A DNA stretch of 64,000 nucleotides, from positions 1 to 64,000 of the forward strand of contig JAAKEZ010000007.1 in the NCBI GenBank assembly GCA_018475625.1, written 5' to 3'. How positions within the stretch are numbered: the first letter of the stretch is position 1; the number at the start of each line of letters is the position of its first letter. Made by a program: the position numbers and the translations under genes. The notes below the pieces were generated by a model. The model did not search any database. It was not told the origin of the DNA and saw only the letters and a list, made by a program, of their open reading frames with translations. The DNA comes from Candidatus Bathyarchaeota archaeon A05DMB-2. Its GTDB lineage: Archaea; Thermoproteota; Bathyarchaeia; Bathyarchaeales; Bathycorpusculaceae. Of this stretch, positions 1-64,000 are shown one piece after another.

Positions 1-1618
1 CGGTTTTCTGCACTTCTAAGCCCAACTCTGCACACTTCAACGCTAAAGCCGCAGAATCAACCAACCCTTCTGAACCCCTGTTCGCCACCAGCCAAGCTTT
101 GATTTCCTCCAGTTTCTCTCTGAGACTGCTTGAAGGCGGTAGCTTATGGCTTTCTGTGTCTAGCGTGTCTATGCTGTCTAGGGCTATCTCTATTTTAATA
201 AAACTGCCATCGGACAGTTCCTCGACGTTGTAACCGTTGTTTTTGAACTGGTCAGCGTGTTCAATTAAAGTATAGAACACCCTAGACACCTTAGACACGC
301 TAGACACGTTCGCGCTGTAGCGGACTCCTTTGAAAGCGTAAAGGCGCTTTCCCTCCACTTTCGGCCTGTAATCTGCAACTGCAACGTGTTTCGGTAGATT
401 CTTGAAAAAGGTGTCTTGAAGCACTGTTGGCAGCTGCAAGTTTCGGCAGTACTCAGCGAAGACCGTGTATAGCGGTTTCTTTTCTATGAAGGCGTCTGAG
501 TCGGTTTCAAGGCAGTCTAACACGAAAGCAGCAATCGGCGACGATTTGCGAATGTAATCTTCTTTCGTCTCTTCGGTTGTTCTGCTGTGGCTGAACTGTC
601 CCGTTTTTAGCAATCTTTTCAGCCCTGCCAGAGCAAGGTTCAACAAGCCTGAAAGTTCAGTTCCAGTCGTCAGCTTCTCAAGAATGTAAGGGTCAGCGCT
701 GCTTCCAGTGAACGCTTTTGGAAAAACAATGATGATCCACCGTCTGAAGAAAGCGCTGGTGTCATCGTTAGCCTCAGGCACCTTGTTGGCTGAAAACAGC
801 AGCTTCGCATAATTCGCAAAGTGAAAAGTCTGCGAAAACTTCTTTTCCGCGGCGATTAAGTCGCGGCCCGTCAGCATCTTGAACGTGCCAGTGCTCTGCA
901 AGGCTTTGTCAGGCAGATCCGCGTAAATATTCGCCAGCTTCGTGTACAAGTCGGCTTTTGCGAAGCGGTGGAGCTCAAGGTCTTGCAGGCTCCGCCCGCA
1001 GACGTTCTGCTGTCCCAAGAAGGCTTTTACAAGGTTCAGGAAGGTGCTTTTGCCGTTTGACCCGTCGCCAACAAGCATCAGCGCCTTAGCAATAAAATAC
1101 GCCCTGTACAGGCAGAAGCCAACGACTTCTTCCAGAATTGTCACGTCTTCTTCGGAGTTTGTGATTTCCTTCATGAACTTCTTTATGGCTGGGCAGTCAG
1201 CTTCAGGAGCATATTTGACGGGAAGTTTGTTGAAGAACATGTACTCGGGACTGTGCGGCTTCAGTTCAAAGGGGTCTTTGCTCATGTCTAAGACGCCGTT
1301 TTCCAGCGGTATCAAGTGCGGCGGTTCTTCTCTGCGCACAGTGTAGGTTGAAGCTTTAACGAAATCGAGCACTTCCATGGCTCGGTTCTTGCGGTAGTCA
1401 TCCCCTAAAGCCTCTTTCACCAGCTTCTTTATCAACGCATCGCCTATGGGCTGGTAGAAACCATCCAGGTAAACGTATGTTTCCTCGTTATCCATCATCG
1501 TCGCAAACGTGAACCTTCCCATTATCCACTCCGCTAACTTGGCGGGAATAAACCGTCCGTCCTCATCACAAAATTCCACGGCTCTCTCGATCTGTTCAAG
1601 GGTTTCGCTTAGACTCAT
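1..1618 (-). CDS. Phage/plasmid SF3 helicase, D5/P4-like (3' end off window)
   Basis: A superfamily 3 replicative helicase of the D5/P4 virus and plasmid type. The frame stays open from an ATG at 1618 to the window edge, giving about 539 residues without a stop, so the C-terminus is missing. A Walker A motif GDGSNGKST lies near residues 184-192, an acidic Walker B-like stretch (IYADLPD) near 230, and the SF3 sensor region LLFSANKVPE near 270, followed by an arginine pair in FFRRW. The N-terminal part contains ENGVLDM, typical of the family. The ATG overlaps the stop of the upstream primase gene by four bases (ATGA), so the two are translationally coupled and form a replication module. In known elements this helicase unwinds DNA at the origin. 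An inverted repeat lies inside the gene near its visible end (see findings). Family is confident; whether the element is a virus or plasmid is inference. Confidence 0.9.
   Translation of the reverse strand, partial: MSLSETLEQIERAVEFCDEDGRFIPAKLAEWIMGRFTFATMMDNEETYVYLDGFYQPIGDALIKKLVKEALGDDYRKNRAMEVLDFVKASTYTVRREEPPHLIPLENGVLDMSKDPFELKPHSPEYMFFNKLPVKYAPEADCPAIKKFMKEITNSEEDVTILEEVVGFCLYRAYFIAKALMLVGDGSNGKSTFLNLVKAFLGQQNVCGRSLQDLELHRFAKADLYTKLANIYADLPDKALQSTGTFKMLTGRDLIAAEKKFSQTFHFANYAKLLFSANKVPEANDDTSAFFRRWIIIVFPKAFTGSSADPYILEKLTTGTELSGLLNLALAGLKRLLKTGQFSHSRTTEETKEDYIRKSSPIAAFVLDCLETDSDAFIEKKPLYTVFAEYCRNLQLPTVLQDTFFKNLPKHVAVADYRPKVEGKRLYAFKGVRYSANVSSVSKVSRVFYTLIEHADQFKNNGYNVEELSDGSFIKIEIALDSIDTLDTESHKLPPSSSLREKLEEIKAWLVANRGSEGLVDSAALALKCAELGLEVQKT
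156..307. repeat. 28-base inverted repeat inside the helicase gene
   Basis: Bases 156-183 and 280-307 are inverted copies that match at 26 of 28 positions. Each arm contains three TGTCTA-type units, and the spacer is 96 bases. Both arms lie in the helicase reading frame and encode unrelated peptides (SSVSKVSRV in one, LDSIDTLDTE in the other). The arms can form a long stem in DNA or RNA. Role unknown. Confidence 0.85.
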
Positions 1619-2631
1619 TTCAGATGCATCTCCTGTATTATTTCGCGGATGCCGCTGCTGCCCTTCAATGGGCCGTTTAGACGGTTTTTGTAGTGGTAGC
1701 CGACAAGCTCAAGGCGGGCTTGTTTTTCATCGTCGTTAGTCCTGTCGCAAACTTCGCTGATTATGCGCTTTGCGCTCTCGAAACTGACGCCTTTCTTGAG
1801 GCATAAGCCCAGAAAATACATCTCTAAACGGTTGCGTGCGCCTTCACGCCAGTACTTGCACAAGAACCTAACAGCTTTCTCTTCCTCATCGTCGCTTAAC
1901 GTCTTGAAGGCTTTCGGCAGCTCAAACGTCACCTGCACGTTCCGCTTAGTCTCCATGCCTTCCAGCTCCGCCATATCCTTCTCGCTGAAACTCAAACCGT
2001 GCTTATCCTTCAGCTTGTCCAATGGCAAAGGCTCGAAAGTTTCAAAGTCCAAAAGACGGCTCCATTTCCGCGCAGTCTGGTGAAAGCCGAAAGGCAGCTT
2101 CACGAAGTTGCCGAAAGGTCTATCCGCCGTTAACTCTTCCTGCTTGGGGAACACTTCAACGGTTTTAGGGCTTACAGCTGCAATTTCCAGAACCCGCAGC
2201 CCCAGCCACCTTGCCACTTTCGCCTTTACAGGCAGAAGGAACAGGAGCCAAATGTGGTAGCTTGGGTCGGGATAACGCGACGCCTCAAGGATTATGCAGT
2301 TAGGCCACACTCTCGGCGTCTCGTTGCCTTCACTGTCCAGTTGTGTTTCAAGCAGAACCGCCAAGATCTTCTGCGCCGTTGCTTTAGCGTCCTCAAGCCG
2401 TTCTGGGTCAAGATCGAAGCAAAGCCATTTGACACGGCTGTCCTTGTCAAGCTGGTAGCTACCCACCGTAACCTCGCCTTTCAAGTGTCGCAAGAGAACA
2501 TCGTCTGTTAATGGCTGATCCACTCGCGCGTAGCCCTGCTTTAGTTGAATGCAGTAGCAGTCCACGCGGTTAACGAACAAGCGGCTTAACTGCTGAATCA
2601 TATTTCTCTGTTCCTCAGCGCCCTCGGACAT
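1615..2631 (-). CDS. Archaeo-eukaryotic primase (AEP) domain protein
   Basis: A DNA primase of the archaeo-eukaryotic superfamily, 338 residues. The metal-binding pair is in CFDLDPE (Asp73 and Asp75), the S-x-H motif is SYH at 124-126, and the third motif region reads VEVFPKQ then GNFVKLPFG at about 158-182. This motif order resembles primases of the TOTE type and of mobile elements. The C-terminal third is helical and probably a helicase-interaction or PriCT-like region. A GGGGGA Shine-Dalgarno site lies just upstream of the ATG at 2631. It is the third gene of a minus-strand operon and overlaps the helicase gene, so primase and helicase probably work together to start replication of an integrated element. 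The superfamily is confident; the exact subfamily is inference. Confidence 0.85.
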   Translation of the reverse strand: MSEGAEEQRNMIQQLSRLFVNRVDCYCIQLKQGYARVDQPLTDDVLLRHLKGEVTVGSYQLDKDSRVKWLCFDLDPERLEDAKATAQKILAVLLETQLDSEGNETPRVWPNCIILEASRYPDPSYHIWLLFLLPVKAKVARWLGLRVLEIAAVSPKTVEVFPKQEELTADRPFGNFVKLPFGFHQTARKWSRLLDFETFEPLPLDKLKDKHGLSFSEKDMAELEGMETKRNVQVTFELPKAFKTLSDDEEEKAVRFLCKYWREGARNRLEMYFLGLCLKKGVSFESAKRIISEVCDRTNDDEKQARLELVGYHYKNRLNGPLKGSSGIREIIQEMHLK

Positions 2632-2645
2632 TCTGCACTATCCCC

Positions 2646-3005
2646 CTACTTCGATTTCGATTTTGGTTTGCGTCCAACAGTTACAAGGTCGGGAAAGAGC
2701 CAATAGTTCCACCCTTCGCGGAAAAGGAAATTCCTATGCCCTTTCAAATCCGAAAGTAACCCCTTATAGTCGGGGAGGCTCTCGATTTTCTCGCCTTCAG
2801 CAGGGTACCGCTCGTACGCGCCCCTTGCGCCTTCAGCTTTAGTCCACGGAATCTTCTCGGGCTCCCAGCTCCGTTTCTCTTCTGCCTTAGCTTCTTTCTC
2901 AGCTACACCTTTGATTTCGGCGATCTGACGCTTTGCGTTAACCGCGGCTGCCTCTACAGCGTTAAGAAAGTCGACAACAACCTCGGATAGTTCACTTTCA
3001 TTCAT
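2646..3005 (-). CDS. Hypothetical protein in replication operon
   Basis: A 119-residue protein that I do not recognise. It is charged, with a predicted helical N-terminal half rich in Ala, Glu and Lys, and a C-terminus rich in aromatics (FREGWNYWLFPD) ending in a basic KPKSKSK tail. Its start overlaps the preceding gene's stop by four bases (ATGA) and it ends 14 bases before the primase gene, so it is co-transcribed with primase and helicase. The basic tail could contact DNA, but this is a guess. Confidence 0.7.
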   Translation of the reverse strand: MNESELSEVVVDFLNAVEAAAVNAKRQIAEIKGVAEKEAKAEEKRSWEPEKIPWTKAEGARGAYERYPAEGEKIESLPDYKGLLSDLKGHRNFLFREGWNYWLFPDLVTVGRKPKSKSK

Positions 3006-3262
3006 TTCTGAAAAACTCCTTTAGAAAGCTCTGCTTCCGTGTTTCTCGACGTATATCCAAGGGCGGCATCGCCTACCCAGAAAACCCAGCTTTTCGATGT
3101 CTTCTGCCCCTTGATTTTTCCCTCAACAAACAGTTCCAGACAATGCTTTAGGGCCGTATTCCAGTTTCCAATTTCACACGCTACCCTTATCTTTTCTATA
3201 TCCATCGGTGCCTTAGTTTCCATTAGAAACGCAGGAATTCTTTCCTTGTATTTTTCAGTCAT
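3002..3262 (-). CDS. Small winged-helix-like hypothetical protein
   Basis: First gene of the minus-strand replication operon, 86 residues from the ATG at 3262 (a GTG at 3274 would add four residues). The sequence looks like a small helix-turn-helix or winged-helix fold: an amphipathic N-terminal helix, a region (MDIEKIRVACEIGNW) like a recognition segment, then short strands around KSWVFWVGD. Neither start has a Shine-Dalgarno site; a TATA-like box lies about 26 bases before 3262, so a leaderless message is likely. It is divergent from the regulator at 3333, with an intergenic gap under 75 bases. DNA binding is inference. Confidence 0.65.
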   Translation of the reverse strand: MTEKYKERIPAFLMETKAPMDIEKIRVACEIGNWNTALKHCLELFVEGKIKGQKTSKSWVFWVGDAALGYTSRNTEAELSKGVFQK

Positions 3263-3292
3263 TTTTAGCTTCACATGTAGAAAATCTTTAAG

Positions 3293-3332
3293 AAGTGCTT
3301 AAAACGAACTAAGTCCAGACAAGGTTCGAACC
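3293..3332 (+). promoter_or_regulatory. Divergent promoter with GGTTCGAACC palindrome at start codon
   Basis: A TTAAAA box near 3299-3304 is about 30 bases before the ATG at 3333. A perfect 10-base palindrome GGTTCGAACC (3323-3332) abuts that ATG, where a Shine-Dalgarno site would otherwise sit. Together they suggest a leaderless transcript with an operator at its start. The palindrome resembles a tRNA T-arm but no tRNA is present. Confidence 0.5.
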
Positions 3333-4046
3333 ATGACTGATAATGAGCAAATCATTTTAGAAGCCCTCAAGGATGGGGAAAAACGTTGGAAAGACCTGGA
3401 ACGCGTCCTCGTTAAGTCCGGGAAAATGTCCAAGTCTACTCTGTCGCAAAACTTGTTCAAGTTGGAGAGAGACGGAAAAATAAAGCGGTTTGCGGACTAC
3501 TCTAAGAAGCCGCCAACTGTTCAGTACGCGCTTTCCAGTTTTGAGTCTCATTTAGAGAGAAAAGTAAGAGAGGCTGTTGAAGAGTTGAGATGCGGGTTCA
3601 GGTTTTTCAGAGAGCCCACGGTGAAAGAGGTCGCCTTCAAAGTGGGCGAAACCCCCGAAGCGGTGCGCCCAATACTTTATGGGCTTGCTCCTAAAATTGG
3701 GTGGAGAGAGCAGGATAAGGAGGAAGCTGAGAAAGAGGCTGAAGAGGCTATTAACTTAGCTGGTTGGCTGATTTGGTTTCAGAAGGGAGAACAAAACGCT
3801 GAGCTGAATAAAATGGTTGAGGAGGCAAAGCAAGCGGCTTCAAATGGAATTGTTGAAAGAGCCAGAAAGATACTTGAATACTGCCCTGAGCTTGCACCTG
3901 AGGCGAAGCCAGCTATTCATGGGCCTCACTTTTTCTGCTCAGCGGGTCTCGAGCCATGGCCGGAGGAAACAGAAAGAGTTTGGATGCGAGTTTTCCTCAA
4001 AGAGCCGCCTTCGTCAGGAACGCGACAGCATGCTGCGTGGACATAA
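3333..4046 (+). CDS. Winged-helix transcriptional regulator
   Basis: A 237-residue protein with an N-terminal winged helix (about residues 1-70: a helix-turn-helix around RWKDLERVL, recognition segment SKSTLSQNLFKLERDG, wing GKIKRF). A second helical domain with helix-turn-helix character (EPTVKEVAFKVGETPEAV) covers about 85-125, followed by a Glu/Ala-rich helix. It is transcribed divergently from the replication operon and convergently to the operon that starts at 5962, as expected of an element's control gene. The last 20 residues (after PEETERVW) look less protein-like, and another frame opens there, so the 3' end may be frameshifted or overlapped. Confidence 0.75.
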   Translation: MTDNEQIILEALKDGEKRWKDLERVLVKSGKMSKSTLSQNLFKLERDGKIKRFADYSKKPPTVQYALSSFESHLERKVREAVEELRCGFRFFREPTVKEVAFKVGETPEAVRPILYGLAPKIGWREQDKEEAEKEAEEAINLAGWLIWFQKGEQNAELNKMVEEAKQAASNGIVERARKILEYCPELAPEAKPAIHGPHFFCSAGLEPWPEETERVWMRVFLKEPPSSGTRQHAAWT

Positions 4047-4132
4047 CCAACAAAACCACATTAAAGCTATTCACTGATCCAGCTGTTGCAAAGAGAACGC
4101 TTGAAGTTAATCCATTAGAGAAAAATGGCTGA
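3956..4132 (+). CDS. Possible small ORF overlapping the regulator's 3' end
   Basis: A 58-residue frame starting with ATG at 3956, in a different frame from the regulator that ends at 4046. Its second half (DITNKTTLKLFTDP, then AKRTLEVNPLE) looks more like a folded protein than the regulator's own last residues. It could be an overlapping gene or the true C-terminus of the regulator after a one-base shift. No clear ribosome binding site. Confidence 0.3.
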   Translation: MAGGNRKSLDASFPQRAAFVRNATACCVDITNKTTLKLFTDPAVAKRTLEVNPLEKNG

Positions 4133-4277
4133 AATGCTTAAAAACAGCAACGGCTTAAGAACCATTATTTTTCATTTCTTCTTTCTCTGTTTAGACATTT
4201 TTCGGAAGCATACCTGATGGAGATAACGATCACCATTCTTATGCGCTTCCAGATGTTATCTCTGTGTCGATATCCCT
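4133..4277. other. Intergenic gap between convergent genes, short inverted repeat
   Basis: No gene seen. GAGATAAC at 4220-4227 and GTTATCTC at 4255-4262 form an 8-base inverted repeat between the ends of two convergent genes; it may act in termination. Short pyrimidine-rich tracts lie just before it. Confidence 0.35.
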
Positions 4278-4745
4278 TTATGTACGTAGTATAGTCTTAG
4301 GATGCGTCGCTTCTTCGTCGTGGTATATTTTCTTTAGTGAGGCATCCAGGCTTGCGAGAAACTTCTTTCCCTCTTCGTCTTCTGGACCATCCAACACGAG
4401 TTTGGCGGTGTTTTCAGGCGCGATTCTTCGGGCTAACAGCCAAAACTTCTTCAGGCTTCTAAGCGCTTCTTCACTGTCTTTTCCCCCACGGAACTTAATC
4501 ATGAACATCATCCAGTACAGCGTTTTGGTGGAAGGCTCCTCTTTCCCTGCGAATTCACCGCCGAACTGCCTTATGGCTTCGCGGTAGAAGACGCGCCAGT
4601 TTTTGCGGTACTCTGGCGAGCACCAGTCGTGGTAGCCCTGCGAGTAGAGCTTTAAGATTTCCCGGGCTTCCCAGCTAAGCCCAAAAGCGTCAACGCTGCC
4701 CAGTTTTTGCTTCAGCCTGGCGATGTCAGCTTTAGCTTTCTCCAC
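4278..4745 (-). CDS. Hypothetical protein, last gene of AbrB operon
   Basis: A 155-residue soluble protein that I do not recognise. It starts with GTG at 4745, overlapping the upstream stop by one base. The N-terminus is a heptad-like helix (ADIARLKQKL), followed by an aromatic-rich middle (WCSPEYRKNWRVFYREAIRQ) and a helical C-terminus. The close coupling to the 144-residue gene suggests that the two products act together. It is probably an accessory protein of the integrated element. Confidence 0.65.
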   Translation of the reverse strand: MEKAKADIARLKQKLGSVDAFGLSWEAREILKLYSQGYHDWCSPEYRKNWRVFYREAIRQFGGEFAGKEEPSTKTLYWMMFMIKFRGGKDSEEALRSLKKFWLLARRIAPENTAKLVLDGPEDEEGKKFLASLDASLKKIYHDEEATHPKTILRT

Positions 4746-5173
4746 TATTCGCCGCCATCCTCTTCCATCTCACGCGCCTGCTCCTTCAGCGCTACCAGCT
4801 CCTTCTTTATGAGTTCCAAGTCATCCAGCCGCTTGGGCACAAAACTCAGCGAAAGCAACTTAGCCACTACGCGCATCCACTTCAGCGCTTTGTCGGGGTC
4901 GCTGTCCATGAAGCTGTGCGCGACGTCGTAAGCTTTGGCTGCTAAGCTTTTGAGCAGCTGGTCTCTTTCAGGCCACGAGTCCGCGTGGACTATCTGGTCG
5001 TGTAGCCGCGTTTTTTTGGTTCGGCGTGAGATTCTGGCTTGCGGCTTTTCCTGAAGTGTCTTTGCGATTTCGGTGAGTGTTTCGTAAAATATTTTTTCAA
5101 AATCAACCGCTTTCGTTTCAATTTGCTTTTTGCGTTTAGAGTTTGTTTCAGGCTTGTTTTCGTGTTTCATCAT
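4745..5173 (-). CDS. Hypothetical protein in AbrB operon
   Basis: About 142 residues, starting at ATG 5173 (GTG 5179 and ATG 5170 are alternatives; GGAG at 5179-5182 favours 5173). It has a strongly basic N-terminus, a helical middle, and an acidic C-terminal helix ending in REMEEDGGE. No known motif. It overlaps the next gene by one base. Function unknown. Confidence 0.65.
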   Translation of the reverse strand: MMKHENKPETNSKRKKQIETKAVDFEKIFYETLTEIAKTLQEKPQARISRRTKKTRLHDQIVHADSWPERDQLLKSLAAKAYDVAHSFMDSDPDKALKWMRVVAKLLSLSFVPKRLDDLELIKKELVALKEQAREMEEDGGE

Positions 5174-5222
5174 GTACACTCCAACATGGTTTCTGGCACA
5201 CGCGCATGCAGTATCATACGCG

Positions 5223-5777
5223 TTAGACGCTTAGAAGCTGGATCTCGCGTTCAACACCAGCATGCTCGCAACGCGTTTTCTCGTGGGCTGTGCGTAAATC
5301 CTGAAGCTGCGCGTCAAGTTCAGCTATGCGGCTCTGCAGCTGCTCTGCTTCACGTTCCAGCGCTGATTTCCGCGCCTTCAAGAACGGCAGCTTCACAAGA
5401 CCTTTTGCCTTGCGAAGCCTAAGCTCCCAAGCGTAGATTCGGCGTTCACGATGCATCCACCTAAGCGCTGTTTTGTTCGTGTCCAGCCGCAGCTCAAGCA
5501 TGCCTAAATGAGATTCGGTGAGCGTGCGGTGCATGTGGTCAAGGTACGCGTTTACGCTGTCTTCCCGCTTTATCTGCCTGACCCAGTGTTTAAACTGCGC
5601 GTTTTCATTTTTCAAATCGGCAATTTCCTCGTCCAGGTCGCTAAGGTGTTTCTGAAGCTGGCTACCCGTCATATTTGGGAGTCGCTGGCGTATGCTAAAG
5701 CACCGAGCTTTGTAGGTCTTCTCCGCGTCGCTGCCGTATCGTGCATAGGCTTTTTGCGCTGTTTCCTGAAGCGCCAC
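5223..5777 (-). CDS. Coiled-coil protein in AbrB operon
   Basis: I place the start at GTG 5777, ten bases after a GGAGG that lies inside the end of the abrB-like gene, giving 184 residues; an ATG at 5831 would overlap that gene by 52 bases. The sequence is almost entirely heptad-like: one coiled coil around LSDLDEEIADLKNENAQF and another around LEREAEQLQSRIAELDAQLQ to the end, with a basic middle (RWMHRERRIYAWELRLRKAK). The coupling to the AbrB-type gene suggests co-expression. Role unknown; a scaffold or a DNA partner would fit. Confidence 0.65.
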   Translation of the reverse strand: MALQETAQKAYARYGSDAEKTYKARCFSIRQRLPNMTGSQLQKHLSDLDEEIADLKNENAQFKHWVRQIKREDSVNAYLDHMHRTLTESHLGMLELRLDTNKTALRWMHRERRIYAWELRLRKAKGLVKLPFLKARKSALEREAEQLQSRIAELDAQLQDLRTAHEKTRCEHAGVEREIQLLSV

Positions 5778-5779
5778 TG

Positions 5780-5962
5780 CTATTTTTCCTCCTTCTTCTT
5801 TTCGATGATTAGGTGACTGTTGTCCGTCCACATCAGCACCGTGTCGCCCTTCTTCAGGTTCAGGTGCTTGCAGACCTCTTTGGGGATGGTGACTTTGAGG
5901 CTTTTCCCCACAAGAACCACGGATACTTCAAATTTCACTGGCAAGGCGTGCACACCAGCCAC
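5780..5962 (-). CDS. AbrB/SpoVT-type DNA-binding protein
   Basis: A 60-residue swapped-hairpin AbrB protein. The signature lies in KSLKVTIPKEVCKHLNLKKG (about residues 20-39) followed by DTVLMW, and it ends in a Lys/Glu tail. Such proteins bind DNA as dimers, either as transition-state regulators or as antitoxins. The start is GTG at 5962, with AGGG upstream. It heads a four-gene operon; no toxin of the PIN or MazF type follows it, so a regulatory role is more likely than an antitoxin role. Two matching palindromes upstream (5974-6025) are good candidate sites for autoregulation. Confidence 0.85.
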   Translation of the reverse strand: MAGVHALPVKFEVSVVLVGKSLKVTIPKEVCKHLNLKKGDTVLMWTDNSHLIIEKKKEEK

Positions 5963-5973
5963 CAGTATATCCC

Positions 5974-6025
5974 TAAGATATTCTTAAATATAAGCATATC
6001 CCCTTAATACTGCTAAGAATATCTC
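5974..6025. promoter_or_regulatory. Paired operator-like palindromes upstream of AbrB gene
   Basis: TAAGATATTCTTA at 5974-5986 is a dyad with a three-base centre. A near copy, TAAGAATATCTCA, is at 6014-6026. They flank TATA-like boxes for both the AbrB gene (TTATATTTAAG on the minus strand, about 5984-5996) and the small plus-strand ORF at 6030 (CTTAATACT, 6003-6011). Position and repetition suggest one protein binding both sites and controlling both promoters. Confidence 0.55.
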
Positions 6026-6029
6026 AAGC

Positions 6030-6170
6030 ATGACTGCACTGGACAAAAAGATAGTGCAAGGCAAATTCTGGACTCATGTTAAAGCTTTAATCTGGGAGAA
6101 GGCGCAGGAGCTGTTTGTACAGGAGCAAACGCGAAAAATGAATTACTATATCCCGCCTGAAGCAAGCTAA
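6030..6170 (+). CDS. Small ORF divergent from AbrB gene
   Basis: A 46-residue frame (starts MTALDKKIVQGKFW) with a TATA-like box about 25 bases before its ATG and no Shine-Dalgarno site, consistent with a leaderless transcript. It is amphipathic and helical, rich in Lys, Gln and Trp. I do not recognise it. It sits on the other side of the paired palindromes from the AbrB gene and may be under the same control. Confidence 0.45.
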   Translation: MTALDKKIVQGKFWTHVKALIWEKAQELFVQEQTRKMNYYIPPEAS

Positions 6171-6319
6171 AGGAAGATGAGTACTTTATGAAGCGAAGCT
6201 TATTGTTTTGCAGAACCTTTGTTGTGATAATAACGGGTTGCCCTGCAGAGAAGGGAGGAAGCGATGCTTGCCTTCGATAGTGAATGAAGCGGAAATTGGT
6301 GCTCAATATGTGCCGCATT

Positions 6320-6577
6320 TTAGCAAAGGTGCTTGTGTTGAGCTTCCTGTGGTTTTACCAGTCCACGTTTTAAAGCTAAAAAGACAAAGAACTGTGAAAG
6401 AGCTGCGACGGTTGCCGATGTTAGTATATGCAGTGTATCGATGTCGCCTGCTATAGCGGTTCCTCCCAAAGTGCTGAAAAAGGTAATTCCGCTTGTGATG
6501 AACGCGTCTATGAGGGCGTTTCCCCAATCAAACTTCTGTTCAACAGCAGCTGTAGTCTCGTTTGTGCAGCAAATCAT
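6320..6577 (-). CDS. Small membrane protein, possibly holin-like
   Basis: An 85-residue protein from ATG 6577, which follows AGAGGA (an ATG at 6736 would give 138 residues with a less convincing N-terminus). Two membrane segments are visible: about residues 22-45 (ALIDAFITSGITFFSTLGG) and 50-70 (ILTSATVAALSQFFVFLAL), with a basic tail. Size and topology resemble small phage or archaeal virus holins, and it lies between the replication region and the tail-fibre gene. The holin call is inference from topology and context. Confidence 0.5.
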   Translation of the reverse strand: MICCTNETTAAVEQKFDWGNALIDAFITSGITFFSTLGGTAIAGDIDTLHILTSATVAALSQFFVFLALKRGLVKPQEAQHKHLC

Positions 6578-6876
6578 GAATCCTCTGACTGTTAAGGTTA
6601 GGTTTTTGGGTTTTATTTTGCCTAAGCAGTTCAGCACTCTGCCTTTGAGGGTTAATGTTGGTTTTGCCAGAGGATTTTGCCTCCGATTTGAAAGAACCTT
6701 TGCATTAATGCTGTTGTATTTGCCAACAGACATCATCTCATGATTTAACGAGTGTGCAATAGCTTATTAGCTGTACGTGATGTTTCTGAAAGTACCCGTG
6801 TTGCTTAAGAATGGTTCTTTGTTTCTGTAGGTTCTGTCGTAATAGAAGAAATTGTTTTCTTCGAGAGGCGTTCCGT

Positions 6877-7158
6877 TTGGATCTAAAGGAATTGCTTGCT
6901 TCAAAGTGCAGGCAGAAGATCCTAAAAGTGTTGTCAGAGTGTGGAGAAATTCGTATGATGAAACTCGTGAATAAGGTCGGCGGTAGATACAACGAGGTGA
7001 ATAGGAACCTCAAAATTTTGGAGGCAGAAGACATCATAACAAGCAAGTACCCAGATCAAGTTAGGTATGGAAGAGTTAGAGTGATAATTTTGAAAAGGGA
7101 AAGTCGCCGAACGCAGAAATTGCTTAAAGCTTTGAAAGAACTAGACCACGAAAATTGA
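6877..7158 (+). CDS. Winged-helix regulator (first of a paralogous pair)
   Basis: A 93-residue ArsR-like winged-helix protein. I choose the TTG at 6877, eight bases after GAGAGG; an ATG at 6811 would add a Cys-rich leader unlike its paralogue. The N-terminus LDLKELLASKCRQKILKVLS, recognition region NKVGGRYNEVNRNLKILE and the wing match the gene at 7584 closely in both order and residues. No sensor or membrane domain is visible. The pair probably arose by duplication and may share an operator type. Confidence 0.75.
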   Translation: MDLKELLASKCRQKILKVLSECGEIRMMKLVNKVGGRYNEVNRNLKILEAEDIITSKYPDQVRYGRVRVIILKRESRRTQKLLKALKELDHEN

Positions 7159-7583
7159 TGTCAACCCTTGGTCAAAACTTCTTGCCTGTAGTATCTGCTG
7201 AAGCGATGATTGCCTAGGTCGGTGCCAAAGGAATAATGATTGAAATAGTAGTCGTTACGCTAAAATTTGGTGAGCATGTGGCTTTCAGAATCAGAAGCGG
7301 CTTTAAGCCTTAATTTTTGAATAATTGAATTGAAAGCGTCTTTGTATTCTCCAAAAAAATAGAATTTTTCCAATAAATGGAATGTGTTTGTGTGTTGAAC
7401 TGTTGGAAAGAGATGCTTATAGGTAAGTAAGGTATCGTAAGATTTGTGGGGGGGGGTATGAATAATCAGGAACAGAGCACTAAGATTCGCAGGAGATGCT
7501 TTGTTCTTTGTGTTGCTTGACATCTTTCTATTTATCCGCATCGTGCTCAGATTAATTGTGCCACAATCAAGCGGGGGATTGTT
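7159..7583. other. Intergenic region with a run of nine G
   Basis: I see no convincing gene. A run of nine G lies at 7448-7456, directly before a 20-codon frame starting at ATG 7458. The minus-strand frame across 7260-7541 has low-complexity, non-conserved-looking content. The run of G may be noise or a slippage site. Confidence 0.4.
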
Positions 7584-8021
7584 TTGAATTTAAGCGATAT
7601 TGTGGCGTCTAAGTGTCGGCAAAGGATTTTGAGGGTGCTGTCGCGTTCAGGAGAGATGAGACTTATGAGGTTGGCGGAAAAGACTGGTTGTGGTTATAAT
7701 GAGCTTATGCGTAACGTGCGGATTTTGGAGCACGAAGGCGTTGTCGTATACAGGCGGGATGGTCGCAAATGCTTTGTTAGCTTGAATCGTGATAGTCTTA
7801 AGGCTAGAATCTTGATTAAGGCGCTGAGGATATTGGATGCGCCTATCAATTCTAGGCAACCTCGCAGAGAAAAAGACAACGGCATTTTACGTGGCGATAA
7901 ACGCCTTGACAAGAGCGATGGCCCTGCTTCTGAGGAGAATGAAGATCATGTTTTCTATGGAGAGTTTGGCGTCTTTTGCGCTTCAACTTCCAACGTAATT
8001 GCTGAAATAAGCAAGGCTTAG
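7584..8021 (+). CDS. Winged-helix regulator (second of a paralogous pair)
   Basis: A 145-residue protein starting at TTG 7584, just after GGGGGA. The first 85 residues are an ArsR-like winged helix clearly paralogous to 6877-7158: both begin with a short Leu-rich helix, share ASKCRQ-IL, and have the same Gly-Tyr-Asn-Glu turn before the recognition helix. After the winged helix this copy has a polar, charged tail of about 55 residues with no visible fold, absent from the first copy. Transcription regulation is confident; the target is unknown. Confidence 0.75.
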   Translation: MNLSDIVASKCRQRILRVLSRSGEMRLMRLAEKTGCGYNELMRNVRILEHEGVVVYRRDGRKCFVSLNRDSLKARILIKALRILDAPINSRQPRREKDNGILRGDKRLDKSDGPASEENEDHVFYGEFGVFCASTSNVIAEISKA

Positions 8022-8138
8022 TCCTATTTGCAGCTCATCTTTTGGCTAAGCACTACTTACTATTGGTTTGTGTTTTTGCACCGACTAGATTTTTATTACG
8101 TTTCAGTGGTAAGTTCATCTTTGTAAATAGGCACTTGG

Positions 8139-8993
8139 TTATGGATTTGATTTTGGTAGCGGCAAGTCAGCATTCTGTGAGCCCCTTCTCCTACGGATGA
8201 GCGCGATAACAACGATTGCCAATGCAACTATAACGCCTAACGCAGTGAACAAGGCAATCTCTGTCCAGTTAAGACCTGATTGGTCTGAGGATGCTGTTGG
8301 GTTCTGGGAATCTGGAGACGCTGAACTTGGAACAGATGATGGATTTGAATCAATAGTTATTGTTTGCGCGTTACTCCAATCACTTTCTTCGCCAGTAAAA
8401 TGCCATGAAGCAAATTCTACAGTACGGGACACATATCCTATCATGGCTTTAACTTGAAAATCTAATTGCGCATTAGAAGGAAGTCCAGTAAGTCTTGGGG
8501 AGTAAGAATCGGTGGTAGTATCATAACTTTCTAAAGAGTAGCCTTGTTCTGGCCGTGTCGGAGATAAAGTTAACGGGAAGTATAGCACAGTGTAATCCGA
8601 GTTGGATGGCTTTAGAGGGACAACGGCGGGTGAGTAAAGGTTAATCCAGTTTTCTGCATAGTGCCCTTTAACACGAACATTAAGGTACAATGAAATATTG
8701 AAGCCACTGCCTGCATCGTAATAGGGGGTAAAGGGTTGATTCTTAATTCTCACTTCTATGGATCTGTTTTCTACACGGTGAGCAGGGATAGTCACAGTCT
8801 CTCCCGTGTAAGGGTCTACAGATTGAGTCGCGGGAACATCGTAAGAATAGTCGACAAGCTTTACCGTGAACTCTGGGACAAACGGTTTGGTTATGGAGGA
8901 TTCAGCATACACTATGCCCAATTGCGAGATGATGACGAATACCAAGCCGCCAACCAGCATAGCTATCAAGAACACGCTTACTCTTTTCTTCAT
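8139..8993 (-). CDS. Secreted, C-terminally anchored surface protein
   Basis: A 284-residue protein with a signal peptide (residues about 1-30: MKKRVSVFLIAMLVGGLVFV, then a Tyr-Ala-Glu cleavage-like site), a beta-rich extracellular domain of about 190 residues with N-glycosylation sequons, a Ser/Pro-rich linker (about 220-245), a membrane helix (IALFTALGVIVALAIVVIAL) and a basic anchor RRRRG. This layout is common for archaeal envelope proteins. GGGAGAT precedes the ATG. I do not recognise the extracellular domain. Confidence 0.75.
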   Translation of the reverse strand: MKKRVSVFLIAMLVGGLVFVIISQLGIVYAESSITKPFVPEFTVKLVDYSYDVPATQSVDPYTGETVTIPAHRVENRSIEVRIKNQPFTPYYDAGSGFNISLYLNVRVKGHYAENWINLYSPAVVPLKPSNSDYTVLYFPLTLSPTRPEQGYSLESYDTTTDSYSPRLTGLPSNAQLDFQVKAMIGYVSRTVEFASWHFTGEESDWSNAQTITIDSNPSSVPSSASPDSQNPTASSDQSGLNWTEIALFTALGVIVALAIVVIALIRRRRGSQNADLPLPKSNP

Positions 8994-9100
8994 AGCTATC
9001 TCCCTATAATATATTAATGCTTAGGCACAAATTAAACATTTCTTAATGTTGTACTTTTTTCAACTTTCAGTTTCAATCCGCTTATTTTTTCCATGAAGCA

Positions 9101-9116
9101 TACCTTATTTAAGGTA
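9101..9116. promoter_or_regulatory. TACCTTA-TT-TAAGGTA palindrome upstream of tail-fibre gene
   Basis: A perfect 7+7 base dyad with a two-base centre, about 145 bases before the tail-fibre-like gene's start. Its AT-rich centre looks like a TATA element, so it may be a promoter with a built-in operator. Confidence 0.45.
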
Positions 9117-9260
9117 ACGGTATATTTCTGAAACATCCCGTCCTTCTTAAAAGTCTCCATGGTTAAAATTAATCTTGGTGAAAGCTGCGAACAAGCCACA
9201 AGCTTGTTTGAGCTGCGCCTAGTATTGAAATATCCGAAAACACAAAATGGAGGTGAGAAT

Positions 9261-10424
9261 ATGGTAGAGTATAATGAAAATGTAACTATAAATGCGCCCT
9301 ACAAGCTCATCCTAAAAAATACAGATTACTGGTGGGTTGAACTTAGATGCCTTCAAAACGTATACGATGCGCCTGGTATTCTTGAGGTGAGCGGTCACAT
9401 CAAATGTCTAAAGGACATTGCCGCTTATGGTGGCGCTTTAATGACTGCGAGTGCCCCGGGCACTACAGGCGGTGGAGCTATACAGATGGGTCATGCTTGG
9501 GAACGTAGTGATGACCCTCCACGAATTAACTTGACTGATGACAATTATCACACTCTTTACATAACTGCTGGTTCCTCTGTAGGTGTCGGTGCAGATGCTG
9601 TGCTTGCCGATATGAAGCTCAAGAAGTTAACAGCAACAGATGGAGCCAAGCTTAACGCCGTAGCCATCGGAAGAGACGAATACGGGGACATTCCTTACGA
9701 GTACGAAAGTATTCAGCTAAACCCAGCGCATAACCTGAGATTCTACTTTGGCACGAACCAGCGAATGGTGCTATCCAATGCAGGTCGCTTAGAACTGCCG
9801 GTCCAGGGCTCAAGCGGAGGCTTAAAAGTCGGCGACGACACTAATCTTTACCGTTCAGCGCAAGACGTATTGAAGACAGATGATAGCTTCGTGTGCTATA
9901 ACATTACTGGCAATGATGCAATTTTTAACAGTGTTACAGGCACGGCAAGCGGAGCGTTTAAAGTCGGCACCGCAGGCGGCACAACATATGTAAGCCTTAC
10001 CAGAAGCGGGTCCATAGGTTATCTAACCTCCCATTATGGTGACCTACGTTTAGCCTCAACAGGAACAATCTGGTTTGAATCTCCTGCATCTCCTACCGGG
10101 GCTGGAACAAAGAACCTGGGTAGCGCAAGCGCATACTGGAATGAGGTTAACGCTAAGTCTTTCATTGACAGAGGATGTCCTTTCTGGATAGAACCGCATG
10201 AAGCAAGAGAAATTCTTAAGGAAATAAAGCCGCACCCTACGTTGAAATCCGTTAATACATTCAAAGACACGGAAGTACCGCAGTTTGACTATTCTTCTTT
10301 GCCCGAAATCTTGAAGCCAAACGAAGGGGATGGAATCAGAACAGAAGCTCTTCTTTACACTGTTTTCCACGTTGTACGAGACTTAGTCGAACGTGTGGAA
10401 GCCTTGGAGATGAAGGCAGGATGA
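9261..10424 (+). CDS. Tail-fibre-like protein
   Basis: A 387-residue protein from ATG 9261, which follows a strong GGAGGTGA (9249-9256); a longer frame from 9159 is open but lacks such a site. It is Gly/Thr/Ser-rich and beta-repetitive, with fibre-type segments (NLRFYFGTNQRMVLSNAGRL, and later SGSIGYLTSHYGDLRL). The C-terminal block GSASAYWNEVNAKSFIDRG is of the kind found before the C-terminal knob or chaperone part of phage tail fibres and receptor-binding proteins. No signal peptide. It overlaps the next gene by four bases. Host-attachment function is inferred from these similarities; it implies a head-tail virus origin for part of this region. Confidence 0.75.
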   Translation: MVEYNENVTINAPYKLILKNTDYWWVELRCLQNVYDAPGILEVSGHIKCLKDIAAYGGALMTASAPGTTGGGAIQMGHAWERSDDPPRINLTDDNYHTLYITAGSSVGVGADAVLADMKLKKLTATDGAKLNAVAIGRDEYGDIPYEYESIQLNPAHNLRFYFGTNQRMVLSNAGRLELPVQGSSGGLKVGDDTNLYRSAQDVLKTDDSFVCYNITGNDAIFNSVTGTASGAFKVGTAGGTTYVSLTRSGSIGYLTSHYGDLRLASTGTIWFESPASPTGAGTKNLGSASAYWNEVNAKSFIDRGCPFWIEPHEAREILKEIKPHPTLKSVNTFKDTEVPQFDYSSLPEILKPNEGDGIRTEALLYTVFHVVRDLVERVEALEMKAG

Positions 10425-10642
10425 GCGAGAAGATGCAGCAGCAACAACAACTGGCGGTTCTGAATATGCGCGTGCAAAACGTGAATTTAGCGTTTAACGA
10501 TTTACTGCGCGACATGAACGAGCTGCTTAAAACGTATGCTACCAGAATCGCCGAGTTAGAAAAAGAAAACGCCGAGAAAGCTGAACAGGAAAAACAAGTA
10601 AACCTTGACAAAAATGTCAAAGCCCACGAAAAACATGGCTAA
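10421..10642 (+). CDS. Small coiled-coil protein after tail fibre
   Basis: A 73-residue highly helical protein (Gln-rich N-terminus, then LAFNDLLRDMNELLKTYATR and a Glu/Lys-rich heptad stretch). Its ATG overlaps the tail-fibre stop (ATGA). Small coiled-coil proteins next to fibre genes often help fibre assembly, so that role is possible; nothing in the sequence proves it. Confidence 0.6.
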   Translation: MSEKMQQQQQLAVLNMRVQNVNLAFNDLLRDMNELLKTYATRIAELEKENAEKAEQEKQVNLDKNVKAHEKHG

Positions 10643-11259
10643 CCAAACAGGATATAACTGCATTGATTCACAACTCTTAACCCATTTTTTTGTTACAACT
10701 TCGATTAAGAAACTTATCTCCCATGCGATTGACTTCAAAAATAGAAAAGGTCATGGTCTTGAGTGCCAAATAAAAAACTGCGCAAAAAACTGCAGGAACA
10801 TGGCTACACACTCGAAATTATAGACAAAATAGTGCAGTTCTATACCAAGGACTAAACCTTCACGTCCGAATATCGCTGAGCATGTTCGTTATTTTGGATT
10901 CTTAAAGCATTGCTTTTCCCAACAAAGCTAAGCGGAGAGCTTAGACCCTATCTGGGCAAAGGCTTCAACATGGACATGGTGAAAGAAAACGAAACCTTGA
11001 GGCGTTTACTGAGAATAACGAATTTTGAAAAAAGAGGAATTTAGTATAAATTACAGTTTGGGAACGGTAACTCCCGGGCTACCACCCTCTAGAATGTGAT
11101 TTATACTTTAAGATGGCCCGAACATGTGACTGTGCAGAGGCAACCACAACTTCTTAAATTAGTTCTCGCAGCACAATATGGCGCAGGCTAATCAGATTAG
11201 GACGAGGCGATGTTTTTGGCTAAGGATTGAATGATAGATTTTGGAGGAGGTGAAAATCA
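10643..11259. other. Accessory intergenic region with small ORFs and decayed pieces
   Basis: Apart from the 30-codon ORF at 10763, a frame around 10920-11043 reads KLSGELRPYLGKGFNMDM and ends at a TAG without a good start, so it looks like a gene remnant. From 11050 to 11250 I see only a TATA-like CTTAAATTAG (about 11152-11161), a 5-base stem CTAAT-CAG-ATTAG, and the GGAGGAGGTGA leader of the next gene. Confidence 0.4.
10763..10855 (+). CDS. Micro-ORF, 30 residues, basic helix plus helix
   Basis: GTG start at 10763, product of the form PNKKLRKKLQEHGY then EIIDKIVQFYTKD. The composition (basic amphipathic helix, Gly-Tyr turn, second helix ending in Tyr) looks protein-like rather than random. 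No strong ribosome binding site. It follows the fibre genes and may be a small viral protein. Confidence 0.4.
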   Translation: MPNKKLRKKLQEHGYTLEIIDKIVQFYTKD

Positions 11260-11523
11260 TTGATTTTTATAAATTTGGGCAAAATGAGAAAGAAACCTGA
11301 AAAGGAAGCAGTTGGAGACGCCACCAAAATGATGGAGGAGTTCAAGAAGAGGGGAATTAACGTTCTAACCTGGTATTGGACGCTGGGACGTTACGACACA
11401 GTCTTCATATTTGAAGCCGCAAATGAAAAAGAAGCGTTAAAGGTGTCCGTTGATGTTTCGGAGTGGGTGGCAACCGAAACCCTTGTAGCTATACCGAGGC
11501 AAGAGGCGATAAATCTACTATGA
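11260..11523 (+). CDS. GYD-domain protein
   Basis: An 87-residue alpha/beta protein of the GYD family (PF08734 type). It starts at TTG 11260, seven bases after GGAGGAGGTGA. The name-giving motif appears as LGRYDTVFIFEA at about residues 46-57, after a helix (EEFKKRGINVLTWYWT). Such proteins are small ferredoxin-like folds, often oligomeric; their function is poorly known. A decayed gene on the opposite strand lies directly downstream. Confidence 0.8.
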   Translation: MIFINLGKMRKKPEKEAVGDATKMMEEFKKRGINVLTWYWTLGRYDTVFIFEAANEKEALKVSVDVSEWVATETLVAIPRQEAINLL

Positions 11524-11544
11524 GACGCTAAATTAAGATTCAAT

Positions 11545-11740
11545 CTAAGAATGCTTTTTCGATTTCTCGTTATGATGCGTCAGTATGGGCGGACCGAGAA
11601 ACCTGACACTGCCTTAAAGTCGTGGAGATTCTAGCAAAAGGTAGAAGACGTGCTCTATCGGGCAAACCCAACTTCCATGCACCTTCACGCCGTACTTCTC
11701 AGCTGAAGCCTTCATCCAGCGAACCAACGCCTGCCTTCCT
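11545..11740 (-). pseudogene. Decayed DUF3303-like small protein gene
   Basis: On the minus strand a good protein-like stretch reads MKASAEKYGVKVHGSW, then PIEHVFYLLLES, an in-frame TAA (11614-11616), and then VRFLGPPILTHH before a stop at 11545. Upstream the frame shifts near 11730: another frame continues with Leu-Gly-Glu-Lys-Glu-Tyr. One internal stop plus one shift indicate a degraded gene. The remaining pattern resembles small dimeric ferredoxin-like proteins (DUF3303 type); that assignment is tentative. Confidence 0.55.
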
Positions 11741-12025
11741 CGTTATACTCTTTTTCCCCCAAAACATAACTCTGGAGGATGAACCAAAGACACTAAACAA
11801 CAATTCTATCACCCTCATGCTTACTTCACGGTTTGTTTCACACTACGAATCTTTGAGATTGCGGAAGAGCAACAACAAGAGTGCCTATCGAGGGTCGCCT
11901 TTATCTATTACGAGTATTCCTGAACCCACACCGCTAGCGCGTGTTATGTCAGACTTAACGATGTGTCTGCTCACCTCCGCCAAGTTTCTACCCTTTCGTT
12001 GAGGTACGTTTTAATTTTGGCAGGG

Positions 12026-12439
12026 TTATTCTTGGCTTATGCGCCGTTTTCGCCTGCATTCTGGGCAGGTTTTGGGTTTGAACCGTCTCTTTTCAAGCTC
12101 GAACATTTTGCCGCAATCACGGCACTTAGCTAAAACTGGCGGTTTTGGTTCAAGAAGTCGCAAGCGTTTTCCAATTTCCGCTTTGACTTCTGAATCGTCT
12201 TCGGTTTTCAATGCTTCTCTCAAAAGCCGTTTAGCCAACTCTGCGCTGTTGCTTCCGAACATGTTGGAAAATACGTTAGATGACTTGCCATTTGAACCCA
12301 TATGTTTTGGCAACATGCAGACAAAGTTTGCTGGGTACTTTTCTGAGATGTCCAAGTCAACGATGGAGAAGCGTATGTAGTGGCCTTGCGAGTAGTCATT
12401 CACATCCTCTCGTTTAGAAACGTATAAGCGCAGATTCAT
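12026..12439 (-). CDS. Hypothetical protein with C-terminal zinc ribbon
   Basis: A 137-residue protein. The N-terminal 90 residues are an unrecognised alpha/beta region (starts MNLRLYVSKREDVNDY). The C-terminus is a zinc ribbon with paired CxxC motifs (CRDCGKMFELEKR, then CPECRRKRR), typical of nucleic-acid-binding or protein-binding ribbons. Next upstream on the same strand is another zinc-ribbon gene (12483-12728), so the two may be co-transcribed. Confidence 0.7.
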   Translation of the reverse strand: MNLRLYVSKREDVNDYSQGHYIRFSIVDLDISEKYPANFVCMLPKHMGSNGKSSNVFSNMFGSNSAELAKRLLREALKTEDDSEVKAEIGKRLRLLEPKPPVLAKCRDCGKMFELEKRRFKPKTCPECRRKRRISQE

Positions 12440-12482
12440 GGCAAGTTCACCCTACGCATAGACTGCTGTCTCTTTTTTATGC

Positions 12483-12728
12483 CTAGTCTTTTTGGAAAAT
12501 GCTGTTTGGCTTTTCCTCTCTTTTTCCTTTGAAACTCTGTTGACGTCGTGCCCACGCGGTTTTTTCGTTGAAACTGGAGTTCTGATTCCGGGTTCTTGGT
12601 TTATTTGACCTGCGTTCTGAGAAGCAATTGCTGCAATAAACAGGCTTGTCAGTTTTGGGCTCAAAGGGAACGGTGTCGGTTTTTCCGCAGTTGGTGCATT
12701 TAATCTCGAATACTCTTTTTTGTGACGT
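12483..12728 (-). CDS. CxxC-x17-CxxC zinc-binding protein, probable ACG start
   Basis: An 81-residue frame that begins KRVFEIKCTNCGKTDTVPFE and continues PKTDKPVYCSNCF, giving the paired CxxC motifs of the small zinc-ribbon family often named CxxC-x17-CxxC; the tail is basic. Upstream, the frame meets a TAA immediately before an ACG at 12726-12728, and no ATG, GTG or TTG lies between that TAA and the first cysteine pair. A GAGGTGA site (12735-12741) is six bases before the ACG, exactly where a start belongs. So the gene uses ACG, or an ATG has mutated or been misread. A different minus-strand frame starting at 12664 overlaps it but lacks the cysteine pattern. Confidence 0.65.
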   Translation of the reverse strand, partial: TSQKRVFEIKCTNCGKTDTVPFEPKTDKPVYCSNCFSERRSNKPRTRNQNSSFNEKTAWARRQQSFKGKREEKPNSIFQKD

Positions 12729-12884
12729 TTAGAATCACCTCGACTTGCCTATGTTTTAAATTGAAAATTGTAATTCTCAATTTAGCTAACTTCTGAAAGC
12801 CGACATCTCATTTAAAGGTTTTTACGGATATTGGCGGAAACGGTGATATGTACATCTCGGTGGTTTGCCAAAGGGCGTTTCCAA

Positions 12885-12923
12885 TTTTGGAATGCCCGTT
12901 TCACAGTGTCCCTTAATTTACGG
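12885..12923 (+). promoter_or_regulatory. Shared 39-base upstream block, copy 1
   Basis: Matches 14988-15026 at about 31 of 39 positions and ends 31 bases before the next gene's ATG in both places. The best-conserved part is GTGTCCCTTAAYTTAMGG, whose centre looks like a TATA element. In copy 1 the preceding bases also form a hairpin (GGGC to GCCC arms, about 12869-12893). A common regulator or promoter type for two envelope genes is likely. Confidence 0.6.
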
Positions 12924-12954
12924 TAAAGGCATTATTCTTTTTCGGTGACGAAAA

Positions 12955-13962
12955 ATGATGAATAAACGACGGCTTGCCGCTTTGGCATTGCTTTTGTCCG
13001 TCATAATGGCGGTTGCGCCGTCTTCAGCCATTTTCGTCGGACAGGCACAGGTTCAAGCAACGACTGCTGAGGAGTTGGTTGGGCTTGCCGACAGGGCTGA
13101 GCAGCAAGTTAAGAATCTCATCGACTTGGTGTACGCTAATGATACTGCTCTGCAGGTGATTGACGATGCTGGTCTTCTGGGCGAGTTAGAGGGCAACGTG
13201 ACCCTATACAATCAGGGCTTAAAAAACCTCACAAAAGCACATGATGCCCTCAAAATCGGAGATTATAAAGCTGCCGTTGAATACGCGACTGAAGCCCTGC
13301 GCATTTTCAGAGAAGTTTTCAGATCAATACACGTAATCTTGGACAAAGCAGGGATTCAGAAAGGACAATTAACCGATAACCAAGGACTGTTAGAAGCCGT
13401 CACGAGAACACTTGAAAGAGTAGCGTATCTGCGGCAGATTTTGCCTGAAAACGCGACCGACGCATTACAGCTACTTGACCAAGCGGAAGCTTACTTGAAC
13501 GTTGATGAGGCGCGGACTTTCCTTCTTGAAGGGAAAACAAGTGAAGTGATTTCCAACCTTGACAAGGCAAAGGAGCTAATCGCTCAAGCGTACCAGTACC
13601 TGAAGCAGTTGGGTGAAGACTCGAATGCTTGGAGAATCTATAACTATTGTGAACGAACCCAAGAAAGAATAAGGGAACGCTTCAGGTACGGAAGTGACAA
13701 CGGTATCAATTTTACCAACGCTCTGGCGTCGCAGGGTTACCAGAGCGAAAACGAGTTCATGCAAGCATTGCAGAATATGGTTCAGGCAGTTCAGGGCAAA
13801 GCGGGAAACATCCAGGACGCCATGCAGGATTTAGAAGCAATCAGCCAAATGGTGCAGCAAATGGACCAGGCATTAACGCAGGAGATCAATCGTTACCAGA
13901 ATCAATATGGAATGGGCGGAAGCGGCGGTTCTGGCTCAGACATGGGTGGAAACAAGCCGTAA
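12955..13962 (+). CDS. Secreted helical repeat protein
   Basis: A 335-residue exported protein: signal peptide (about residues 1-30, ending near GQAQVQA), then an almost all-helical body with a tetratricopeptide-like or spectrin-like feel (YKAAVEYATEALRIFREVF, ISNLDKAKELIAQAYQYLKQ), several N-glycosylation sequons, a Gln/Met-rich segment (about 280-310) and a Gly/Ser tail. It has no C-terminal membrane helix. The upstream 39-base block is shared with the gene at 15057. Probably an envelope or extracellular protein; function unknown. Confidence 0.7.
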   Translation: MMNKRRLAALALLLSVIMAVAPSSAIFVGQAQVQATTAEELVGLADRAEQQVKNLIDLVYANDTALQVIDDAGLLGELEGNVTLYNQGLKNLTKAHDALKIGDYKAAVEYATEALRIFREVFRSIHVILDKAGIQKGQLTDNQGLLEAVTRTLERVAYLRQILPENATDALQLLDQAEAYLNVDEARTFLLEGKTSEVISNLDKAKELIAQAYQYLKQLGEDSNAWRIYNYCERTQERIRERFRYGSDNGINFTNALASQGYQSENEFMQALQNMVQAVQGKAGNIQDAMQDLEAISQMVQQMDQALTQEINRYQNQYGMGGSGGSGSDMGGNKP

Positions 13963-13978
13963 AAGGCGCCAATTTCCC

Positions 13979-14866
13979 TTATTTTTTGAGTTCCACCTGA
14001 TTTTCAAGACCAATCTTTTTCACTTCAACTATCTCTAGCCTTTCAAGGCGTCTGACCAGTCTCCAAAGGCTTGTCCGTGGCATGTCAGGGAATCTTTCTC
14101 TTATTTCAGCTTCAAAGGCTTTACCATCCTTCTCAGCCAAGAATTTTATCACTTCCCTGTCGTCGCTCATCAGTTGAGGGTAAGCTTTCAGTATCTTCTC
14201 AACATTGGGGCGTCTTTTTTGTCGCTTCACCAACATCAGCGCCGAGAGAACGCTTGCTACGATTGTGACCGCGGCTAAGATTAGGTATTCGTTGGGGATT
14301 GAGGCGGAAGGTTTTCCGTCGTCTGGCGTTTCATCTACTGGAAGAACGGGTAAAACGTAGCTGATTTCCCATGAACTTGGATACAATGAAAGCGTTATCA
14401 CACTGCCTTGGGTATTTATCGTCGTTGGCATCTGGTTCAGATAGACGACTGTTGAATTCTGCGGTAGGAAAACCGTGGCAGAGTAAAGGTTATCTATGGT
14501 TAGGGTCCAAACTTCAGCTTCCTTCTTGGTAAGTGCAACCGTATCGTACTCCAGCAATATGTTCTGGGCGCCAAGAGTGTAAACGGTCATGTTAGAGCCG
14601 TCTATTTTATAGTCAACTGCTTCTTCATCTTGGTCCAGCACCAGTATGTCCTCGACTGATGACGCTAAGAGAGGCACGAATATTTCGGGAAACGACTCGT
14701 TTACCGTCAACGTTTGCGTAACATGAACCAAGCCATCCCTGTAAACAGTGAGATTCAGGGATTTAACCTCAAACCGCGATTCGCCACTTACAAACAGGGT
14801 CATAGCTGAGATTACTATTAGCGAGGCTAAACCAGCAACAAAGGCGGTTCGGGCAGCAAGTCTCAT
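13979..14866 (-). CDS. Membrane-anchored winged-helix regulator (one-component sensor)
   Basis: A 295-residue protein: signal-anchor (residues 1-28), an extracellular beta-rich domain (about 30-190) with N-glycosylation sites, a membrane helix (about 193-214, YLILAAVTIVASVLSALMLV), then a cytoplasmic winged helix (about 220-295: LMSDDREVIKFLAEKDGKAF, then MPRTSLWRLVRRLERLEIVE). The architecture is that of a transmembrane transcription factor which senses outside and binds DNA inside. It lies convergent to the gene at 12955 and upstream of the one at 15057, both preceded by the shared 39-base block, so those promoters are natural target candidates. Confidence 0.8.
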   Translation of the reverse strand: MRLAARTAFVAGLASLIVISAMTLFVSGESRFEVKSLNLTVYRDGLVHVTQTLTVNESFPEIFVPLLASSVEDILVLDQDEEAVDYKIDGSNMTVYTLGAQNILLEYDTVALTKKEAEVWTLTIDNLYSATVFLPQNSTVVYLNQMPTTINTQGSVITLSLYPSSWEISYVLPVLPVDETPDDGKPSASIPNEYLILAAVTIVASVLSALMLVKRQKRRPNVEKILKAYPQLMSDDREVIKFLAEKDGKAFEAEIRERFPDMPRTSLWRLVRRLERLEIVEVKKIGLENQVELKK

Positions 14867-14987
14867 GCGTCAAATCATGCTGAATTTTACTTGGTTCAGG
14901 GTAATAATTCTTATGTACCAAGCGTAACATTTGTTCGGTTCAACGCCGCATAGGGCATGCGGTTCAGAATGAAACACCCGTTCCTTT

Positions 14988-15026
14988 TTTTGAAATGCTT
15001 GTCTCGCGGTGTCCCTTAACTTAAGG
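14988..15026 (+). promoter_or_regulatory. Shared 39-base upstream block, copy 2
   Basis: The second copy of the block described at 12885-12923, located 30 bases before the ATG at 15057. Here too the conserved core is GTGTCCCTTAACTTAAGG. Confidence 0.6.
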
Positions 15027-15056
15027 TTTCGCGTATATTCCGAGTGGTGATTCGCG

Positions 15057-15857
15057 ATGGCGAAAAAAACTCAAACAGCCAACCGTGCAAAAATCAGCGT
15101 GTTAATTGCGGCATTGCTAATGTTTGCATCGTTAAGCATGGCTTACGCTGGCGCTGGGATAGCATCTGGTGCTGGACAAGCACTAGGCGCTGAAAACGTT
15201 CCCGGGGTATCAGGCAATGCGTTGCAGTACAACAAAACCGAGACTACACCTGTATGCCAGATGGAACAGGTTATGGCTGGAGAACCAGCATTGTTCTGTT
15301 ACCGAAACATGACAATGCTGATGAACTGCACCAGAAACTGCGAACTAAACGTAACTGTTGACCCAACAGTGAAGCCAAAGATACTGGCGCTTTCCGTGGA
15401 ACCCAACCAAACCATGAAGCTTACGTTGAATATCAGTGGTTCGCCACTTGAAGGCGCAAGGGTCATGGAGCGAACCCTGAACTTTTACCTGGGAATAGAG
15501 CCCAACGCCACACTGCAACTTAGCGCTCAAATCAGGCTACACATAAACCAGACGGCACTCAGTCAAGAGTTGAACAGGGAAGTCAATGCTTCACGACTCA
15601 CATGGATGTACTGGAACAGAACCCAGGCTGCATGGGAAACGGTGCCAAGCTACATGGACCAGAACGGATACTTGGTCTGCAACACCAACCACTTCTCCAC
15701 GTGGACCGTGGCTGAGATCGCAGACGCAGAAACTCCAACTGAATCAGAACCGACACAGAACGCTTTGCCCATGGAATACATCTTTGCCGTAGTCGTAGTG
15801 GTGGTCATAGTGGTTCTCGCGGTTGGGTTGATAGTTTTCAAGAGACGCAAGCATTAG
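15057..15857 (+). CDS. Secreted, C-terminally anchored surface protein
   Basis: A 266-residue protein with a signal sequence (about residues 10-40, NRAKISVLIAALLMFASLSM), a Cys-containing extracellular region with many N-glycosylation sequons, and a C-terminal membrane helix (YIFAVVVVVVIVVLAVGLIV) followed by FKRRKH. The WMYWNRTQAAWETVPSYMD stretch resembles the ends of beta-sandwich domains found in archaeal PGF-type or cadherin-like surface proteins, but I do not assign a family. It has the same upstream block as the gene at 12955. Confidence 0.7.
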   Translation: MAKKTQTANRAKISVLIAALLMFASLSMAYAGAGIASGAGQALGAENVPGVSGNALQYNKTETTPVCQMEQVMAGEPALFCYRNMTMLMNCTRNCELNVTVDPTVKPKILALSVEPNQTMKLTLNISGSPLEGARVMERTLNFYLGIEPNATLQLSAQIRLHINQTALSQELNREVNASRLTWMYWNRTQAAWETVPSYMDQNGYLVCNTNHFSTWTVAEIADAETPTESEPTQNALPMEYIFAVVVVVVIVVLAVGLIVFKRRKH

Positions 15858-15997
15858 TTCTGCAAAAACACGCAATCCTTTTTCTTTTTTTTGGTGTTCC
15901 TACTGTTTAGAGCTTTGGAAGTGCTTTGTTCCCTAGAGTGTTTGTGTGAAAAGCAAATAAGAGGGTGCGCCGAACAATATTGTTGCAGGTATTAGAC

Positions 15998-16327
15998 ATG
16001 ACAATTTGGTTTTATGTTAAAACAGATGATGGCCCGAAAACGGTCGGAGACGTTGTCTGCCGCTTCAACTATGTACGTGGAGAGCATTCTGAAGACGAGT
16101 ACATGTGGATAACGGAAGAAAGAAAAGAGGATGATGAAGTGTATTGGGAAATCAAGAGCAAATACAAGGAGCTGAAAGAGCTTGTCCTTGTAGGATGGGC
16201 TTATAAGGCTGGAGACACTGTGGTGCTGGCGGAAATCGAGGACGAGTTCGTCGCAAACTTTCTGGACCCGCTGCTCGCGAAGTACGGGTTCGACAACTTG
16301 AAATGGATTGTTGTTCCGAAAAAATAG
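15998..16327 (+). CDS. Hypothetical acidic cytoplasmic protein
   Basis: A 109-residue protein starting at ATG 15998, which has AGGT nine bases upstream (an in-frame GTG at 15965 is a weaker choice). It is acidic with many aromatics (MTIWFYVKTDDGPKTVG, YMWITEERKEDDEVYWEIKS), and the C-terminus reads LKWIVVPKK. No signal or membrane segment. I do not recognise it. Confidence 0.65.
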   Translation: MTIWFYVKTDDGPKTVGDVVCRFNYVRGEHSEDEYMWITEERKEDDEVYWEIKSKYKELKELVLVGWAYKAGDTVVLAEIEDEFVANFLDPLLAKYGFDNLKWIVVPKK

Positions 16328-16388
16328 TGGGTAAATCATTTCCCGCAAATTATTTAGAACCCGCAAGCTTAAGATTAAAAGGGTCACC

Positions 16389-17204
16389 GTGAAGCAACAA
16401 ACTGGATTAGCCGTTGCATTGGGCTTTGCGCTCTTGTTCTCAGGGGCAATGGGGACGCAATTTGTCCATTTCGCGGCGGGAAACCCTGAAGAATCCGCTT
16501 CGCCAGTTCTCGCCATGCCAGTGGAATACGTCAACTATACGATTGTACGCGTCAACGGCTCATTGTGGGCGAAGATAGACGGGACATACCCAATATATAT
16601 CCTAAATCAGCAGTGCGTTGGCTTGAGCGAGTTGCCCATGTTGTATCCCACGCCACCAGGCACAACAAACATTCGCGTGCAAGTAAACGGAACCGAGCTT
16701 GAATGGAGCAACTACACGGAAGTTTACCCAGATTCTCTGCACCACACCGCCATCGGCAATTGGAGCATGATTTACTGCGTGGTTAGCCCTGTTTCAGATT
16801 TTTTCATGCTTACAATTCATTATGAACATCCAGTTGCAATGGTTAACGGGAGCAACCTGTTCCTGTATGACCTCAACATCAGCCCTTACTTGACGGCATC
16901 CAGCAGCACATCTATAGCGTATTTCACGGTGCGCTTTGAAACCACGGTGTCGGATGTGCGTGCTTACACCACATGGACTGACAGCGTCTGGAACCCGAAG
17001 AATCTGACGCTAAGCTGTGAGAATGGTGTGGAAATGGCAACTATACAGATGCGTTCCGTGTTGGGTGAACCGTTGGCAGGAGACCTTGTAGTGATGTTCA
17101 ATAACTATGAAGAGCAAGAGGTGCCACACTGGCTCATCATTGTTCCAGTTTTTGCCGTGGCAGGTTTCCTAGCGGCAATAGTCTACAGAAAGAAAAGGCG
17201 ATGA
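16389..17204 (+). CDS. Secreted, C-terminally anchored surface protein
   Basis: A 271-residue protein starting at GTG 16389, with a signal peptide (about 1-28, LAVALGFALLFSGAMG), a beta-rich extracellular domain with about ten N-x-S/T sequons, and a C-terminal membrane helix (WLIIVPVFAVAGFLAAIVY) ending in RKKRR. It is one of three similarly built envelope proteins in this cluster; the extracellular domain is unfamiliar. Confidence 0.7.
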   Translation: MKQQTGLAVALGFALLFSGAMGTQFVHFAAGNPEESASPVLAMPVEYVNYTIVRVNGSLWAKIDGTYPIYILNQQCVGLSELPMLYPTPPGTTNIRVQVNGTELEWSNYTEVYPDSLHHTAIGNWSMIYCVVSPVSDFFMLTIHYEHPVAMVNGSNLFLYDLNISPYLTASSSTSIAYFTVRFETTVSDVRAYTTWTDSVWNPKNLTLSCENGVEMATIQMRSVLGEPLAGDLVVMFNNYEEQEVPHWLIIVPVFAVAGFLAAIVYRKKRR

Positions 17205-17272
17205 AGTCTGATTTGATGACGAGCGAGATATCCCTTTTTGCCCGCTTTTCGTCTGTGCTGAGGAGAACGTTT

Positions 17273-17422
17273 TCAGCGGGTCTGTTTCTGCTCAACCCAT
17301 TCGGCTGAGCGCTGCTTGCGGTAGTGCGGAATCTCGTATTCGAACAGTGGTACCTTCTTCACTTCTTGCATCTCCCGCTTTAGCCAGATGTACTGGCTCA
17401 GGTTAAAAAATTTTCGATGCAT
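17273..17422 (-). CDS. Small basic protein, 49 residues
   Basis: Reads MHRKFFNLSQYIWLKREMQE, then VPLFEYEIPHYRKQRSAEW, ending QKQTR. The even, non-repetitive composition with Trp, Tyr and charged residues suggests a real small gene. No clear ribosome binding site; a TATA-like CTATATAG lies about 15-20 bases upstream. It is divergent from the radical SAM gene. Function unknown. Confidence 0.45.
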   Translation of the reverse strand: MHRKFFNLSQYIWLKREMQEVKKVPLFEYEIPHYRKQRSAEWVEQKQTR

Positions 17423-17484
17423 AAGCTGTAAACTATATAGCTAAAATGCTTGTTTAATTCCGTGCAGTGTTAAGGCGGAACTGC

Positions 17485-18117
17485 GTGGTGGCTGAGGAAA
17501 AACCGAGAACTGTCTACTGGCTGGATAACAGCCTTTACTTGAACATCACTAACAGGTGTTCCAACAACTGCTGGTTCTGCTTCCGCAACTTCAAGCAGGG
17601 CATAAGCGGGTTCAACCTGAAACTGAAAAGGGAGCCAACAACATCTGAGGTGACTGCGGAATTTGAAGCTGCTTTGAGGTTGAAGCGGTGGAATGAGGCG
17701 GTTTTCTGCGGTTTCGGTGAGCCAACCGCTAGACTGGACATCTTGTTGGAAGTTGCACGGTGGATACGGAAGCGCTGCGGCGGTTCGGTTCTGATTCGCG
17801 TCGACACGAATGGGCATGGTTACGTGTTGAACAAAGACAGGGCCGTTGCAGAAGAGTTGCGGTCTGCCGGGGTCGACAAGGTAAGTGTGAGCTTGAACGG
17901 GCATGATGAGGCGAGTTACGCGGAGAACTGCAGGCCCATGTTCGATGGAGGCTTCTCGGCTGTGCTGGATTTCGTCAAAAGGGCGAAAACGGCGGGATTA
18001 AATGTGGAGGTTTCGGCGGTGAGGATGCCTGAAGTTGATGTGGAAAAAGTCAGAGCGGTTGCCGAGTCGCTGGGTGTGCCATTGAGGGTTAGAGAGTACA
18101 TCCCATGCTTCTGGTGA
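17485..18117 (+). CDS. Radical SAM protein, TatD-associated type
   Basis: About 210 residues. The iron-sulfur motif CxxxCxxC is in NRCSNNCWFCFRN, followed by a glycine-rich SAM segment (FCGFGEPTARLD) and a strand with DTNGHG. Length and motif wording (YLNITNRC) match the TatD-linked radical SAM family (TIGR04038 type); reactions of that family are not established. I prefer GTG 17485, which has AGGCGG six bases upstream, over GTG 17467. No tatD gene is nearby in the window. The first copy of the repeated element begins 17 bases after its stop. Confidence 0.8.
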   Translation: MVAEEKPRTVYWLDNSLYLNITNRCSNNCWFCFRNFKQGISGFNLKLKREPTTSEVTAEFEAALRLKRWNEAVFCGFGEPTARLDILLEVARWIRKRCGGSVLIRVDTNGHGYVLNKDRAVAEELRSAGVDKVSVSLNGHDEASYAENCRPMFDGGFSAVLDFVKRAKTAGLNVEVSAVRMPEVDVEKVRAVAESLGVPLRVREYIPCFW

Positions 18118-18133
18118 ACTGGTGCGGTTTTTG

Positions 18134-18294
18134 TCTATAGCCCCTTATTTAAAGGAGCCCTGTACAGCGCTTTTGCTCTGCAGGGCAGTTCCCTTCCCTC
18201 TCCTGATTTTCAACATGCCTTTGACGGTTTTCTGCGCCAATAGCGACCCCCCCTCTATAGATTTCTGCAACGATTGACTACTGAACTCCAAATA
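18134..18294. repeat. Repeated element, copy A (candidate structured RNA)
   Basis: Two parts are shared with copy B: a left block (18134-18159, TCTATAG then CCCCTTATTTAAAGGAGCC), followed by a hairpin with CCCTG/CAGGG arms and a TTTT loop; and the core (18211-18294) with CAACATG, GCGCCAATA, CCCTCTATAG, TTTCTGCAACGA and CTCCAAATA. After TTTCTGCAACGA, copy A has a stem TTGACT/AGTCAA that differs in sequence from the stem at the same place in copy B. Copy C shares the core on the other strand. Transcription direction is unknown. Confidence 0.7.
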
Positions 18295-18366
18295 TGCCTT
18301 CAGTCAAAAATATCCCAAGGACGAGTTATCGTCAATTAAGGATTCGAGTGCGCGCGAGTTATTTGC

Positions 18367-18456
18367 TCACTGGTAACTGATTCTGTTCTTGCCGCATTCC
18401 GAGCACTCATAAGCGCAAGTGGTCATATGCCTGCAACTATCGTGCTTGCTTTCCAT
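18367..18456 (-). CDS. Cys-rich micro-ORF, 29 residues, zinc-finger-like
   Basis: An ATG at 18456 gives a peptide with Cys8, His10, Cys14, Cys18 and Cys21 (AYECSECGKN), a pattern that could bind one zinc. A TATA-like stretch (CTTAAAATA on the minus strand) is about 12-20 bases upstream. It lies between the repeated element and the P-type ATPase gene. Real expression is uncertain. Confidence 0.4.
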   Translation of the reverse strand: MESKHDSCRHMTTCAYECSECGKNRISYQ

Positions 18457-18605
18457 CAAAAGTATTTTAAGAGCGAGAATTCTCGTTTGTTCTGATGGCG
18501 CTGATTTCTCGATATCACGGCGCGATTAGGATGGATGACTAGACGCAAGACTCTGACGGCAGCATTAGTGGGCAAGAAAAACGGGTAAGTTGTGCGCCTT
18601 CTGCG

Positions 18606-21587
18606 TTGGGCGTGGATGAAATTCTCAGTCTACCCGTTGACGAACTGCTTGCTCGCTTGGGCTCATCCCTCCGCGGTCTCGGTTCTGAAGATGCGGCGAA
18701 CCGTCTGGAAGTCTATGGTCGCAATGAGCTTGCAAGAAGAAAGAAGCGAGCGGGCATAGTCGAGTTTCTCATGCATTTCAGAAGCCCGCTGGTTATTATA
18801 TTGATAATCGCCGCCTTGATTTCTGGTCTCCTCCAAGAAATACCCAACATGATAATCATTCTTTCCATTGTGTTCATAAGCGTAATCCTTGATTATTACC
18901 AGGAATCCAAAGCCAGCCGCGCCGCGGAATTGCTGAAGGAAAAGGTAACAACAACCGCAACCGTGCTCAGGGATGGCGTACGAAGAGAGGTGAAGCTTCC
19001 TGAAGTCGTTCCAGGAGACATCATTTACCTTTCCGCGGGAGACATAGCACCTGCAGACGCGAGGGTGATAAACGCAAAAGACTTGTTCATAAATCAGTCT
19101 GCGTTAACGGGTGAGTCTTTTCCTGTTGAAAAAACTTCTACGCCTGTGGTTGGGCAGGCTACGTCGTTTACTCACTGGAGTAATTACCTTTTCATGGGCA
19201 CCTCCGTGGTGAGTGGCACCGCGACAGCCGTTGTGGTTAAGACGGGCGGCTCAACCGAGTACGGGAAAATCGCGAAGAGACTCGTTGGCGCTGTTCCAGA
19301 AACCGAGTTTGAACGCGGAATCAAAAGCTTCGGTTTTCTCATAATGCAAGTTACTATGCTCCTGGTTTTGTTCGTCTTTTTCGTAAACGCTCTGCTTGGT
19401 CGAGGCGTGCTGGATTCGCTTCTGTTCTCCGTGGCTCTCGCTGTTGGCTTAACCCCTGAACTGCTGCCCATGATTATCACGGTGAACCTTTCCAAAGGCG
19501 CCATCGCAATGTCCAAGAAAGGCGTCATCGTGAAACGATTATCCTCAATCGAGAACTTTGGCAGCATGAATGTCCTCTGCACCGACAAGACGGGGACTCT
19601 CACGGAGAATCGAATAACGCTGGTGCTGCACATAGATGCGGAGGGAAACGAGAGCGACAAGATACTCCTGTACTCTTTCCTGAACAGCTACTTCCAGACA
19701 GGGTTGAAGAGTCCGCTTGATGATGCTATTCTGGCACACAAGGAACTTGATATCAGCGGCTTCCAGAAGATTGACGAAGTTCCCTTTGACTTTGTGCGCC
19801 GCCGCGTTTCTGTGGTTGTTGAGCACAAGAGGCAGCGATTCTTTATCGCCAAAGGCGCCCCGGAAGAAATCTTAAAAGTATGCTCTTACACCGAACTTTC
19901 AGGTATACCATCTGACCTCACTGAGGCATTGCGGAAACAAATTGAACAGAAGTTCTATGACTTAAGCAGCGACGGCTTTAGGGTGTTAGGTGTCGCCTAC
20001 AAGAAACTCCGAAAGGAAAAAGCCGTTTACTCTGTCAACGACGAAACCGACATGGTTTTCCTCGGGTTCGTAGCGTTCTTGGACCCGCCAAAAGAAACCG
20101 CTAAGCAGTCGCTGCAGCTGCTAAGCAACGCTGGGATAGAGTTGAAAGTTCTCACGGGCGACAACGAACTGGTCACCAGAAAAACCTGTGAGCAGTTGGG
20201 CTTCGAGATAAAAGGCGTTGCTTTGGGCAGCGAAATTTCGCAGATGTCAGATGAAGGTCTCGCCCGAATCGTTGAGGAAGCCAACGTTTTTGCACGTGTC
20301 ACGCCCGCGCAGAAAGACCGCATAATTAACCTGTTGAAGGCTAATGGTCACGTCGTGGGCTTCATGGGCGACGGCATAAACGATGCACCTTCGCTGAGAA
20401 CTTCCGACGTGGGCGTGTCGGTTGACAACGCGGTGGATGTTGCAAAAGAATCCGCTGACATCATTTTGCTGAAGAATGATTTGACAGTGCTTGGCGAAGG
20501 AGTTTTAGAGGGGAGGAAGACGTTCGGCAACACCATGAAGTACATAATGATGGGCATCAGCTCAAACTTCGGCAACATGTTCAGCGTCGCCGGCGCCTCC
20601 CTAATCTTGCCTTTGCTTGGTTTCGATTTTCTGCCTATGCTTCCTATTCAGATTCTTCTCAACAACCTGCTTTATGACTTGTCTCAGTCCACCATAACCA
20701 CAGACAACGTTGACCCTGAGTATGTTGAGAAGCCTAAGCGGTGGGACATCGGTTTCATAAAGAACTTCATGATTTCTCTGGGACCAGTAAGCTCCATCTT
20801 CGACTTCTTGACTTTCTTCATCATGCTGTTTGTTTTTCTGCCAATGCTGCCAGCGTCCGCGCCGCCAGCCCAGAAAGAGCACTTGTTCCAGACCGCTTGG
20901 TTCATTGAGTCTCTGGTCACCCAGACCCTCGTGATCTTCGTGATTCGCACGCGGCACTCGCCGTTCTGGAAGAGCAAACCCGGCAGACTCCTAGTTATAA
21001 GTAGTATAAGCATTGTTGCTTTCGCGTTGCTGGTGCCATACACATTCTTGGGAGCCAGATACTTCCTTTTTGTTCAGCCTCCGCCGGCGTTTCTCGCTGT
21101 TTTGGCGGTGCTGGTTTGTGCTTACCTTCTTTTTGCTGAAGTGGTTAAAAACTGGTTCTACGCACGGCACGCGTATCGTTTAGAGCAGGTTTTGATTCCA
21201 AAGAGACGTGCAGCCCTTTACCTCAGCAGGACAACGCGGCTTGTGCAGGACATCGTGGCAGTTGTGTGCCTCCGCGTGGAAGACGAAATCTCCGTGAAGT
21301 CCCTAACTGACGACTTGGCGAGAAGCATGGATTACCCGTTCACGCCAGACGAGGTGGTGCAGAACCTTCACCATCTGAGGCGCACGGGACTCGTCAGCAT
21401 AGACTGGCACAAGAGAATCATAAAGCGTGAAAAGTCTATGAAAGAGTATGTGGCGGCACGCGTGGTGACTAATGAGATGTGGCCGGCGATAATGCAGGAC
21501 TGGCGGAGAATCAGTGAAGCCTTAGAAGCTGAATACGGCAAAACAAACCCCGAGTACCACGAACTGCTCTACCCAAAACAAAAATAA
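18606..21587 (+). CDS. mgtA: MgtA-type P-type ATPase with C-terminal extension
   Basis: A cation-translocating P-type ATPase, 993 residues, most like the magnesium-importing MgtA/MgtB group. Visible motifs: TGES in the actuator domain (about 178), the phosphorylated Asp327 in CTDKTGTLT, GDGINDAP in the hinge, and the MgtA-type membrane segment LPIQILLNNLLYDLSQS. About ten membrane helices are present. The start is TTG 18606 or GTG 18612; upstream the frame is open only to a TAG near 18540. After the last membrane helices it continues for about 100 cytoplasmic residues (VKSLTDDLARSMDYPFTPDE, then VVQNLHHLRRTGLVSID) that resemble a winged helix and are not part of the usual ATPase. Function is confident, the ion is inferred. 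Confidence 0.88.
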   Translation: MGVDEILSLPVDELLARLGSSLRGLGSEDAANRLEVYGRNELARRKKRAGIVEFLMHFRSPLVIILIIAALISGLLQEIPNMIIILSIVFISVILDYYQESKASRAAELLKEKVTTTATVLRDGVRREVKLPEVVPGDIIYLSAGDIAPADARVINAKDLFINQSALTGESFPVEKTSTPVVGQATSFTHWSNYLFMGTSVVSGTATAVVVKTGGSTEYGKIAKRLVGAVPETEFERGIKSFGFLIMQVTMLLVLFVFFVNALLGRGVLDSLLFSVALAVGLTPELLPMIITVNLSKGAIAMSKKGVIVKRLSSIENFGSMNVLCTDKTGTLTENRITLVLHIDAEGNESDKILLYSFLNSYFQTGLKSPLDDAILAHKELDISGFQKIDEVPFDFVRRRVSVVVEHKRQRFFIAKGAPEEILKVCSYTELSGIPSDLTEALRKQIEQKFYDLSSDGFRVLGVAYKKLRKEKAVYSVNDETDMVFLGFVAFLDPPKETAKQSLQLLSNAGIELKVLTGDNELVTRKTCEQLGFEIKGVALGSEISQMSDEGLARIVEEANVFARVTPAQKDRIINLLKANGHVVGFMGDGINDAPSLRTSDVGVSVDNAVDVAKESADIILLKNDLTVLGEGVLEGRKTFGNTMKYIMMGISSNFGNMFSVAGASLILPLLGFDFLPMLPIQILLNNLLYDLSQSTITTDNVDPEYVEKPKRWDIGFIKNFMISLGPVSSIFDFLTFFIMLFVFLPMLPASAPPAQKEHLFQTAWFIESLVTQTLVIFVIRTRHSPFWKSKPGRLLVISSISIVAFALLVPYTFLGARYFLFVQPPPAFLAVLAVLVCAYLLFAEVVKNWFYARHAYRLEQVLIPKRRAALYLSRTTRLVQDIVAVVCLRVEDEISVKSLTDDLARSMDYPFTPDEVVQNLHHLRRTGLVSIDWHKRIIKREKSMKEYVAARVVTNEMWPAIMQDWRRISEALEAEYGKTNPEYHELLYPKQK

Positions 21588-21708
21588 TGAGTTATGCAGT
21601 CCCTTTTTGAACCGCTGTCTGTTTCACTTTATTAAAGGGCGAAGGAGCCTCTGGGTTCTGAAGCACAAAACAATCAGTTAAATCTATTTATGCGTGGTTG
21701 ATAAACGG

Positions 21709-21918
21709 CTAGAAACGGTTTTCCTTCTCTTTTTCCTTCATCTGCTTCAACATTTGCCCAGCGATGCTTGTCAGGAAGATTATGCTGAAAACCAGCACTC
21801 CAATTCCTATCTTGTACGCCAGTTGCATGTCGGAGTAGAGCACTGCGAAGACAAGCACCACCATGAGCGCAATGGTTAAGCCGTCTTGCACGCTGTTAGC
21901 GCCCAATTTAAAACTCAT
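21709..21918 (-). CDS. Small two-helix membrane protein
   Basis: A 69-residue protein with two membrane helices (about 12-28, GLTIALMVVLVFAVLYS, and 33-54, AYKIGIGVLVFSIIFL) and a Lys/Glu-rich cytoplasmic tail. It is convergent to the P-type ATPase gene. No known family recognised. Confidence 0.65.
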   Translation of the reverse strand: MSFKLGANSVQDGLTIALMVVLVFAVLYSDMQLAYKIGIGVLVFSIIFLTSIAGQMLKQMKEKEKENRF

Positions 21919-21985
21919 TCTTTTAACGTCGCCTTTTTAAGGCGTCTTTCTCATAGTCACTTATTAATTTTCTCCCGAATTAACT

Positions 21986-22207
21986 CTATTCGCGACCAAT
22001 ATACATCACTTTCGCCGCTTCCCTCTTCATGTACTCCTTAAGCTTCTCGGGCGGAATGCACTCCGTAAGTTCAGGGCAATACTTGTTCGCGTGAAAATCA
22101 AGAAGTCCCGAAAGCGGCTCAATAATCTCCTTATTCACCGCAAACCGCCTTTCGTCACCAGAGTCTTCCGAAAGAACTAGCGCAATATGCTTCAGCCTAT
22201 CCAACAC
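21986..22207 (-). CDS. Hypothetical protein coupled to threonine aldolase
   Basis: A 73-residue soluble helical protein with two Cys (YCPELTECIPPEKLKEYM). It overlaps the end of the threonine aldolase gene by 11 bases, so the two are co-transcribed. No family recognised. Confidence 0.65.
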   Translation of the reverse strand: MLDRLKHIALVLSEDSGDERRFAVNKEIIEPLSGLLDFHANKYCPELTECIPPEKLKEYMKREAAKVMYIGRE

Positions 22208-23252
22208 GCAGTTCGCTCGACACTTTCTCGAGTGCCGCTATGGTTTTTTCAATGTGGTTTTTCTCAATCCCTCTATGCGTAACCATTCTAACCACGTTCT
22301 TGCTATTCGTCAAAGCTAGAATGCCCTCCTTCTCCAGTTTCGACAGGAACAAATCATCCTCAATTCTCAAACAGCTGATATCAAAACACACCATGTTTGT
22401 CTGCACACGACTCATGTCTACAGTAACCCCATCTATCTTGGCAATTCCCTCCGCCAAACGCTTGGCATTTTCGTGGTCTTCTTTTAGCCTGTCTATCATC
22501 TTCTCCAAGGCAACGATGCCTGGCGCAGCAATTATGCCTGCTTGTCGCATTCCGCCACCTAAAACCTTCCTAATTTTCCGAGCTTTTTCAATGAATTCTT
22601 GAGTGCCAACAACTAACGAGCCGATTGGACAGCTTAAACTCTTAGAAAGACAAAACATCAAATTATCAACATGCCTGGTGAACTCCTTAACGTCAACGTT
22701 TAGCGCGACTGCAGCGTTGAAAATTCTTGCGCCGTCCATGTAGAGCTTCAAACCATGTGCCACTGCAACCTCGCTTATTGCGCGTATTTGTTCAGGCGTT
22801 ATGATGGTTCCGCCATGCCTGTTGTGCGTGTTCTCGATGCAGACGAGCGCAGGTTCTGGAAAATGGATGTTCTTAGGTCGTATGGCTGCTTCCACATCTT
22901 TCGGGTCAAGTGCACCCATACTGCTTTTCAATGGCCAAGGAAGCAACCCGGCAATCATCGAGATTCCGCCCACTTCATACCAATAAATATGCGATTCAGC
23001 TTCAAGAATCACGAGTTCTCCGCGTTTTGTGTTGCTCATCAAAGAGACCAAATTGGCTTGGGTTCCGCTTGTAACGAGAAGCGCTGCCTCCTTGCCCATT
23101 TTCTCAGCCGCCATTTCTTCAAGCCTGTTAACCGTTGGGTCTTCCCCGAAAACGTCATCTCCCAGTTCTGCATGCCGAATAGCCTCCAGCATTTCCTCAG
23201 TGGGCAAGGTGACAGTGTCGCTTCTCAAATCAATAATTTCTTTAGACGGCAT
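22197..23252 (-). CDS. ltaE: L-threonine aldolase
   Basis: A 351-residue PLP enzyme of fold type I that splits threonine (and allo-threonine) into glycine and acetaldehyde. It opens with IDLRSDTVTLPTEEML, the family hallmark, has GDDVFGEDPTVNRLEE at about 32-47, the PLP-holding Asp in YMDGARIFNA, and the Schiff-base lysine in CLSKSLSCPIGS (about residue 207). Full length compared with bacterial homologues. It is divergent from the GAF protein gene and overlapped at its 3' end by a small unknown gene. High confidence. Confidence 0.93.
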   Translation of the reverse strand: MPSKEIIDLRSDTVTLPTEEMLEAIRHAELGDDVFGEDPTVNRLEEMAAEKMGKEAALLVTSGTQANLVSLMSNTKRGELVILEAESHIYWYEVGGISMIAGLLPWPLKSSMGALDPKDVEAAIRPKNIHFPEPALVCIENTHNRHGGTIITPEQIRAISEVAVAHGLKLYMDGARIFNAAVALNVDVKEFTRHVDNLMFCLSKSLSCPIGSLVVGTQEFIEKARKIRKVLGGGMRQAGIIAAPGIVALEKMIDRLKEDHENAKRLAEGIAKIDGVTVDMSRVQTNMVCFDISCLRIEDDLFLSKLEKEGILALTNSKNVVRMVTHRGIEKNHIEKTIAALEKVSSELRVG

Positions 23253-23358
23253 TTCACTTCACTTTCCACAGGTGCCTTATTACAATTGACTCTATTTGAA
23301 TAAATAATATTTAATAACGCTGCAGAACGAAAACGGAAAGAGAACAAGGTGCAGGGTA

Positions 23359-23823
23359 ATGGATAAAAACGACCTGTTCAAAGTCCTGACAAAACGTGCA
23401 AACGAAATCCTAGAAGGCAGACTAAATCGAAACGAAAAGCTGAAGGCCATCTGCAAACTGCTCAGAGACAACGTTCCATACTATAATTTTGTCAGCTTTT
23501 ACATTGTGGATAAGAAGCGAAAAGAACTCGTTCTCGGTCCTTTTGAAGGAGAGCCAACTGAACATGTCAGAATACCTTTCGGAGTAGGAATATGCGGTCA
23601 AGCCGCAAAGCTAAGAAAGACCTTCATCGTGCAGGATGTTACAGAAGAAACTAACTATCTTTCATGCAGCGCAAACGTAAAAGCGGAAATCGTCATCCCC
23701 ATTTTCCACAAAAATGAAGTCGTCGGAGAACTTGACATCGACTCTCACACGCTTTCGCCGTTCACATCAGAAGATACAGAATTCCTTGAAAAAATAGCTG
23801 AACAAGCGGCAGAACTCCTCTAA
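23359..23823 (+). CDS. GAF-domain protein, free methionine-R-sulfoxide reductase-like
   Basis: A single GAF domain of 154 residues. The stretch VRIPFGVGICGQAAKLRKTF, then YLSCSANVKAEIVIPIF, matches free methionine-(R)-sulfoxide reductases: Cys79 and Cys103 correspond by spacing to Cys94 and Cys118 of the E. coli enzyme, the latter being the catalytic one. The third cysteine of that enzyme (Cys84, just before VRIPF) is His69 here. So it may be a reductase with a different resolving cysteine or a ligand-binding GAF protein. Start ATG is preceded by AAGGTGCAGGG. Confidence 0.8.
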   Translation: MDKNDLFKVLTKRANEILEGRLNRNEKLKAICKLLRDNVPYYNFVSFYIVDKKRKELVLGPFEGEPTEHVRIPFGVGICGQAAKLRKTFIVQDVTEETNYLSCSANVKAEIVIPIFHKNEVVGELDIDSHTLSPFTSEDTEFLEKIAEQAAELL

Positions 23824-23855
23824 AGTGGGATAAGCTGAGTTTTGATGAAATCTGT

Positions 23856-24755
23856 TTACGAGACTAACAGGATGGCGATTACTATTAAAACTGCCCCTAC
23901 TCCTGAAACCGCTGTAAAGCCTTCCCCGAGGAAAACGGTGGAAATTATTACGGCAGCTATTATTTCAGTTAAGAGAACCACCGCGGAAGTTACCGGCGTG
24001 ATATTCTTCAGTCCTTTCAACCACAGGTAATAAGGCACCACCCAGCACAGAATCGCAGTGTAGAAGATGGCAACCCAAGCGGTCCACGGAAAAGAAGCAT
24101 ACGTCGCCGCAGAAAACGGCGCAGTTGGCAGCAGCGGCAACATTGTAAAAAGCAAAAGCCACGTCATTGACTGAACCATTTTCCCGCCTTCTCGAACCAA
24201 CGGTTTATTGTAGACTATGAAGACAGCCCACAGGACTCCAGCGCAGATTACAAGCAAGTATCCCATCAGCTCCCCGGAGCCGAACCCTGTGAAACTCAAG
24301 TTTGTTGTCATCAATAACACTCCGAGAAGGCTTACCATGACGCCCACAACTTTTTTGCCGCCCAAACGCTCCTTTAAGGCTACTGGACTCAACAGCGCGA
24401 CCCACACGGCGCTAAGATTAACAAACAATGATGATTCTGACGCTGACGCGTAAACCATGCCCGCGTACTGCATCAGGTATGCCACGCCGTTGATTACGCC
24501 CAAAAACAGGAGCAAGCGCTTCTTGCTAAAGTTGAAACCAAAATTCTTCGTTATCACCAGCACAAAAAGCATCACAAGCGAAGCAACCAGAAAACGCAGG
24601 AAAACGAAGGTGTAAGCATCCATGTATTGCAAACCGATTTTTATGGCTGGAAAGGATGTGCCCCACAGAGAACCCGCTAAAACTGTCAACAATACAGCTC
24701 TCTTTTTGTCATCCGCCAAGTAACGCGTCCGCAAGGACCATTCCTTTCTTTCCAA
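23856..24755 (-). CDS. DMT-family (EamA) transporter
   Basis: A 299-residue membrane protein with ten hydrophobic helices arranged as two EamA repeats: the first has LAGSLWGTSFPAIKIGLQYM near the N-terminus, the second has CAGVLWAVFIVYNKPLV near the middle. PVTSAVVLLTEIIAAVIIS is typical of the last repeat. Such proteins export amino acids or other metabolites; the substrate cannot be told from sequence. Convergent to the GAF gene. Confidence 0.88.
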   Translation of the reverse strand: MERKEWSLRTRYLADDKKRAVLLTVLAGSLWGTSFPAIKIGLQYMDAYTFVFLRFLVASLVMLFVLVITKNFGFNFSKKRLLLFLGVINGVAYLMQYAGMVYASASESSLFVNLSAVWVALLSPVALKERLGGKKVVGVMVSLLGVLLMTTNLSFTGFGSGELMGYLLVICAGVLWAVFIVYNKPLVREGGKMVQSMTWLLLFTMLPLLPTAPFSAATYASFPWTAWVAIFYTAILCWVVPYYLWLKGLKNITPVTSAVVLLTEIIAAVIISTVFLGEGFTAVSGVGAVLIVIAILLVS

Positions 24756-24763
24756 GTCATAAA

Positions 24764-24982
24764 TTAGAACCTTCTTAAGGCTTTTGCCGCATTTCTGTGG
24801 ACCATCACAACATAGGCAAAACTGGAGTTACTCAAGGCTTCTTCTAAAGTTTTAAAAAGTGCGTTTGGCATGGAACCATCACAAACGCGGACTTCCAAGA
24901 TAGTGAGAAGCGTTTCAGTTTCAATGTGAAAGCACTTGATAATGAGTGGTGGGATTTCTGGATGGTTAGCACCATGACAGAA
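24764..24982 (-). CDS. Doubtful small ORF between MarC and EamA genes
   Basis: A frame of about 72 residues with a protein-like second half (ETLLTILEVRVCDGSMPNAL, then FKTLEEALSNSSFAYVVM) but no good start; the extended frame to 25039 overlaps the end of the MarC gene. It may be a small real gene with an unusual start or a decayed one. Low confidence. Confidence 0.3.
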   Translation of the reverse strand, partial: FCHGANHPEIPPLIIKCFHIETETLLTILEVRVCDGSMPNALFKTLEEALSNSSFAYVVMVHRNAAKALRRF

Positions 24983-24989
24983 GAGGCTG

Positions 24990-25610
24990 TTATCCGATTG
25001 GGATGTGAGAGACAGCGGTAATGATTCCAGATATGACAAATTGTATTGCTATCGCAAGCACAATAATTGCCATTAGTGCCGTCACTACATGTATTCCATC
25101 TTTGCCGAAAAGCTTAACGAGCCTATGAGCATGAGTCATACCCCCGTAAGATAACAGAACTCCAATGGCTATTCCCACGAAGACGAAAACTGTCTCAATC
25201 AAACTGCTTGCTTGCGAAAATAACAGAATAACTGTCGTTATAGTGCCCGGACCCGCAGTGAGAGGAAATGTTAATGGAATAATTGAAATGTCCTCATGTT
25301 CGTCAGATGAAAAGCTGGTTTTTTCTGAAAGCATTTTCAACGCGATAGTTACTAGGAGAATGCCGCCTGCTATCTGGAACGCATACACTTCAAGGTTGAA
25401 TACCTGAAAAAGAAGTGTACCTGTTAAAGCGAAAAAAGCCAGAATTATAAAACCTAATTTCGCCGATTTAGCAGCCATTTTGCGGTGTTTTTCATTAATT
25501 TGCCCCTTTGTCAGAGTTAGGAATATCGCAGTTGTGCTAAGAGGATTCATAATGGCTACTATGGATGAAATTGCCGTTGTCGCGAATTCAAGTGTTGCCA
25601 ATATTGGCAC
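24990..25610 (-). CDS. MarC-family membrane protein
   Basis: A 206-residue protein with six membrane helices. The MarC signature is visible: an N-terminal helix with AIMNPLSTTAIFLTLTKG, then IAGGILLVTIALKML, and PLTFPLTAGPGTITTVILL in the fourth helix. The family is widespread and its transport role is unsettled. Start ATG at 25610. Confidence 0.88.
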   Translation of the reverse strand: MPILATLEFATTAISSIVAIMNPLSTTAIFLTLTKGQINEKHRKMAAKSAKLGFIILAFFALTGTLLFQVFNLEVYAFQIAGGILLVTIALKMLSEKTSFSSDEHEDISIIPLTFPLTAGPGTITTVILLFSQASSLIETVFVFVGIAIGVLLSYGGMTHAHRLVKLFGKDGIHVVTALMAIIVLAIAIQFVISGIITAVSHIPIG

Positions 25611-25922
25611 CTATCTGTTTAGGGATTCAATCGAATATAAAGATTAAACGCAAAAGCATTAACATTACAGCGATGCCCTCGTTTCCGAATTGACACAAAA
25701 TCTGCCGTTTTCCTGAAAAATGTTCGCGACCTCACATAATGAATTATCAGTTTATAAAAAGTTGCAATTGGGGCATCCGTATCAGCACTTGCCTTCCACT
25801 TTCGTTGGTTGAAGTAAAATCTAATATAGCTATATCTTTTTGTAGCTGGAATAAGCTCAGTTAAATGCGCTGCGAGATTTGTTTGGATATTTCAGGTAAG
25901 ACTTATTTGTCCTTGCTAGCAG
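25611..25922. other. Divergent intergenic region
   Basis: About 310 bases without a gene. The palindrome ATATAGCTATAT at 25824-25835 is a likely TATA element for the acetyltransferase gene. Nothing else stands out. Confidence 0.4.
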
Positions 25923-25934
25923 TTGTTATTAGCT

Positions 25935-26441
25935 GTGACATCATTGGTGATTCGGGCGGCAACAGTCAAAGATATTTCATCCATAGTCAAGATTAGGTTG
26001 GCTGCGCTTACTGAGGAGGAAATTCGCGGGTTTTCCGCCCCAGAGTCCGCCACCTACTTATCAATTGCAGAACTGCGAAAAGCGTGGAGCAGAAGAAACA
26101 GGTTGACAGACGATTTTGAAGTGCTTGTGGCTGAGGCTGAAGGAAAGCTGGTTGGCTTCATTGTTTTCAAGATGGAACGCGATTATGGTTACATAGACAA
26201 CATCGTTGTTTCCAAGAAGGAACAAGGAAAGGGAATAGGTAGCGCACTTGTCGCGTATGTAGAAGGCATTGCAAAATCTAAAGGTTGCTACTTGATGAAG
26301 ACGGACACGACAGAGAACGCTAACGGTGTTCCCTGGAAAGCGTATAGTTTCTGGACCAGAATGGGATACGAAGATTCTGGAAAGCGGTTGCCCACCAATT
26401 ATGACTTCACGGAGATTCCATTAATTAAAAGACTAAAATGA
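25935..26441 (+). CDS. GNAT-family N-acetyltransferase
   Basis: About 168 residues with the GNAT core: strand VLVAEAEGKLVGFIVFKME, beta-bulge IDNIVVSKKEQGKGIGSALV containing the acetyl-CoA loop (Q-x-x-G-I-G), and a C-terminal FWTRMGYEDSGK. Several in-frame non-ATG starts are possible (TTG 25923, GTG 25935, GTG 25947); none has a strong ribosome binding site. The acetyl acceptor is unknown. Confidence 0.85.
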   Translation: MTSLVIRAATVKDISSIVKIRLAALTEEEIRGFSAPESATYLSIAELRKAWSRRNRLTDDFEVLVAEAEGKLVGFIVFKMERDYGYIDNIVVSKKEQGKGIGSALVAYVEGIAKSKGCYLMKTDTTENANGVPWKAYSFWTRMGYEDSGKRLPTNYDFTEIPLIKRLK

Positions 26442-26596
26442 GTATCTAATCTGTGTAATGATGCTGTAAAGAGTAGGTGCCTTTCAAAGTCTTGCCAGCT
26501 TCTTTTGGGTTTGGGCTTAAAATTCCTAAAATAGGTTTCCTTAATCTTTTTTATATTCCATTTTTTGTGTGCGAGTTAAGTATGATTATGAATAAG

Positions 26597-26617
26597 AGCC
26601 TCTGACAAACAGAGGCT
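26597..26617. other. Perfect hairpin between convergent genes
   Basis: AGCCTCTG (26597-26604) and CAGAGGCT (26610-26617) form an 8-base stem with a five-base loop, between the ends of the GNAT and MFS genes. A pyrimidine-rich, U-run-like stretch precedes rather than follows it. It may be a terminator or processing signal. Confidence 0.45.
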
Positions 26618-26665
26618 GCGAGCCCTTGCTTTTGCAAAAAAGAGAATTCCCATCTCAATCCCCGT

Positions 26666-27898
26666 TTAGAAGACTATACCTTTGCGGTGTTGGGTTTCTT
26701 CCTCAGGCATTTTCACCTTTCTAAAATAATGCCAAAACAGCATTATTGAGATTAAGTATAATAGGCTCGCAATTAGAAAAGGTTCAGCCAATAGTCCAAT
26801 GCCCATGAGCCATGCTCCAATAAATGTGCTCAAAGCGTTAGGCAATCTCCATAACGCGCCACTTATGCCGGAAACAGCACCCCGCTCATCCTCAGCTACT
26901 AACCCCATTATCATTGACTGCGATAGTGGGCTTGCCATATTCATGAGTAATGCTCTTATGCTGTAAACAAAGCCTGCTAAAGCGTAATTAGAGGAAAAAG
27001 GTACAGAAAACATAAACAGTGTCGATGCTGCTTGTGTTATTACTATTGCTTTTATTAAGCCAAACTTTTTGGCAACCCACGGCGCTACAAGTGTTGCAAA
27101 ACCAACCAGTATGCTCGATACTGCCAAGATGGAGGCACTTATTTTATCCGAAATCCCATACTGCAAATTAAACCAAAGTGTCATAAGAGGAACCACCATG
27201 CCAGCACCAAAAGCAAGTATGGCACCAGTTAAAACATATTTCAGCAAGATGGCTTTTGATTTTCTCGGAAAAAATTTTTTTTCGCCTGCTTTTGGCTTCT
27301 TCAGTTTTTTTGACTCACTCACTTTGAGCATTATAAGCGTAGAAACTGCGCTCAAAATGGCTATTAAGACATAGAGCAGTATGTGGCTGTCTTTGTCAGT
27401 AAACCCTGCGAACTCAAAAAATATTACGAAAGGCACTGCAAAACTGCCCAAGCCAAAAGCGAGACCTTGGACAAAGCCGTACAAAGAAAAGAGGCTGGTT
27501 CTCTTTTCGTTATCTACTTTATCCGCAAGTAACGCGCTGCTTGATGCAGTGATAGCGGCTTCGGAGATTCCTTCAAAAATGGCAGCGATTATAAGTAACA
27601 CTGGGTCTGTCGTCAAAGCTAAAACTGCGAGTATTATGCTTGCTAGCAAGTTACCCACAATGAGTAGTTTCTTTCTTCCATAAACGTCCGCGGCCATTCC
27701 AAGGAAAATGCTGGCAACAAAGGTTGAGATGCCCATGGCGGATATTACTATTCCCGTGAAATCAGCCGGCACTTCTTGGATAATGGTTAGGAAATAGGAT
27801 ATGTCAGTAAATATTAATCCGTAAGCAACTGCTGGCATTATGGATGCGTAGATTAGATATTTTGCCTCTTTGGGCATACCCGCGTAGTTGCTGAACAT
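26666..27898 (-). CDS. MFS transporter
   Basis: A major facilitator family permease with twelve predicted helices. The loop between helices 2 and 3 carries GMAADVYGRKKLLIVGNLLA, the MFS signature A-like motif (G-x-x-x-D-x-x-G-R-K/R), and a charged central loop (SESKKLKKPKAGEKKFFPRK) separates the halves. I start at ATG 27898; the frame continues upstream to 28021 without a better ribosome site. Drug or metabolite export is typical for relatives; substrate unknown. Confidence 0.85.
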   Translation of the reverse strand: MFSNYAGMPKEAKYLIYASIMPAVAYGLIFTDISYFLTIIQEVPADFTGIVISAMGISTFVASIFLGMAADVYGRKKLLIVGNLLASIILAVLALTTDPVLLIIAAIFEGISEAAITASSSALLADKVDNEKRTSLFSLYGFVQGLAFGLGSFAVPFVIFFEFAGFTDKDSHILLYVLIAILSAVSTLIMLKVSESKKLKKPKAGEKKFFPRKSKAILLKYVLTGAILAFGAGMVVPLMTLWFNLQYGISDKISASILAVSSILVGFATLVAPWVAKKFGLIKAIVITQAASTLFMFSVPFSSNYALAGFVYSIRALLMNMASPLSQSMIMGLVAEDERGAVSGISGALWRLPNALSTFIGAWLMGIGLLAEPFLIASLLYLISIMLFWHYFRKVKMPEEETQHRKGIVF

Positions 27899-28064
27899 TT
27901 TTCCGAGGTGCATATTAGTCCAAACGATTAGAGTTGCTTGCATAATTAGTTTTTCATAACTAAAAGAGAAATTAAGACTATAAAGTTCTGCAGACACAAG
28001 AATTGACTTAAGAAAATACAAAAAGATGACTATAAGACTGCCAAAAGAAAATCAGCAAGAAACT

Positions 28065-28271
28065 TCAGTCACTTATGCCCCACTTAACTAGGTTCCATGC
28101 TCTTTCATGAAAATAATACAAAATCATTGTTATCACGTTATAAATGCCTCCAATAGCTACCGCAATGTCCCATCTGCCTGTTAGAAGAAATGAGGTGACT
28201 ATGCTGACTACGATGCAGATAACGCGCCACATAATTGATTTGACTATTGATCTTTTTCTTGTTTCTTTCAT
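28065..28271 (-). CDS. DUF2061 small membrane protein
   Basis: About 68 residues starting at ATG 28271, about 25 bases downstream of a TATA-like CTTAATATG, so probably leaderless (an upstream ATG at 28289 is possible). The sequence RSIVKSIMWRVICIVVSIVT, then GGIYNVITMILYYFHERAWN, matches the DUF2061 family: two membrane helices with a conserved HERxWN end. Function unknown. Confidence 0.8.
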   Translation of the reverse strand: MKETRKRSIVKSIMWRVICIVVSIVTSFLLTGRWDIAVAIGGIYNVITMILYYFHERAWNLVKWGISD

Positions 28272-28289
28272 GATTTTTGAGTTAATCAT

Positions 28290-28492
28290 ATTTGCATATT
28301 AAGTTTCCGAGATGTGGTTTTGTATCTGAAAGAAGAAAACACGTAGCTTGGGAAACAAACGGCAGTTTTTCGTTTTTACTTGCGCCTCCTGAAAAGAGGC
28401 GAGATAGACACAAGGAAAGCCTTTTTTCCAGCTACTGTTAATCTTCTTACAGGACTGGAATAGCCTTATCTAAAATGTGAAGCTCGAATGTT
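28290..28492. other. Divergent intergenic region with GC hairpin
   Basis: CGCCTC (28383-28388) and GAGGCG (28396-28401) form a perfect 6-base stem with a seven-base loop. No gene seen. It may belong to a 5' leader or be a small RNA. Confidence 0.35.
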
Positions 28493-28834
28493 ATGATTAC
28501 CAAGAAACCTGTGTTAGAGTTGCTTGCTCGGAGTCTGCTTTATTCCTTAATAGTTGTTTTAATAGATTTTGTACTAATCTTCTCTATTCAAGGAGAACTA
28601 ACTCAAATAACCGCTTTTCTTTCACTCATCATGTTATTAGAAGGTGGAATAGGTCTCGCTGTGGGCGGTGCAGTTGCATCCTATTCTCCTTTAAGTGCCA
28701 AAATAAGCGAAGTTCTCTTTCATTCTAAACCTTGGGATGCTAAGCGCCAAAAAGAAGCAGAGAAGCAAGCACGAACATGGATCATGACTGGAGGAATTCT
28801 GGTTTTTGCTGCTCTTCTCGTATCTGCTGTGTGA
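28493..28834 (+). CDS. Hypothetical three-helix membrane protein
   Basis: A 113-residue protein with three membrane helices (about 10-30, 38-62 with Gly-rich GGIGLAVGGAVASY, and 95-112), and a cytoplasmic basic loop (KPWDAKRQKEAEKQARTWI). It lies just upstream of the presenilin-like gene, 73 bases away, and may share a transcript. Not recognised. Confidence 0.65.
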   Translation: MITKKPVLELLARSLLYSLIVVLIDFVLIFSIQGELTQITAFLSLIMLLEGGIGLAVGGAVASYSPLSAKISEVLFHSKPWDAKRQKEAEKQARTWIMTGGILVFAALLVSAV

Positions 28835-28907
28835 GTTGTAGCAGTTGGTGATTACCTTAGAAAAGTTAATCATCTCCTTCAATAAGTTAGGGTTAGGATC
28901 AGGTTGT

Positions 28908-29777
28908 ATGGAACGAACCAGTTCTTCCGAAAAGCATTCCTCAGCCAAAATAAATAAAATATATTTTTTGCTTCCAATTTTTTTGGCAATTCTAATTTCC
29001 TTGATTTATTCCCAGTCTGTACTCCTTGCTCAGCCTTACAGCGAAGGCTCAACATTTATATTTGAAGGATATAGCGCAGTATTCATTGCGTTAAACATTT
29101 TTGCAATCACTATCGTATCCGCTATAAGTTTATTCATTTTTCTTCGCATACTAAAAAAGAGGAGGGAAGTTGCATTACGAATTTTGGTTGCTGCATTCAT
29201 AATAGGTGGAATGCTTTCAACGCTGCTCTTCGGAAAGCACTTGTTCATTTTATTGAATTTAGAGTCTCCTCTTTTTCTCTTAGTTGTAGCGTTTGTGGCT
29301 TATGTTGGAACATATTTTGCGTATCTAGCCTTTGTTGAGGCTCTTTCTGATAGAGCGAGAAACATGCTCTTTGTGGTATGCAGTGGAACTCTCGGAGCTT
29401 TTCTAGGCGTATTACTGCCAACATTAGCTGTCGTTGGAATTGCCCTTTTTCTTTCAGGCGCCGACCTAATTCTAATACATAGAAGCACTGTGGAAAAAAT
29501 TGTTGGAGAAGCCGAATATGAACGGCTGATTATGAAGCTTTCTTTTTCAAACAAGGGGTGGGCAATTGGGATAGGTGATCTTACTTGTTATTCAATGGTT
29601 GTATCCAGCTCTTCGTTGAGTTATGGGGTTTTTGTAGGCGGCTTGTCTTTGCTCTTGATTTTAGTTGGTTCCTTTTTATCATTGGCGTTGGCTGTGAGAT
29701 TGGTGCGAGTTCCAGGTCTTCCTATTGCGGTAATGCTGGGTGTGTTGCCTTCGTTGGTAATGTTGCTTTTCTTTTAG
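28908..29777 (+). CDS. Presenilin-like intramembrane aspartyl protease (A22/DUF1119 type)
   Basis: A membrane protein of about 290 residues with eight to nine hydrophobic helices. The GxGD catalytic motif is present as WAIGIGDLTCYSMVV near residue 220, and an earlier membrane Asp lies in FLSGADLILIHRS, at the spacing expected for the partner aspartate of presenilin and signal-peptide-peptidase families. The last helix has PGLPIAVMLGVLPSL in place of the usual PAL, so the third motif is altered. ATG 28908 is my start; a TTG at 28845 would add 21 residues. It would cleave membrane helices; substrates unknown. Confidence 0.75.
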   Translation: MERTSSSEKHSSAKINKIYFLLPIFLAILISLIYSQSVLLAQPYSEGSTFIFEGYSAVFIALNIFAITIVSAISLFIFLRILKKRREVALRILVAAFIIGGMLSTLLFGKHLFILLNLESPLFLLVVAFVAYVGTYFAYLAFVEALSDRARNMLFVVCSGTLGAFLGVLLPTLAVVGIALFLSGADLILIHRSTVEKIVGEAEYERLIMKLSFSNKGWAIGIGDLTCYSMVVSSSSLSYGVFVGGLSLLLILVGSFLSLALAVRLVRVPGLPIAVMLGVLPSLVMLLFF

Positions 29778-29861
29778 GTAACTCTACCTTTTGAAATTTA
29801 GGCCGATTAAGTATGTGCAGACTTCCAGCACCTTAAAAAAAGAAAAAAAAGAGGGTTTGTT
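29778..29861. terminator. Convergent gene end with A/T runs
   Basis: The gap between the protease and the substrate-binding protein gene contains AAAAAAAGAAAAAAAAG, giving T-runs for the minus-strand gene and A-runs for the plus-strand one. Archaeal termination often occurs at T-runs, so this probably ends the binding-protein transcript. Confidence 0.45.
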
Positions 29862-31739
29862 TTAGGTTTTTCGTTTTCTAATGAAGTATACTGCGCCCAC
29901 GGCAACTACGACCACAACTATTGCTACTGCTATGTAGAGGCCGTAGTCTTGTAGGAATCCTTTAGAGGGCGGTGGAACTCCTGTGTCATATCCAGCGGCT
30001 GCCAGCAACGACTTTGCTAATTCTACATCGTACGAGTAGGGCTGAAGACTTGTGTCGAATCCATCAGTCAGTGTGCAGATTGGGGTTGTAATTCCAGGGG
30101 TGCCGTATCCGTTAAGTATTGTATTTATGATGTTCTCTCTTGGAATTAGGTGGCTAATTGCCTGTCGAACATAGCGGGCTGCTTCAGCGGCTCTTGATGG
30201 GTCTTGTTTGCCTAGCGGCGTGTCAACACCTGTTCCGAAGATTGGGTGTTTCATGTTGAATCCTAGTTCTTGCACGCCGAAAGCGTCATAGGCTACCCAA
30301 GCGCCCCAAGGTTCTTTGATGCTGTCCAGTTTGGCTTCCAAGTGGTATTGTGAATCAAGCACGTCTACTTCGCCTGTTTTAAGGGCGGTGATTGCTGCGT
30401 CAGAGCCTTCTATTTTGACCACAAGATATTGCTCGATTCCGAAGAGTCCTGCGTCCAATAGTGTCTGAGCGTTCCAGTAGTCATCATTTCTGGTAAGCGC
30501 GTTTGTGAACGTTGTGGAGTCGTATCCTGCATACCAGTATGGTCCGGTTCCTATTGGTCCATAGAATGTTTGCCCGTTAGCGGTGTAACTGCCTTCGCCT
30601 GTGTTAAACGGGTGGCTTCTCCACTCACTGTAAGGCACATTCTCTAGGACGTGCTTTGGAATCATGTATCCGTATCCTTCAGCCAAGATGCTGGAATCAA
30701 AGTATGCGTAGGGGGCAGGTAGGTGGAATTTCACGGTATAATCGTCTACTATTTCAATGTTATCTGGAGAACCAATGATTTCTTTCACAAAGGCTCCAGC
30801 ATTCGAGGCTAAATCCTCTGCCATTGCTGCTTCATAGGTGAACTTTACGTCTGCGGCGGTGAATTCAACGCCGTCATGCCACTTGACGCCTTGTCTCAAT
30901 TTGACGGTCCAAGTTTTCTGGTCGTCTGCAACTTCCCAGCTTATAGCTAGTTCAGGAATTACTTTTAGAGTTTCAAGATTTTCTCTTCTGGTCAGGCTGT
31001 CGAAAACTGCGCCATATACCGTCAAGTCATAGTATGAGGTTGAAAGCCACGGATTCAATCCTTCTTCTGGGGCTGGTCCTGTCTGAGCAAGCACAATTGA
31101 GGTTTGGGTAGTTGATGGGTTTAGTTTCCATTCTTCAACTCCAGGCCAAACGGGATAATGCAGAATCTCAAATGGGTGTCCCTCAAGGGCTGTTGGATCA
31201 TAGGCGACTACTTCTCGCGTGTATAAGATGGTTGCTGAAGGCTGTTCGTCATAGGCTAGCTTTTGCCATTCCTTCACGTATTGGAGGCGTTGGGTGTCGT
31301 CCACAGTTTCCTTGATTAGTTTACAAAGTCTGTCGTTCTCTTCATTTACCCAGTTGTAGTAGTTTTGTCCTGGCGGAACTTGGCTACTATGATATAAGCC
31401 ATATGGGTCTGGGTCTATACCTAAAGCGTAGCCGATGAACAGCATATCAAAGCCGCCTTCATCAAATGTCTTGCCCACTATGTCTTGAGGTGGATCAAGT
31501 GCTCTATCATAGATGGTTCCCCAATCTTGTATAACTCTAACAGCATCGATTCCAACCGAGTCCAAGTTTGATTCCACAATTTCAGCCCAAGCTTGCCTAG
31601 ATGGATTTGTTGATGGAACCGTTAAAGTAACTTTAAACAGCGTCGTTTGACCGCGTGCCAAAAAGGCTGCTGGCAACAAGAATGCGCTTAGGAGTAGTAG
31701 CAAACCTAGTATTACTGCTTTGTATTTATTTTGTAACAA
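29862..31739 (-). CDS. Peptide ABC transporter substrate-binding protein, circularly permuted
   Basis: A 625-residue extracellular solute-binding protein of family 5 (SBP_bac_5, DppA/OppA type) with a signal peptide (about 1-31) and a C-terminal membrane anchor (about 598-620, YGLYIAVAIVVVVVAVGAVY) followed by RKRKT. The domain order is unusual. Residues about 35-190 (LTVPSTNPSRQAWAEIVESN, FIGYALGIDPDPYGLYHSS) read like the C-terminal lobe end of normal family members, while the canonical N-terminal start (WEVADDQKTWTVKLRQGVKW) begins only near residue 270. The protein ends after AKSLLAAAGYDTG, exactly where the C-lobe would normally follow. It is divergent from the permease operon. Confidence 0.88.
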   Translation of the reverse strand: MLQNKYKAVILGLLLLLSAFLLPAAFLARGQTTLFKVTLTVPSTNPSRQAWAEIVESNLDSVGIDAVRVIQDWGTIYDRALDPPQDIVGKTFDEGGFDMLFIGYALGIDPDPYGLYHSSQVPPGQNYYNWVNEENDRLCKLIKETVDDTQRLQYVKEWQKLAYDEQPSATILYTREVVAYDPTALEGHPFEILHYPVWPGVEEWKLNPSTTQTSIVLAQTGPAPEEGLNPWLSTSYYDLTVYGAVFDSLTRRENLETLKVIPELAISWEVADDQKTWTVKLRQGVKWHDGVEFTAADVKFTYEAAMAEDLASNAGAFVKEIIGSPDNIEIVDDYTVKFHLPAPYAYFDSSILAEGYGYMIPKHVLENVPYSEWRSHPFNTGEGSYTANGQTFYGPIGTGPYWYAGYDSTTFTNALTRNDDYWNAQTLLDAGLFGIEQYLVVKIEGSDAAITALKTGEVDVLDSQYHLEAKLDSIKEPWGAWVAYDAFGVQELGFNMKHPIFGTGVDTPLGKQDPSRAAEAARYVRQAISHLIPRENIINTILNGYGTPGITTPICTLTDGFDTSLQPYSYDVELAKSLLAAAGYDTGVPPPSKGFLQDYGLYIAVAIVVVVVAVGAVYFIRKRKT

Positions 31740-31937
31740 TGCTCATCTCTCCCAGCCCCTATTTTTGCATGTTTTTGCCTTATAACACTTGCGCCACCGC
31801 GAGTTATTGTAAAAAAATAACGTATCCATGTGTTTGAACAATGTCCTTTTGGCATGTTGCTTGAAGAATATTATTCAGTTCCTCAGTCTTGTTTTAAGAA
31901 TACTTATATATGTGGAGTGAAAAATTTGTTCGGAATT

Positions 31938-31955
31938 GTGACAAAGTTTGTCAAT
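31938..31955. promoter_or_regulatory. Dyad overlapping start of the dipeptide permease operon
   Basis: GACAAA (31940-31945) and TTTGTC (31947-31952) form a perfect dyad around one base, extending partly outward. It lies about 30 bases after a TATA box (TTATATATG, about 31903-31911) and just before the ATG at 31954, so near the transcription start. A repressor site is plausible. Confidence 0.45.
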
Positions 31956-32928
31956 GCTTAGATATGTAATCCGCAGAATCATCTATTTGATACCGCTGTT
32001 TTTTGGAATTTTGATCATAGTTTTTGTTGCATCACGCATTGCTGGTAACCCTGTACAACTTATGACTGTTCAAAATCCTCACATAACAGCAGAAGCCAGG
32101 CAACGTTTAACTGAATACTATGGTCTTGACAAGCCTTTGTATCACCAGTTCTTTATTTATCTAGCGGAACTGTTTCAAGGTGACCTTGGAAATTCCTATG
32201 CCCTAAGGGGAGGCATAGCAGTCACCACATTGATTGGCGATTATGCTTGGTTAACTTTTGAGCTTCAACTTGCCGCCCTTTTCCTTTCACTTCTAATTGC
32301 AATCCCTGTAGGGATAATATCAGCAAAAAAACAGTACTCAAAGCTGGACGTGACGGTAACCACAACCTCTCTTCTTGGCACATGCATCCCTGTTTTCTAC
32401 ATGGGAATAATTGCAATCATAATTTTCGCCTATTTCCTAGGCTGGTTTCCTGCAGGTGGAGCCCACTCAATTTTGCCAGAGAGATATCCGTTCGGCAGCT
32501 ACGTATTGGATGAATTGTGGCATATGGCTTTGCCCACGGCAGTTCTGACCTTTGCAACTCTAGCGCCAGTGGTGCTTCTAGTTAGATCAAGCATGCTGGA
32601 AGTGTTAAGGCAAGACTACATATTAGCAGCGAGAGCAAGCGGCTTGAGCGAGCGAAGCGTGATTTACAAACATGCCTTGAGAAACGCCCTTATTCCTGTT
32701 GTAACTTACGTAGGATTATATTTTGGTGCCATGCTTGCTGGCGCTCCTGTAACGGAAACGGTTTTCAATTGGCCTGGTGTTGGTCGCCTTTTCGTTGAGG
32801 CCACAACTAAACTTGACTTTCCAGTAATAATGGGCATTACTGTCTTCATCACCATAATGACTCTTATTGCTAACTTGATAACCGACATAGCTTATGGATA
32901 CATAGACCCGAGAATTAGATTTGAATAG
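31954..32928 (+). CDS. dppB: Peptide ABC transporter permease B
   Basis: A 324-residue inner-membrane permease of the DppB/OppB type with six helices. The N-terminus YVIRRIIYLIPLFFGILIIV is typical, and the cytoplasmic EAA loop reads ARASGLSERSVIYKHALRNA (about residues 225-244). I start at ATG 31954; TTG 31948 also opens the frame. It is the first gene of the operon and pairs with permease C. Confidence 0.92.
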   Translation: MLRYVIRRIIYLIPLFFGILIIVFVASRIAGNPVQLMTVQNPHITAEARQRLTEYYGLDKPLYHQFFIYLAELFQGDLGNSYALRGGIAVTTLIGDYAWLTFELQLAALFLSLLIAIPVGIISAKKQYSKLDVTVTTTSLLGTCIPVFYMGIIAIIIFAYFLGWFPAGGAHSILPERYPFGSYVLDELWHMALPTAVLTFATLAPVVLLVRSSMLEVLRQDYILAARASGLSERSVIYKHALRNALIPVVTYVGLYFGAMLAGAPVTETVFNWPGVGRLFVEATTKLDFPVIMGITVFITIMTLIANLITDIAYGYIDPRIRFE

Positions 32929-32951
32929 AGAAAAACTTGGAGAAGGACTAT

Positions 32952-33884
32952 ATGAAAAAAGAAAAGTCCACTAAACTTGAGCTGCAGTATCAAAATGAAA
33001 AAAGCCGACCGAAAGGCGTAAGTCAATGGAACATTGCTTGGCGAAGATTTAAGAAAAATAAAGCAGCCCTCGTAGGCGCATTAATTATAGGTTTTGTGAT
33101 GTTCCTAGCAGCTTTTGATTCACTGATAGCGCCATATCCTCCAAACGCCACACCTGGATTTTACGTTGGAGAAGCCAGAGTCCCTCCATCTTTGAAATAC
33201 TTGTTTGGCACGGATAAACTGGGTCACGATGTCTTTAGCCAAGTAGTGTATGGTGCTAGATCAGCGCTTTATGTTGGTTTTGGCGCGGCAGCAATCGCCA
33301 TGTCGTTAGCTGTATTAGTAGGTCTTGTCTCTGGTTATTATGGTGGACTTGTTGATAATGTTTTAATGAGAATAACAGAAATCTTTTTGGTTATTCCCTT
33401 CCTTTTAATCTTGCTTGTTTTTCTAAAAGTAATTACTGCTGTGGCGCCTGCAAGTATTGGAGGTCTGTCAATAGTAACACTTATGATAGGTGTGTTTTCG
33501 TGGGCGTCAAATGCAAGAATCATTCGCGGAGAAGTACTACGAGTGAAAGAAAGTGAATTTATTGAGGCCTCGAAGGCATTAGGAGCAAGCAAAAGAAGAA
33601 TTATATTCAGGCATATTTTTCCCAATGTTTTGCACATCATCATAGTTCTAACTACACTCATGATAGCAACCGCAATTTTGGTAGAGGCGGCCGTGAGCTT
33701 TCTAGGATTTGGCGATCCAGCGGCTATAACTTGGGGTCACCAACTGCAATTAGCCAACGAAGCTGTGAAAGAAGCGTGGTGGGAAGGGGTCTTTCCAGGA
33801 TTATTCATCACTCTATTGGTTCTCGGATTTAATCTGCTCGGAAATGGATTGCGAGACGCTCTAGACCCGCGTCTTAGAGAATAA
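32952..33884 (+). CDS. dppC: Peptide ABC transporter permease C
   Basis: About 310 residues, with six helices and the DppC-type features: an N-terminal SQWNIAWRRFKKNKAALVGA, the region LFGTDKLGHDVFSQVVYGAR, and the EAA loop EASKALGASKRRIIFRHIFP. ATG 32952 follows GGAGAAGGA, better placed than TTG 32937. Partner of permease B. Confidence 0.92.
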   Translation: MKKEKSTKLELQYQNEKSRPKGVSQWNIAWRRFKKNKAALVGALIIGFVMFLAAFDSLIAPYPPNATPGFYVGEARVPPSLKYLFGTDKLGHDVFSQVVYGARSALYVGFGAAAIAMSLAVLVGLVSGYYGGLVDNVLMRITEIFLVIPFLLILLVFLKVITAVAPASIGGLSIVTLMIGVFSWASNARIIRGEVLRVKESEFIEASKALGASKRRIIFRHIFPNVLHIIIVLTTLMIATAILVEAAVSFLGFGDPAAITWGHQLQLANEAVKEAWWEGVFPGLFITLLVLGFNLLGNGLRDALDPRLRE

Positions 33885-33898
33885 AAAAGAAGGAACGA

Positions 33899-34903
33899 AT
33901 GCTGATGGCACCGAAAGAAATCCTGAAAATTGAAAACCTGACAACCCATTTTTATACATGGGCGGGAGTAGTCAAAGCTGTCGATGGCGTAAGCCTAGAA
34001 GTCAAGGAAGGCGAGACCTTAGGGTTAGTGGGCGAATCAGGTTCTGGGAAATCTGTAACTGCCTTGTCTATTCTTCGAATAGTGCCACGACCTGGAAGGA
34101 TAATTGATGGAAAAATAATTTATAAAGGAGAAAATTTGCTGGAGAAAACTGAAAGTGAAATGGAGAAGATTCGAGGAAAAGAAATTGCCTATATCTTTCA
34201 AGATCCAGCAACTTCGCTGAACCCAGTTTTTAGCGTTGCCGACCAGTTGATAGAAGTCATAAGGCGCCACCAAAACGTTACTAAAGAAGAAGCTTTGGAA
34301 AAAGCCATTGAACTGTTCAGGCTTGTCGAGATAGCTGATCCAGAAATAAAGATTTGGAGCTATCCTCATCAGCTTAGCGGCGGCATGAAGCAACGCATGG
34401 CCATTGCCAGAGCCTTATCGTGTCAGCCAAGCTTGCTCTTGGCAGATGAGCCCACTACGAACTTAGATGTCACGATTCAAGCGCAAATTCTCGAGTTAAT
34501 GAAAAATCTGAAGAAGAAATTAGGAATGTCCATGATTCTAATCACTCATGACATGGGCGTCGTTGCTGGTGTGGCTGACAGAATAAGCGTTATGTACGCT
34601 GGGAGAATATGTGAATCCGCCGGCACCAAGACTATTTTCTATAATCCTCTGCACCCGTACACCCGAGCGCTTCTAGAGGCGGTTCCAAACATAGCTATGA
34701 AAAGAGAAAAACTGAAAATCATACCTGGAGCAATTCCAAACCTGGTTTCTCCTCCGTCAGGATGCCGATTTCATCCTAGATGCGATTTCGCTGGACCTGC
34801 ATGTGTTTCTGCAGTCCCGCCGTTAGTTGAAATCGAGCCAGAGCATTACGTGGCGTGTGTACGCGCCAAAGAATTCAGCGGGAAGTTGCCTAGCAGGAGT
34901 TGA
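33899..34903 (+). CDS. dppD: Peptide ABC transporter ATPase D
   Basis: A 334-residue ATP-binding subunit. Walker A is GESGSGKS (about 48-55), the signature [15 protein letters not shown], Walker [10 protein letters not shown], and the H-loop ITHDMG. The C-terminal peptide-transporter domain (oligo_HPY) shows [15 protein letters not shown] and a Cys-containing [13 protein letters not shown] motif known in this subfamily to bind an iron-sulfur cluster. ATG 33899 has a GAAGGA site. Confidence 0.93.
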
Positions 34904-34908
34904 ACGCG

Positions 34909-35904
34909 ATGAGCACGGAAATGGTCTTAGAAGTCAAGAATCTTGTCAAGCATTTTCCCATAATGAGCAGAGGCGTATTCCTGAAAAAACAAGTGGGCAT
35001 CGTACATGCAGTCGACGGTGTGAGCTTTGCGGTTCGTAAAGGAGAAACCTTTGGTTTAGTTGGCGAAAGTGGCTGCGGGAAGACATCCACGGCCAGAGCG
35101 ATACTGTACTTGGACCCTCCAACATCAGGCGAGGTCTACTTTGAGGGTCAAGAAGTCGGCAAAATTTTCAAGTCAAAGAATAAGCAGGAGATCTTGAAGT
35201 TAAGGCGGAAGATGCAGTATGTCTTTCAGAATCCTTATGCGTCACTTGACCCAAGAATGACGGTAGCGGACATAATCATGGAGCCTTTTGCAATTCATAA
35301 GCATGTTCCTAAGAGCAAGTGGTACGATAGACTCTACGAACTATTGGAATTAGTGGGCTTAGAAAACTACCATGCAGAGAGATATCCACATGAATTCAGT
35401 GGAGGTCAGAGACAGAGGATTTGTATTGCCCGCGCCTTGGCGGTGGAGCCACGATTGCTGATCGCAGATGAACCTGTGGCGTCGTTGGATGTGTCGGTCA
35501 GAGCCCAAATCTTGAATTTGCTACAAGAACTGCAGCGGAAACTCGGAATAACATATCTGTATATTTCTCACGATTTGAGCACTGTTAAGCATATTTGCGA
35601 TAGGGTAGCTGTTATGTACCTTGGAAAATTTGTGGAGATTGCCGATACAGATGAGCTTTTCAGTTCGCCGCTGCATCCTTACACGCAAGCGTTGTTATCG
35701 TCTATTCCGGTTCCAGATCCAGAAACAAAGGCTCTTCGAATAATATTGCCCGGAGAAGTGCCTAGCCCAATAAATCCTCCCTCTGGATGTCGATTCCACC
35801 CACGGTGCATTTACGCAAAGGAACATAAGTGTGTAGAAAATGCGCCGAAACTTGTTGATGTAGGCCGCGGTCACTTGGTAGCCTGCGAGAGAATGTTCAG
35901 TTAG
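34909..35904 (+). CDS. dppF: Peptide ABC transporter ATPase F
   Basis: A 331-residue ATP-binding subunit, start ATG 34909 with GGAG nine bases upstream. Walker A GESGCGKT, signature [15 protein letters not shown], Walker [12 protein letters not shown]-loop SHDLS. The C-terminus has [20 protein letters not shown] and [14 protein letters not shown]. It forms a heterodimer with ATPase D in this family. The last complete operon gene; a broken second copy follows at 36331. Confidence 0.93.
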
Positions 35905-36330
35905 GCAACATCGCTTTTTCACTAATTTCTGAGCGAATGCACTGCAAGAACAGAGAAGATCGTAAGAAAATTCCAGAAAAAACAAACATGGGGACGTATC
36001 CGACTGATTCAGTGATGATTCCTGCATATAACAGAGAAATAAACTCGGCAAGCCTCATAGGTACGTGGAGCAAGCCTATGTCAACAGAGACTGCATTCCT
36101 ATTTTTAGTTGCTTTTGCAATTATGGATTCGAAAAACCCCATCCCGAGTCCTTCAGCAACAGCTAACGCCAAAAATAAGCCAAGAAAGTAAAGGTTTGAG
36201 TAAGCTAAGAGCGCTGATACAAAAAGGGCGATACTGCTCTGCAAGATGATTCTGGGTTCCTAGTGAAAATCTTAAGGCTCCAAAAATAATTATTGCGGCT
36301 ATAACATTGAAGAGCATGTAAGCGATCCAT
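35905..36330 (-). pseudogene. Broken MFS transporter fragment
   Basis: On the minus strand, membrane-protein sequence occurs in two frames: [20 protein letters not shown] (upstream, 36250-36330) and then SNLYFLGLFLALAVAEGLGM to FVFSGIFLRSSLFL (down to about 35950). An in-frame stop and a shift near 36240 separate them. The pieces read as the last helices of an MFS permease (FFESIIAKATKNRNAVSVDI looks like an inter-helix loop). It lies between the intact and the broken ATPase F genes, so it was inserted, or the neighbours rearranged. Confidence 0.65.
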
Positions 36331-36798
36331 AGCAAGGGCTCTCGCAGTCGAACCAGAGTTCATAGTGGCTGATGAGCCTGTTTCATCATTAGATGTGTCA
36401 ATCAGAGCGCAAATACTCAATCTGCTGGGAGATCTACAAAAGATTATGGGACTATCCTTTTTGTACATCTCCCGTGATTTAAGCTCAGTAAGGCAGATTA
36501 GTCAGCGAGTAGGCGTGATGTACTTGGGAGAGATAGTTGAGTTGGCGGACACTGATGAGTTGTTCGATAATCCACTTCATCCTTACTGTCAAGCATTGAT
36601 CGAAGCTGTTCCTATACCCGACCCGAAAGCAAAAACATCAAAGCGCGTCTGCTGGGAGAAGTTCCAAGCCCAATAACTCCTCCTTCAGGATGTCGTTTCA
36701 ACCCGCGATGCCCCTTTGCAAAAACAGCATGCGCTGAAAGAATACCAGAACTGACTGAGGTTAAGAAAGGTCATTTTGTTGCTTGCGCTCAGGCTTGA
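36331..36798 (+). pseudogene. Truncated, frameshifted second ATPase F gene
   Basis: Begins abruptly inside the ABC signature ([20 protein letters not shown]) with no N-terminal half, and continues through the Walker B, H-loop (SRDLSSVRQ, where His is Arg) and [19 protein letters not shown]. Near 36650 a single-base shift moves the frame; the other frame continues as [20 protein letters not shown] and ends at 36798. It is closely related to the intact gene at 34909. Clearly a decayed duplicate. Confidence 0.85.
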
Positions 36799-36904
36799 TA
36801 AGCACGAGCGGGACTCTTGCAATCGAAAGATTCAAAGCGACTCTAAGTGCAGTTTTCAACTATGTGAAGGGGAAGAATAGAACAGGTCTATTCAGAAGTT
36901 GAGG

Positions 36905-36941
36905 ATGGTTCGTAAACATATAATTTTAAACGCGGAACCAT
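36905..36941. promoter_or_regulatory. Inverted repeat upstream of smc
   Basis: ATGGTTC (36905-36911) and GAACCAT (36935-36941) are inverted with 23 bases between. They lie about 85 bases before the smc start, just upstream of a TATA-like CTTTTATAAG (36951-36960). A regulator site for the condensin operon is possible. Confidence 0.4.
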
Positions 36942-37023
36942 ATGTATAAGCTTTTATAAGAATAGCGATGACTTGTTAAATGAAAAGGATGATACGCTTC
37001 CAAAGGTGAGGGCGCAAGAATAA

Positions 37024-40000
37024 ATGCCCTACATTAAAAAAATCGAGCTTAAAGGCTTCAAGTCCTTCGGACCTCAAACGGTTAAAGTAGTTCTAGATAA
37101 GGGCTTCACAGCCATAACCGGCCCGAACGGAAGCGGAAAAACCAACATTATGGACGCATGCTTATTTGCGTTGGGCGAGTTAAGCACGAGAAGAATGCGT
37201 GCTGAAAACGCGGCTAAACTGATCTTTCACGGTTCTGAAAAGGCAGGATTGGAAAAGGCTAAAATGGCCAAGGTTGTTATTCAATTCGATAATTCCGACG
37301 GCGCCATGCCCGTTGACACTACGACGGTCACGGTTTCTCGCGAGGTTTATCGAAATGGGCAGAGCGTTTACAGGCTGAACGGCAGAAGAATCTCAAGGGT
37401 GCATATACTCGAAATTCTCTCCATGGCAGCCATAAGCAGCACCAGCCAGAACATAATTCCACAGGGCACCATAACCAGGCTTACCGACATTAACCCCATG
37501 GAACGTCGAAAAATCATCGAAGACTTGATAGGCATAGCACAGTACGATGCGGAAAAAGCTCAGGCGGAAGAGAAACTGCGAACCGCAGACATCTCAATCC
37601 GCACCGCCATGGGCAGAATCGACGAGGTGCAAAAACGCCTAGACGACTTGGAACGCGAACGCAACGAACTTCTTCGTTACAGTTTCATCCAGAACGAAAT
37701 CAAAAAATTCGAAGCCATCAAAATCTCACATGACATCGTCCAACTAAACAAGAAAGTGGAAGAAACCCAAGCTCAAGCCGACAAAGTCAGAGCCAAAGTT
37801 GAAAAACTGAGGGAGCTCCGCGACCTGCGTAGGTCCAAAAGACGAGACATCGAAAGTGAATGGCGAAAACTCAGCTCAGAAATCGTTGAAGAAGGCGGCT
37901 CGCAGGTTCTGAAGGTACAGATAAGAATCGGCGAATTGAAATCCAAACTAACCGAGTTAACCACTAAAATAAGTTCTGGACAAGCAAGCTTCGAAAGCCT
38001 CAAGCGCGTAAGAGAAAACAATTTTGAGCAGTACCAGTCCATAAGGAACGAAATCCGCGAAAACCGATTAAAAATAAGAGCCAACCGAGCCGACTATGAT
38101 AAGCTTAAGGCTCAAATAAGCCAAAAAGAGGCTGAACATGAGGCTCTTGCGCAGGAAACCGCTCAGCTATGGGGCGGTTTAGGGGAGAACAGCCGCGAAA
38201 TCCGCAAACTCGAGCAGCAAATTGACGCCCACCATAGACGACTTGCTTTCTTAAGGTCAGAATACTTGAAAAACAAAACAGCTGTTCGACTCAGTACTGG
38301 GCGGCTCAAGGAATTGAACGCACGCAGAGAAAGATATGCTGCGGCACTTGCTGAAATTGAAATTTCACTGGCTGACCTTGACCGTGTCCAGAAAGAGCAG
38401 AAGGCTCAGCTTAAGAACTTGGAAAGTACCATTGAACGAAAAACTGCACAGAAAGAAGCGGTTGAAAAAGAAATTTCTCAAGCTGGAAAAATCGCCGCTT
38501 CCGCGAAAGAAGCAGTCATAGAATTCGTTACCCAGCGAGAACTCGCTGAAACTGTGGCGGCTGAAGAAAAAGCGTTGCGTAGCATAGAGGAACTAGGCGA
38601 GTTAGGCGCGATAACCGGCGTTTATGGCAGACTACGCAATCTCATCAAGATTGACAAGAACTACAGAAAAGCCATAGTCGCGGCCGCCGCCGGCTGGCTT
38701 GACGCCCTTGTCGTAAAAGACATAGAATCAGCCTTTACGTGCGCAGAAACGCTGAGAAAAATGAAGCTAGGCAGAATAAAAATCATCCCGCTTGAAGGAG
38801 CATCAAATCCAAGGACAATGAAAATCCCTGACAGACGAGGCGTGAACGGCGCAGCTTCCAGCTTCATAAAGTGCGCCCACAGCAATGAGCCAGCAGTCAA
38901 CTACGTTTTTGGAGACACGCTGATTGTTTCTGACGACAAAACCGCCTTTGCACTCTCAAACGAGGGATATCGCGCTGTCACCGTTAACGGAGACCTTTAT
39001 GAGCCAGGAGGTGCATTCGAAAGCGGCTATTACAGGGCGCCTATAGATTTCTCGAAGATTATTCCCAGCGAAACCGCCATCAAAAGTCTCGATGAGGCTG
39101 TGAAGGCGCTTCAGCAGCATCTGTCTCAAAGAGACAGCGACATCGCAGCTTTCGAAGAGGAAATTGAGCGAACCAAAATCGAGATTGCCCGTTTAACCGA
39201 TTTCATAAGTACTCTTGACAGGGAAATGATTCGGGTTAAACGAAGCGTCAAGCGAACCCAAAGCAACGTCAGACGCGTGGAGAAATATGGCGTCAAGCTT
39301 GAAAAAGAAATAGAAGCTGGAAAAGCCCAGATGGCTCTTTACAGGTCTGAACGGAACTCAATCCGGAAGGAACTTCAGAAACTCCAAGCCGCGCTGGCGA
39401 CTTTGAGACAGAAAACCGATGTCGCGCACATCCAAGAGTTGGAAGTGAAGCGTGAGAAGCTTGCTGAAGAGATAATCACTCTCAGACAGCAGCTTGGCAC
39501 GGTGCAAACTGAAATTAACACCCGTCAATCCCAATTCGACAATGTTCTGCGAGTCGGATACATGAACGTTAAGATTCAGCTTTCGAAGGTGGAGCAGCAG
39601 CAGAAGAAGCTTGAGAAGGAGGTGGCTGAAGCGCTTCAGGAGCGTGAATCCTTGAAGCAAGAGCTTGTTGAGCTGGAAAAGAGCCGAGTTGAACTTTCAA
39701 AGGCGGTTTTTAGCGCGAGGGAGGAATCGAAAAAGTTCACCACGCAGATAGACGCCATTGACACGGAGCTTCGGCTGCTGGATGCGGAGTACGAACAGGC
39801 TGATATGCTCTTGAACCAGCTTCAACTCAGCATTCAGACTTACCAGCTGCGTCTTCAGCAATATCTAAGTCAGCTTCGGCAGTCTGGTTATGAGCAGCCT
39901 TTGGAGACAACGGAAAAGCAGGTTGAAGATGCAGAAACCTCGATTCGAATGATGCAGTTTGAGCTTGAAAGAATAGGTGGCGTGAACCAGCTTGCCCTGT

Positions 40001-40575
40001 CCCATTACGCCGAGCAGATTTCACGGTACAGGGAACTGTCTCTTCGTCTTAACGAGCTTGAAAGAGAAAAGCAAGCCATCGTGCAGTTTATGGATGAGAT
40101 TGAAGGCAAGAAACGCCGTGTTTTCATGGATGCTTTCGATAAAATCAATCAGCAACTGAAGAACTACTTCTCGAAGCTGACTGGTGGCGGCTTCGCGTTT
40201 TTGCAGCTGGAAAACCCGGATGAGCCTTTTCAGGGCGGCATTGACATGATTGTGCAGTTTCCCAACAAGCCTAGCATCGTTGTTAGTGGTGCCAGCGGCG
40301 GCGAACGTTCCGTTGCGGCTGTCGCCTTCATATTTGCCCTGAAGGATTTCACGCCTTCTTCGTTTTACATTCTTGACGAGGTTGACGCGCACCTTGACGC
40401 TTTTCACGTTTCAAAGCTTGCTGACGTTCTCTTGGAAGAGGCTGGAAAAATCCAGTTTATCGTGATTACGTTGAAGCCTGAAATGGTGAACAAGGCGCAG
40501 AAAGTTTATGGTGTGTACGAGCGCAACGGTGTCTCAAGTGTGATATCTGCCAAGTTTTTGGAGGCAACTAGCTAA
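37024..40575 (+). CDS. smc: Chromosome segregation protein SMC
   Basis: A 1183-residue SMC ATPase, of usual length. The N-terminal head has the Walker A GPNGSGKTN (about 32-40), two long coiled-coil arms flank a hinge (about 510-660, LGELGAITGVYGRLRNLI to YEPGGAFESGYY), and the C-terminal head carries the signature VSGASGGERSVAAVAF and Walker B YILDEVDAHLD. It compacts and separates chromosomes together with ScpA and ScpB. The stop and the ATG of scpA share one base, so the three genes form a tight operon. High confidence. Confidence 0.97.
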   Translation: MPYIKKIELKGFKSFGPQTVKVVLDKGFTAITGPNGSGKTNIMDACLFALGELSTRRMRAENAAKLIFHGSEKAGLEKAKMAKVVIQFDNSDGAMPVDTTTVTVSREVYRNGQSVYRLNGRRISRVHILEILSMAAISSTSQNIIPQGTITRLTDINPMERRKIIEDLIGIAQYDAEKAQAEEKLRTADISIRTAMGRIDEVQKRLDDLERERNELLRYSFIQNEIKKFEAIKISHDIVQLNKKVEETQAQADKVRAKVEKLRELRDLRRSKRRDIESEWRKLSSEIVEEGGSQVLKVQIRIGELKSKLTELTTKISSGQASFESLKRVRENNFEQYQSIRNEIRENRLKIRANRADYDKLKAQISQKEAEHEALAQETAQLWGGLGENSREIRKLEQQIDAHHRRLAFLRSEYLKNKTAVRLSTGRLKELNARRERYAAALAEIEISLADLDRVQKEQKAQLKNLESTIERKTAQKEAVEKEISQAGKIAASAKEAVIEFVTQRELAETVAAEEKALRSIEELGELGAITGVYGRLRNLIKIDKNYRKAIVAAAAGWLDALVVKDIESAFTCAETLRKMKLGRIKIIPLEGASNPRTMKIPDRRGVNGAASSFIKCAHSNEPAVNYVFGDTLIVSDDKTAFALSNEGYRAVTVNGDLYEPGGAFESGYYRAPIDFSKIIPSETAIKSLDEAVKALQQHLSQRDSDIAAFEEEIERTKIEIARLTDFISTLDREMIRVKRSVKRTQSNVRRVEKYGVKLEKEIEAGKAQMALYRSERNSIRKELQKLQAALATLRQKTDVAHIQELEVKREKLAEEIITLRQQLGTVQTEINTRQSQFDNVLRVGYMNVKIQLSKVEQQQKKLEKEVAEALQERESLKQELVELEKSRVELSKAVFSAREESKKFTTQIDAIDTELRLLDAEYEQADMLLNQLQLSIQTYQLRLQQYLSQLRQSGYEQPLETTEKQVEDAETSIRMMQFELERIGGVNQLALSHYAEQISRYRELSLRLNELEREKQAIVQFMDEIEGKKRRVFMDAFDKINQQLKNYFSKLTGGGFAFLQLENPDEPFQGGIDMIVQFPNKPSIVVSGASGGERSVAAVAFIFALKDFTPSSFYILDEVDAHLDAFHVSKLADVLLEEAGKIQFIVITLKPEMVNKAQKVYGVYERNGVSSVISAKFLEATS

Positions 40576-41273
40576 TGGCGACGGCGGTTAAGAAGCCTTT
40601 TTACCTACGCCCTCCATGGAACATCCTCTTTGAGTTAAGCAAGCTTGACAAGCTTACGCCGTGGAACGTGAATATCGCTTACCTGCTCAGGTCGTTCCTT
40701 TCGGAGATGGAGAGCACGGGAAAGGTGGACTTCAGGGCTTCAGGCGTGGCGCTGGACTCTTCCGCGCTGATTTACTTGATGAAGTCCAAGCTGTTGCTTA
40801 CTCTTCAGGAACCGCCAGCGCCGCCAAAAGCTCCGCAGGATTTTGTTCCGCCACCGCTGTTTCTGCCTCTGCGACAGGAGCTGACTTCGACGACGATTCA
40901 GAACCTGCTGGAGGTTTTGGATGAGGTGTTGAAGGGTGAGAAGATGCTTCGGCTGGACAGGGTGGTTGCGCAGCCTGTTCTTCCGTCGGTGTCGGATATT
41001 CTGCCTCAGTTTGAGATGTTTCTGGCAGAAATCGAGTTGCAGATGGAGAAACTGTACGAGGTTCTGTGCGAAAAAGTTAAAGGTGCTGGAATAATAGAGT
41101 TTTCAACCTTGGTAAAGGGTGTTGCCAGAATCGAAGCGGTGCGCACGTTTATCCTGCTTCTGTTTCTGGCGCAGGACGGCAAAGTTAGCCTTTGGCAGAA
41201 CGAGGAAACAGAAGAACTGTACATAGCTGTGGGGAACTTGAACCTTGCAAGAGACCAAAAACCAGCCAGTTGA
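40575..41273 (+). CDS. scpA: Segregation and condensation protein A (kleisin)
   Basis: A 232-residue ScpA-family kleisin. The N-terminus (FYLRPPWNILFELSKLDKLT, then PWNVNIAYLLRSFL) has the typical ScpA start, followed by a Pro-rich linker and a C-terminal winged helix (about 150-225, IIEFSTLVKGVARIEAVRTF) that caps the SMC head. Overlaps smc by one base and scpB by 29 bases. Confidence 0.9.
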   Translation: MATAVKKPFYLRPPWNILFELSKLDKLTPWNVNIAYLLRSFLSEMESTGKVDFRASGVALDSSALIYLMKSKLLLTLQEPPAPPKAPQDFVPPPLFLPLRQELTSTTIQNLLEVLDEVLKGEKMLRLDRVVAQPVLPSVSDILPQFEMFLAEIELQMEKLYEVLCEKVKGAGIIEFSTLVKGVARIEAVRTFILLLFLAQDGKVSLWQNEETEELYIAVGNLNLARDQKPAS

Positions 41274-41829
41274 CCAAAAACCTGCGGTTCCGCCTGCACC
41301 AGATGAGAAAAGGCAGAGGGCGCTGAGGTTGTTGGAGGCTGCGTTGTACGTTGCTGGTCGCCCGTTAGACCTTAACGAGTTGGGTTCGGTTCTGAACACG
41401 CGGTCGAAAAAGAAAACGCAGAAACTTATCAAGGTACTGATGCAGGAGTATTCTGCGCGGAACACGGCGCTTGAGATTTTGGAGCTGAAGGATGAACGTT
41501 ACGTTATGCAGCTTAAAGCGGATTATACGCCTTTGGTGAAGAAACTTGTCAATCGACCTTTGTTGTCTTCCGGACCTCTGAAGACTTTGTCTTACATAGC
41601 CTACAGGCAGCCTGTTTCGCAGAAGCGAGTCATTGAGGTGCGGGGTCAGCATGCTTACGGTCACGTGAAGCTTCTTCGGGATATGGGGTTGATTGCGGCT
41701 GAGAGGAGCGGTCGTTCCATGGCTCTACGAACTACGGATTATTTCGCGGACTACTTCGGTTTGACTCATGACATTGCAGCTATGAAGAGAGAGTTGAAAC
41801 GCATTTTTGGCGAAGCCATGCAGGAATAA
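41245..41829 (+). CDS. scpB: Segregation and condensation protein B
   Basis: A 194-residue ScpB with two winged helices: the first about residues 30-95 (ALYVAGRPLDLNELGSVLNT), the second about 105-175 (LKTLSYIAYRQPVSQKRVIE, then HVKLLRDMGLIAAERSGRS). TTG start at 41245 inside the end of scpA. It binds ScpA and completes the condensin. The second copy of the repeated element starts 29 bases after the stop. Confidence 0.88.
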   Translation: MQETKNQPVDQKPAVPPAPDEKRQRALRLLEAALYVAGRPLDLNELGSVLNTRSKKKTQKLIKVLMQEYSARNTALEILELKDERYVMQLKADYTPLVKKLVNRPLLSSGPLKTLSYIAYRQPVSQKRVIEVRGQHAYGHVKLLRDMGLIAAERSGRSMALRTTDYFADYFGLTHDIAAMKRELKRIFGEAMQE

Positions 41830-41858
41830 ATGGTTTTTTCCTCTGGCGCTCGGGTTGG

Positions 41859-42059
41859 TCTATAGCCCTTATTTAAAGGAGCCATACAGCGGTAACGGCT
41901 CTGCGTATAGTTCCATCTCCTTCTCGTTTTCTGCATTGATTGGCTATTAGGTGGCAAACAGGCTGCTTCGATTTTTCAACATGGTTTGGCTGTGGAAAGC
42001 GCGAATACGGACCTCCCCTCTATAGGTTTCTGCAACGAACCACTATTAGGCTCCAAATA
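41859..42059. repeat. Repeated element, copy B (candidate structured RNA)
   Basis: Left block 41859-41883 is nearly identical to copy A (TCTATAG, then CCCTTATTTAAAGGAGCC). The next hairpin keeps ACAGC and GCTCTGC while the outer arms change (ATAC/GTAT instead of CTG/CAG). A stretch of about 40 extra bases follows, then the core 41977-42059. The last stem is ACTATT/AATAGT with loop AGGCTCCA, while copy A has an unrelated stem there. Changes that keep pairing argue for a structured RNA. Confidence 0.7.
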
Positions 42060-42160
42060 GTAACGAACAAACTATTGGATTATATGAATCTGAAATCCAA
42101 GAAGCATAACTCAATGGTGCTAAGCTGCTCTTCGCTTGTTTTGTGTCAGGTCTCTCGTCA

Positions 42161-42259
42161 ATGACGAATCTGCTTATGTTCGCTTCTTCGGTTTTAGCTT
42201 TAATTCTCGTTGTCGTAATGGCTGTTGCCGTTCTGAAGCGCGGAAAAAGCAGACTTTAG
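42161..42259 (+). CDS. Small single-helix membrane protein, 32 residues
   Basis: ATG 42161, product with one membrane helix (LLMFASSVLALILVVVMAVA) and a basic end LKRGKSRL. It fits the N-out or N-in tail-anchored mini-protein type. No good Shine-Dalgarno site. It lies between copy B and the convergent TrmB gene. Moderate-to-low confidence. Confidence 0.45.
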   Translation: MTNLLMFASSVLALILVVVMAVAVLKRGKSRL

Positions 42260-42266
42260 CCATCAC

Positions 42267-43016
42267 CTAAGTGGGTGCTGAAGAGTCCCACAGAAACTGA
42301 AAATACTCACGCGCGAAACCAACCAAGCCCACGTGGTTGCTCCAGATTACGAGGCTGGGCTTGTCCTCGCCCAGGAAGAGCATGGCTTCTTTGCCGTCAG
42401 CGATTATGCCGCCGCCAAACATGTGGTCCCTTACGCGCAGTTCGTTGATGCCAGCGAACTTTTTCAGGAAGAGCCAGTCATCGGGTTTCCCCGCTGCCAT
42501 CAGCTTGACGGTTACGGTTTTCTTCAACCCTGTCAGCATCAGGTCTGCTGACGCGATTATGGTTCTTGCAAACTCTGGTGCTGCAATCATTATTTCCTTC
42601 GTGGCTTTCTTGAGGACTTCTTCCAGCTTGGTCAAAACGGCTTGCTCTCCGCGTAGTATGAGCATGTCAGGGCGCTCCACCAGTTCCCGCCCCTCGTACA
42701 GGGGCTGCAGCTCCTCAGCCACCGCTTTCTCCCAGCTCTGGTACTTGTCCTCCAGCCTTAACCGTGTAGAGGCGACTGCTTCAAGTGGCGGCACTGGGTA
42801 ATACTTTGACGGGCGGCTCTCTGAGCTTTTAATCCAGCCTTTCTCCTTAAGCGAGTTCAGAACCTCGTATACCTTCGAGTAGGGCACGTGTGCTTCTCGG
42901 CTTATTTCCATCGCCGTCATCTGTCCGCCCTCCAGCAGCGCGATGTAGGTGTCGGTTTCGTAGGCGTTCAAACCCATTTCTCGTAGAATTTCTCGGGTGT
43001 TCTCGCTGACTGCCAC
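42267..43016 (-). CDS. TrmB-family transcriptional regulator
   Basis: A 249-residue protein from GTG 43016, which follows GGGGGA; a GTG at 43034 lies within a dyad and is less likely. The N-terminal winged helix is LREMGLNAYETDTYIALLEG, then MEISREAHVPYSKVYEVLNS (about 8-75), then a coiled linker and the TrmB C-terminal effector region (ADLMLTGLKKTVTVKLMAAG to the end). TrmB proteins usually sense sugars; some relatives respond to other signals. It is divergent from the tetraether-type radical SAM gene, with a shared dyad between them. Confidence 0.88.
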   Translation of the reverse strand: MAVSENTREILREMGLNAYETDTYIALLEGGQMTAMEISREAHVPYSKVYEVLNSLKEKGWIKSSESRPSKYYPVPPLEAVASTRLRLEDKYQSWEKAVAEELQPLYEGRELVERPDMLILRGEQAVLTKLEEVLKKATKEIMIAAPEFARTIIASADLMLTGLKKTVTVKLMAAGKPDDWLFLKKFAGINELRVRDHMFGGGIIADGKEAMLFLGEDKPSLVIWSNHVGLVGFAREYFQFLWDSSAPT

Positions 43017-43030
43017 CTGATTCCCCCAAA

Positions 43031-43066
43031 TCACCGTAGTAAAGGTTTGGAAACCTTATTATGGTG
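43031..43066. promoter_or_regulatory. Large dyad operator between trmB-like and tes-like genes
   Basis: Left arm TCACCGTAGTAAAGGTTT (43031-43048) and right arm AAACCTTATTATGGTGA (43050-43066) pair over 17 bases with two mismatches and one extra base. It lies in the 105-base divergent gap and overlaps the start region of the TrmB-type gene. The size and symmetry fit a dimeric TrmB-type operator, so autoregulation and control of the tes-like gene are likely. Confidence 0.65.
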
Positions 43067-43121
43067 AAATTCGCTCTTAAGCGCTTCGACAACCTAATCG
43101 TCAGAATTTAGAGTGAGAACC

Positions 43122-44612
43122 ATGAACACCATCAAGAGCACCAAAAGCCTCTGTCCCGAATGCTTGAAAGTTTTAGACGCCACCATCTACGAGGACGACG
43201 GCAAAGTCTACATCAAGAAAGAGTGCCAACAGCACGGTGCGTTCGAGGAACTTTACTGGTCAGATTACGACCAATACGTTAGGGCTGAAAAGCTCAGGTA
43301 CGACGGCGACGGCTTAAACAATCCGCGTACAAAAACAGTCAATGGGTGCCCATACGACTGCGGCATTTGCCCCGAACACAAGTCCCACACTTCTCTGGCG
43401 ATTATTGACGTGACGAACAGGTGCAACCTAAAATGCCCAGTCTGCTTCGCAAACGCCGCTGCTGCAGGCTACGTGTACGAGCCCAGCAGTGAACACATCA
43501 CGGGAATGCTGGAGAACTTGCGAGCAAATGACCCCGTGCCCGCCACGGCACTCCAATTCTCTGGTGGTGAACCAACTATCCGCAACGACTTGTTCGATTT
43601 GGTTCGAAAGGCGAAGGAAGTAGGCTTCCGTCATGTGGAGGTCAATACGAACGGGGTTCGAGTCAGCCAAGACGTGGAGTACGCCAAACAGTTGAAAGCT
43701 GCGGGCGTGAGCACCATTTATCTCCAGTTTGACGGATTAACGTCTGATGTTTACAAGTTCATCCGAGGCGTAGACCTCCTCGAAACTAAGATGAAAGCCA
43801 TTCAAAACCTTAGAGAGGCAGGCATTCACAGCATAGTCCTTGTCGTAACGCTAATCAAGGGAGTGAACGACAGCCAACTCGGTGACATCATCGACTTTGC
43901 AGCCAAGAACTTCGACGTGGTCAGATGCATAAACGTTCAACCTGTCTCTTTATGCGGCAGGCTTCCAGCGGAGGAGCGCGCCAAGATGCGCATCACCATC
44001 CCCGACTTCATGCGGCTTGTCGAAGAACAGACAGGCGGCAAAGTCAAAGTCTCAGACTTCTACCCTGTCCCCACGGTCGTGCCTGTTTCCAAAGCGGTTG
44101 GCGCCTTGCAGGACAAGCGTTACGTGGAGTTCACAGCGCACCCGCACTGCGGAATGGCAACTTACCTCTTCGTGGAAAAAGGCAAAATCATCCCCATCAC
44201 CCGATATGCAAACGTGGAAAAGTTCACCAAAAGCATGAGAAAAGTCTACGAAGAAGCCTCAAAAGGGAACAAGAACCGCGCCAAACTGCGATTGCTCAGC
44301 GCCGCCAGACACGTCAAATTCAGCTTTCTACGAAAATATGTGCTGCGCGTACTTACGGAGGGCAGCTATCAGTCTCTGGGCGACCTTCAACGCAAGTCAA
44401 TTCTGCTCTCGTCGATGCACTTCATGGACCCCTACAACTTCGACCTGGAACGGGTCCAACGCTGCGTAATCCACTACGCCGTGCCCGACGGGCGCATTAT
44501 ACCGTTCTGCACCATGAACTCCATCCACCGACCCGACGTCGAAAAGAAACTCGGTGTCCCGCTGAAAGATTGGAAAGCCAAGCATAAGGTTGAAATAAGT
44601 CAGCCTTTCTAG
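43122..44612 (+). CDS. tes: Radical SAM tetraether synthase-like protein (Tes/MJ0619 family)
   Basis: A radical SAM enzyme of about 496 residues. An N-terminal rubredoxin-like knuckle (SLCPECLKVLDATIYED, then CPYDCGICPEH) is followed by the iron-sulfur motif NRCNLKCPVC (about residue 105), SGGEPTIR and a SAM-binding barrel. C-terminal Cys-rich segments bring more ligands (HPHCGMATYLF, CVIHYAVPDGRIIPFC). The layout matches the MJ0619 and Tes family, which joins lipid tails to make tetraether membrane lipids in archaea. ATG 43122 has GAGTGA upstream. Function is inferred from family; related members may act on other substrates. Confidence 0.85.
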   Translation: MNTIKSTKSLCPECLKVLDATIYEDDGKVYIKKECQQHGAFEELYWSDYDQYVRAEKLRYDGDGLNNPRTKTVNGCPYDCGICPEHKSHTSLAIIDVTNRCNLKCPVCFANAAAAGYVYEPSSEHITGMLENLRANDPVPATALQFSGGEPTIRNDLFDLVRKAKEVGFRHVEVNTNGVRVSQDVEYAKQLKAAGVSTIYLQFDGLTSDVYKFIRGVDLLETKMKAIQNLREAGIHSIVLVVTLIKGVNDSQLGDIIDFAAKNFDVVRCINVQPVSLCGRLPAEERAKMRITIPDFMRLVEEQTGGKVKVSDFYPVPTVVPVSKAVGALQDKRYVEFTAHPHCGMATYLFVEKGKIIPITRYANVEKFTKSMRKVYEEASKGNKNRAKLRLLSAARHVKFSFLRKYVLRVLTEGSYQSLGDLQRKSILLSSMHFMDPYNFDLERVQRCVIHYAVPDGRIIPFCTMNSIHRPDVEKKLGVPLKDWKAKHKVEISQPF

Positions 44613-44633
44613 AACATCGGAAAGTGATGTTTC

Positions 44634-44966
44634 ATGGGTGGAAAAAAGAAGCTCGGCTTGAAACAGATGGAGCGCATGCAAGAGAAGAAGGACGAAGAAG
44701 ACAAATCAAAAGAAAAGAAGAAAGAAAAGGCGCCGCCGAAAGAGAAGCGAACCGTAGGCGTAATCCCTCCAGACGCAAAAAACCCGAAGATTATCAGCGA
44801 AATAAAGAAAATGAACGTTTTGACACCTTACACCGTGTCTACACGATTCAACATCCGGATAAGTGCGGCAAAGGACTTCTTGGAGCAGCTGGAGCAAGAA
44901 GGCGCCGTGGAGCTTGTCTCAGGAAACCATGAGCTAAAAATTTACAAGCCGATATCAGCAGACTAA
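44634..44966 (+). CDS. rps25e: 30S ribosomal protein S25e
   Basis: A 110-residue protein with a Lys/Glu-rich N-terminal extension (about 1-40) and the S25e winged helix (LTPYTVSTRFNIRISAAKDF, then LEQLEQEGAVELVSG). Found in archaea and eukaryotes only. It follows the tes-like gene by 21 bases and precedes the next gene by 50, so may be in one transcript. Confidence 0.92.
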   Translation: MGGKKKLGLKQMERMQEKKDEEDKSKEKKKEKAPPKEKRTVGVIPPDAKNPKIISEIKKMNVLTPYTVSTRFNIRISAAKDFLEQLEQEGAVELVSGNHELKIYKPISAD

Positions 44967-45016
44967 ACATCAAATTCCCAACCTTTCCAGTTTCGTTTTG
45001 AAGAGGTGCACAGCGT

Positions 45017-45496
45017 TTGAGCTTTCCAGAAAGAGTTTACACCGCAAAAGAAGTCAAGAAAGCCCGAGAACTCGTAATCAAGGGCTACAAGCACACCTTA
45101 ACAGTGGAAGGAAGTCCAGAATTCAAACAGAACATATACAAAATTCTCGAACTCGCAAAAACCGCGGATTACTACGATTTCCTACGTACATACATCAAGA
45201 AAATAGTCGAAATCGACGGCTTAACCCAGCTTCGCGAGACCGAAGTGGCAATATGGGCAAACAAGTTCGCCGTCGAAAACCCCGTGGACGCCGCCAGCCT
45301 TTTCGTGCAGAAAGCCTACTCCATGAAAGAGTACTTGGACGGCGAACTCTACTATGGCGGCATGGCAGAGAAACGCGCCATTGAAAAGCGCTTAGAGTTT
45401 TTGGAAGCGTTGAAGAACAAAACCAAAGACGAAAGTGTTAAAGCTGAGTGCATTCGGCTTTTGCAGATGTGGAAAGACAGTTCAATCGCTTACTAG
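45017..45496 (+). CDS. Conserved-looking hypothetical protein next to S25e
   Basis: A 159-residue helical protein starting at TTG 45017, after AAGAGGTG. Sequence LEREV-like helices throughout (YTAKEVKKARELVIKGYKHT, then FKQNIYKILELAKTADYYDF). No catalytic motif, no membrane segment. Its position directly after S25e suggests a link to translation, but this is inference. Its stop overlaps the convergent neighbour by four bases. Confidence 0.7.
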   Translation: MSFPERVYTAKEVKKARELVIKGYKHTLTVEGSPEFKQNIYKILELAKTADYYDFLRTYIKKIVEIDGLTQLRETEVAIWANKFAVENPVDAASLFVQKAYSMKEYLDGELYYGGMAEKRAIEKRLEFLEALKNKTKDESVKAECIRLLQMWKDSSIAY

Positions 45497-45876
45497 CTTA
45501 GTAGCTCGATTTTGATGGTTGTGCCACTTTTAACTTGTTTGAATAGTTCCAAGTTCTTCGTGACCTTGCCTAAGATGCTCACTGGGCTGTAAGGTTGCGA
45601 CTTCCCGTAGAATATGCACAGGGCGCTGCCCATAGGCCAGAATGCTATTGTTCCTGTTTCCACCGTGGGTTTTGCCTTTTCCTCGCCCATCTTGACTGGA
45701 ATTTCAAAGTACACCTCTTCTTTCCAGAGTGCCGCCCTGCCCTCTAGGGGAAGCTTTCGGACTATGGTGTCGATTGTTCGAGGCGCCAGAAACCTCACGA
45801 ATTCCCCTTCTGCTTCGCCCACGCCCTCAATTAGGAATCGGATTTTAACTCTTGAAATTTCTTCTTCATTGCTCAC
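45493..45876 (-). CDS. Cyclophilin-like fold protein (PF04126/PF18050 type)
   Basis: A 127-residue beta-rich protein; VYFEIPVKMGEEKAKPTVET, then IAFWPMGSALCIFYGKSQPY match the small cyclophilin-like family found in archaea and bacteria. No peptidyl-prolyl isomerase activity is established for the family. It overlaps the cPGS-like gene by four bases and is co-transcribed with it. Confidence 0.75.
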   Translation of the reverse strand: MSNEEEISRVKIRFLIEGVGEAEGEFVRFLAPRTIDTIVRKLPLEGRAALWKEEVYFEIPVKMGEEKAKPTVETGTIAFWPMGSALCIFYGKSQPYSPVSILGKVTKNLELFKQVKSGTTIKIELLS

Positions 45877-47201
45877 TTTTTCACCCTGCTTTTGAGAAAA
45901 GCATCTAGCACTTCTTCGAGACAGACGGGACCTAGTACTTGAAGATCATATTTAACTCTTACAGTCTGCTTGGCCAGTTTAAGCACTCTGCGCAGGTCAA
46001 CAGGAGTGCCTATGAGGACGATATTGCACGGCGTGGCATCGATAGTTTCTTTAAGTTCAGCTATTTGCGTTTCGCCGTATCCGACAGCGGGAAGAACCGC
46101 ACCCAAATGCGGATACTGCGCGTAAGTCGCCTTTATCGAGCCGACAGCGTAAGGCTTCGGGTCCACAACTTCTTTTGCGCCGAACTTTTTGGCGGCGAGG
46201 GTTGCGGCTCCATAAGACATGTTGCCATGAGTCACCGTGGGGCCGTCTTCAATCACCAGCACCCGTTTGTCCTTGATTAGCTCTGGCTTATCCACAGTGA
46301 TAGGTGATGATGCATCCAAGATTATGGCGTTCGGGTTGACCGCTTTCACGTTCTTTTTCACTTGTTCCACGTTGGTGGCGTCAGCGGTGTCGATTTTGTT
46401 CACAATAACCACATCCGCCAATCTCGCGTTTACTTCGCTGGGGTAGTACGACACCTCGTGCCCAGCCCTGTGCGGGTCCGCCACCACAATGTGCAGGTCG
46501 GGTTTGAAGAAGGGCAGGTCGTTGTTGCCGCCGTCCCAAACAATGACTTCAGCCTCTTCCTGCGCTTGCTCAAGAATTTTTCCATAGTCCACTCCCGCGT
46601 AGACGACGATTCCGTTGTCTATGTGCGGCTCGTACTCCTCCCGCTCCTCGATGGTGCATTGGTAGCGGTCAAGGTCTTGGTAGGAGGCGAAACGCTGCAA
46701 AACCTGTTTGTTCAAATCACCATAAGGCATAGGGTGCCTAACCACCACAACATTCAATCCTTTGTCCTTTAGAATTCGGGCGATTTGCCGTGAAGTCTGG
46801 CTTTTCCCTGAGCCTGTTCGGACTGCGCATACGGATATAACTGGAATCTTCGCTTTCAGCATGGTGGCGTTGGGACCCAGCAGGCGAAAGTCGGCGCCGT
46901 TAGCCAGAACCAGCGAAGATTTGTGCATAACGTAGTCTTGTGAGACATCGCTGTAGGCAAAAACCACTTCATCAACCTTGAACTCGCTTATGAGCCGTGG
47001 CAACTCGTCCTCGGGGTAAACGGGCACGCCATCTGGATAGTCTTCTCCAGCAAGTTCATGCGGATAGATCCTGCACTGTATTCCCGGAATCTGCGCGGCG
47101 GTGAATGCTACAACCCTGTAATCACTATTGTTTCTGAAGTAGACGTTGAAGTTGTGAAAGTCTCTTCCAGCCGCGCCCATAATGACAACATTCTTTGGCA
47201 T
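45873..47201 (-). CDS. Cyclic 2,3-diphosphoglycerate synthetase-like GTPase (COG2403)
   Basis: A 442-residue protein from ATG 47201, which follows GGAGG. The N-terminal Rossmann part (NVVIMGAAGRDFHNFNVYFR) is followed by a P-loop-type AVRTGSGKSQTSRQIARIL (about 130-150), DGGNNDLPFF, and NKID-type VIVNKIDTADA. These are features of cPGS and COG2403 proteins. True cPGS makes a thermoprotectant in some methanogens; many relatives have unproven roles. The family is confident, the activity is not. Confidence 0.85.
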   Translation of the reverse strand: MPKNVVIMGAAGRDFHNFNVYFRNNSDYRVVAFTAAQIPGIQCRIYPHELAGEDYPDGVPVYPEDELPRLISEFKVDEVVFAYSDVSQDYVMHKSSLVLANGADFRLLGPNATMLKAKIPVISVCAVRTGSGKSQTSRQIARILKDKGLNVVVVRHPMPYGDLNKQVLQRFASYQDLDRYQCTIEEREEYEPHIDNGIVVYAGVDYGKILEQAQEEAEVIVWDGGNNDLPFFKPDLHIVVADPHRAGHEVSYYPSEVNARLADVVIVNKIDTADATNVEQVKKNVKAVNPNAIILDASSPITVDKPELIKDKRVLVIEDGPTVTHGNMSYGAATLAAKKFGAKEVVDPKPYAVGSIKATYAQYPHLGAVLPAVGYGETQIAELKETIDATPCNIVLIGTPVDLRRVLKLAKQTVRVKYDLQVLGPVCLEEVLDAFLKSRVKK

Positions 47202-47276
47202 GGGATTTCCTCCGGAAAACCATTTGGCAACAGATAGCAAGGTAACTTATCCTATAAACCTTAACGCTGTCGCCTG

Positions 47277-48380
47277 TTACAGGAGACCCAGAAGCGTCTC
47301 GCCTATATAGTTCACCTGTTCCTCCGTGACGCCTGGGTGAACGGGCAGAGAAATCACCTGTTTCGCCGCTTTCTCCGTCTCGGGCAGTTTGGAGCTTCCG
47401 AAGCTCTCGCGATAGTACGGCATCATGTGCACTGGATGTACGTAGTATGCTTCGGCGCCTATGCCCTTCTTCTTCAACTCTTCCAGAATCTTGTCACGTT
47501 CAGCCTCGTTGCCGTCTTTGAGCCTGACGGTGTACAGGTACCAGCTGTGCTGCCGGCTTTTTGTTTCCTTCGGCAACTGCAGTCTCTCCGTTTTGCTGAG
47601 GATTTTGGTTAGTCTCTGGGCGTTTGCACGGCGCTTGCTCAGGAAAGCGGGCAGCTTCCTGAGTTGCACGATGCCTATGGCGGCTTGAATCTCAGACATG
47701 CGATAGTTGTAACCAAGCATGAGCGAGGCATACTTGGCTTTTTCCCCGTGAGTTCGCAGCAGCCGCAGCGTCTCAGCCACCGCATCGCTGTGCGTCGTCA
47801 CCACACCACCTTCGCCCGTGGTTATGTTCTTGCTTGCGTAGAGGCTCCAGCATGCGGCATCAGCCAAGACACCTGCAGGCTTTCCATCGTAGGTTGCGCC
47901 GTGCGCTTGGGCAGCATCCTCCACAACCGCCAAGCCATGCTCATCAGCAATTTCGCGGATGGGTTTAACATCAGCGGAGAAGCCGTAAAGATCCACGGGC
48001 ACGATGGCGCGGGTCTTTTTCGTCACGTTCTTTTCAACTTCTGTGGGCGAAATGTTGTAGGTATCTGGGTCTATGTCGACGAACACGGGTCGGGCACCAG
48101 CCATCACCACCGCTTCGGCAGTAGCTACGAAGGTGAAGCTAGGCAGTATCACCTCATCGCCTTGTTTCACGCCCACCGCCACCAAGGCAGAGTGCAGCGC
48201 TGCAGTGCCAGTGTTAACCGCCACGGCGTGCTTCACGCCCGCGAATCGAGCATAGTCCTTCTCGAACTGTGTGACCGCTGGTCCTGCACCCAACGCGTTC
48301 GTTAACGGGCCGTTTCTCATGACTTTGATAACTGCTTCGATTTCTTCTTCGCCGATTTGTGGGAGGTTTATATGGATCAA
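47277..48380 (-). CDS. DegT/DnrJ/EryC1-family aminotransferase
   Basis: A 367-residue PLP enzyme of the sugar aminotransferase group. It starts at TTG 48380 (reads IHINLPQIGEEEIEAVIKVM) and shows the substrate loop GVKHAVAVNTGTAALHSALV, Asp in VVEDAAQAHGA and the Schiff-base Lys in LYASKNITTGEGG (about 181). Members aminate nucleotide-linked keto sugars for glycans. Probable role: making an amino sugar for surface glycans, which would fit the glycosylated envelope proteins nearby, but no other sugar genes are in the window. Confidence 0.9.
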   Translation of the reverse strand: MIHINLPQIGEEEIEAVIKVMRNGPLTNALGAGPAVTQFEKDYARFAGVKHAVAVNTGTAALHSALVAVGVKQGDEVILPSFTFVATAEAVVMAGARPVFVDIDPDTYNISPTEVEKNVTKKTRAIVPVDLYGFSADVKPIREIADEHGLAVVEDAAQAHGATYDGKPAGVLADAACWSLYASKNITTGEGGVVTTHSDAVAETLRLLRTHGEKAKYASLMLGYNYRMSEIQAAIGIVQLRKLPAFLSKRRANAQRLTKILSKTERLQLPKETKSRQHSWYLYTVRLKDGNEAERDKILEELKKKGIGAEAYYVHPVHMMPYYRESFGSSKLPETEKAAKQVISLPVHPGVTEEQVNYIGETLLGLL

Positions 48381-48473
48381 GTTTTCAGCCTCAGCGTGAT
48401 AGCAGAGTATTGTTCAGCAGAGCTATATTTCAATTTACCCTCAGTGCGTGCGGAACAGTAGCCTGGGCAACGA

Positions 48474-49649
48474 TTATTCGATGGGCACCAGATACTCGAC
48501 TTTGTAGTCCGCAACAACCTTCAGTTTACGCTGCCTGAACGCCTCGTCCAAGCGTGCGTCGCCCGTGTCAACCCTCAAACTGCCTTTCAGGCTTCTCAGT
48601 TTGGATTCGGTGGCGACCACAACGATGTTGTCTAAGCCAACTTGGCGGATGACCTCTGCGCTTATCTGCTGGTTTCCTCTGCCGAAGACGAAGCCTTGTC
48701 CGCCGATTGGTGTGACAATTATCTGCGCCGTCCTGTCGCGTATGGCGTTGAGGATTTGTTTCTCGTTCACGTCGCTTGCGATTATTTTCTTGTCGCAGAA
48801 GAGGTCTACGCCCAGCAGGGTTTTCTTGGCGTCGAGGAGGTCTGCGATGGTGCGGGTGGTGGTTCCTGGACCGATAATGTAGACTACTTCTGGTTTCATG
48901 TTCTCAATCACGTATACCGCGATGGCGGCTTGGTTGCGCAGTTCGATCTCAGTCATCGGACTCGCCAGCTTGTTTGTCTGAATCAGGTGCGGCTCGTAAG
49001 GCGTTAGCACGTATCCGTAAAGCTCAGCGGACAAGCGTCCTTCTCTGAAGGCTTCCTCATCAACATCCATCACTTCAGCTTCTCTGAGCGGCAGCTCGCC
49101 TGTCAGGAAACGCAAGGCTACTCTGGCTGCTGCTTGAGGGTTTACGGCGAAGACTGCGCTGTGCATCTTGACGCCTGTTGGAACGCCCAGCATCGGAACT
49201 GTGGTGCCGACCGCGCTTAGCATGTCGCGGGCTGTTCCGTCTCCACCGCAAAAAACCAGAAGATTAACACCAGCGGCAACCATTTTCTTGGCGATTTCTC
49301 GCGTATCTTCGGCGCGGGTTTCTCTCTTCTGTTCTCCGACAACAGTAGACGTTATTTGGCAGTTGTTGGCTTCATCTTCACCCATGCTTCCAGCCCCAAC
49401 AAAAAGACTTATGCCTCTCTGCTCAGGGGTTAACTCGGAAAGAAAGGATTCAGCCCTCTCGGGTGCAATAGGCTTTGCTCCTAACGATCGCGCTTTGTTT
49501 AATATAGCTTGGCCATCTGTCCCTTTGAGTCCCACTGCTCCGCCCATTCCAGCAACCGGGTTGACGATTAAGCCCATTGCCTTCGTTTGAAGAACATTAG
49601 CATGAGAAGATGGTTTTTCGGTACTCAAAGTCGGCACCTTACAATACAT
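48474..49649 (-). CDS. ATP-NAD kinase-like protein (COG3199)
   Basis: A 391-residue protein with the NAD kinase core: GLIVNPVAGMGGAVGLKGTD (about 26-45), the GGDGTARD nucleotide motif (about 135-142), and GVPTGVKMHSAVFAV. The C-terminal half (IGPGTTTRTIADLLDAKKTL, then ITPIGGQGFVFGRGNQQIS) is typical of the COG3199 group rather than classical NAD kinase. A TATA-like box about 27 bases before ATG 49649 suggests a leaderless transcript. Substrate unproven. Confidence 0.82.
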   Translation of the reverse strand: MYCKVPTLSTEKPSSHANVLQTKAMGLIVNPVAGMGGAVGLKGTDGQAILNKARSLGAKPIAPERAESFLSELTPEQRGISLFVGAGSMGEDEANNCQITSTVVGEQKRETRAEDTREIAKKMVAAGVNLLVFCGGDGTARDMLSAVGTTVPMLGVPTGVKMHSAVFAVNPQAAARVALRFLTGELPLREAEVMDVDEEAFREGRLSAELYGYVLTPYEPHLIQTNKLASPMTEIELRNQAAIAVYVIENMKPEVVYIIGPGTTTRTIADLLDAKKTLLGVDLFCDKKIIASDVNEKQILNAIRDRTAQIIVTPIGGQGFVFGRGNQQISAEVIRQVGLDNIVVVATESKLRSLKGSLRVDTGDARLDEAFRQRKLKVVADYKVEYLVPIE

Positions 49650-49742
49650 CCCTAATAATGTGGACAGGACTGATAAAAATAAGATAGTGACTTAACGAGA
49701 AAAATGGATGTGAGGGAGTTACCCTCGACGCTTCCGCGGGTG

Positions 49743-51155
49743 TTAGAGCGGTTCACAGCTTATGTACTTCTTGTTGACGTCTTCCAGCCACGGATAAAGC
49801 TTGTGCAGTTTCTCCATGGATTCCGCTACTTTCTGCGTGGGGTATTCATATGGCTGGAGTCTGCCGTTGAAGTATTCATCGTAGGCTTGCATGTCGAAGA
49901 ATCCGTGACCACATAACAAGAATAGAATTGTTTTTTCTTCCCCTGTCTCCTTGCATCTTAAGGCTTCGTCAATGGCTCCTTTAATTGCGTGTGACGGTTC
50001 GGGCGCTGGTATTATGCCCTCGGTGCGTAGAAAGAGTTTTGCCGCGTCGAACACCTCTACCTGGTTGTAGGCTCGAGTTTCCATCTGCTTCTCGGCTGCG
50101 AGTACGCTTATGGTGGGCGCGATTCCGTGGTAGCGCAGACCGCCCGCATGTATCGGGGCAGGAATGAAATCGTGACCCAGAGTGTGCATGGGCACCAGCG
50201 GAGTGATTCTTGCTGTGTCACCGTGGTCGTATTGGTATTCGCCTTTGGTGACTTTGGGGCAAGCGGTGGCTTCTGTGGCTACGAACCGCGTGTTTTTCGG
50301 CGCCTTTCCAGTGACTTTGTCGTAGTAGAATGGCCAGAATAATCCAGAGAAGCTGCTTCCGCCTCCTATGCAGCCGTATATCACGTCGGGGTAGTCGTCT
50401 ACGAGTTCCAGCTGCTTCTTAGCCTCCAAACCTTCAACGGTCTGGTGTAGCAAGACGTGGTTGAAGACGCTGCCTATGGCGTAGTTGGCTTCTTTCTCGT
50501 TGACTAAAGCGTCTTCGACGGCTTCGCTTATGGCTATTCCGAGGCTGCCCTTGTTGTCAGGGTCTTCTGCAAGGATTTTTCTTCCAGCTTCGGTTTGTGT
50601 GCTGGGGCTCGGGTAGCATTGTGCTCTAAAAGCCTCCATCATCATTCTTCTGTAAGGCTTCTGGTCATAACTCGCTCGCACCATGTAAACTGTGGCTTTC
50701 AGTCCAAACATCGCGGCGGCGAAAGACAAAGCGGAACCCCATTGACCCGCTCCTGTCTCGGTGGTCAGGCGTTCTGTGCCTTCTTTCATGTTGTAGAAGG
50801 CTTGGGGAACGGCGGTGTTGGGTTTGTGGCTTCCTGCAGGGCTGACTCCTTCATACTTGTAGTAAATTTTCGCGGGAGTCTTCAGAGCCTTCTCAAGCCC
50901 TAAAGCCCTGAAAAGGGGTGTTGGCCGCCACAGCCTGTAGACATCGCGCACTTCCTCGGGGATATCAATCCATCGGGCTGTGCTGATTTCTTGACCGATT
51001 ATCTCTTTTGGAAATATTCTTGGGACAATCCCGACGCCGGGCTCCTTCGTCGCGGGGTCGATAAAAGGCGGGAGCGGTTTGGGCAGGTCGGGAACGATGT
51101 TGTACCATTGTTTTGGTATCTGCTCTTCGTCTAGCAGAATTTTTTTGGTTGGCAT
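49743..51155 (-). CDS. trpB2: Tryptophan synthase beta-like subunit TrpB2
   Basis: A 470-residue PLP enzyme from ATG 51155. The Schiff-base lysine is in [10 protein letters not shown] (about 116), the glycine-rich phosphate site in [11 protein letters not shown], and the C-terminal CGHG is of TrpB2 type. TrpB2 proteins differ from TrpB1 in length and in lacking a classic TrpA contact; in archaea they salvage indole or act as alternative tryptophan synthases. It is divergent from the trpY-like gene with TRP-box-like sites between, which supports tryptophan-linked regulation. Confidence 0.92.
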
Positions 51156-51202
51156 AGCGTTATCGCTTCCGTTTGTGTTTCCAATAGGAAATTGACCAGC
51201 AC

Positions 51203-51240
51203 ATTTATACTTTACTGTACACAAATGTACACTAGGGAAG
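51203..51240. promoter_or_regulatory. TRP-box pair between trpB2 and trpY
   Basis: TGTACA at 51216-51221 and again at 51226-51231, ten bases apart (one helical turn). TGTACA is the published consensus of the TRP box bound by TrpY in Methanothermobacter thermautotrophicus. A TTTATACT element (51205-51212) can serve as a TATA box for trpY and, on the other strand, for trpB2. Confidence 0.8.
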
Positions 51241-51246
51241 CATCAC

Positions 51247-51750
51247 ATGTGGAGCAACATCAAAAAATACTTCGAAGAATACCCCGAACGCCTCAAAGTA
51301 GCCCGCGTTCTCGTCGAAAACGGACTAAGCGCAAACGGCAACAAAATCTGCCTAAACCAAATCGAAATCCCACCCGTGCGCATAGCCCGCGTTGCAGGAG
51401 TTGACCGAAGAACAGTAAACGAAACATTACGCATGATTCAAGCCAACCGCGAACTTAGACTAATTTTCGAAGAGATACGACCCGCAGGACACTCGCTCAA
51501 AGAAATCGCCAAGCACCTGAACCTAGGCGTTGTGGAAATAACTCCAGTCGATGCGAAAGGACTCGGCATCTTGGCGAACTCAGCCATGCTCCTCACCAAA
51601 GCAGGCTTAAGCATCCGACAAGCAATCGTGGATGACCCCGAACTGTCGCCCGAGCCAAAACTCACACTAATCGTTGAGAAAAAAATTCCAGGCGAACTGA
51701 TCCCGGAGCTACTGAAAATCAGCGGTGTAGCCAAAGTCTCGGTCTATTAG
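51247..51750 (+). CDS. trpY: TrpY-like tryptophan regulator with ACT-type domain
   Basis: A 167-residue regulator: N-terminal helix-turn-helix (about 5-70, PPVRIARVAGVDRRTVNETL) and a C-terminal ACT-like domain (LTLIVEKKIPGELIPELLKI to the end) for amino acid sensing. In methanogens TrpY represses trp genes, including trpB2, by binding TRP boxes. Here it is divergent from trpB2 and its promoter carries two TGTACA boxes, so the assignment rests on fold, operator and neighbour together. AGGGA precedes the ATG. Confidence 0.85.
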   Translation: MWSNIKKYFEEYPERLKVARVLVENGLSANGNKICLNQIEIPPVRIARVAGVDRRTVNETLRMIQANRELRLIFEEIRPAGHSLKEIAKHLNLGVVEITPVDAKGLGILANSAMLLTKAGLSIRQAIVDDPELSPEPKLTLIVEKKIPGELIPELLKISGVAKVSVY

Positions 51751-51835
51751 CTTAAACTCTCCCGGCAAAGCCCCCGATAGATTGAAACCTCCATCAAAAC
51801 AAATTCGTTGCTTTGTTGCTTATCCTGTAGGTTAA

Positions 51836-53182
51836 TTAGGCTCTTATCGTTTTTCTCTTTCGTCTTATGTAGAACGCTGTTCCTATCATAATCACTACGG
51901 ATATGACTAAGCTTATTCCCAGATACATAGCGAAGATTTGACTTGATAACCCTTGTTGTATTTCCAGATTTCCGTATGGATTCATGAGCGGGTATCTATC
52001 TGTGTTATTGACGTATATAATGCAAGGAGTATCGCTTATGCCATCTTTGTTGCTATCTAAGCCATTGAAACTACTCCAGTAGTTGCCCTCTTTGCCATTA
52101 TCCCAGTAGTTTATGTAGCTAGGCGCTCCTATGAAAACGTCTTGTACATTATTTAGGAAATTATTATGGTATATCGTGTTATTTTCAACAATCCAGGAGC
52201 CGTTAATATCTTCTCCGAGATTGATTGTGACTCCGTATTTACTGTTAGCTATGATGTTTTCATAAATCATATTATTTATACCAATGTTAAAGGAAATTCC
52301 TGATTGAGTGAAGTTGTCTATCTTGTTTCCTGAGATGATGCAGCTTGAACCGCCTGAAGAATTTTCGTTATTGTCAGAATATTTGCCTCCAATTACGATT
52401 CCCTCGATGCCGTTAGTCATAGTGTTGTTCGAAATTCTTGTTGAATTCGAGGCTACCCATACAGGAGTATAAACCTCAGCAAAACTATTTCTTGTAATCA
52501 TGCCAAATAGACCAGAATGAATTTGGATTCCAGCTACGGCGTTTGTTATAGTGTTTTCAGCGATAGAGTAATTTAATATTTGGTCAAACGTTTTTGGGTA
52601 GATATCTAAAGCCTTATCTGCATTGACCACGGTATTTCCACGGATAGTAATGTTATTGCAAGCTTCCAAGGTTATAGCGGTCGACCTAATGTTGTTGATG
52701 CTGTTGTCGTCAATAATAATACTTGAGCAATTTTGCACTACAATGCCTTCCCTGAATTTTTCGATATTTACATTTTTGATGGTCACATTGTTTCTTCCAT
52801 TTAGGTATATTCCTTGATTTCCAAAGATAGTGCTGCCTTCAGCAAAGCCTACAAGAGAGTGCCTTGTGCCATCTATTACGATGTTATCTTTCTGGATTTC
52901 AATAGTGTAATTAATTACGTCGCCAGTAAAAAAATAAACATCTCCGATTCGCATGATAGATGCATTAATGGGGGAGACAATTCCGTTAGCATCAATAATT
53001 ATTCGTGACAAGGGTGCTGAAATGTATACATTAAAATGAAACTGAGATGGTCGTGGAGATATTTCTTGGTCAGGGATGATGTAATAGCTTATTCCAACTA
53101 GCAAAACTGCTAGTAAAATAGCGAGAATTGCCGCCGCAGCCAGCTTTAGCGTTTGTCTAATCATATTTTTCCAAACTCGCAT
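51836..53182 (-). CDS. Surface parallel beta-helix protein (NosD-like)
   Basis: A 448-residue protein with an N-terminal membrane segment (about 12-33, LAAAAILAILLAVLLVGISY), a long right-handed parallel beta-helix (about 80-390) built from Asn-rich turns (SIIIDDNSINNIRSTAITLE, ITRNSFAEVYTPVWVASNST) and a C-terminal membrane helix (IFAMYLGISLVISVVIMIGT) with RRKRK. The C-terminal YINYWDNGKEGNYWSSFNGL motif is common at the end of NosD or S-layer beta-helix proteins. It probably binds glycans or other surface ligands. Confidence 0.8.
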   Translation of the reverse strand: MRVWKNMIRQTLKLAAAAILAILLAVLLVGISYYIIPDQEISPRPSQFHFNVYISAPLSRIIIDANGIVSPINASIMRIGDVYFFTGDVINYTIEIQKDNIVIDGTRHSLVGFAEGSTIFGNQGIYLNGRNNVTIKNVNIEKFREGIVVQNCSSIIIDDNSINNIRSTAITLEACNNITIRGNTVVNADKALDIYPKTFDQILNYSIAENTITNAVAGIQIHSGLFGMITRNSFAEVYTPVWVASNSTRISNNTMTNGIEGIVIGGKYSDNNENSSGGSSCIISGNKIDNFTQSGISFNIGINNMIYENIIANSKYGVTINLGEDINGSWIVENNTIYHNNFLNNVQDVFIGAPSYINYWDNGKEGNYWSSFNGLDSNKDGISDTPCIIYVNNTDRYPLMNPYGNLEIQQGLSSQIFAMYLGISLVISVVIMIGTAFYIRRKRKTIRA

Positions 53183-53228
53183 GTTACATTTATTGAGGCG
53201 TTTTATTTAATACTATATTTTCGAAAAT

Positions 53229-53287
53229 TGTTCTAATGTTTAGAAATATATGTCCTAATCTTTCGAACAACTGTCCTAAAGTCTAGA
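53229..53287 (+). promoter_or_regulatory. Three 16-base direct repeats, operator array
   Basis: TGTTCTAATGTTTAGA (53229-53244), TGTCCTAATCTTTCGA (53251-53266) and TGTCCTAAAGTCTAGA (53272-53287): starts are 22 and 21 bases apart, two helical turns. Each unit is itself a weak dyad (TYCTAA, then TTMGAA). The array ends just before a TATA-like CTAAATATTTTTG (53289-53301) of the secreted-protein gene at 53347, so it looks like an activator or repressor array on one DNA face. Confidence 0.7.
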
Positions 53288-53346
53288 GCTAAATATTTTT
53301 GAAACTTAGATGAGCACGCCAAAAATGAAAAAAGAGGAAAACGAAA

Positions 53347-54564
53347 ATGAAAAAATCAATGCTGAAAATGAGCACAATATTACTGGCAAGTTTATTTGCA
53401 ATCTCCGCGACACAAATGCTTGGCGCAAACGCGACTGTTAATAACGTTGATGCTGTTCCCGCTTTGGGTCAAAAAATCCCGTTGTCAAACGACCAAATCA
53501 AAGCGACATGGCCGAATCTTCCAACCGCGAAACAAATATACGATAACGAAGTCTGTGTTGTGATAGACTTGCGCTACTGTGGAAAACAAGTATCATCAAT
53601 GGATGAAGCTTTTCCTGATCCAAATTCACCAACAGTCATTGATCTGGCTTCAACGATTGTCAACTGCACAACTACAATAGCAGATTATGTAAACGGCGGA
53701 GTAAGAGTTAACACTCCGCAAATCTGGTTACAATACGACAGCAATATATGGGTACAGGTGCCTTCGAAATATCTCCAAACCACTATGACACCAAATGGAG
53801 CAGTGGACCAGACAGGCTCAACATGGGCAGTAGGTATGTACGCTAACCCGCAACAAATTACAGGTTCCTATGATGTATGGGGAGTATGTACATTTGGTCA
53901 ATGGAATTGGGCAACTTTTGGGACTTCTGGAATGTATCTTGGAACCAACGTTCTAACAGTATGTTCAAACAACATTGGCTATCAGGAAGTGATGCAGTTA
54001 GACTCTGGAGGACGGAAAATTGTTTACAATGTATGGGATCTAAGTAGCGGACAACTGCTCGGTGCTGGAGGAACCAATTACATAACGAATGCAATTACAG
54101 GTAACCTCTACAACATGTACATACGATACACCACTGGTGCAGGATGGCAAATGTGGTGGAACCAGACATTATTTTGGACCATTACAGGCGATACTAGCAC
54201 GCGGGTAAGAACAGGAAATCAAACTAACGTTGTAGTTGAAAGCAACGACTTTACACCAAGTCATTTCAGTGGCTTTTCAACAAATGTAGGCGGAACTTAC
54301 ATTGGCTATCCTTTATGCGCTGCAGTTTACCTATTCAATGGCAATTGGAAACCATCAGCTACTGGCGATTATGCACCTGCTGGCTACACATACTTAGGTG
54401 GGACTATGCTAAATGGTATAGCTATTGGGACTCAAGCACCTCCAAATAACTGGGGATCTCTGAATATCGGACAAACAAGCAGTCTCAGAGAAAGGTTCAC
54501 AGTAGGTGCTGGGCTAACTCAGCGGAGCCACGGTTATACACTTTGGACATACGGCACAGTCTAA
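53347..54564 (+). CDS. Large secreted beta-rich protein
   Basis: A 405-residue exported protein with a signal peptide (about 1-28). The mature part is rich in Trp, Tyr, Asn and Gly (YTTGAGWQMWWNQTLFWTIT, then VYLFNGNWKPSATGDYAPAG), with many glycosylation sequons and paired Cys, and no membrane anchor. Reads like a beta-sandwich or lectin-like fold, perhaps carbohydrate-active, but I cannot name a family. It has its own TATA box and the operator array upstream. GAGG precedes the ATG. Confidence 0.75.
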   Translation: MKKSMLKMSTILLASLFAISATQMLGANATVNNVDAVPALGQKIPLSNDQIKATWPNLPTAKQIYDNEVCVVIDLRYCGKQVSSMDEAFPDPNSPTVIDLASTIVNCTTTIADYVNGGVRVNTPQIWLQYDSNIWVQVPSKYLQTTMTPNGAVDQTGSTWAVGMYANPQQITGSYDVWGVCTFGQWNWATFGTSGMYLGTNVLTVCSNNIGYQEVMQLDSGGRKIVYNVWDLSSGQLLGAGGTNYITNAITGNLYNMYIRYTTGAGWQMWWNQTLFWTITGDTSTRVRTGNQTNVVVESNDFTPSHFSGFSTNVGGTYIGYPLCAAVYLFNGNWKPSATGDYAPAGYTYLGGTMLNGIAIGTQAPPNNWGSLNIGQTSSLRERFTVGAGLTQRSHGYTLWTYGTV

Positions 54565-54681
54565 ATAGTCTACGCGCCAGATTTAGAAGACTCTAATTCC
54601 CTTTCTTTTTTTGGTGGATATTTCGTGTCCAAAAACTAAAACATATTTAACTATTTAATTAAACGGACAGGAGTGATTATC

Positions 54682-54855
54682 ATGAACAGGGGTTCTCAAA
54701 AACAAATTATTATAAGCTATCTATATACGTTAAGGCGCGCTTGTAGGATTCACCTTAGGAATGGCCAAATAGCGCCACAGCAAAACAGAAATGTCAGTTA
54801 CATATTTACAAGATTTGGGTCCAAGTCTAATTTAATTCCTCAAATCGACTATTAA
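54682..54855 (+). CDS. Small basic hypothetical protein
   Basis: A 57-residue protein from ATG 54682, five to eight bases after GGAGTGA, which supports real translation. It reads MNRGSQKQIIISYLYTLRRA, then a basic middle, ending FTRFGSKSNLIPQIDY. Its stop is 20 bases before the winged-helix membrane gene, so the two probably share a transcript. Function unknown. Confidence 0.5.
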   Translation: MNRGSQKQIIISYLYTLRRACRIHLRNGQIAPQQNRNVSYIFTRFGSKSNLIPQIDY

Positions 54856-54874
54856 ACAAGGAGACAAAATAGCA

Positions 54875-55297
54875 TTGAAAGATGAAAACCCTCTGCGTGT
54901 CTTAAGGGGGACCACTCTTGAAGTTTATCTTTTTTTAATTAAGGCAGGCAAACCTGTTGGGGTGAGAGAAATTCAAAGAGCCCTAAAATTAAGTAGTGCT
55001 TCAGTAGCAACTTATCACTTGGTTAAGTTGGAAGAGGCAGGGCTTCTGAGACAAGAAGAAGGAGGTTATACGGTTACCAAGGTAATTTTAAAAGATACTA
55101 TCAGAATCAGCCATTTTTTAATCCCGAGATATTTCTTTTATTCGGTTTTCACTGCATTAATCTTGATAATCGAACTTGTTTTTCTTAGACCATCTGTGAT
55201 TGATCGAGGATACTTTATTTATACAATTGCCACGGCGATATTGTTTTTGATCTTTTGTTTTGAAACTGTAAAGAAATGGCTTGAGGGGGGCTTGTGA
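54875..55297 (+). CDS. Winged-helix protein with two membrane helices
   Basis: A 140-residue protein starting at TTG 54875, after AAGGAGA. Residues about 8-80 form a winged helix (VYLFLIKAGKPVGVREIQRA, then SSASVATYHLVKLEEAGLLR), and about 92-135 form two membrane helices (ALILIIELVFL and FIYTIATAILFLIFCFE). Such membrane-tethered regulators are known in archaea, where the DNA-binding domain faces the cytoplasm. It lies downstream of the secreted-protein gene and may bind the repeats at 53229. Confidence 0.72.
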   Translation: MKDENPLRVLRGTTLEVYLFLIKAGKPVGVREIQRALKLSSASVATYHLVKLEEAGLLRQEEGGYTVTKVILKDTIRISHFLIPRYFFYSVFTALILIIELVFLRPSVIDRGYFIYTIATAILFLIFCFETVKKWLEGGL

Positions 55298-55412
55298 TTG
55301 GGATCATTATCGATTAAAGTTACGCCTCCATTCATATCAACATGCTGCTCCTAGAAAAATTTATATGGTAAATGTGTTTTGTTGTTGTTCGCACTAAGGA
55401 GGTTAACTTGAT

Positions 55413-57071
<1,659 letters not shown>

Positions 57072-57092
57072 AATACGTCTGGACAAGAAAAG

Positions 57093-57332
57093 GTGTCTGT
57101 AGGTCCTCCGAAAATCACTCGCTTTGAGAAAGCAAGGATAGTTGGAGCGAGGGCGCTTCAGATTTCTATGGGTGCGCCGATTCTTGTGGAAGTGGGCGAA
57201 AACATCTCAAATCCGATTGATATTGCCTTGAAAGAACTTGAAAGCGGCATCCTGCCCATCACCATCCGGAGAACGTTGCCTGACGGGACCTTTCAGGATA
57301 TTCCGTTGAAGTGGCTACTCACAAAAAGCTAA
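57093..57332 (+). CDS. rpoK: RNA polymerase subunit K (Rpb6-like)
   Basis: A 79-residue Rpb6/omega-family subunit. The family core [20 protein letters not shown], then PILVE, is clear, and [20 protein letters not shown] follows. GTG start at 57093. It lies 21 bases after the thermosome gene and overlaps the end of the convergent gene by four bases. Confidence 0.93.
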
Positions 57333-57811
57333 GCATCCCGAGTTTTCTTCAGTTTTTCTTCTGCTTCTTTTAGTGTGGCGCGGATTCTTCCCCAGTGAGC
57401 GCCCTGCCAGTACACGCTACCGCATTTGGGGCATTCCCAGAACTCGTTATAGTAACGGAAGGTTTTTTCTTCGACTTTGCCAGCCAGCTTCTCCTTGGGT
57501 ACCGCCCTGATTTGGGTGTTGCATTTTGGGCAGCGTGATAGTTTCAGGTCTATGTGCAAGGGGATGCCAAAGCGTTTGGCGAGTTCCCCCAGTTTTTCGG
57601 CTTCTGTTTTGCCCTCCACGTAGAAGGCGTCGATGTTCTTGGCTGTGGCGCGTTGGTAAAGCTCCAAATCTCTTGTGAGCAGAACACGCTGCTCTTCTTT
57701 GGCTTTCGCTATAAGCTCAGAATCATCCAGCTTGAAGTATTCCACGTCTTGTCCGAGCATGCGAAGCCACCGGGTGAGTTTTCCCAGCATGCCGTCCGCG
57801 ATGAACTTCAC
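57329..57811 (-). CDS. Mut7-C RNase domain protein with zinc ribbon
   Basis: A 160-residue PIN-type nuclease of the Mut7-C family. The N-terminus [20 protein letters not shown] contains the first acidic residue, [12 protein letters not shown] the second, and two CxxC pairs (CPKCNTQI and CPKCGSVYW) make a C-terminal zinc ribbon. Acts on RNA in this family, by inference. It overlaps the downstream gene (pyrC) by four bases. Confidence 0.85.
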
Positions 57812-59154
57812 GCGCGGTCTCCTCGGATTACCTCGCCGCTTCCAGGTTTTGCCACGATTTCGCCGTCATCCATGACCAGCAACCCGTTGACGTAGGTTTT
57901 GACTGGTTTACCTTGGACTTCCCAGCCGTCGTAGGGTGAGTACTTAGCTTTCGAATGAAACTTCGAAGCGTCTATCTTGAATTTACGGTTAAAATCTACA
58001 ACTGTCAGGTCCGCTTTTTGTCCCTGCTCCAAGGTGCCGCGGTCTTTTAGGCGAAAAATTTCAGCGGGTTTTTCGGCGAGCAAGTGAACGACCTGTTCTA
58101 GCGACACTCGGTTCTTCTTTACCATCGTCAACATCAAGGGCAACGTTGTTTCGAGGCCTGGTACGCCGACTTTCACGTCCCAGACGCTGCCGGCGGACTT
58201 CTCGTCCAACGTGTGAGGTGCATGGTCAGAGCCTATGACGTCAACCCAGCCGTCGGCTATGCCTTTCCAGAGGGCTTCGATGTGGTTTGGGCTGCGGAGC
58301 GGCGGCATCATAATAAGCATCGACCCCCCGCGCGTTGCGTCAACGTTTGAAAGCAGCAGATGGTTAGGTGTCACTTCACAGGTCACCGTACTGCCGTGTT
58401 TTTTTGCTTCGGCTATGGCGTTTAAGCCCTGTTCGGTGGTTACATGGCAGAAGTGCAAATGTACGCTTGTTTGCGCGGCTATTTTCAGCAAGCGTTCTAC
58501 AGCTTTGAGTTCCACCTCTTCCGAGTGTGCCTTCAGGAAGGCAGCAGCGTCGTTGTGTTTGGCTTGTTTCAGTTTGGCTTCATTAGCCGTCAGCAAGGCT
58601 CTGTCTTCTGCGTGCATCGCCACTGGAACATTCAACTTTCCTGCTTTGGCGAATGCGTCTTGCAGGGCTTGATCATTGTCGATGTTTAATCCGCCGACTT
58701 GGCAAGCCATGAAAAGCTTGAAGGCTGCGGCGCCCTGAGCCACGATGTCCTCAATCTCAGTCAGGCTGGTTGGAAATTCGGAGTAGAATCCGACATTTAC
58801 GAGAATTTTTCTGGCGGCGATTTGCACGCGGTTCCGCAAAGTCTCGGAGCTCATCGTCACCGGAGCGTTGTTGGGCATATCCAGAACTGTCGTTAAGCCG
58901 CCTGCAGCAGCTGCTGCAGTTCCCGTAAAAAAGTCTTCCTTATATGATTTCCCTTCATCACGAAGGTGCACGTGAACGTCTATCAAGCCCGGCAAGACTA
59001 AGAGGTTATGGAGATTTGTTTTCTCGTCGGCTTTCGGCATCTGCGTCTCCTTGCCGATTTTGTAGATTCTGCCATCCTCAAGGGCTATGCTGCAGTCAAC
59101 TATCCTGTTATGCCAGTATGCCTTCGCGTTTGTCAGCACAAAATCGACAATCAA
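57808..59154 (-). CDS. pyrC: Dihydroorotase
   Basis: A 448-residue amidohydrolase of the dihydroorotase type I group (third step of pyrimidine synthesis). Metal ligands are visible as DVHVHLRDEG (about 61), the carbamylated-Lys region AFKLFMACQ (about 150), H in AMHAEDRAL and HFCHVTTEQG, and D in GSDHAPHT. Full length. Its ATG is 83 bases after the CBS gene's stop, on the same strand, so the CBS, dihydroorotase and Mut7-C genes may share a transcript. Hydantoinase-like activity cannot be excluded. Confidence 0.9.
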   Translation of the reverse strand: MIVDFVLTNAKAYWHNRIVDCSIALEDGRIYKIGKETQMPKADEKTNLHNLLVLPGLIDVHVHLRDEGKSYKEDFFTGTAAAAAGGLTTVLDMPNNAPVTMSSETLRNRVQIAARKILVNVGFYSEFPTSLTEIEDIVAQGAAAFKLFMACQVGGLNIDNDQALQDAFAKAGKLNVPVAMHAEDRALLTANEAKLKQAKHNDAAAFLKAHSEEVELKAVERLLKIAAQTSVHLHFCHVTTEQGLNAIAEAKKHGSTVTCEVTPNHLLLSNVDATRGGSMLIMMPPLRSPNHIEALWKGIADGWVDVIGSDHAPHTLDEKSAGSVWDVKVGVPGLETTLPLMLTMVKKNRVSLEQVVHLLAEKPAEIFRLKDRGTLEQGQKADLTVVDFNRKFKIDASKFHSKAKYSPYDGWEVQGKPVKTYVNGLLVMDDGEIVAKPGSGEVIRGDRA

Positions 59155-59237
59155 GTTTGAACGCGCTCACTGTTTAGGTGAATAGCGCGCGGAAAGTTAA
59201 AAAAGGTTTATTTTCGTATTGAAACCAATGATCAACG

Positions 59238-59822
59238 TTATTTCTCGCCTTCTAGTTCTATGCGGCAGTCTTCGCACAGGTTTTGCCCGTTGACATCTTT
59301 CAGGTTTTCAGAGTACACGCCGCAGCGGTCGCAGTAGCCTGAGAGAGGCATCTCTTCCTCTTCCGCTTCCTCCGCGCCAGTTTCGCTTTCTATGCGTGTT
59401 CGTTCCTGAATTATCTCTATCAACTCGGGCATTACGCCAAGAATGTCTTTGCTTGAAATCACTCCGACCAGGTTGCCTTTGTAGAGCACAGCAAGTCTCC
59501 TGATGTCTAGGCGGCTCATCCTCCTCGCGGCGTCGCTAATGGTAGCGTCGGGTTCTATGGTGACCAGAGGGTAAGTCATAATGTCTTTTGCCTTTACAGC
59601 GTCAGGTTTGAGGTTTTTCGACAAGACCCTTTTAACCAAGTCTCTTTCTGTGATTATTCCGAGGGGTTTTCCAGCCTTGTTCGTTACTATTACGCAGCCT
59701 AAATTGTTCTCATCCATGAGCTTAGCAACCTTGTTTGAAGTTTCATCCTCGTCTAAGGTTAACACTGGGCTACTCATGGCATCTCTGACCAGCATTCTTG
59801 TTCTTAATCCAATTTCAGCCAT
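59238..59822 (-). CDS. Double CBS-domain protein with zinc ribbon
   Basis: A 194-residue protein: CBS1 about 10-65 (MSSPVLTLDEDETSNKVAKL), CBS2 about 80-135 (DIMTYPLVTIEPDATISDAA), an acidic linker, and a zinc ribbon with CxxC pairs (CDRCGVYSENL, CEDCRIEL). CBS pairs bind adenosine nucleotides and act as energy sensors; the ribbon may bind nucleic acid or protein. Divergent from the DUF4438 gene. Confidence 0.88.
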   Translation of the reverse strand: MAEIGLRTRMLVRDAMSSPVLTLDEDETSNKVAKLMDENNLGCVIVTNKAGKPLGIITERDLVKRVLSKNLKPDAVKAKDIMTYPLVTIEPDATISDAARRMSRLDIRRLAVLYKGNLVGVISSKDILGVMPELIEIIQERTRIESETGAEEAEEEEMPLSGYCDRCGVYSENLKDVNGQNLCEDCRIELEGEK

Positions 59823-59990
59823 TTCTCAGAACCACTCCCAGCATGCTAAGTTGGTTTTGACAAGTCAACAATAAGAACCGCTGAATTTAAGAGTTACCTA
59901 AATCCAAACTGCTCGCGGTGACGCTTAAAATTGGTGCCGTGCAAGTTTATTAGCTTCTGCCAAGTAAACAGCATGGATGAGGAATAGCTG

Positions 59991-60878
59991 ATGTTAAGAA
60001 CAAATGCAGATAAACTCGTGAGGATTTCGGTCATGGGAGAAGTCGCCAGCCCAACGCTTAGGTCAGTTTACAATGTTTCAGCCACTGGAACGCCATCAGT
60101 TTTGCCGGGAGTAGGAGGAATAACGTACAACATCAGAGTCGGAGACCCTGCATGCGGCTGGGAAGCCGACCACGTAGAACCCGGCGTCAGCGCGGAAAAC
60201 AAGGAAAACGACCCGCGGAGCGGACAAGCAGCCAACACCGCCTTTAACGTGCTTTCATGCATCGGGAACGAAGCGATAGTCGTTACTGGCGAAGCGAAGG
60301 GTGCCAAAGGCGTCGTCACAGGCAAACACGGCGGAATAGAACACGTCCTTGTTGATTTTCCGCCAGAAACCTTGGATAAACTGTTGCATGGCGACAAGAT
60401 TCTCGTAAAAGCCTTTGGGGTGGGCTTGAAACTGCTGGATTTTCCAGAGATAAAGGTGATGAACACAGACCCGCGTCTTCTGGAGGCAATTAATCCCACA
60501 GCTAGCGGCGATAGGCTTGGGGTTCGTGTGACACATATGGTTCCCGCAGCCATAATGGGATCAGGACTGGGTTCCAACCACGTACATTCAGGAGATTACG
60601 ACATCCAACTCTTCGACGAAACCGTAATCGAACAATACGGGCTTGAGGAGCTACGCCTCGGCGATTTAGTAGCCATAATCGACGCAGACAACTCTTATGG
60701 AAGAATCTACAGGCAAGGCGCCGTTTCCGTAGGCATAGTGGTGCATACAAACTGCGTGACAGCTGGACACGGACCCGGAGTTACCACCCTGATGACGTCA
60801 CCAACGGGCAAAATCATGCCTGAAATAGATCCGAAAGCCAACATCGCTTTTCTCCTGAAGCTGAGGGCAGATATATAA
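59991..60878 (+). CDS. DUF4438-family protein
   Basis: A 295-residue protein of the DUF4438 group: SVLPGVGGITYNIRVGDPAC near residue 37, SAENKENDPRSGQAANTAFN, and GSNHVHSGDYDIQL are typical of this archaeal and thermophile-bacterial family. The Gly-rich, acidic composition suggests a metal-assisted enzyme, but no activity is known. ATG 59991. Confidence 0.8.
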   Translation: MLRTNADKLVRISVMGEVASPTLRSVYNVSATGTPSVLPGVGGITYNIRVGDPACGWEADHVEPGVSAENKENDPRSGQAANTAFNVLSCIGNEAIVVTGEAKGAKGVVTGKHGGIEHVLVDFPPETLDKLLHGDKILVKAFGVGLKLLDFPEIKVMNTDPRLLEAINPTASGDRLGVRVTHMVPAAIMGSGLGSNHVHSGDYDIQLFDETVIEQYGLEELRLGDLVAIIDADNSYGRIYRQGAVSVGIVVHTNCVTAGHGPGVTTLMTSPTGKIMPEIDPKANIAFLLKLRADI

Positions 60879-60931
60879 GTTAGTGAAGTAACTAAATTGG
60901 AATGGCGAAGAGCCAAAGAGGTCAAAAATAA

Positions 60932-61222
60932 TTGCCATTCAAGCGAAAAAGCCGTGGAAGATCAAAAGGAAGCAAAGGAAGCAGCGGTCTCGTACAATGC
61001 GCCAATTGTGGATCGATGGTGCCGCGCGACAAAGCCAAGAAATCCACGCGCCGAGTGTCCTTCGTCGAACCTCAATTAGCCAAGGAACTTCGACAGAAAG
61101 GAACTTACCTATCTTCTTGGGTAGACACCAAATACTACTGCATTTCCTGCGCGGTACACCGAGGAATCGTTAAAGTGAGAGCTGAAAACGAAAGGCACTC
61201 ACGTTACAGAAAACGATACTAG
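60932..61222 (+). CDS. rps26e: 30S ribosomal protein S26e
   Basis: A 96-residue ribosomal protein starting at TTG 60932 (AGAGGT upstream). It has a basic Gly-rich N-terminus (KRKSRGRSKGSKGSS), a zinc-binding CANC (residues about 24-27) and CISC (about 73-76), with HRGIVKVRAENERH near the end. S26e is restricted to eukaryotes and TACK/Asgard archaea, so it is a useful lineage clue. Overlaps the convergent phosphatidyltransferase gene by four bases. Confidence 0.93.
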   Translation: MPFKRKSRGRSKGSKGSSGLVQCANCGSMVPRDKAKKSTRRVSFVEPQLAKELRQKGTYLSSWVDTKYYCISCAVHRGIVKVRAENERHSRYRKRY

Positions 61223-61833
61223 GTCGCCGGATTATCCGCTTTTTTCTTCAACGAATTGTAAACGTGAAGTCCCCTCTGCAGAACCGTAAGGTTCGAGAGA
61301 ATCGCAAGCAGGATAATCCCCCAGTTCAAGGCTGGAAGCCAAAAAATCGCGATTAAACTTGCCGCAGCGAGAATCAACATGCGCTCGGCCCTTTCAGCTA
61401 AGCCCACAGACTCCATCTTAATTCCTGCTGCCTCGGCTCTTGCGCGGCTATAGCTTACCAGTAAAGCACCCGCCAATGCAGCTAAGCCCCATTCAGGGTA
61501 GCACAATCCGCCGATGATAACGCTTCCGAATACGATGGCGTCAGCGTATCTGTCAAGAAGAGAATCGAAAAAGCCACCGAATATGGAAGCCTGGTTGTAA
61601 TTACGTGCCAGTATACCGTCTAACGTGTCGCAGAAGCCCGAAGCCAAAAGCAGAAGCGTAGCCAACAGAAGCAGCAAAGGCTGTCTTAGCGCCAACGCGT
61701 AAGCGGCGGCGGAAAAAAGAGAAAGAGCCAAACCAATGGCGCTCACCGTATTGGGAGTTAATCCTAACCTATGCGCGGCTTCAGCTTCAGAAGTCAACAT
61801 CTCTTGGACTTTTTTCTTCAGCCTCGTTAGCAA
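61219..61833 (-). CDS. CDP-alcohol phosphatidyltransferase (archaetidylinositol phosphate synthase-like)
   Basis: A 204-residue membrane enzyme with five to six helices. The CDP-alcohol motif is complete: CDTLDGILARNYNQASIFGG, then FFDSLLDRYAD. In archaea this family attaches inositol phosphate or other head groups to ether lipids. Whether it makes archaetidylinositol phosphate is likely from similarity but unproven. With the tes-like gene it is a second ether-lipid function in the window. Confidence 0.85.
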   Translation of the reverse strand: MLTRLKKKVQEMLTSEAEAAHRLGLTPNTVSAIGLALSLFSAAAYALALRQPLLLLLATLLLLASGFCDTLDGILARNYNQASIFGGFFDSLLDRYADAIVFGSVIIGGLCYPEWGLAALAGALLVSYSRARAEAAGIKMESVGLAERAERMLILAAASLIAIFWLPALNWGIILLAILSNLTVLQRGLHVYNSLKKKADNPAT

Positions 61834-62022
61834 TTCAAATCGTTAATTGTATGTCAAAACTTGATATTTAAGCTGGATTATGCGAGCCCGCATTTTTGAA
61901 GCAAAAAGGCTACTGAGCCCTTTAGAGAGCACGTTAACCAAGCTGAACCGTATAGTCTGCAGCGGCTGGAGCCCCGTTTTTTCAGTGGACTTATAAGGAA
62001 GTGGTAGGTTATTTAGGAGGCA

Positions 62023-62066
62023 GTAACGTTCTGCCGCGAACGGAACCGCATAAGCAGCAACGTTAC
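62023..62066 (+). promoter_or_regulatory. Inverted repeat in alba 5' leader
   Basis: GTAACGTTCTGC (62023-62034) and GCAGCAACGTTAC (62054-62066) pair over 12 bases with one unpaired base, around a 19-base loop. A TATA-like ACTTATAAGG (about 61988-61997) places the transcription start just before the first arm, so the structure would lie at the 5' end of the alba message. Confidence 0.55.
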
Positions 62067-62100
62067 ACAAAAGAAAACAATAAAAATAGGAGTGAAGAAA

Positions 62101-62394
62101 ATGACTGAGAATGCAGATGTGATCTTCGTCGGAAACAAACCACCAATGAGCTACGTTCTAGCGATAATCACGAGTCTCTCCTCGGGAAACCTGAATGAGA
62201 TTACGCTGAAAGCACGCGGCCAAGCGATAACCACAGCAGTTGACGTGGCTGAAATAGCCCGAAACCGTTTCGTGAAAGACCTGACAGTAAGCAAGATAAC
62301 TATCGGAACAGCCGAGATGCCGCCGAGAGAAGGAGAGAACAAGAGCAGAATGGTTTCGACGATGGAAATAACGCTGTCCAAAAAACCAAGCTAA
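62101..62394 (+). CDS. alba: DNA/RNA-binding protein Alba
   Basis: A 97-residue Alba. The family core is complete: DVIFVGNKPPMSYVLAIITS (about 5-24) with the Lys13 region used for nucleic-acid contact and acetylation, ITLKARGQAITTAVDVAEIA, and a C-terminal beta pair (KITIGTAEMPPREGENKSRM). ATG 62101 follows GGAGTGA. Alba coats chromosomal DNA and RNA in archaea. A hairpin in the 5' leader suggests extra control. Confidence 0.95.
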   Translation: MTENADVIFVGNKPPMSYVLAIITSLSSGNLNEITLKARGQAITTAVDVAEIARNRFVKDLTVSKITIGTAEMPPREGENKSRMVSTMEITLSKKPS

Positions 62395-62855
62395 AAAAAG
62401 CTACAGAGCAAAGCAAGCAACGACGACACAAACTTCAATCCTTCTTCCATTTTTTAAACCCCGACACAACATCACCGTTTTTCTCAAGACACCTGCCAAA
62501 CATTACACATCTCTACGGAAATCTAAAACGCTTTAATTCAACTTTAGTTACTCCATGCTTCACTCTTAATTATTGAAAAATCTCCATTTTTCCATAATTC
62601 TGCAACTCACAGCACATGCATCCTTTAATTAAGGGAGAGAGCGTGTGCCCCACGCAGATAGTGCAGGAAGCCTCTTTGGAGCCTAATAGAAATACTATGC
62701 AGAAACGATAGAGGGGTCTATCCGTATTGGCGCTTCCCACAACCAATGGCATGCTGAACAGTGACGGTTTGCTTCTTATGAGATACTATCTTCGTTCGCT
62801 TGTTTGTATGCGACGATGTTATATACTGTGCTGGCTTAATGTATCTGTAGGGTGA
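62395..62855. other. Intergenic region containing repeat copy C
   Basis: No protein gene seen. Contents: a palindrome CCTTTAATTAAGG (62621-62633), a hairpin GCGTG/CACGC just after it (62641-62655), the core of copy C (62675-62757) and a TATA-like GTTATATACTG (62818-62828) for the flavodoxin gene. Confidence 0.5.
62675..62757. repeat. Repeated element, copy C (core only, opposite strand)
   Basis: Read on the minus strand it matches the cores of A and B: CAGCATG, GCGCCAATACGGA, CCCCTCTAT, TTTCTGCA and ATTAGGCTCCAAA, in the same order and nearly the same spacing (16 bases between CATG and GCGCC). It carries a perfect GATAGA/TCTATC stem around GGGG where A and B have other pairings. The left block of A and B is not on this side; a similar AT-rich palindrome and hairpin lie at the other end. 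Confidence 0.65.
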
Positions 62856-62861
62856 TTGGGT

Positions 62862-63809
62862 GTGGTGAAGGCTTTAGTTGTTTATTACAGCATGTATGGC
62901 AACACTGAGAAAGTTGCGAAGGCTTTAGCCGCGGGATTAGAAAGTGGCGGTGTCGAAGCTGACGTGGTTAAGGTTGAAGCAGTCCGGCTTGATGAGTTAG
63001 CGGGAGTTGATTTGCTATGTGTTGGAAGCCCTGTGCACGCTTGGAACGCGTCAAAGCCTGTGAAGGAATTTTTGGAGCGATTGAAAAGCGCAGAGGGCTT
63101 GGCTGGCAAGAAGGCGTTTGCGTTTGACACCAAGATGCGGAGCAAGCTGGCTGGGAGCGCTGGAGACAAAATTGAAAGGAGACTTAAGGATATGGGCTTG
63201 ACCATCGCAAAACACAGCGAATCAGCCATTGTATTGGGCAGGGACGGACCACTCGAAGAAGGCGCAGAGGAAACGTTCAAGCAAATAGGCACGGAACTCG
63301 CCAAAAATGTTGTAGCTACAAGGCAGGTTCGAAGGATAAAGGGCATAGTTGTTTATGACACATCTTACGGAAACACCAAGAAAATCGGGGAAACCATCGC
63401 AGAGACACTGAAACAGTCTGGATTAGATGTTGACGTTTTCTATGTGAAAGACGTGAAGAAGTTAAGCGGAAAGGACTACGATTTTCTGGTTCTCGGTTCT
63501 CCGACCAAATTTGGCACGATGAGCTTTGCAGTCAGAGGTTTCTTAGGCGAGGTGAAGAGCGAGGAATGGATGAACAAGCCTTTCGCGGCTTTCGACACTG
63601 AAAATCCCGAGAATGTTGAGCGCGCACAAGCTGAGAATAAAGAATGGAGCGCAGCTGAAAAGATTGCTCACAAACTTAGAGAAAAGAAGATGAATCAACC
63701 GATGCCAGTTCTGAAAGCGCTCGTGATTGGACAAAAAGGACCGATTGTGGATGGCGAAATCGAGCGGACAAAAGACTATGCAAGGCAATTCGCAACTAAA
63801 TTGAAGTAA
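62862..63809 (+). CDS. Tandem double-flavodoxin protein
   Basis: About 315 residues with two complete flavodoxin-like domains: the first (about 1-145) begins VKALVVYYSMYGNTEKVAKA, the second (about 160-310) begins IKGIVVYDTSYGNTKKIGET. Both have the FMN phosphate loop (S/T-x-Y/M-G-N-T) and the later GSP strand (LLCVGSPVHAWNASKP, LVLGSPTKFGTMSFA). GTG 62862 follows GGTGAT. No beta-lactamase-like or rubredoxin partner is fused, unlike FprA. An electron carrier with two FMN sites is likely. Confidence 0.85.
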   Translation: MVKALVVYYSMYGNTEKVAKALAAGLESGGVEADVVKVEAVRLDELAGVDLLCVGSPVHAWNASKPVKEFLERLKSAEGLAGKKAFAFDTKMRSKLAGSAGDKIERRLKDMGLTIAKHSESAIVLGRDGPLEEGAEETFKQIGTELAKNVVATRQVRRIKGIVVYDTSYGNTKKIGETIAETLKQSGLDVDVFYVKDVKKLSGKDYDFLVLGSPTKFGTMSFAVRGFLGEVKSEEWMNKPFAAFDTENPENVERAQAENKEWSAAEKIAHKLREKKMNQPMPVLKALVIGQKGPIVDGEIERTKDYARQFATKLK

Positions 63810-64000
63810 AGTAACGATAGGACATGCGTGAGGCAGCAAACAGAATTCTCCCGCAAGAACGACCGCAAAGAATTTGTGACAATCACTGTAGACTGAAAAA
63901 TTTGCCTTTCCGTTCTCTGCTGTAGACAGCAGCCGCGCACATTTGCAATTCTCAAAAGAGGACAAGTCTTTGTGTTTGTGCACAGGGAACTCATACAGCC
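63810..64000. other. Right-end intergenic region
   Basis: No gene recognised to the window edge. CTGCTGT-AG-ACAGCAG (63917-63932) is a perfect 7-base stem with a two-base loop, possibly a terminator hairpin for the flavodoxin gene. Confidence 0.35.

Follow-up and report, generated by a model that had tools for sequence, protein, structure and literature searches.

A dispersed intergenic repeat family linked to chromosome rearrangement between sister species of Bathyarchaeia

The genome of Candidatus Bathyarchaeota archaeon A05DMB-2 carries a modular, intergenic and non-coding element of ~180 bp in many copies, and comparison with a sister species showed these copies to be points at which, on the aligned sequences, left and right flanks have been re-paired. 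The repeat family is real, and it is previously undescribed in the literature that we searched, where no earlier description of it was found. We consider it probable that the elements form a recombinogenic MITE/REP-like repeat family, in which recombination between copies would re-pair chromosome blocks and gene conversion would swap modules among copies. The link between the repeat family and chromosome rearrangement is strong and testable, and the rearrangement-seam property is not visible from a single window, such as the 64,000-nucleotide stretch of DNA (the window) with which this analysis is concerned.

The window contains three core copies, A, B and C, lying where an earlier note on this DNA had placed them and including the words that it had listed as shared. 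The left block that the note had described as common to copies A and B was likewise recovered in both by a left-block profile (Table 1). The exact word GCGC(C/G)AATA occurs at three places in the window, all of which are these copies. The similarity is beyond chance, because copy B alone, used as a query, retrieved dozens more copies from the window's own genome (G000; 2.48 Mb in 110 contigs), with E values down to 4e-31. The description of the element as "three-copy" is, however, an artefact of window size: R1, a profile built from 31 copies and with matches counted at E<=0.1, had 86 matches in the whole of the 2.48 Mb genome. R1 was built as a sequence-only profile, not as a covariance model, because RNAalifold returned no pairs.

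Table 1. Copies of the repeat, their parts and the segments between them in the window (R1, sequence-only profile; G001, sister species).
Feature	Position	Strand	Basis or remark
Copy A leader/left block	18133..18200	+	Left-block profile match, 61.2 bits, 8 bp upstream of core; contains TCTATAGCCCC, TATA-like TTATTTAAA, GGAGCC, variable hairpin and pyrimidine-rich CCCTTCCCTCTCCTG
Copy A core	18208-18297	+	R1 match, 76.4 bits
Copy A half 1 (TTTCAACATG...CCCTCTATAG)	18208..18261	+	R1 match
Copy A half 2 (CCCTCTATAG-ATTTCTGCA...CTCCAAATA)	18251..18297	+	R1 match
Segment between copies A and B	18220..41826		Two aligned pieces, same order on G001 C2:112.6-134.1 kb, copies at both ends
Copy B leader/left block	41858..41921	+	Left-block profile match, 44.7 bits
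Copy B extra degenerate half-2 unit (TTTCTGCATTGATTGGCTATTAGGTGGCAAACAGG)	41913..41963	+	R1 model positions 42-91, E 9e-5; nhmmer match
Copy B core	41974-42060	+	R1 match, 88 bits
Copy B half 1	41974..42025	+	R1 match
Copy B half 2; seam of blocks on different sister contigs	42016..42060	+	Left block to 41826, right from 42057
Block between copies B and C	42057..62735		Inverted on G001 C30:138.9-121.8 kb
CCCTTAATTAAAGG, leader-like palindrome, far side of copy C	62621..62634	-	Sequence
Copy C core	62669-62758	-	R1 match, 65.3 bits
Copy C half 2; seam of blocks on different sister contigs	62669..62715	-	G001 C30 vs C36 blocks
Copy C half 1	62706..62758	-	R1 match

On the sense strand, the element is ordered as a leader, a variable hairpin with a pyrimidine tract, half 1, the CCCCTCTATAG joint and half 2. 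The leader consists of GTCTATAGCCCC and, after it, the TATA-like palindrome TTATTTAAA; half 1 reads TTTCAACATGGTTTGGC...GCGCCAATAGCGACC; and half 2 is GTTTCTGCAACGAACCACTAATAGGCGCCAAATAG, with a 3' end that is often GGCTGGTTCTGC (also written GTTTCTGCA...CTAATAGGCGCCAAATAG). Copies with a single half overlap in the joint, at R1 model positions ~41 to ~53, and two half-1 arms are fused head to head at CTCTATAGAG at 2 loci (G000 C8:68499/68548 and C37:35156/35202). Half 2 is the most widespread part across genera, and tandem half-2 units occur in genomes G031 and G082. Core lengths are mainly 90 to 95 and change in single-base steps, and any one reading frame is open in at most 40 of the 95 copies, in keeping with the earlier remark that insertions and deletions break any common frame. 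Variants of the TTATTTAAA box are A/T-only (TTATATAA, TTTATATA and TGTATATA), and in the leaders (e.g., window 18145-18153 and 41869-41877) the box varies mostly among A/T forms. Such forms are typical of archaeal TATA boxes, so that transcription into the element may start from a promoter carried by the copies. At core columns 16-29, hairpin tips appear to run either way (GGCGTTTTCAG-like or GGCGTCTGAAAACGCC), which gives the impression of a tip inverted from copy to copy. A second short motif, TTTCTTGACTAA / TCAAGAAACCTTGACTAAG, stands several times beside some copies (L013, L020 and L030) and could represent a further repeat or an operator-like array. Separately, a 14-mer census of G000 contigs C3, C8, C20 and C37 (920 kb) revealed a set of words at exactly 38 occurrences (TTTCCTTGCATC / GTAAAGGGAATTGAAAG), and these words resemble a CRISPR-array repeat.

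Copies are spaced at roughly one per 25-30 kb throughout the genome. The sister species (G001), with 87% mean identity to G000 over aligned DNA, has 85 R1 matches, and at least one match was found in 44 of the 91 genomes of the same GTDB family. The search for further copies, in this genome and in other Bathyarchaeia, that the earlier note had set as a check was thus productive. Distribution within the family is patchy: several genomes have at least ~47 matches, and others of the same genus have 0-3. Fuller R1 counts gave 96 for G031 (3 contigs), 100 for G082 and 43 for G062 (1 contig), and copy-rich genomes of the family carry, approximately, 50-100 copies each. Among the matches listed for 151 sampled genomes of the class Bathyarchaeia, all fell in one GTDB family; because R1 was derived from G000, very divergent relatives may be missed by it. 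An exact 19-base core pattern was also compared with species genomes, and 79 of the 80 loci listed were in Bathyarchaeota records. A near-identical copy was seen on contig C42 of G068 (locus L114), a bin of another genus, and its flank corresponds to the flank of G000 copy L014; this contig is probably a contaminant from the window's species.

The evidence for rearrangement comes from a synteny comparison of two MAGs, in which 920 kb of G000 (37%) was aligned with 1.18 Mb of G001 (~56%). Both flanks were found together in G001 for only 1 of the 22 G000 copies that had one or both flanks alignable, whereas this was the case for 107 of the 172 other intergenic regions. Size-matched Fisher tests of flanks apart versus together gave an odds ratio of 69 (p = 3e-8) for intergenic regions of at least 100 bp and of 45 (p = 1e-6) for those of at least 200 bp. 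A copy was present no more than 500 bp from 31 of the 61 testable synteny-block ends in one or both genomes, and from 21 of them in both; for random positions, the corresponding value was 3.6-4.5%. The orthologous G001 flank had a same-orientation copy at 22 of 23 testable breakpoints. Linkage between flank and copy was kept, and it was the pairing of left and right flanks that had changed: in three-way alignments, the upstream flank led to one G001 locus and the downstream flank to another, and the switch occurred inside the element. Copies are thus situated at synteny breakpoints in both genomes, as recombination seams would be. In another genus, one site examined in G062 against G059 and G060 was collinear despite carrying elements; therefore, not every copy recombines. 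Relatives found with a 3-kb G031 query had <=74% identity and were too distant for breakpoint comparison.

The window itself reproduces this pattern, with contig switches at copies B and C and copy A at a block edge. Copy A and its right flank aligned to G001 C2:112579, where a same-orientation copy is present too, and its left flank had no match in the ~56% of G001 compared. The two pieces of the segment that follows correspond to C2 112.6-119.4 kb (G000 18220-24791) and C2 128.6-134.1 kb (G000 36328-41826). The block inverted on C30 has a half-2 match at 138897-138945 of that contig, and a homologue of the CCCTTAATTAAAGG sequence was found downstream of the sister copy at C30:121744. Beyond copy C, G000 62796-67822 continues on G001 C36 from 5.8 kb, and copies are found at both sister ends of the copy C junction, on C30 and C36.

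Given that both genomes are metagenome assemblies and that the breakpoints coincide with repeats, assemblers might have mis-joined contigs at these repeats, an explanation to which we attach very little probability. Between copies of the same genome, the median length of the longest exact match is 23.5 bp (G000) or 37 bp (G001), whereas the contigs of the record that matches G001 have k147 in their names; many copies are, furthermore, traversed by contigs of 100-370 kb. Misassembly is unlikely for these reasons. G031 and G062, which are assembled in 3 contigs and 1 contig, respectively, carry the high-copy family as well.

Sequence also turns over inside the element. When G001 copies were ranked by interior similarity, on a scale where 0.5 would be random, the mean rank of the copy at the orthologous flank was 0.34-0.37 (upstream partners) and 0.50 (downstream partners); copy interiors thus have little or no locus orthology between G000 and G001. 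The nearest relatives of copies were in the same genome more often than expected (permutation p <= 0.004). These comparisons showed interiors to be exchanged between loci and homogenised within the genome. An attempt to fix the crossover by identity to upstream and downstream partners was dropped: interiors carry too little locus signal for it to be placed to a base. At one orthologous gene boundary, half 1 is present in G060 and G059, and half 2 stands in its place in G062; some sites therefore appear to be old, with modules exchanged in place. By eye, the flank beside half 1 at G001 C36:169459 resembles this same gene-boundary locus. Two genera therefore appear to have an element half at one shared gene boundary (G001 C36:169459; loci L335, L336 and L182 of G059/G060/G062), where CTATAG or CTACG seems, again by eye, to provide the gene upstream with its stop codon. 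For three sites of G001, G000 is syntenic and without a core, and leader or CTATAG sequence is still there.

As to mechanism, recombination between copies, as deduced from the two MAGs, would invert or relocate the intervening blocks. The crossovers would lie within the element, chiefly near the CCCCTCTATAG joint or downstream of it, and modules would be swapped between copies by gene conversion, without crossover. The likeliest route would be recombination of short imperfect repeats by host machinery or by one of many tyrosine recombinases, and a dedicated enzyme for the repeat site is possible. The CTATAG joint is palindromic, half copies stop at it and head-to-head copies are fused at it, all of which hints that exchange favours this point. 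In its original spread, the repeat was probably a non-autonomous, MITE/REP-like element. Of the two readings in the earlier note, the small non-autonomous element comes closer, as the element is a high-copy, patchy, dispersed and non-coding repeat; "remnant" is nevertheless wrong, because there are ~85 copies that are internally homogenised within each genome.

The breakpoints could instead have been made by a MITE-like transposon, moved in trans by some transposase, through its own insertion or excision and without exchange between copies. High copy number with patchy distribution, homogenisation within each genome and a few sites at which the sister genome is syntenic but lacks the core are all consistent with such an element, but transposition alone does not predict a same-orientation copy at both re-paired flanks (22 of 23), and the apparent empty sites still have leader or CTATAG sequence. 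Terminal repeats and target duplication were not clearly visible: the element ends have a weak CTATAG/CTATTTGG resemblance, and the few apparent empty sites are without clean duplication. Neither a transposase nor a clean insertion site was found for the element, and we judge transposition alone to be improbable. A RAYT/IS200 transposase was rejected as the mobiliser because the gene is absent from key copy-rich genomes; nothing matching PF01797 (Y1/RAYT) was found in G000, G001, G015, G029, G031, G059, G062, G074 and G082. An autonomous parent transposon between half copies was also sought, and only host-type genes lay there at two G000 loci.

A dedicated site-specific system acting on the CCCCTCTATAG/half-2 core, in effect a genome-wide shufflon that reshuffles chromosomal blocks, would accommodate several other features: nearly all testable copies are seams despite the short exact matches between them, half copies end and head-to-head copies join at the palindromic CTATAG, conservation across genera is greatest in half 2, and G000 has 18 tyrosine-recombinase matches. 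Against such a system, no recombinase gene was found that separates copy-rich from copy-poor genomes, the crossover position along the element is not fixed to a base, and some sites are collinear. PF00589 proteins are present in 83 of the 91 family genomes, copy-rich and copy-poor alike, and a tyrosine recombinase tracking copy number was rejected, as it does not discriminate. We hold this system to be doubtful. If it did exist, the ~85 palindromic sites, each having CTATAG as its crossover core, and a dedicated recombinase would turn the chromosome into movable blocks, which might be shuffled in Bathyarchaeia on evolutionary or even cellular time scales.

Recombination among repeats as the preferred reading also has to be set against a structured RNA family, which the earlier note had offered as one of two readings and which would be a non-coding RNA made from the TATA-like leader and working either as a UTR element or in trans. 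The TATA-like leader with its AT-only variants (e.g., TTATATAA and TTTATATA) and hairpin-like palindromes in many copies would fit such an RNA. However, RNAalifold found no consensus pairs in 31 copies or in 95 copies. At the two visible palindromes, TTGGCG...CGCCAA and CTATT.GG..CC.AATAG, standard pairing was 82.5% versus 81.9% in shuffles, and the covariation score was 0.047 versus 0.046. The covariation check that had been proposed thus returned, with 95 copies, a signal equal to that of shuffled columns. The strongest covarying columns in these copies are non-Watson-Crick neighbours in the hairpin loop, and they are loop haplotypes, not base pairs. The stems had been said to change in both arms, but double-sided changes were no commoner than in shuffles; the changes between copies are loop and spacer haplotypes, apparently with hairpin tips inverted, and do not concern paired positions. 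Rfam had nothing at the gathering score over the window and nothing at E<=1 on seven loci. The four arrangements of copies relative to neighbouring genes have 23, 21, 18 and 14 members, with 6 copies overlapping predicted ORFs; since all four occur and there is no orientation preference, a gene-linked regulatory element was rejected as well. The structured-RNA reading is not supported, because consensus pairs are absent, covariation is at shuffle level and the ~85 copies have no orientation preference relative to genes. Copy interiors are, moreover, exchanged between loci, and we regard such an RNA as highly improbable.

By class, the element is nearest to MITEs. Like MITEs such as the Correia element and those covered by the review PMC10969869, it is short, non-coding and intergenic, with tens to more than 100 copies and an internal promoter-like sequence, and at ~180 bp and ~85 dispersed copies it has the size and multiplicity of that class. 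Prokaryotic MITEs have been called hotspots for homologous recombination (review PMC10969869). Unlike MITEs, the element showed neither clear terminal inverted repeats nor target duplication, and no parent transposon was found at the two G000 loci examined; it is modular with half copies, its interiors are exchanged while flanks keep the copy, and its link to synteny seams is near-saturating. REP/BIME sequences with RAYT (Y1 transposase) resemble it as intergenic, palindromic, high-copy and non-coding units, but Y1 transposases are absent from key copy-rich genomes and the units of the element are much longer and compound. Integron attC sites and shufflons are also palindromic sites at which DNA segments re-pair; those systems, however, are local arrays with short cassettes and a dedicated recombinase, whereas copies of the element are spread genome-wide. 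In Thermococcales, the integrase Int-pTN3 recombines segments as short as 104 bp and drives inversion (PMC5495485). That archaeal group likewise has close genomes that are hard to align because of frequent rearrangement, but sequence specificity there is low and no dedicated ~180-bp dispersed repeat is invoked (PMC5495485). Integrase-driven inversion in Thermococcales is the nearest archaeal precedent.

The repeat marks about half of the synteny-block ends between the sister species and would explain the scrambling of gene order in the family. Bathyarchaeia are abundant, almost entirely uncultured archaea that are known mostly from MAGs. The copies give natural borders for gene blocks of the GTDB family and predict where MAG assemblies and gene-order comparisons disagree. 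The repeat is also a concrete site at which to seek the enzyme that rearranges Bathyarchaeial chromosomes.
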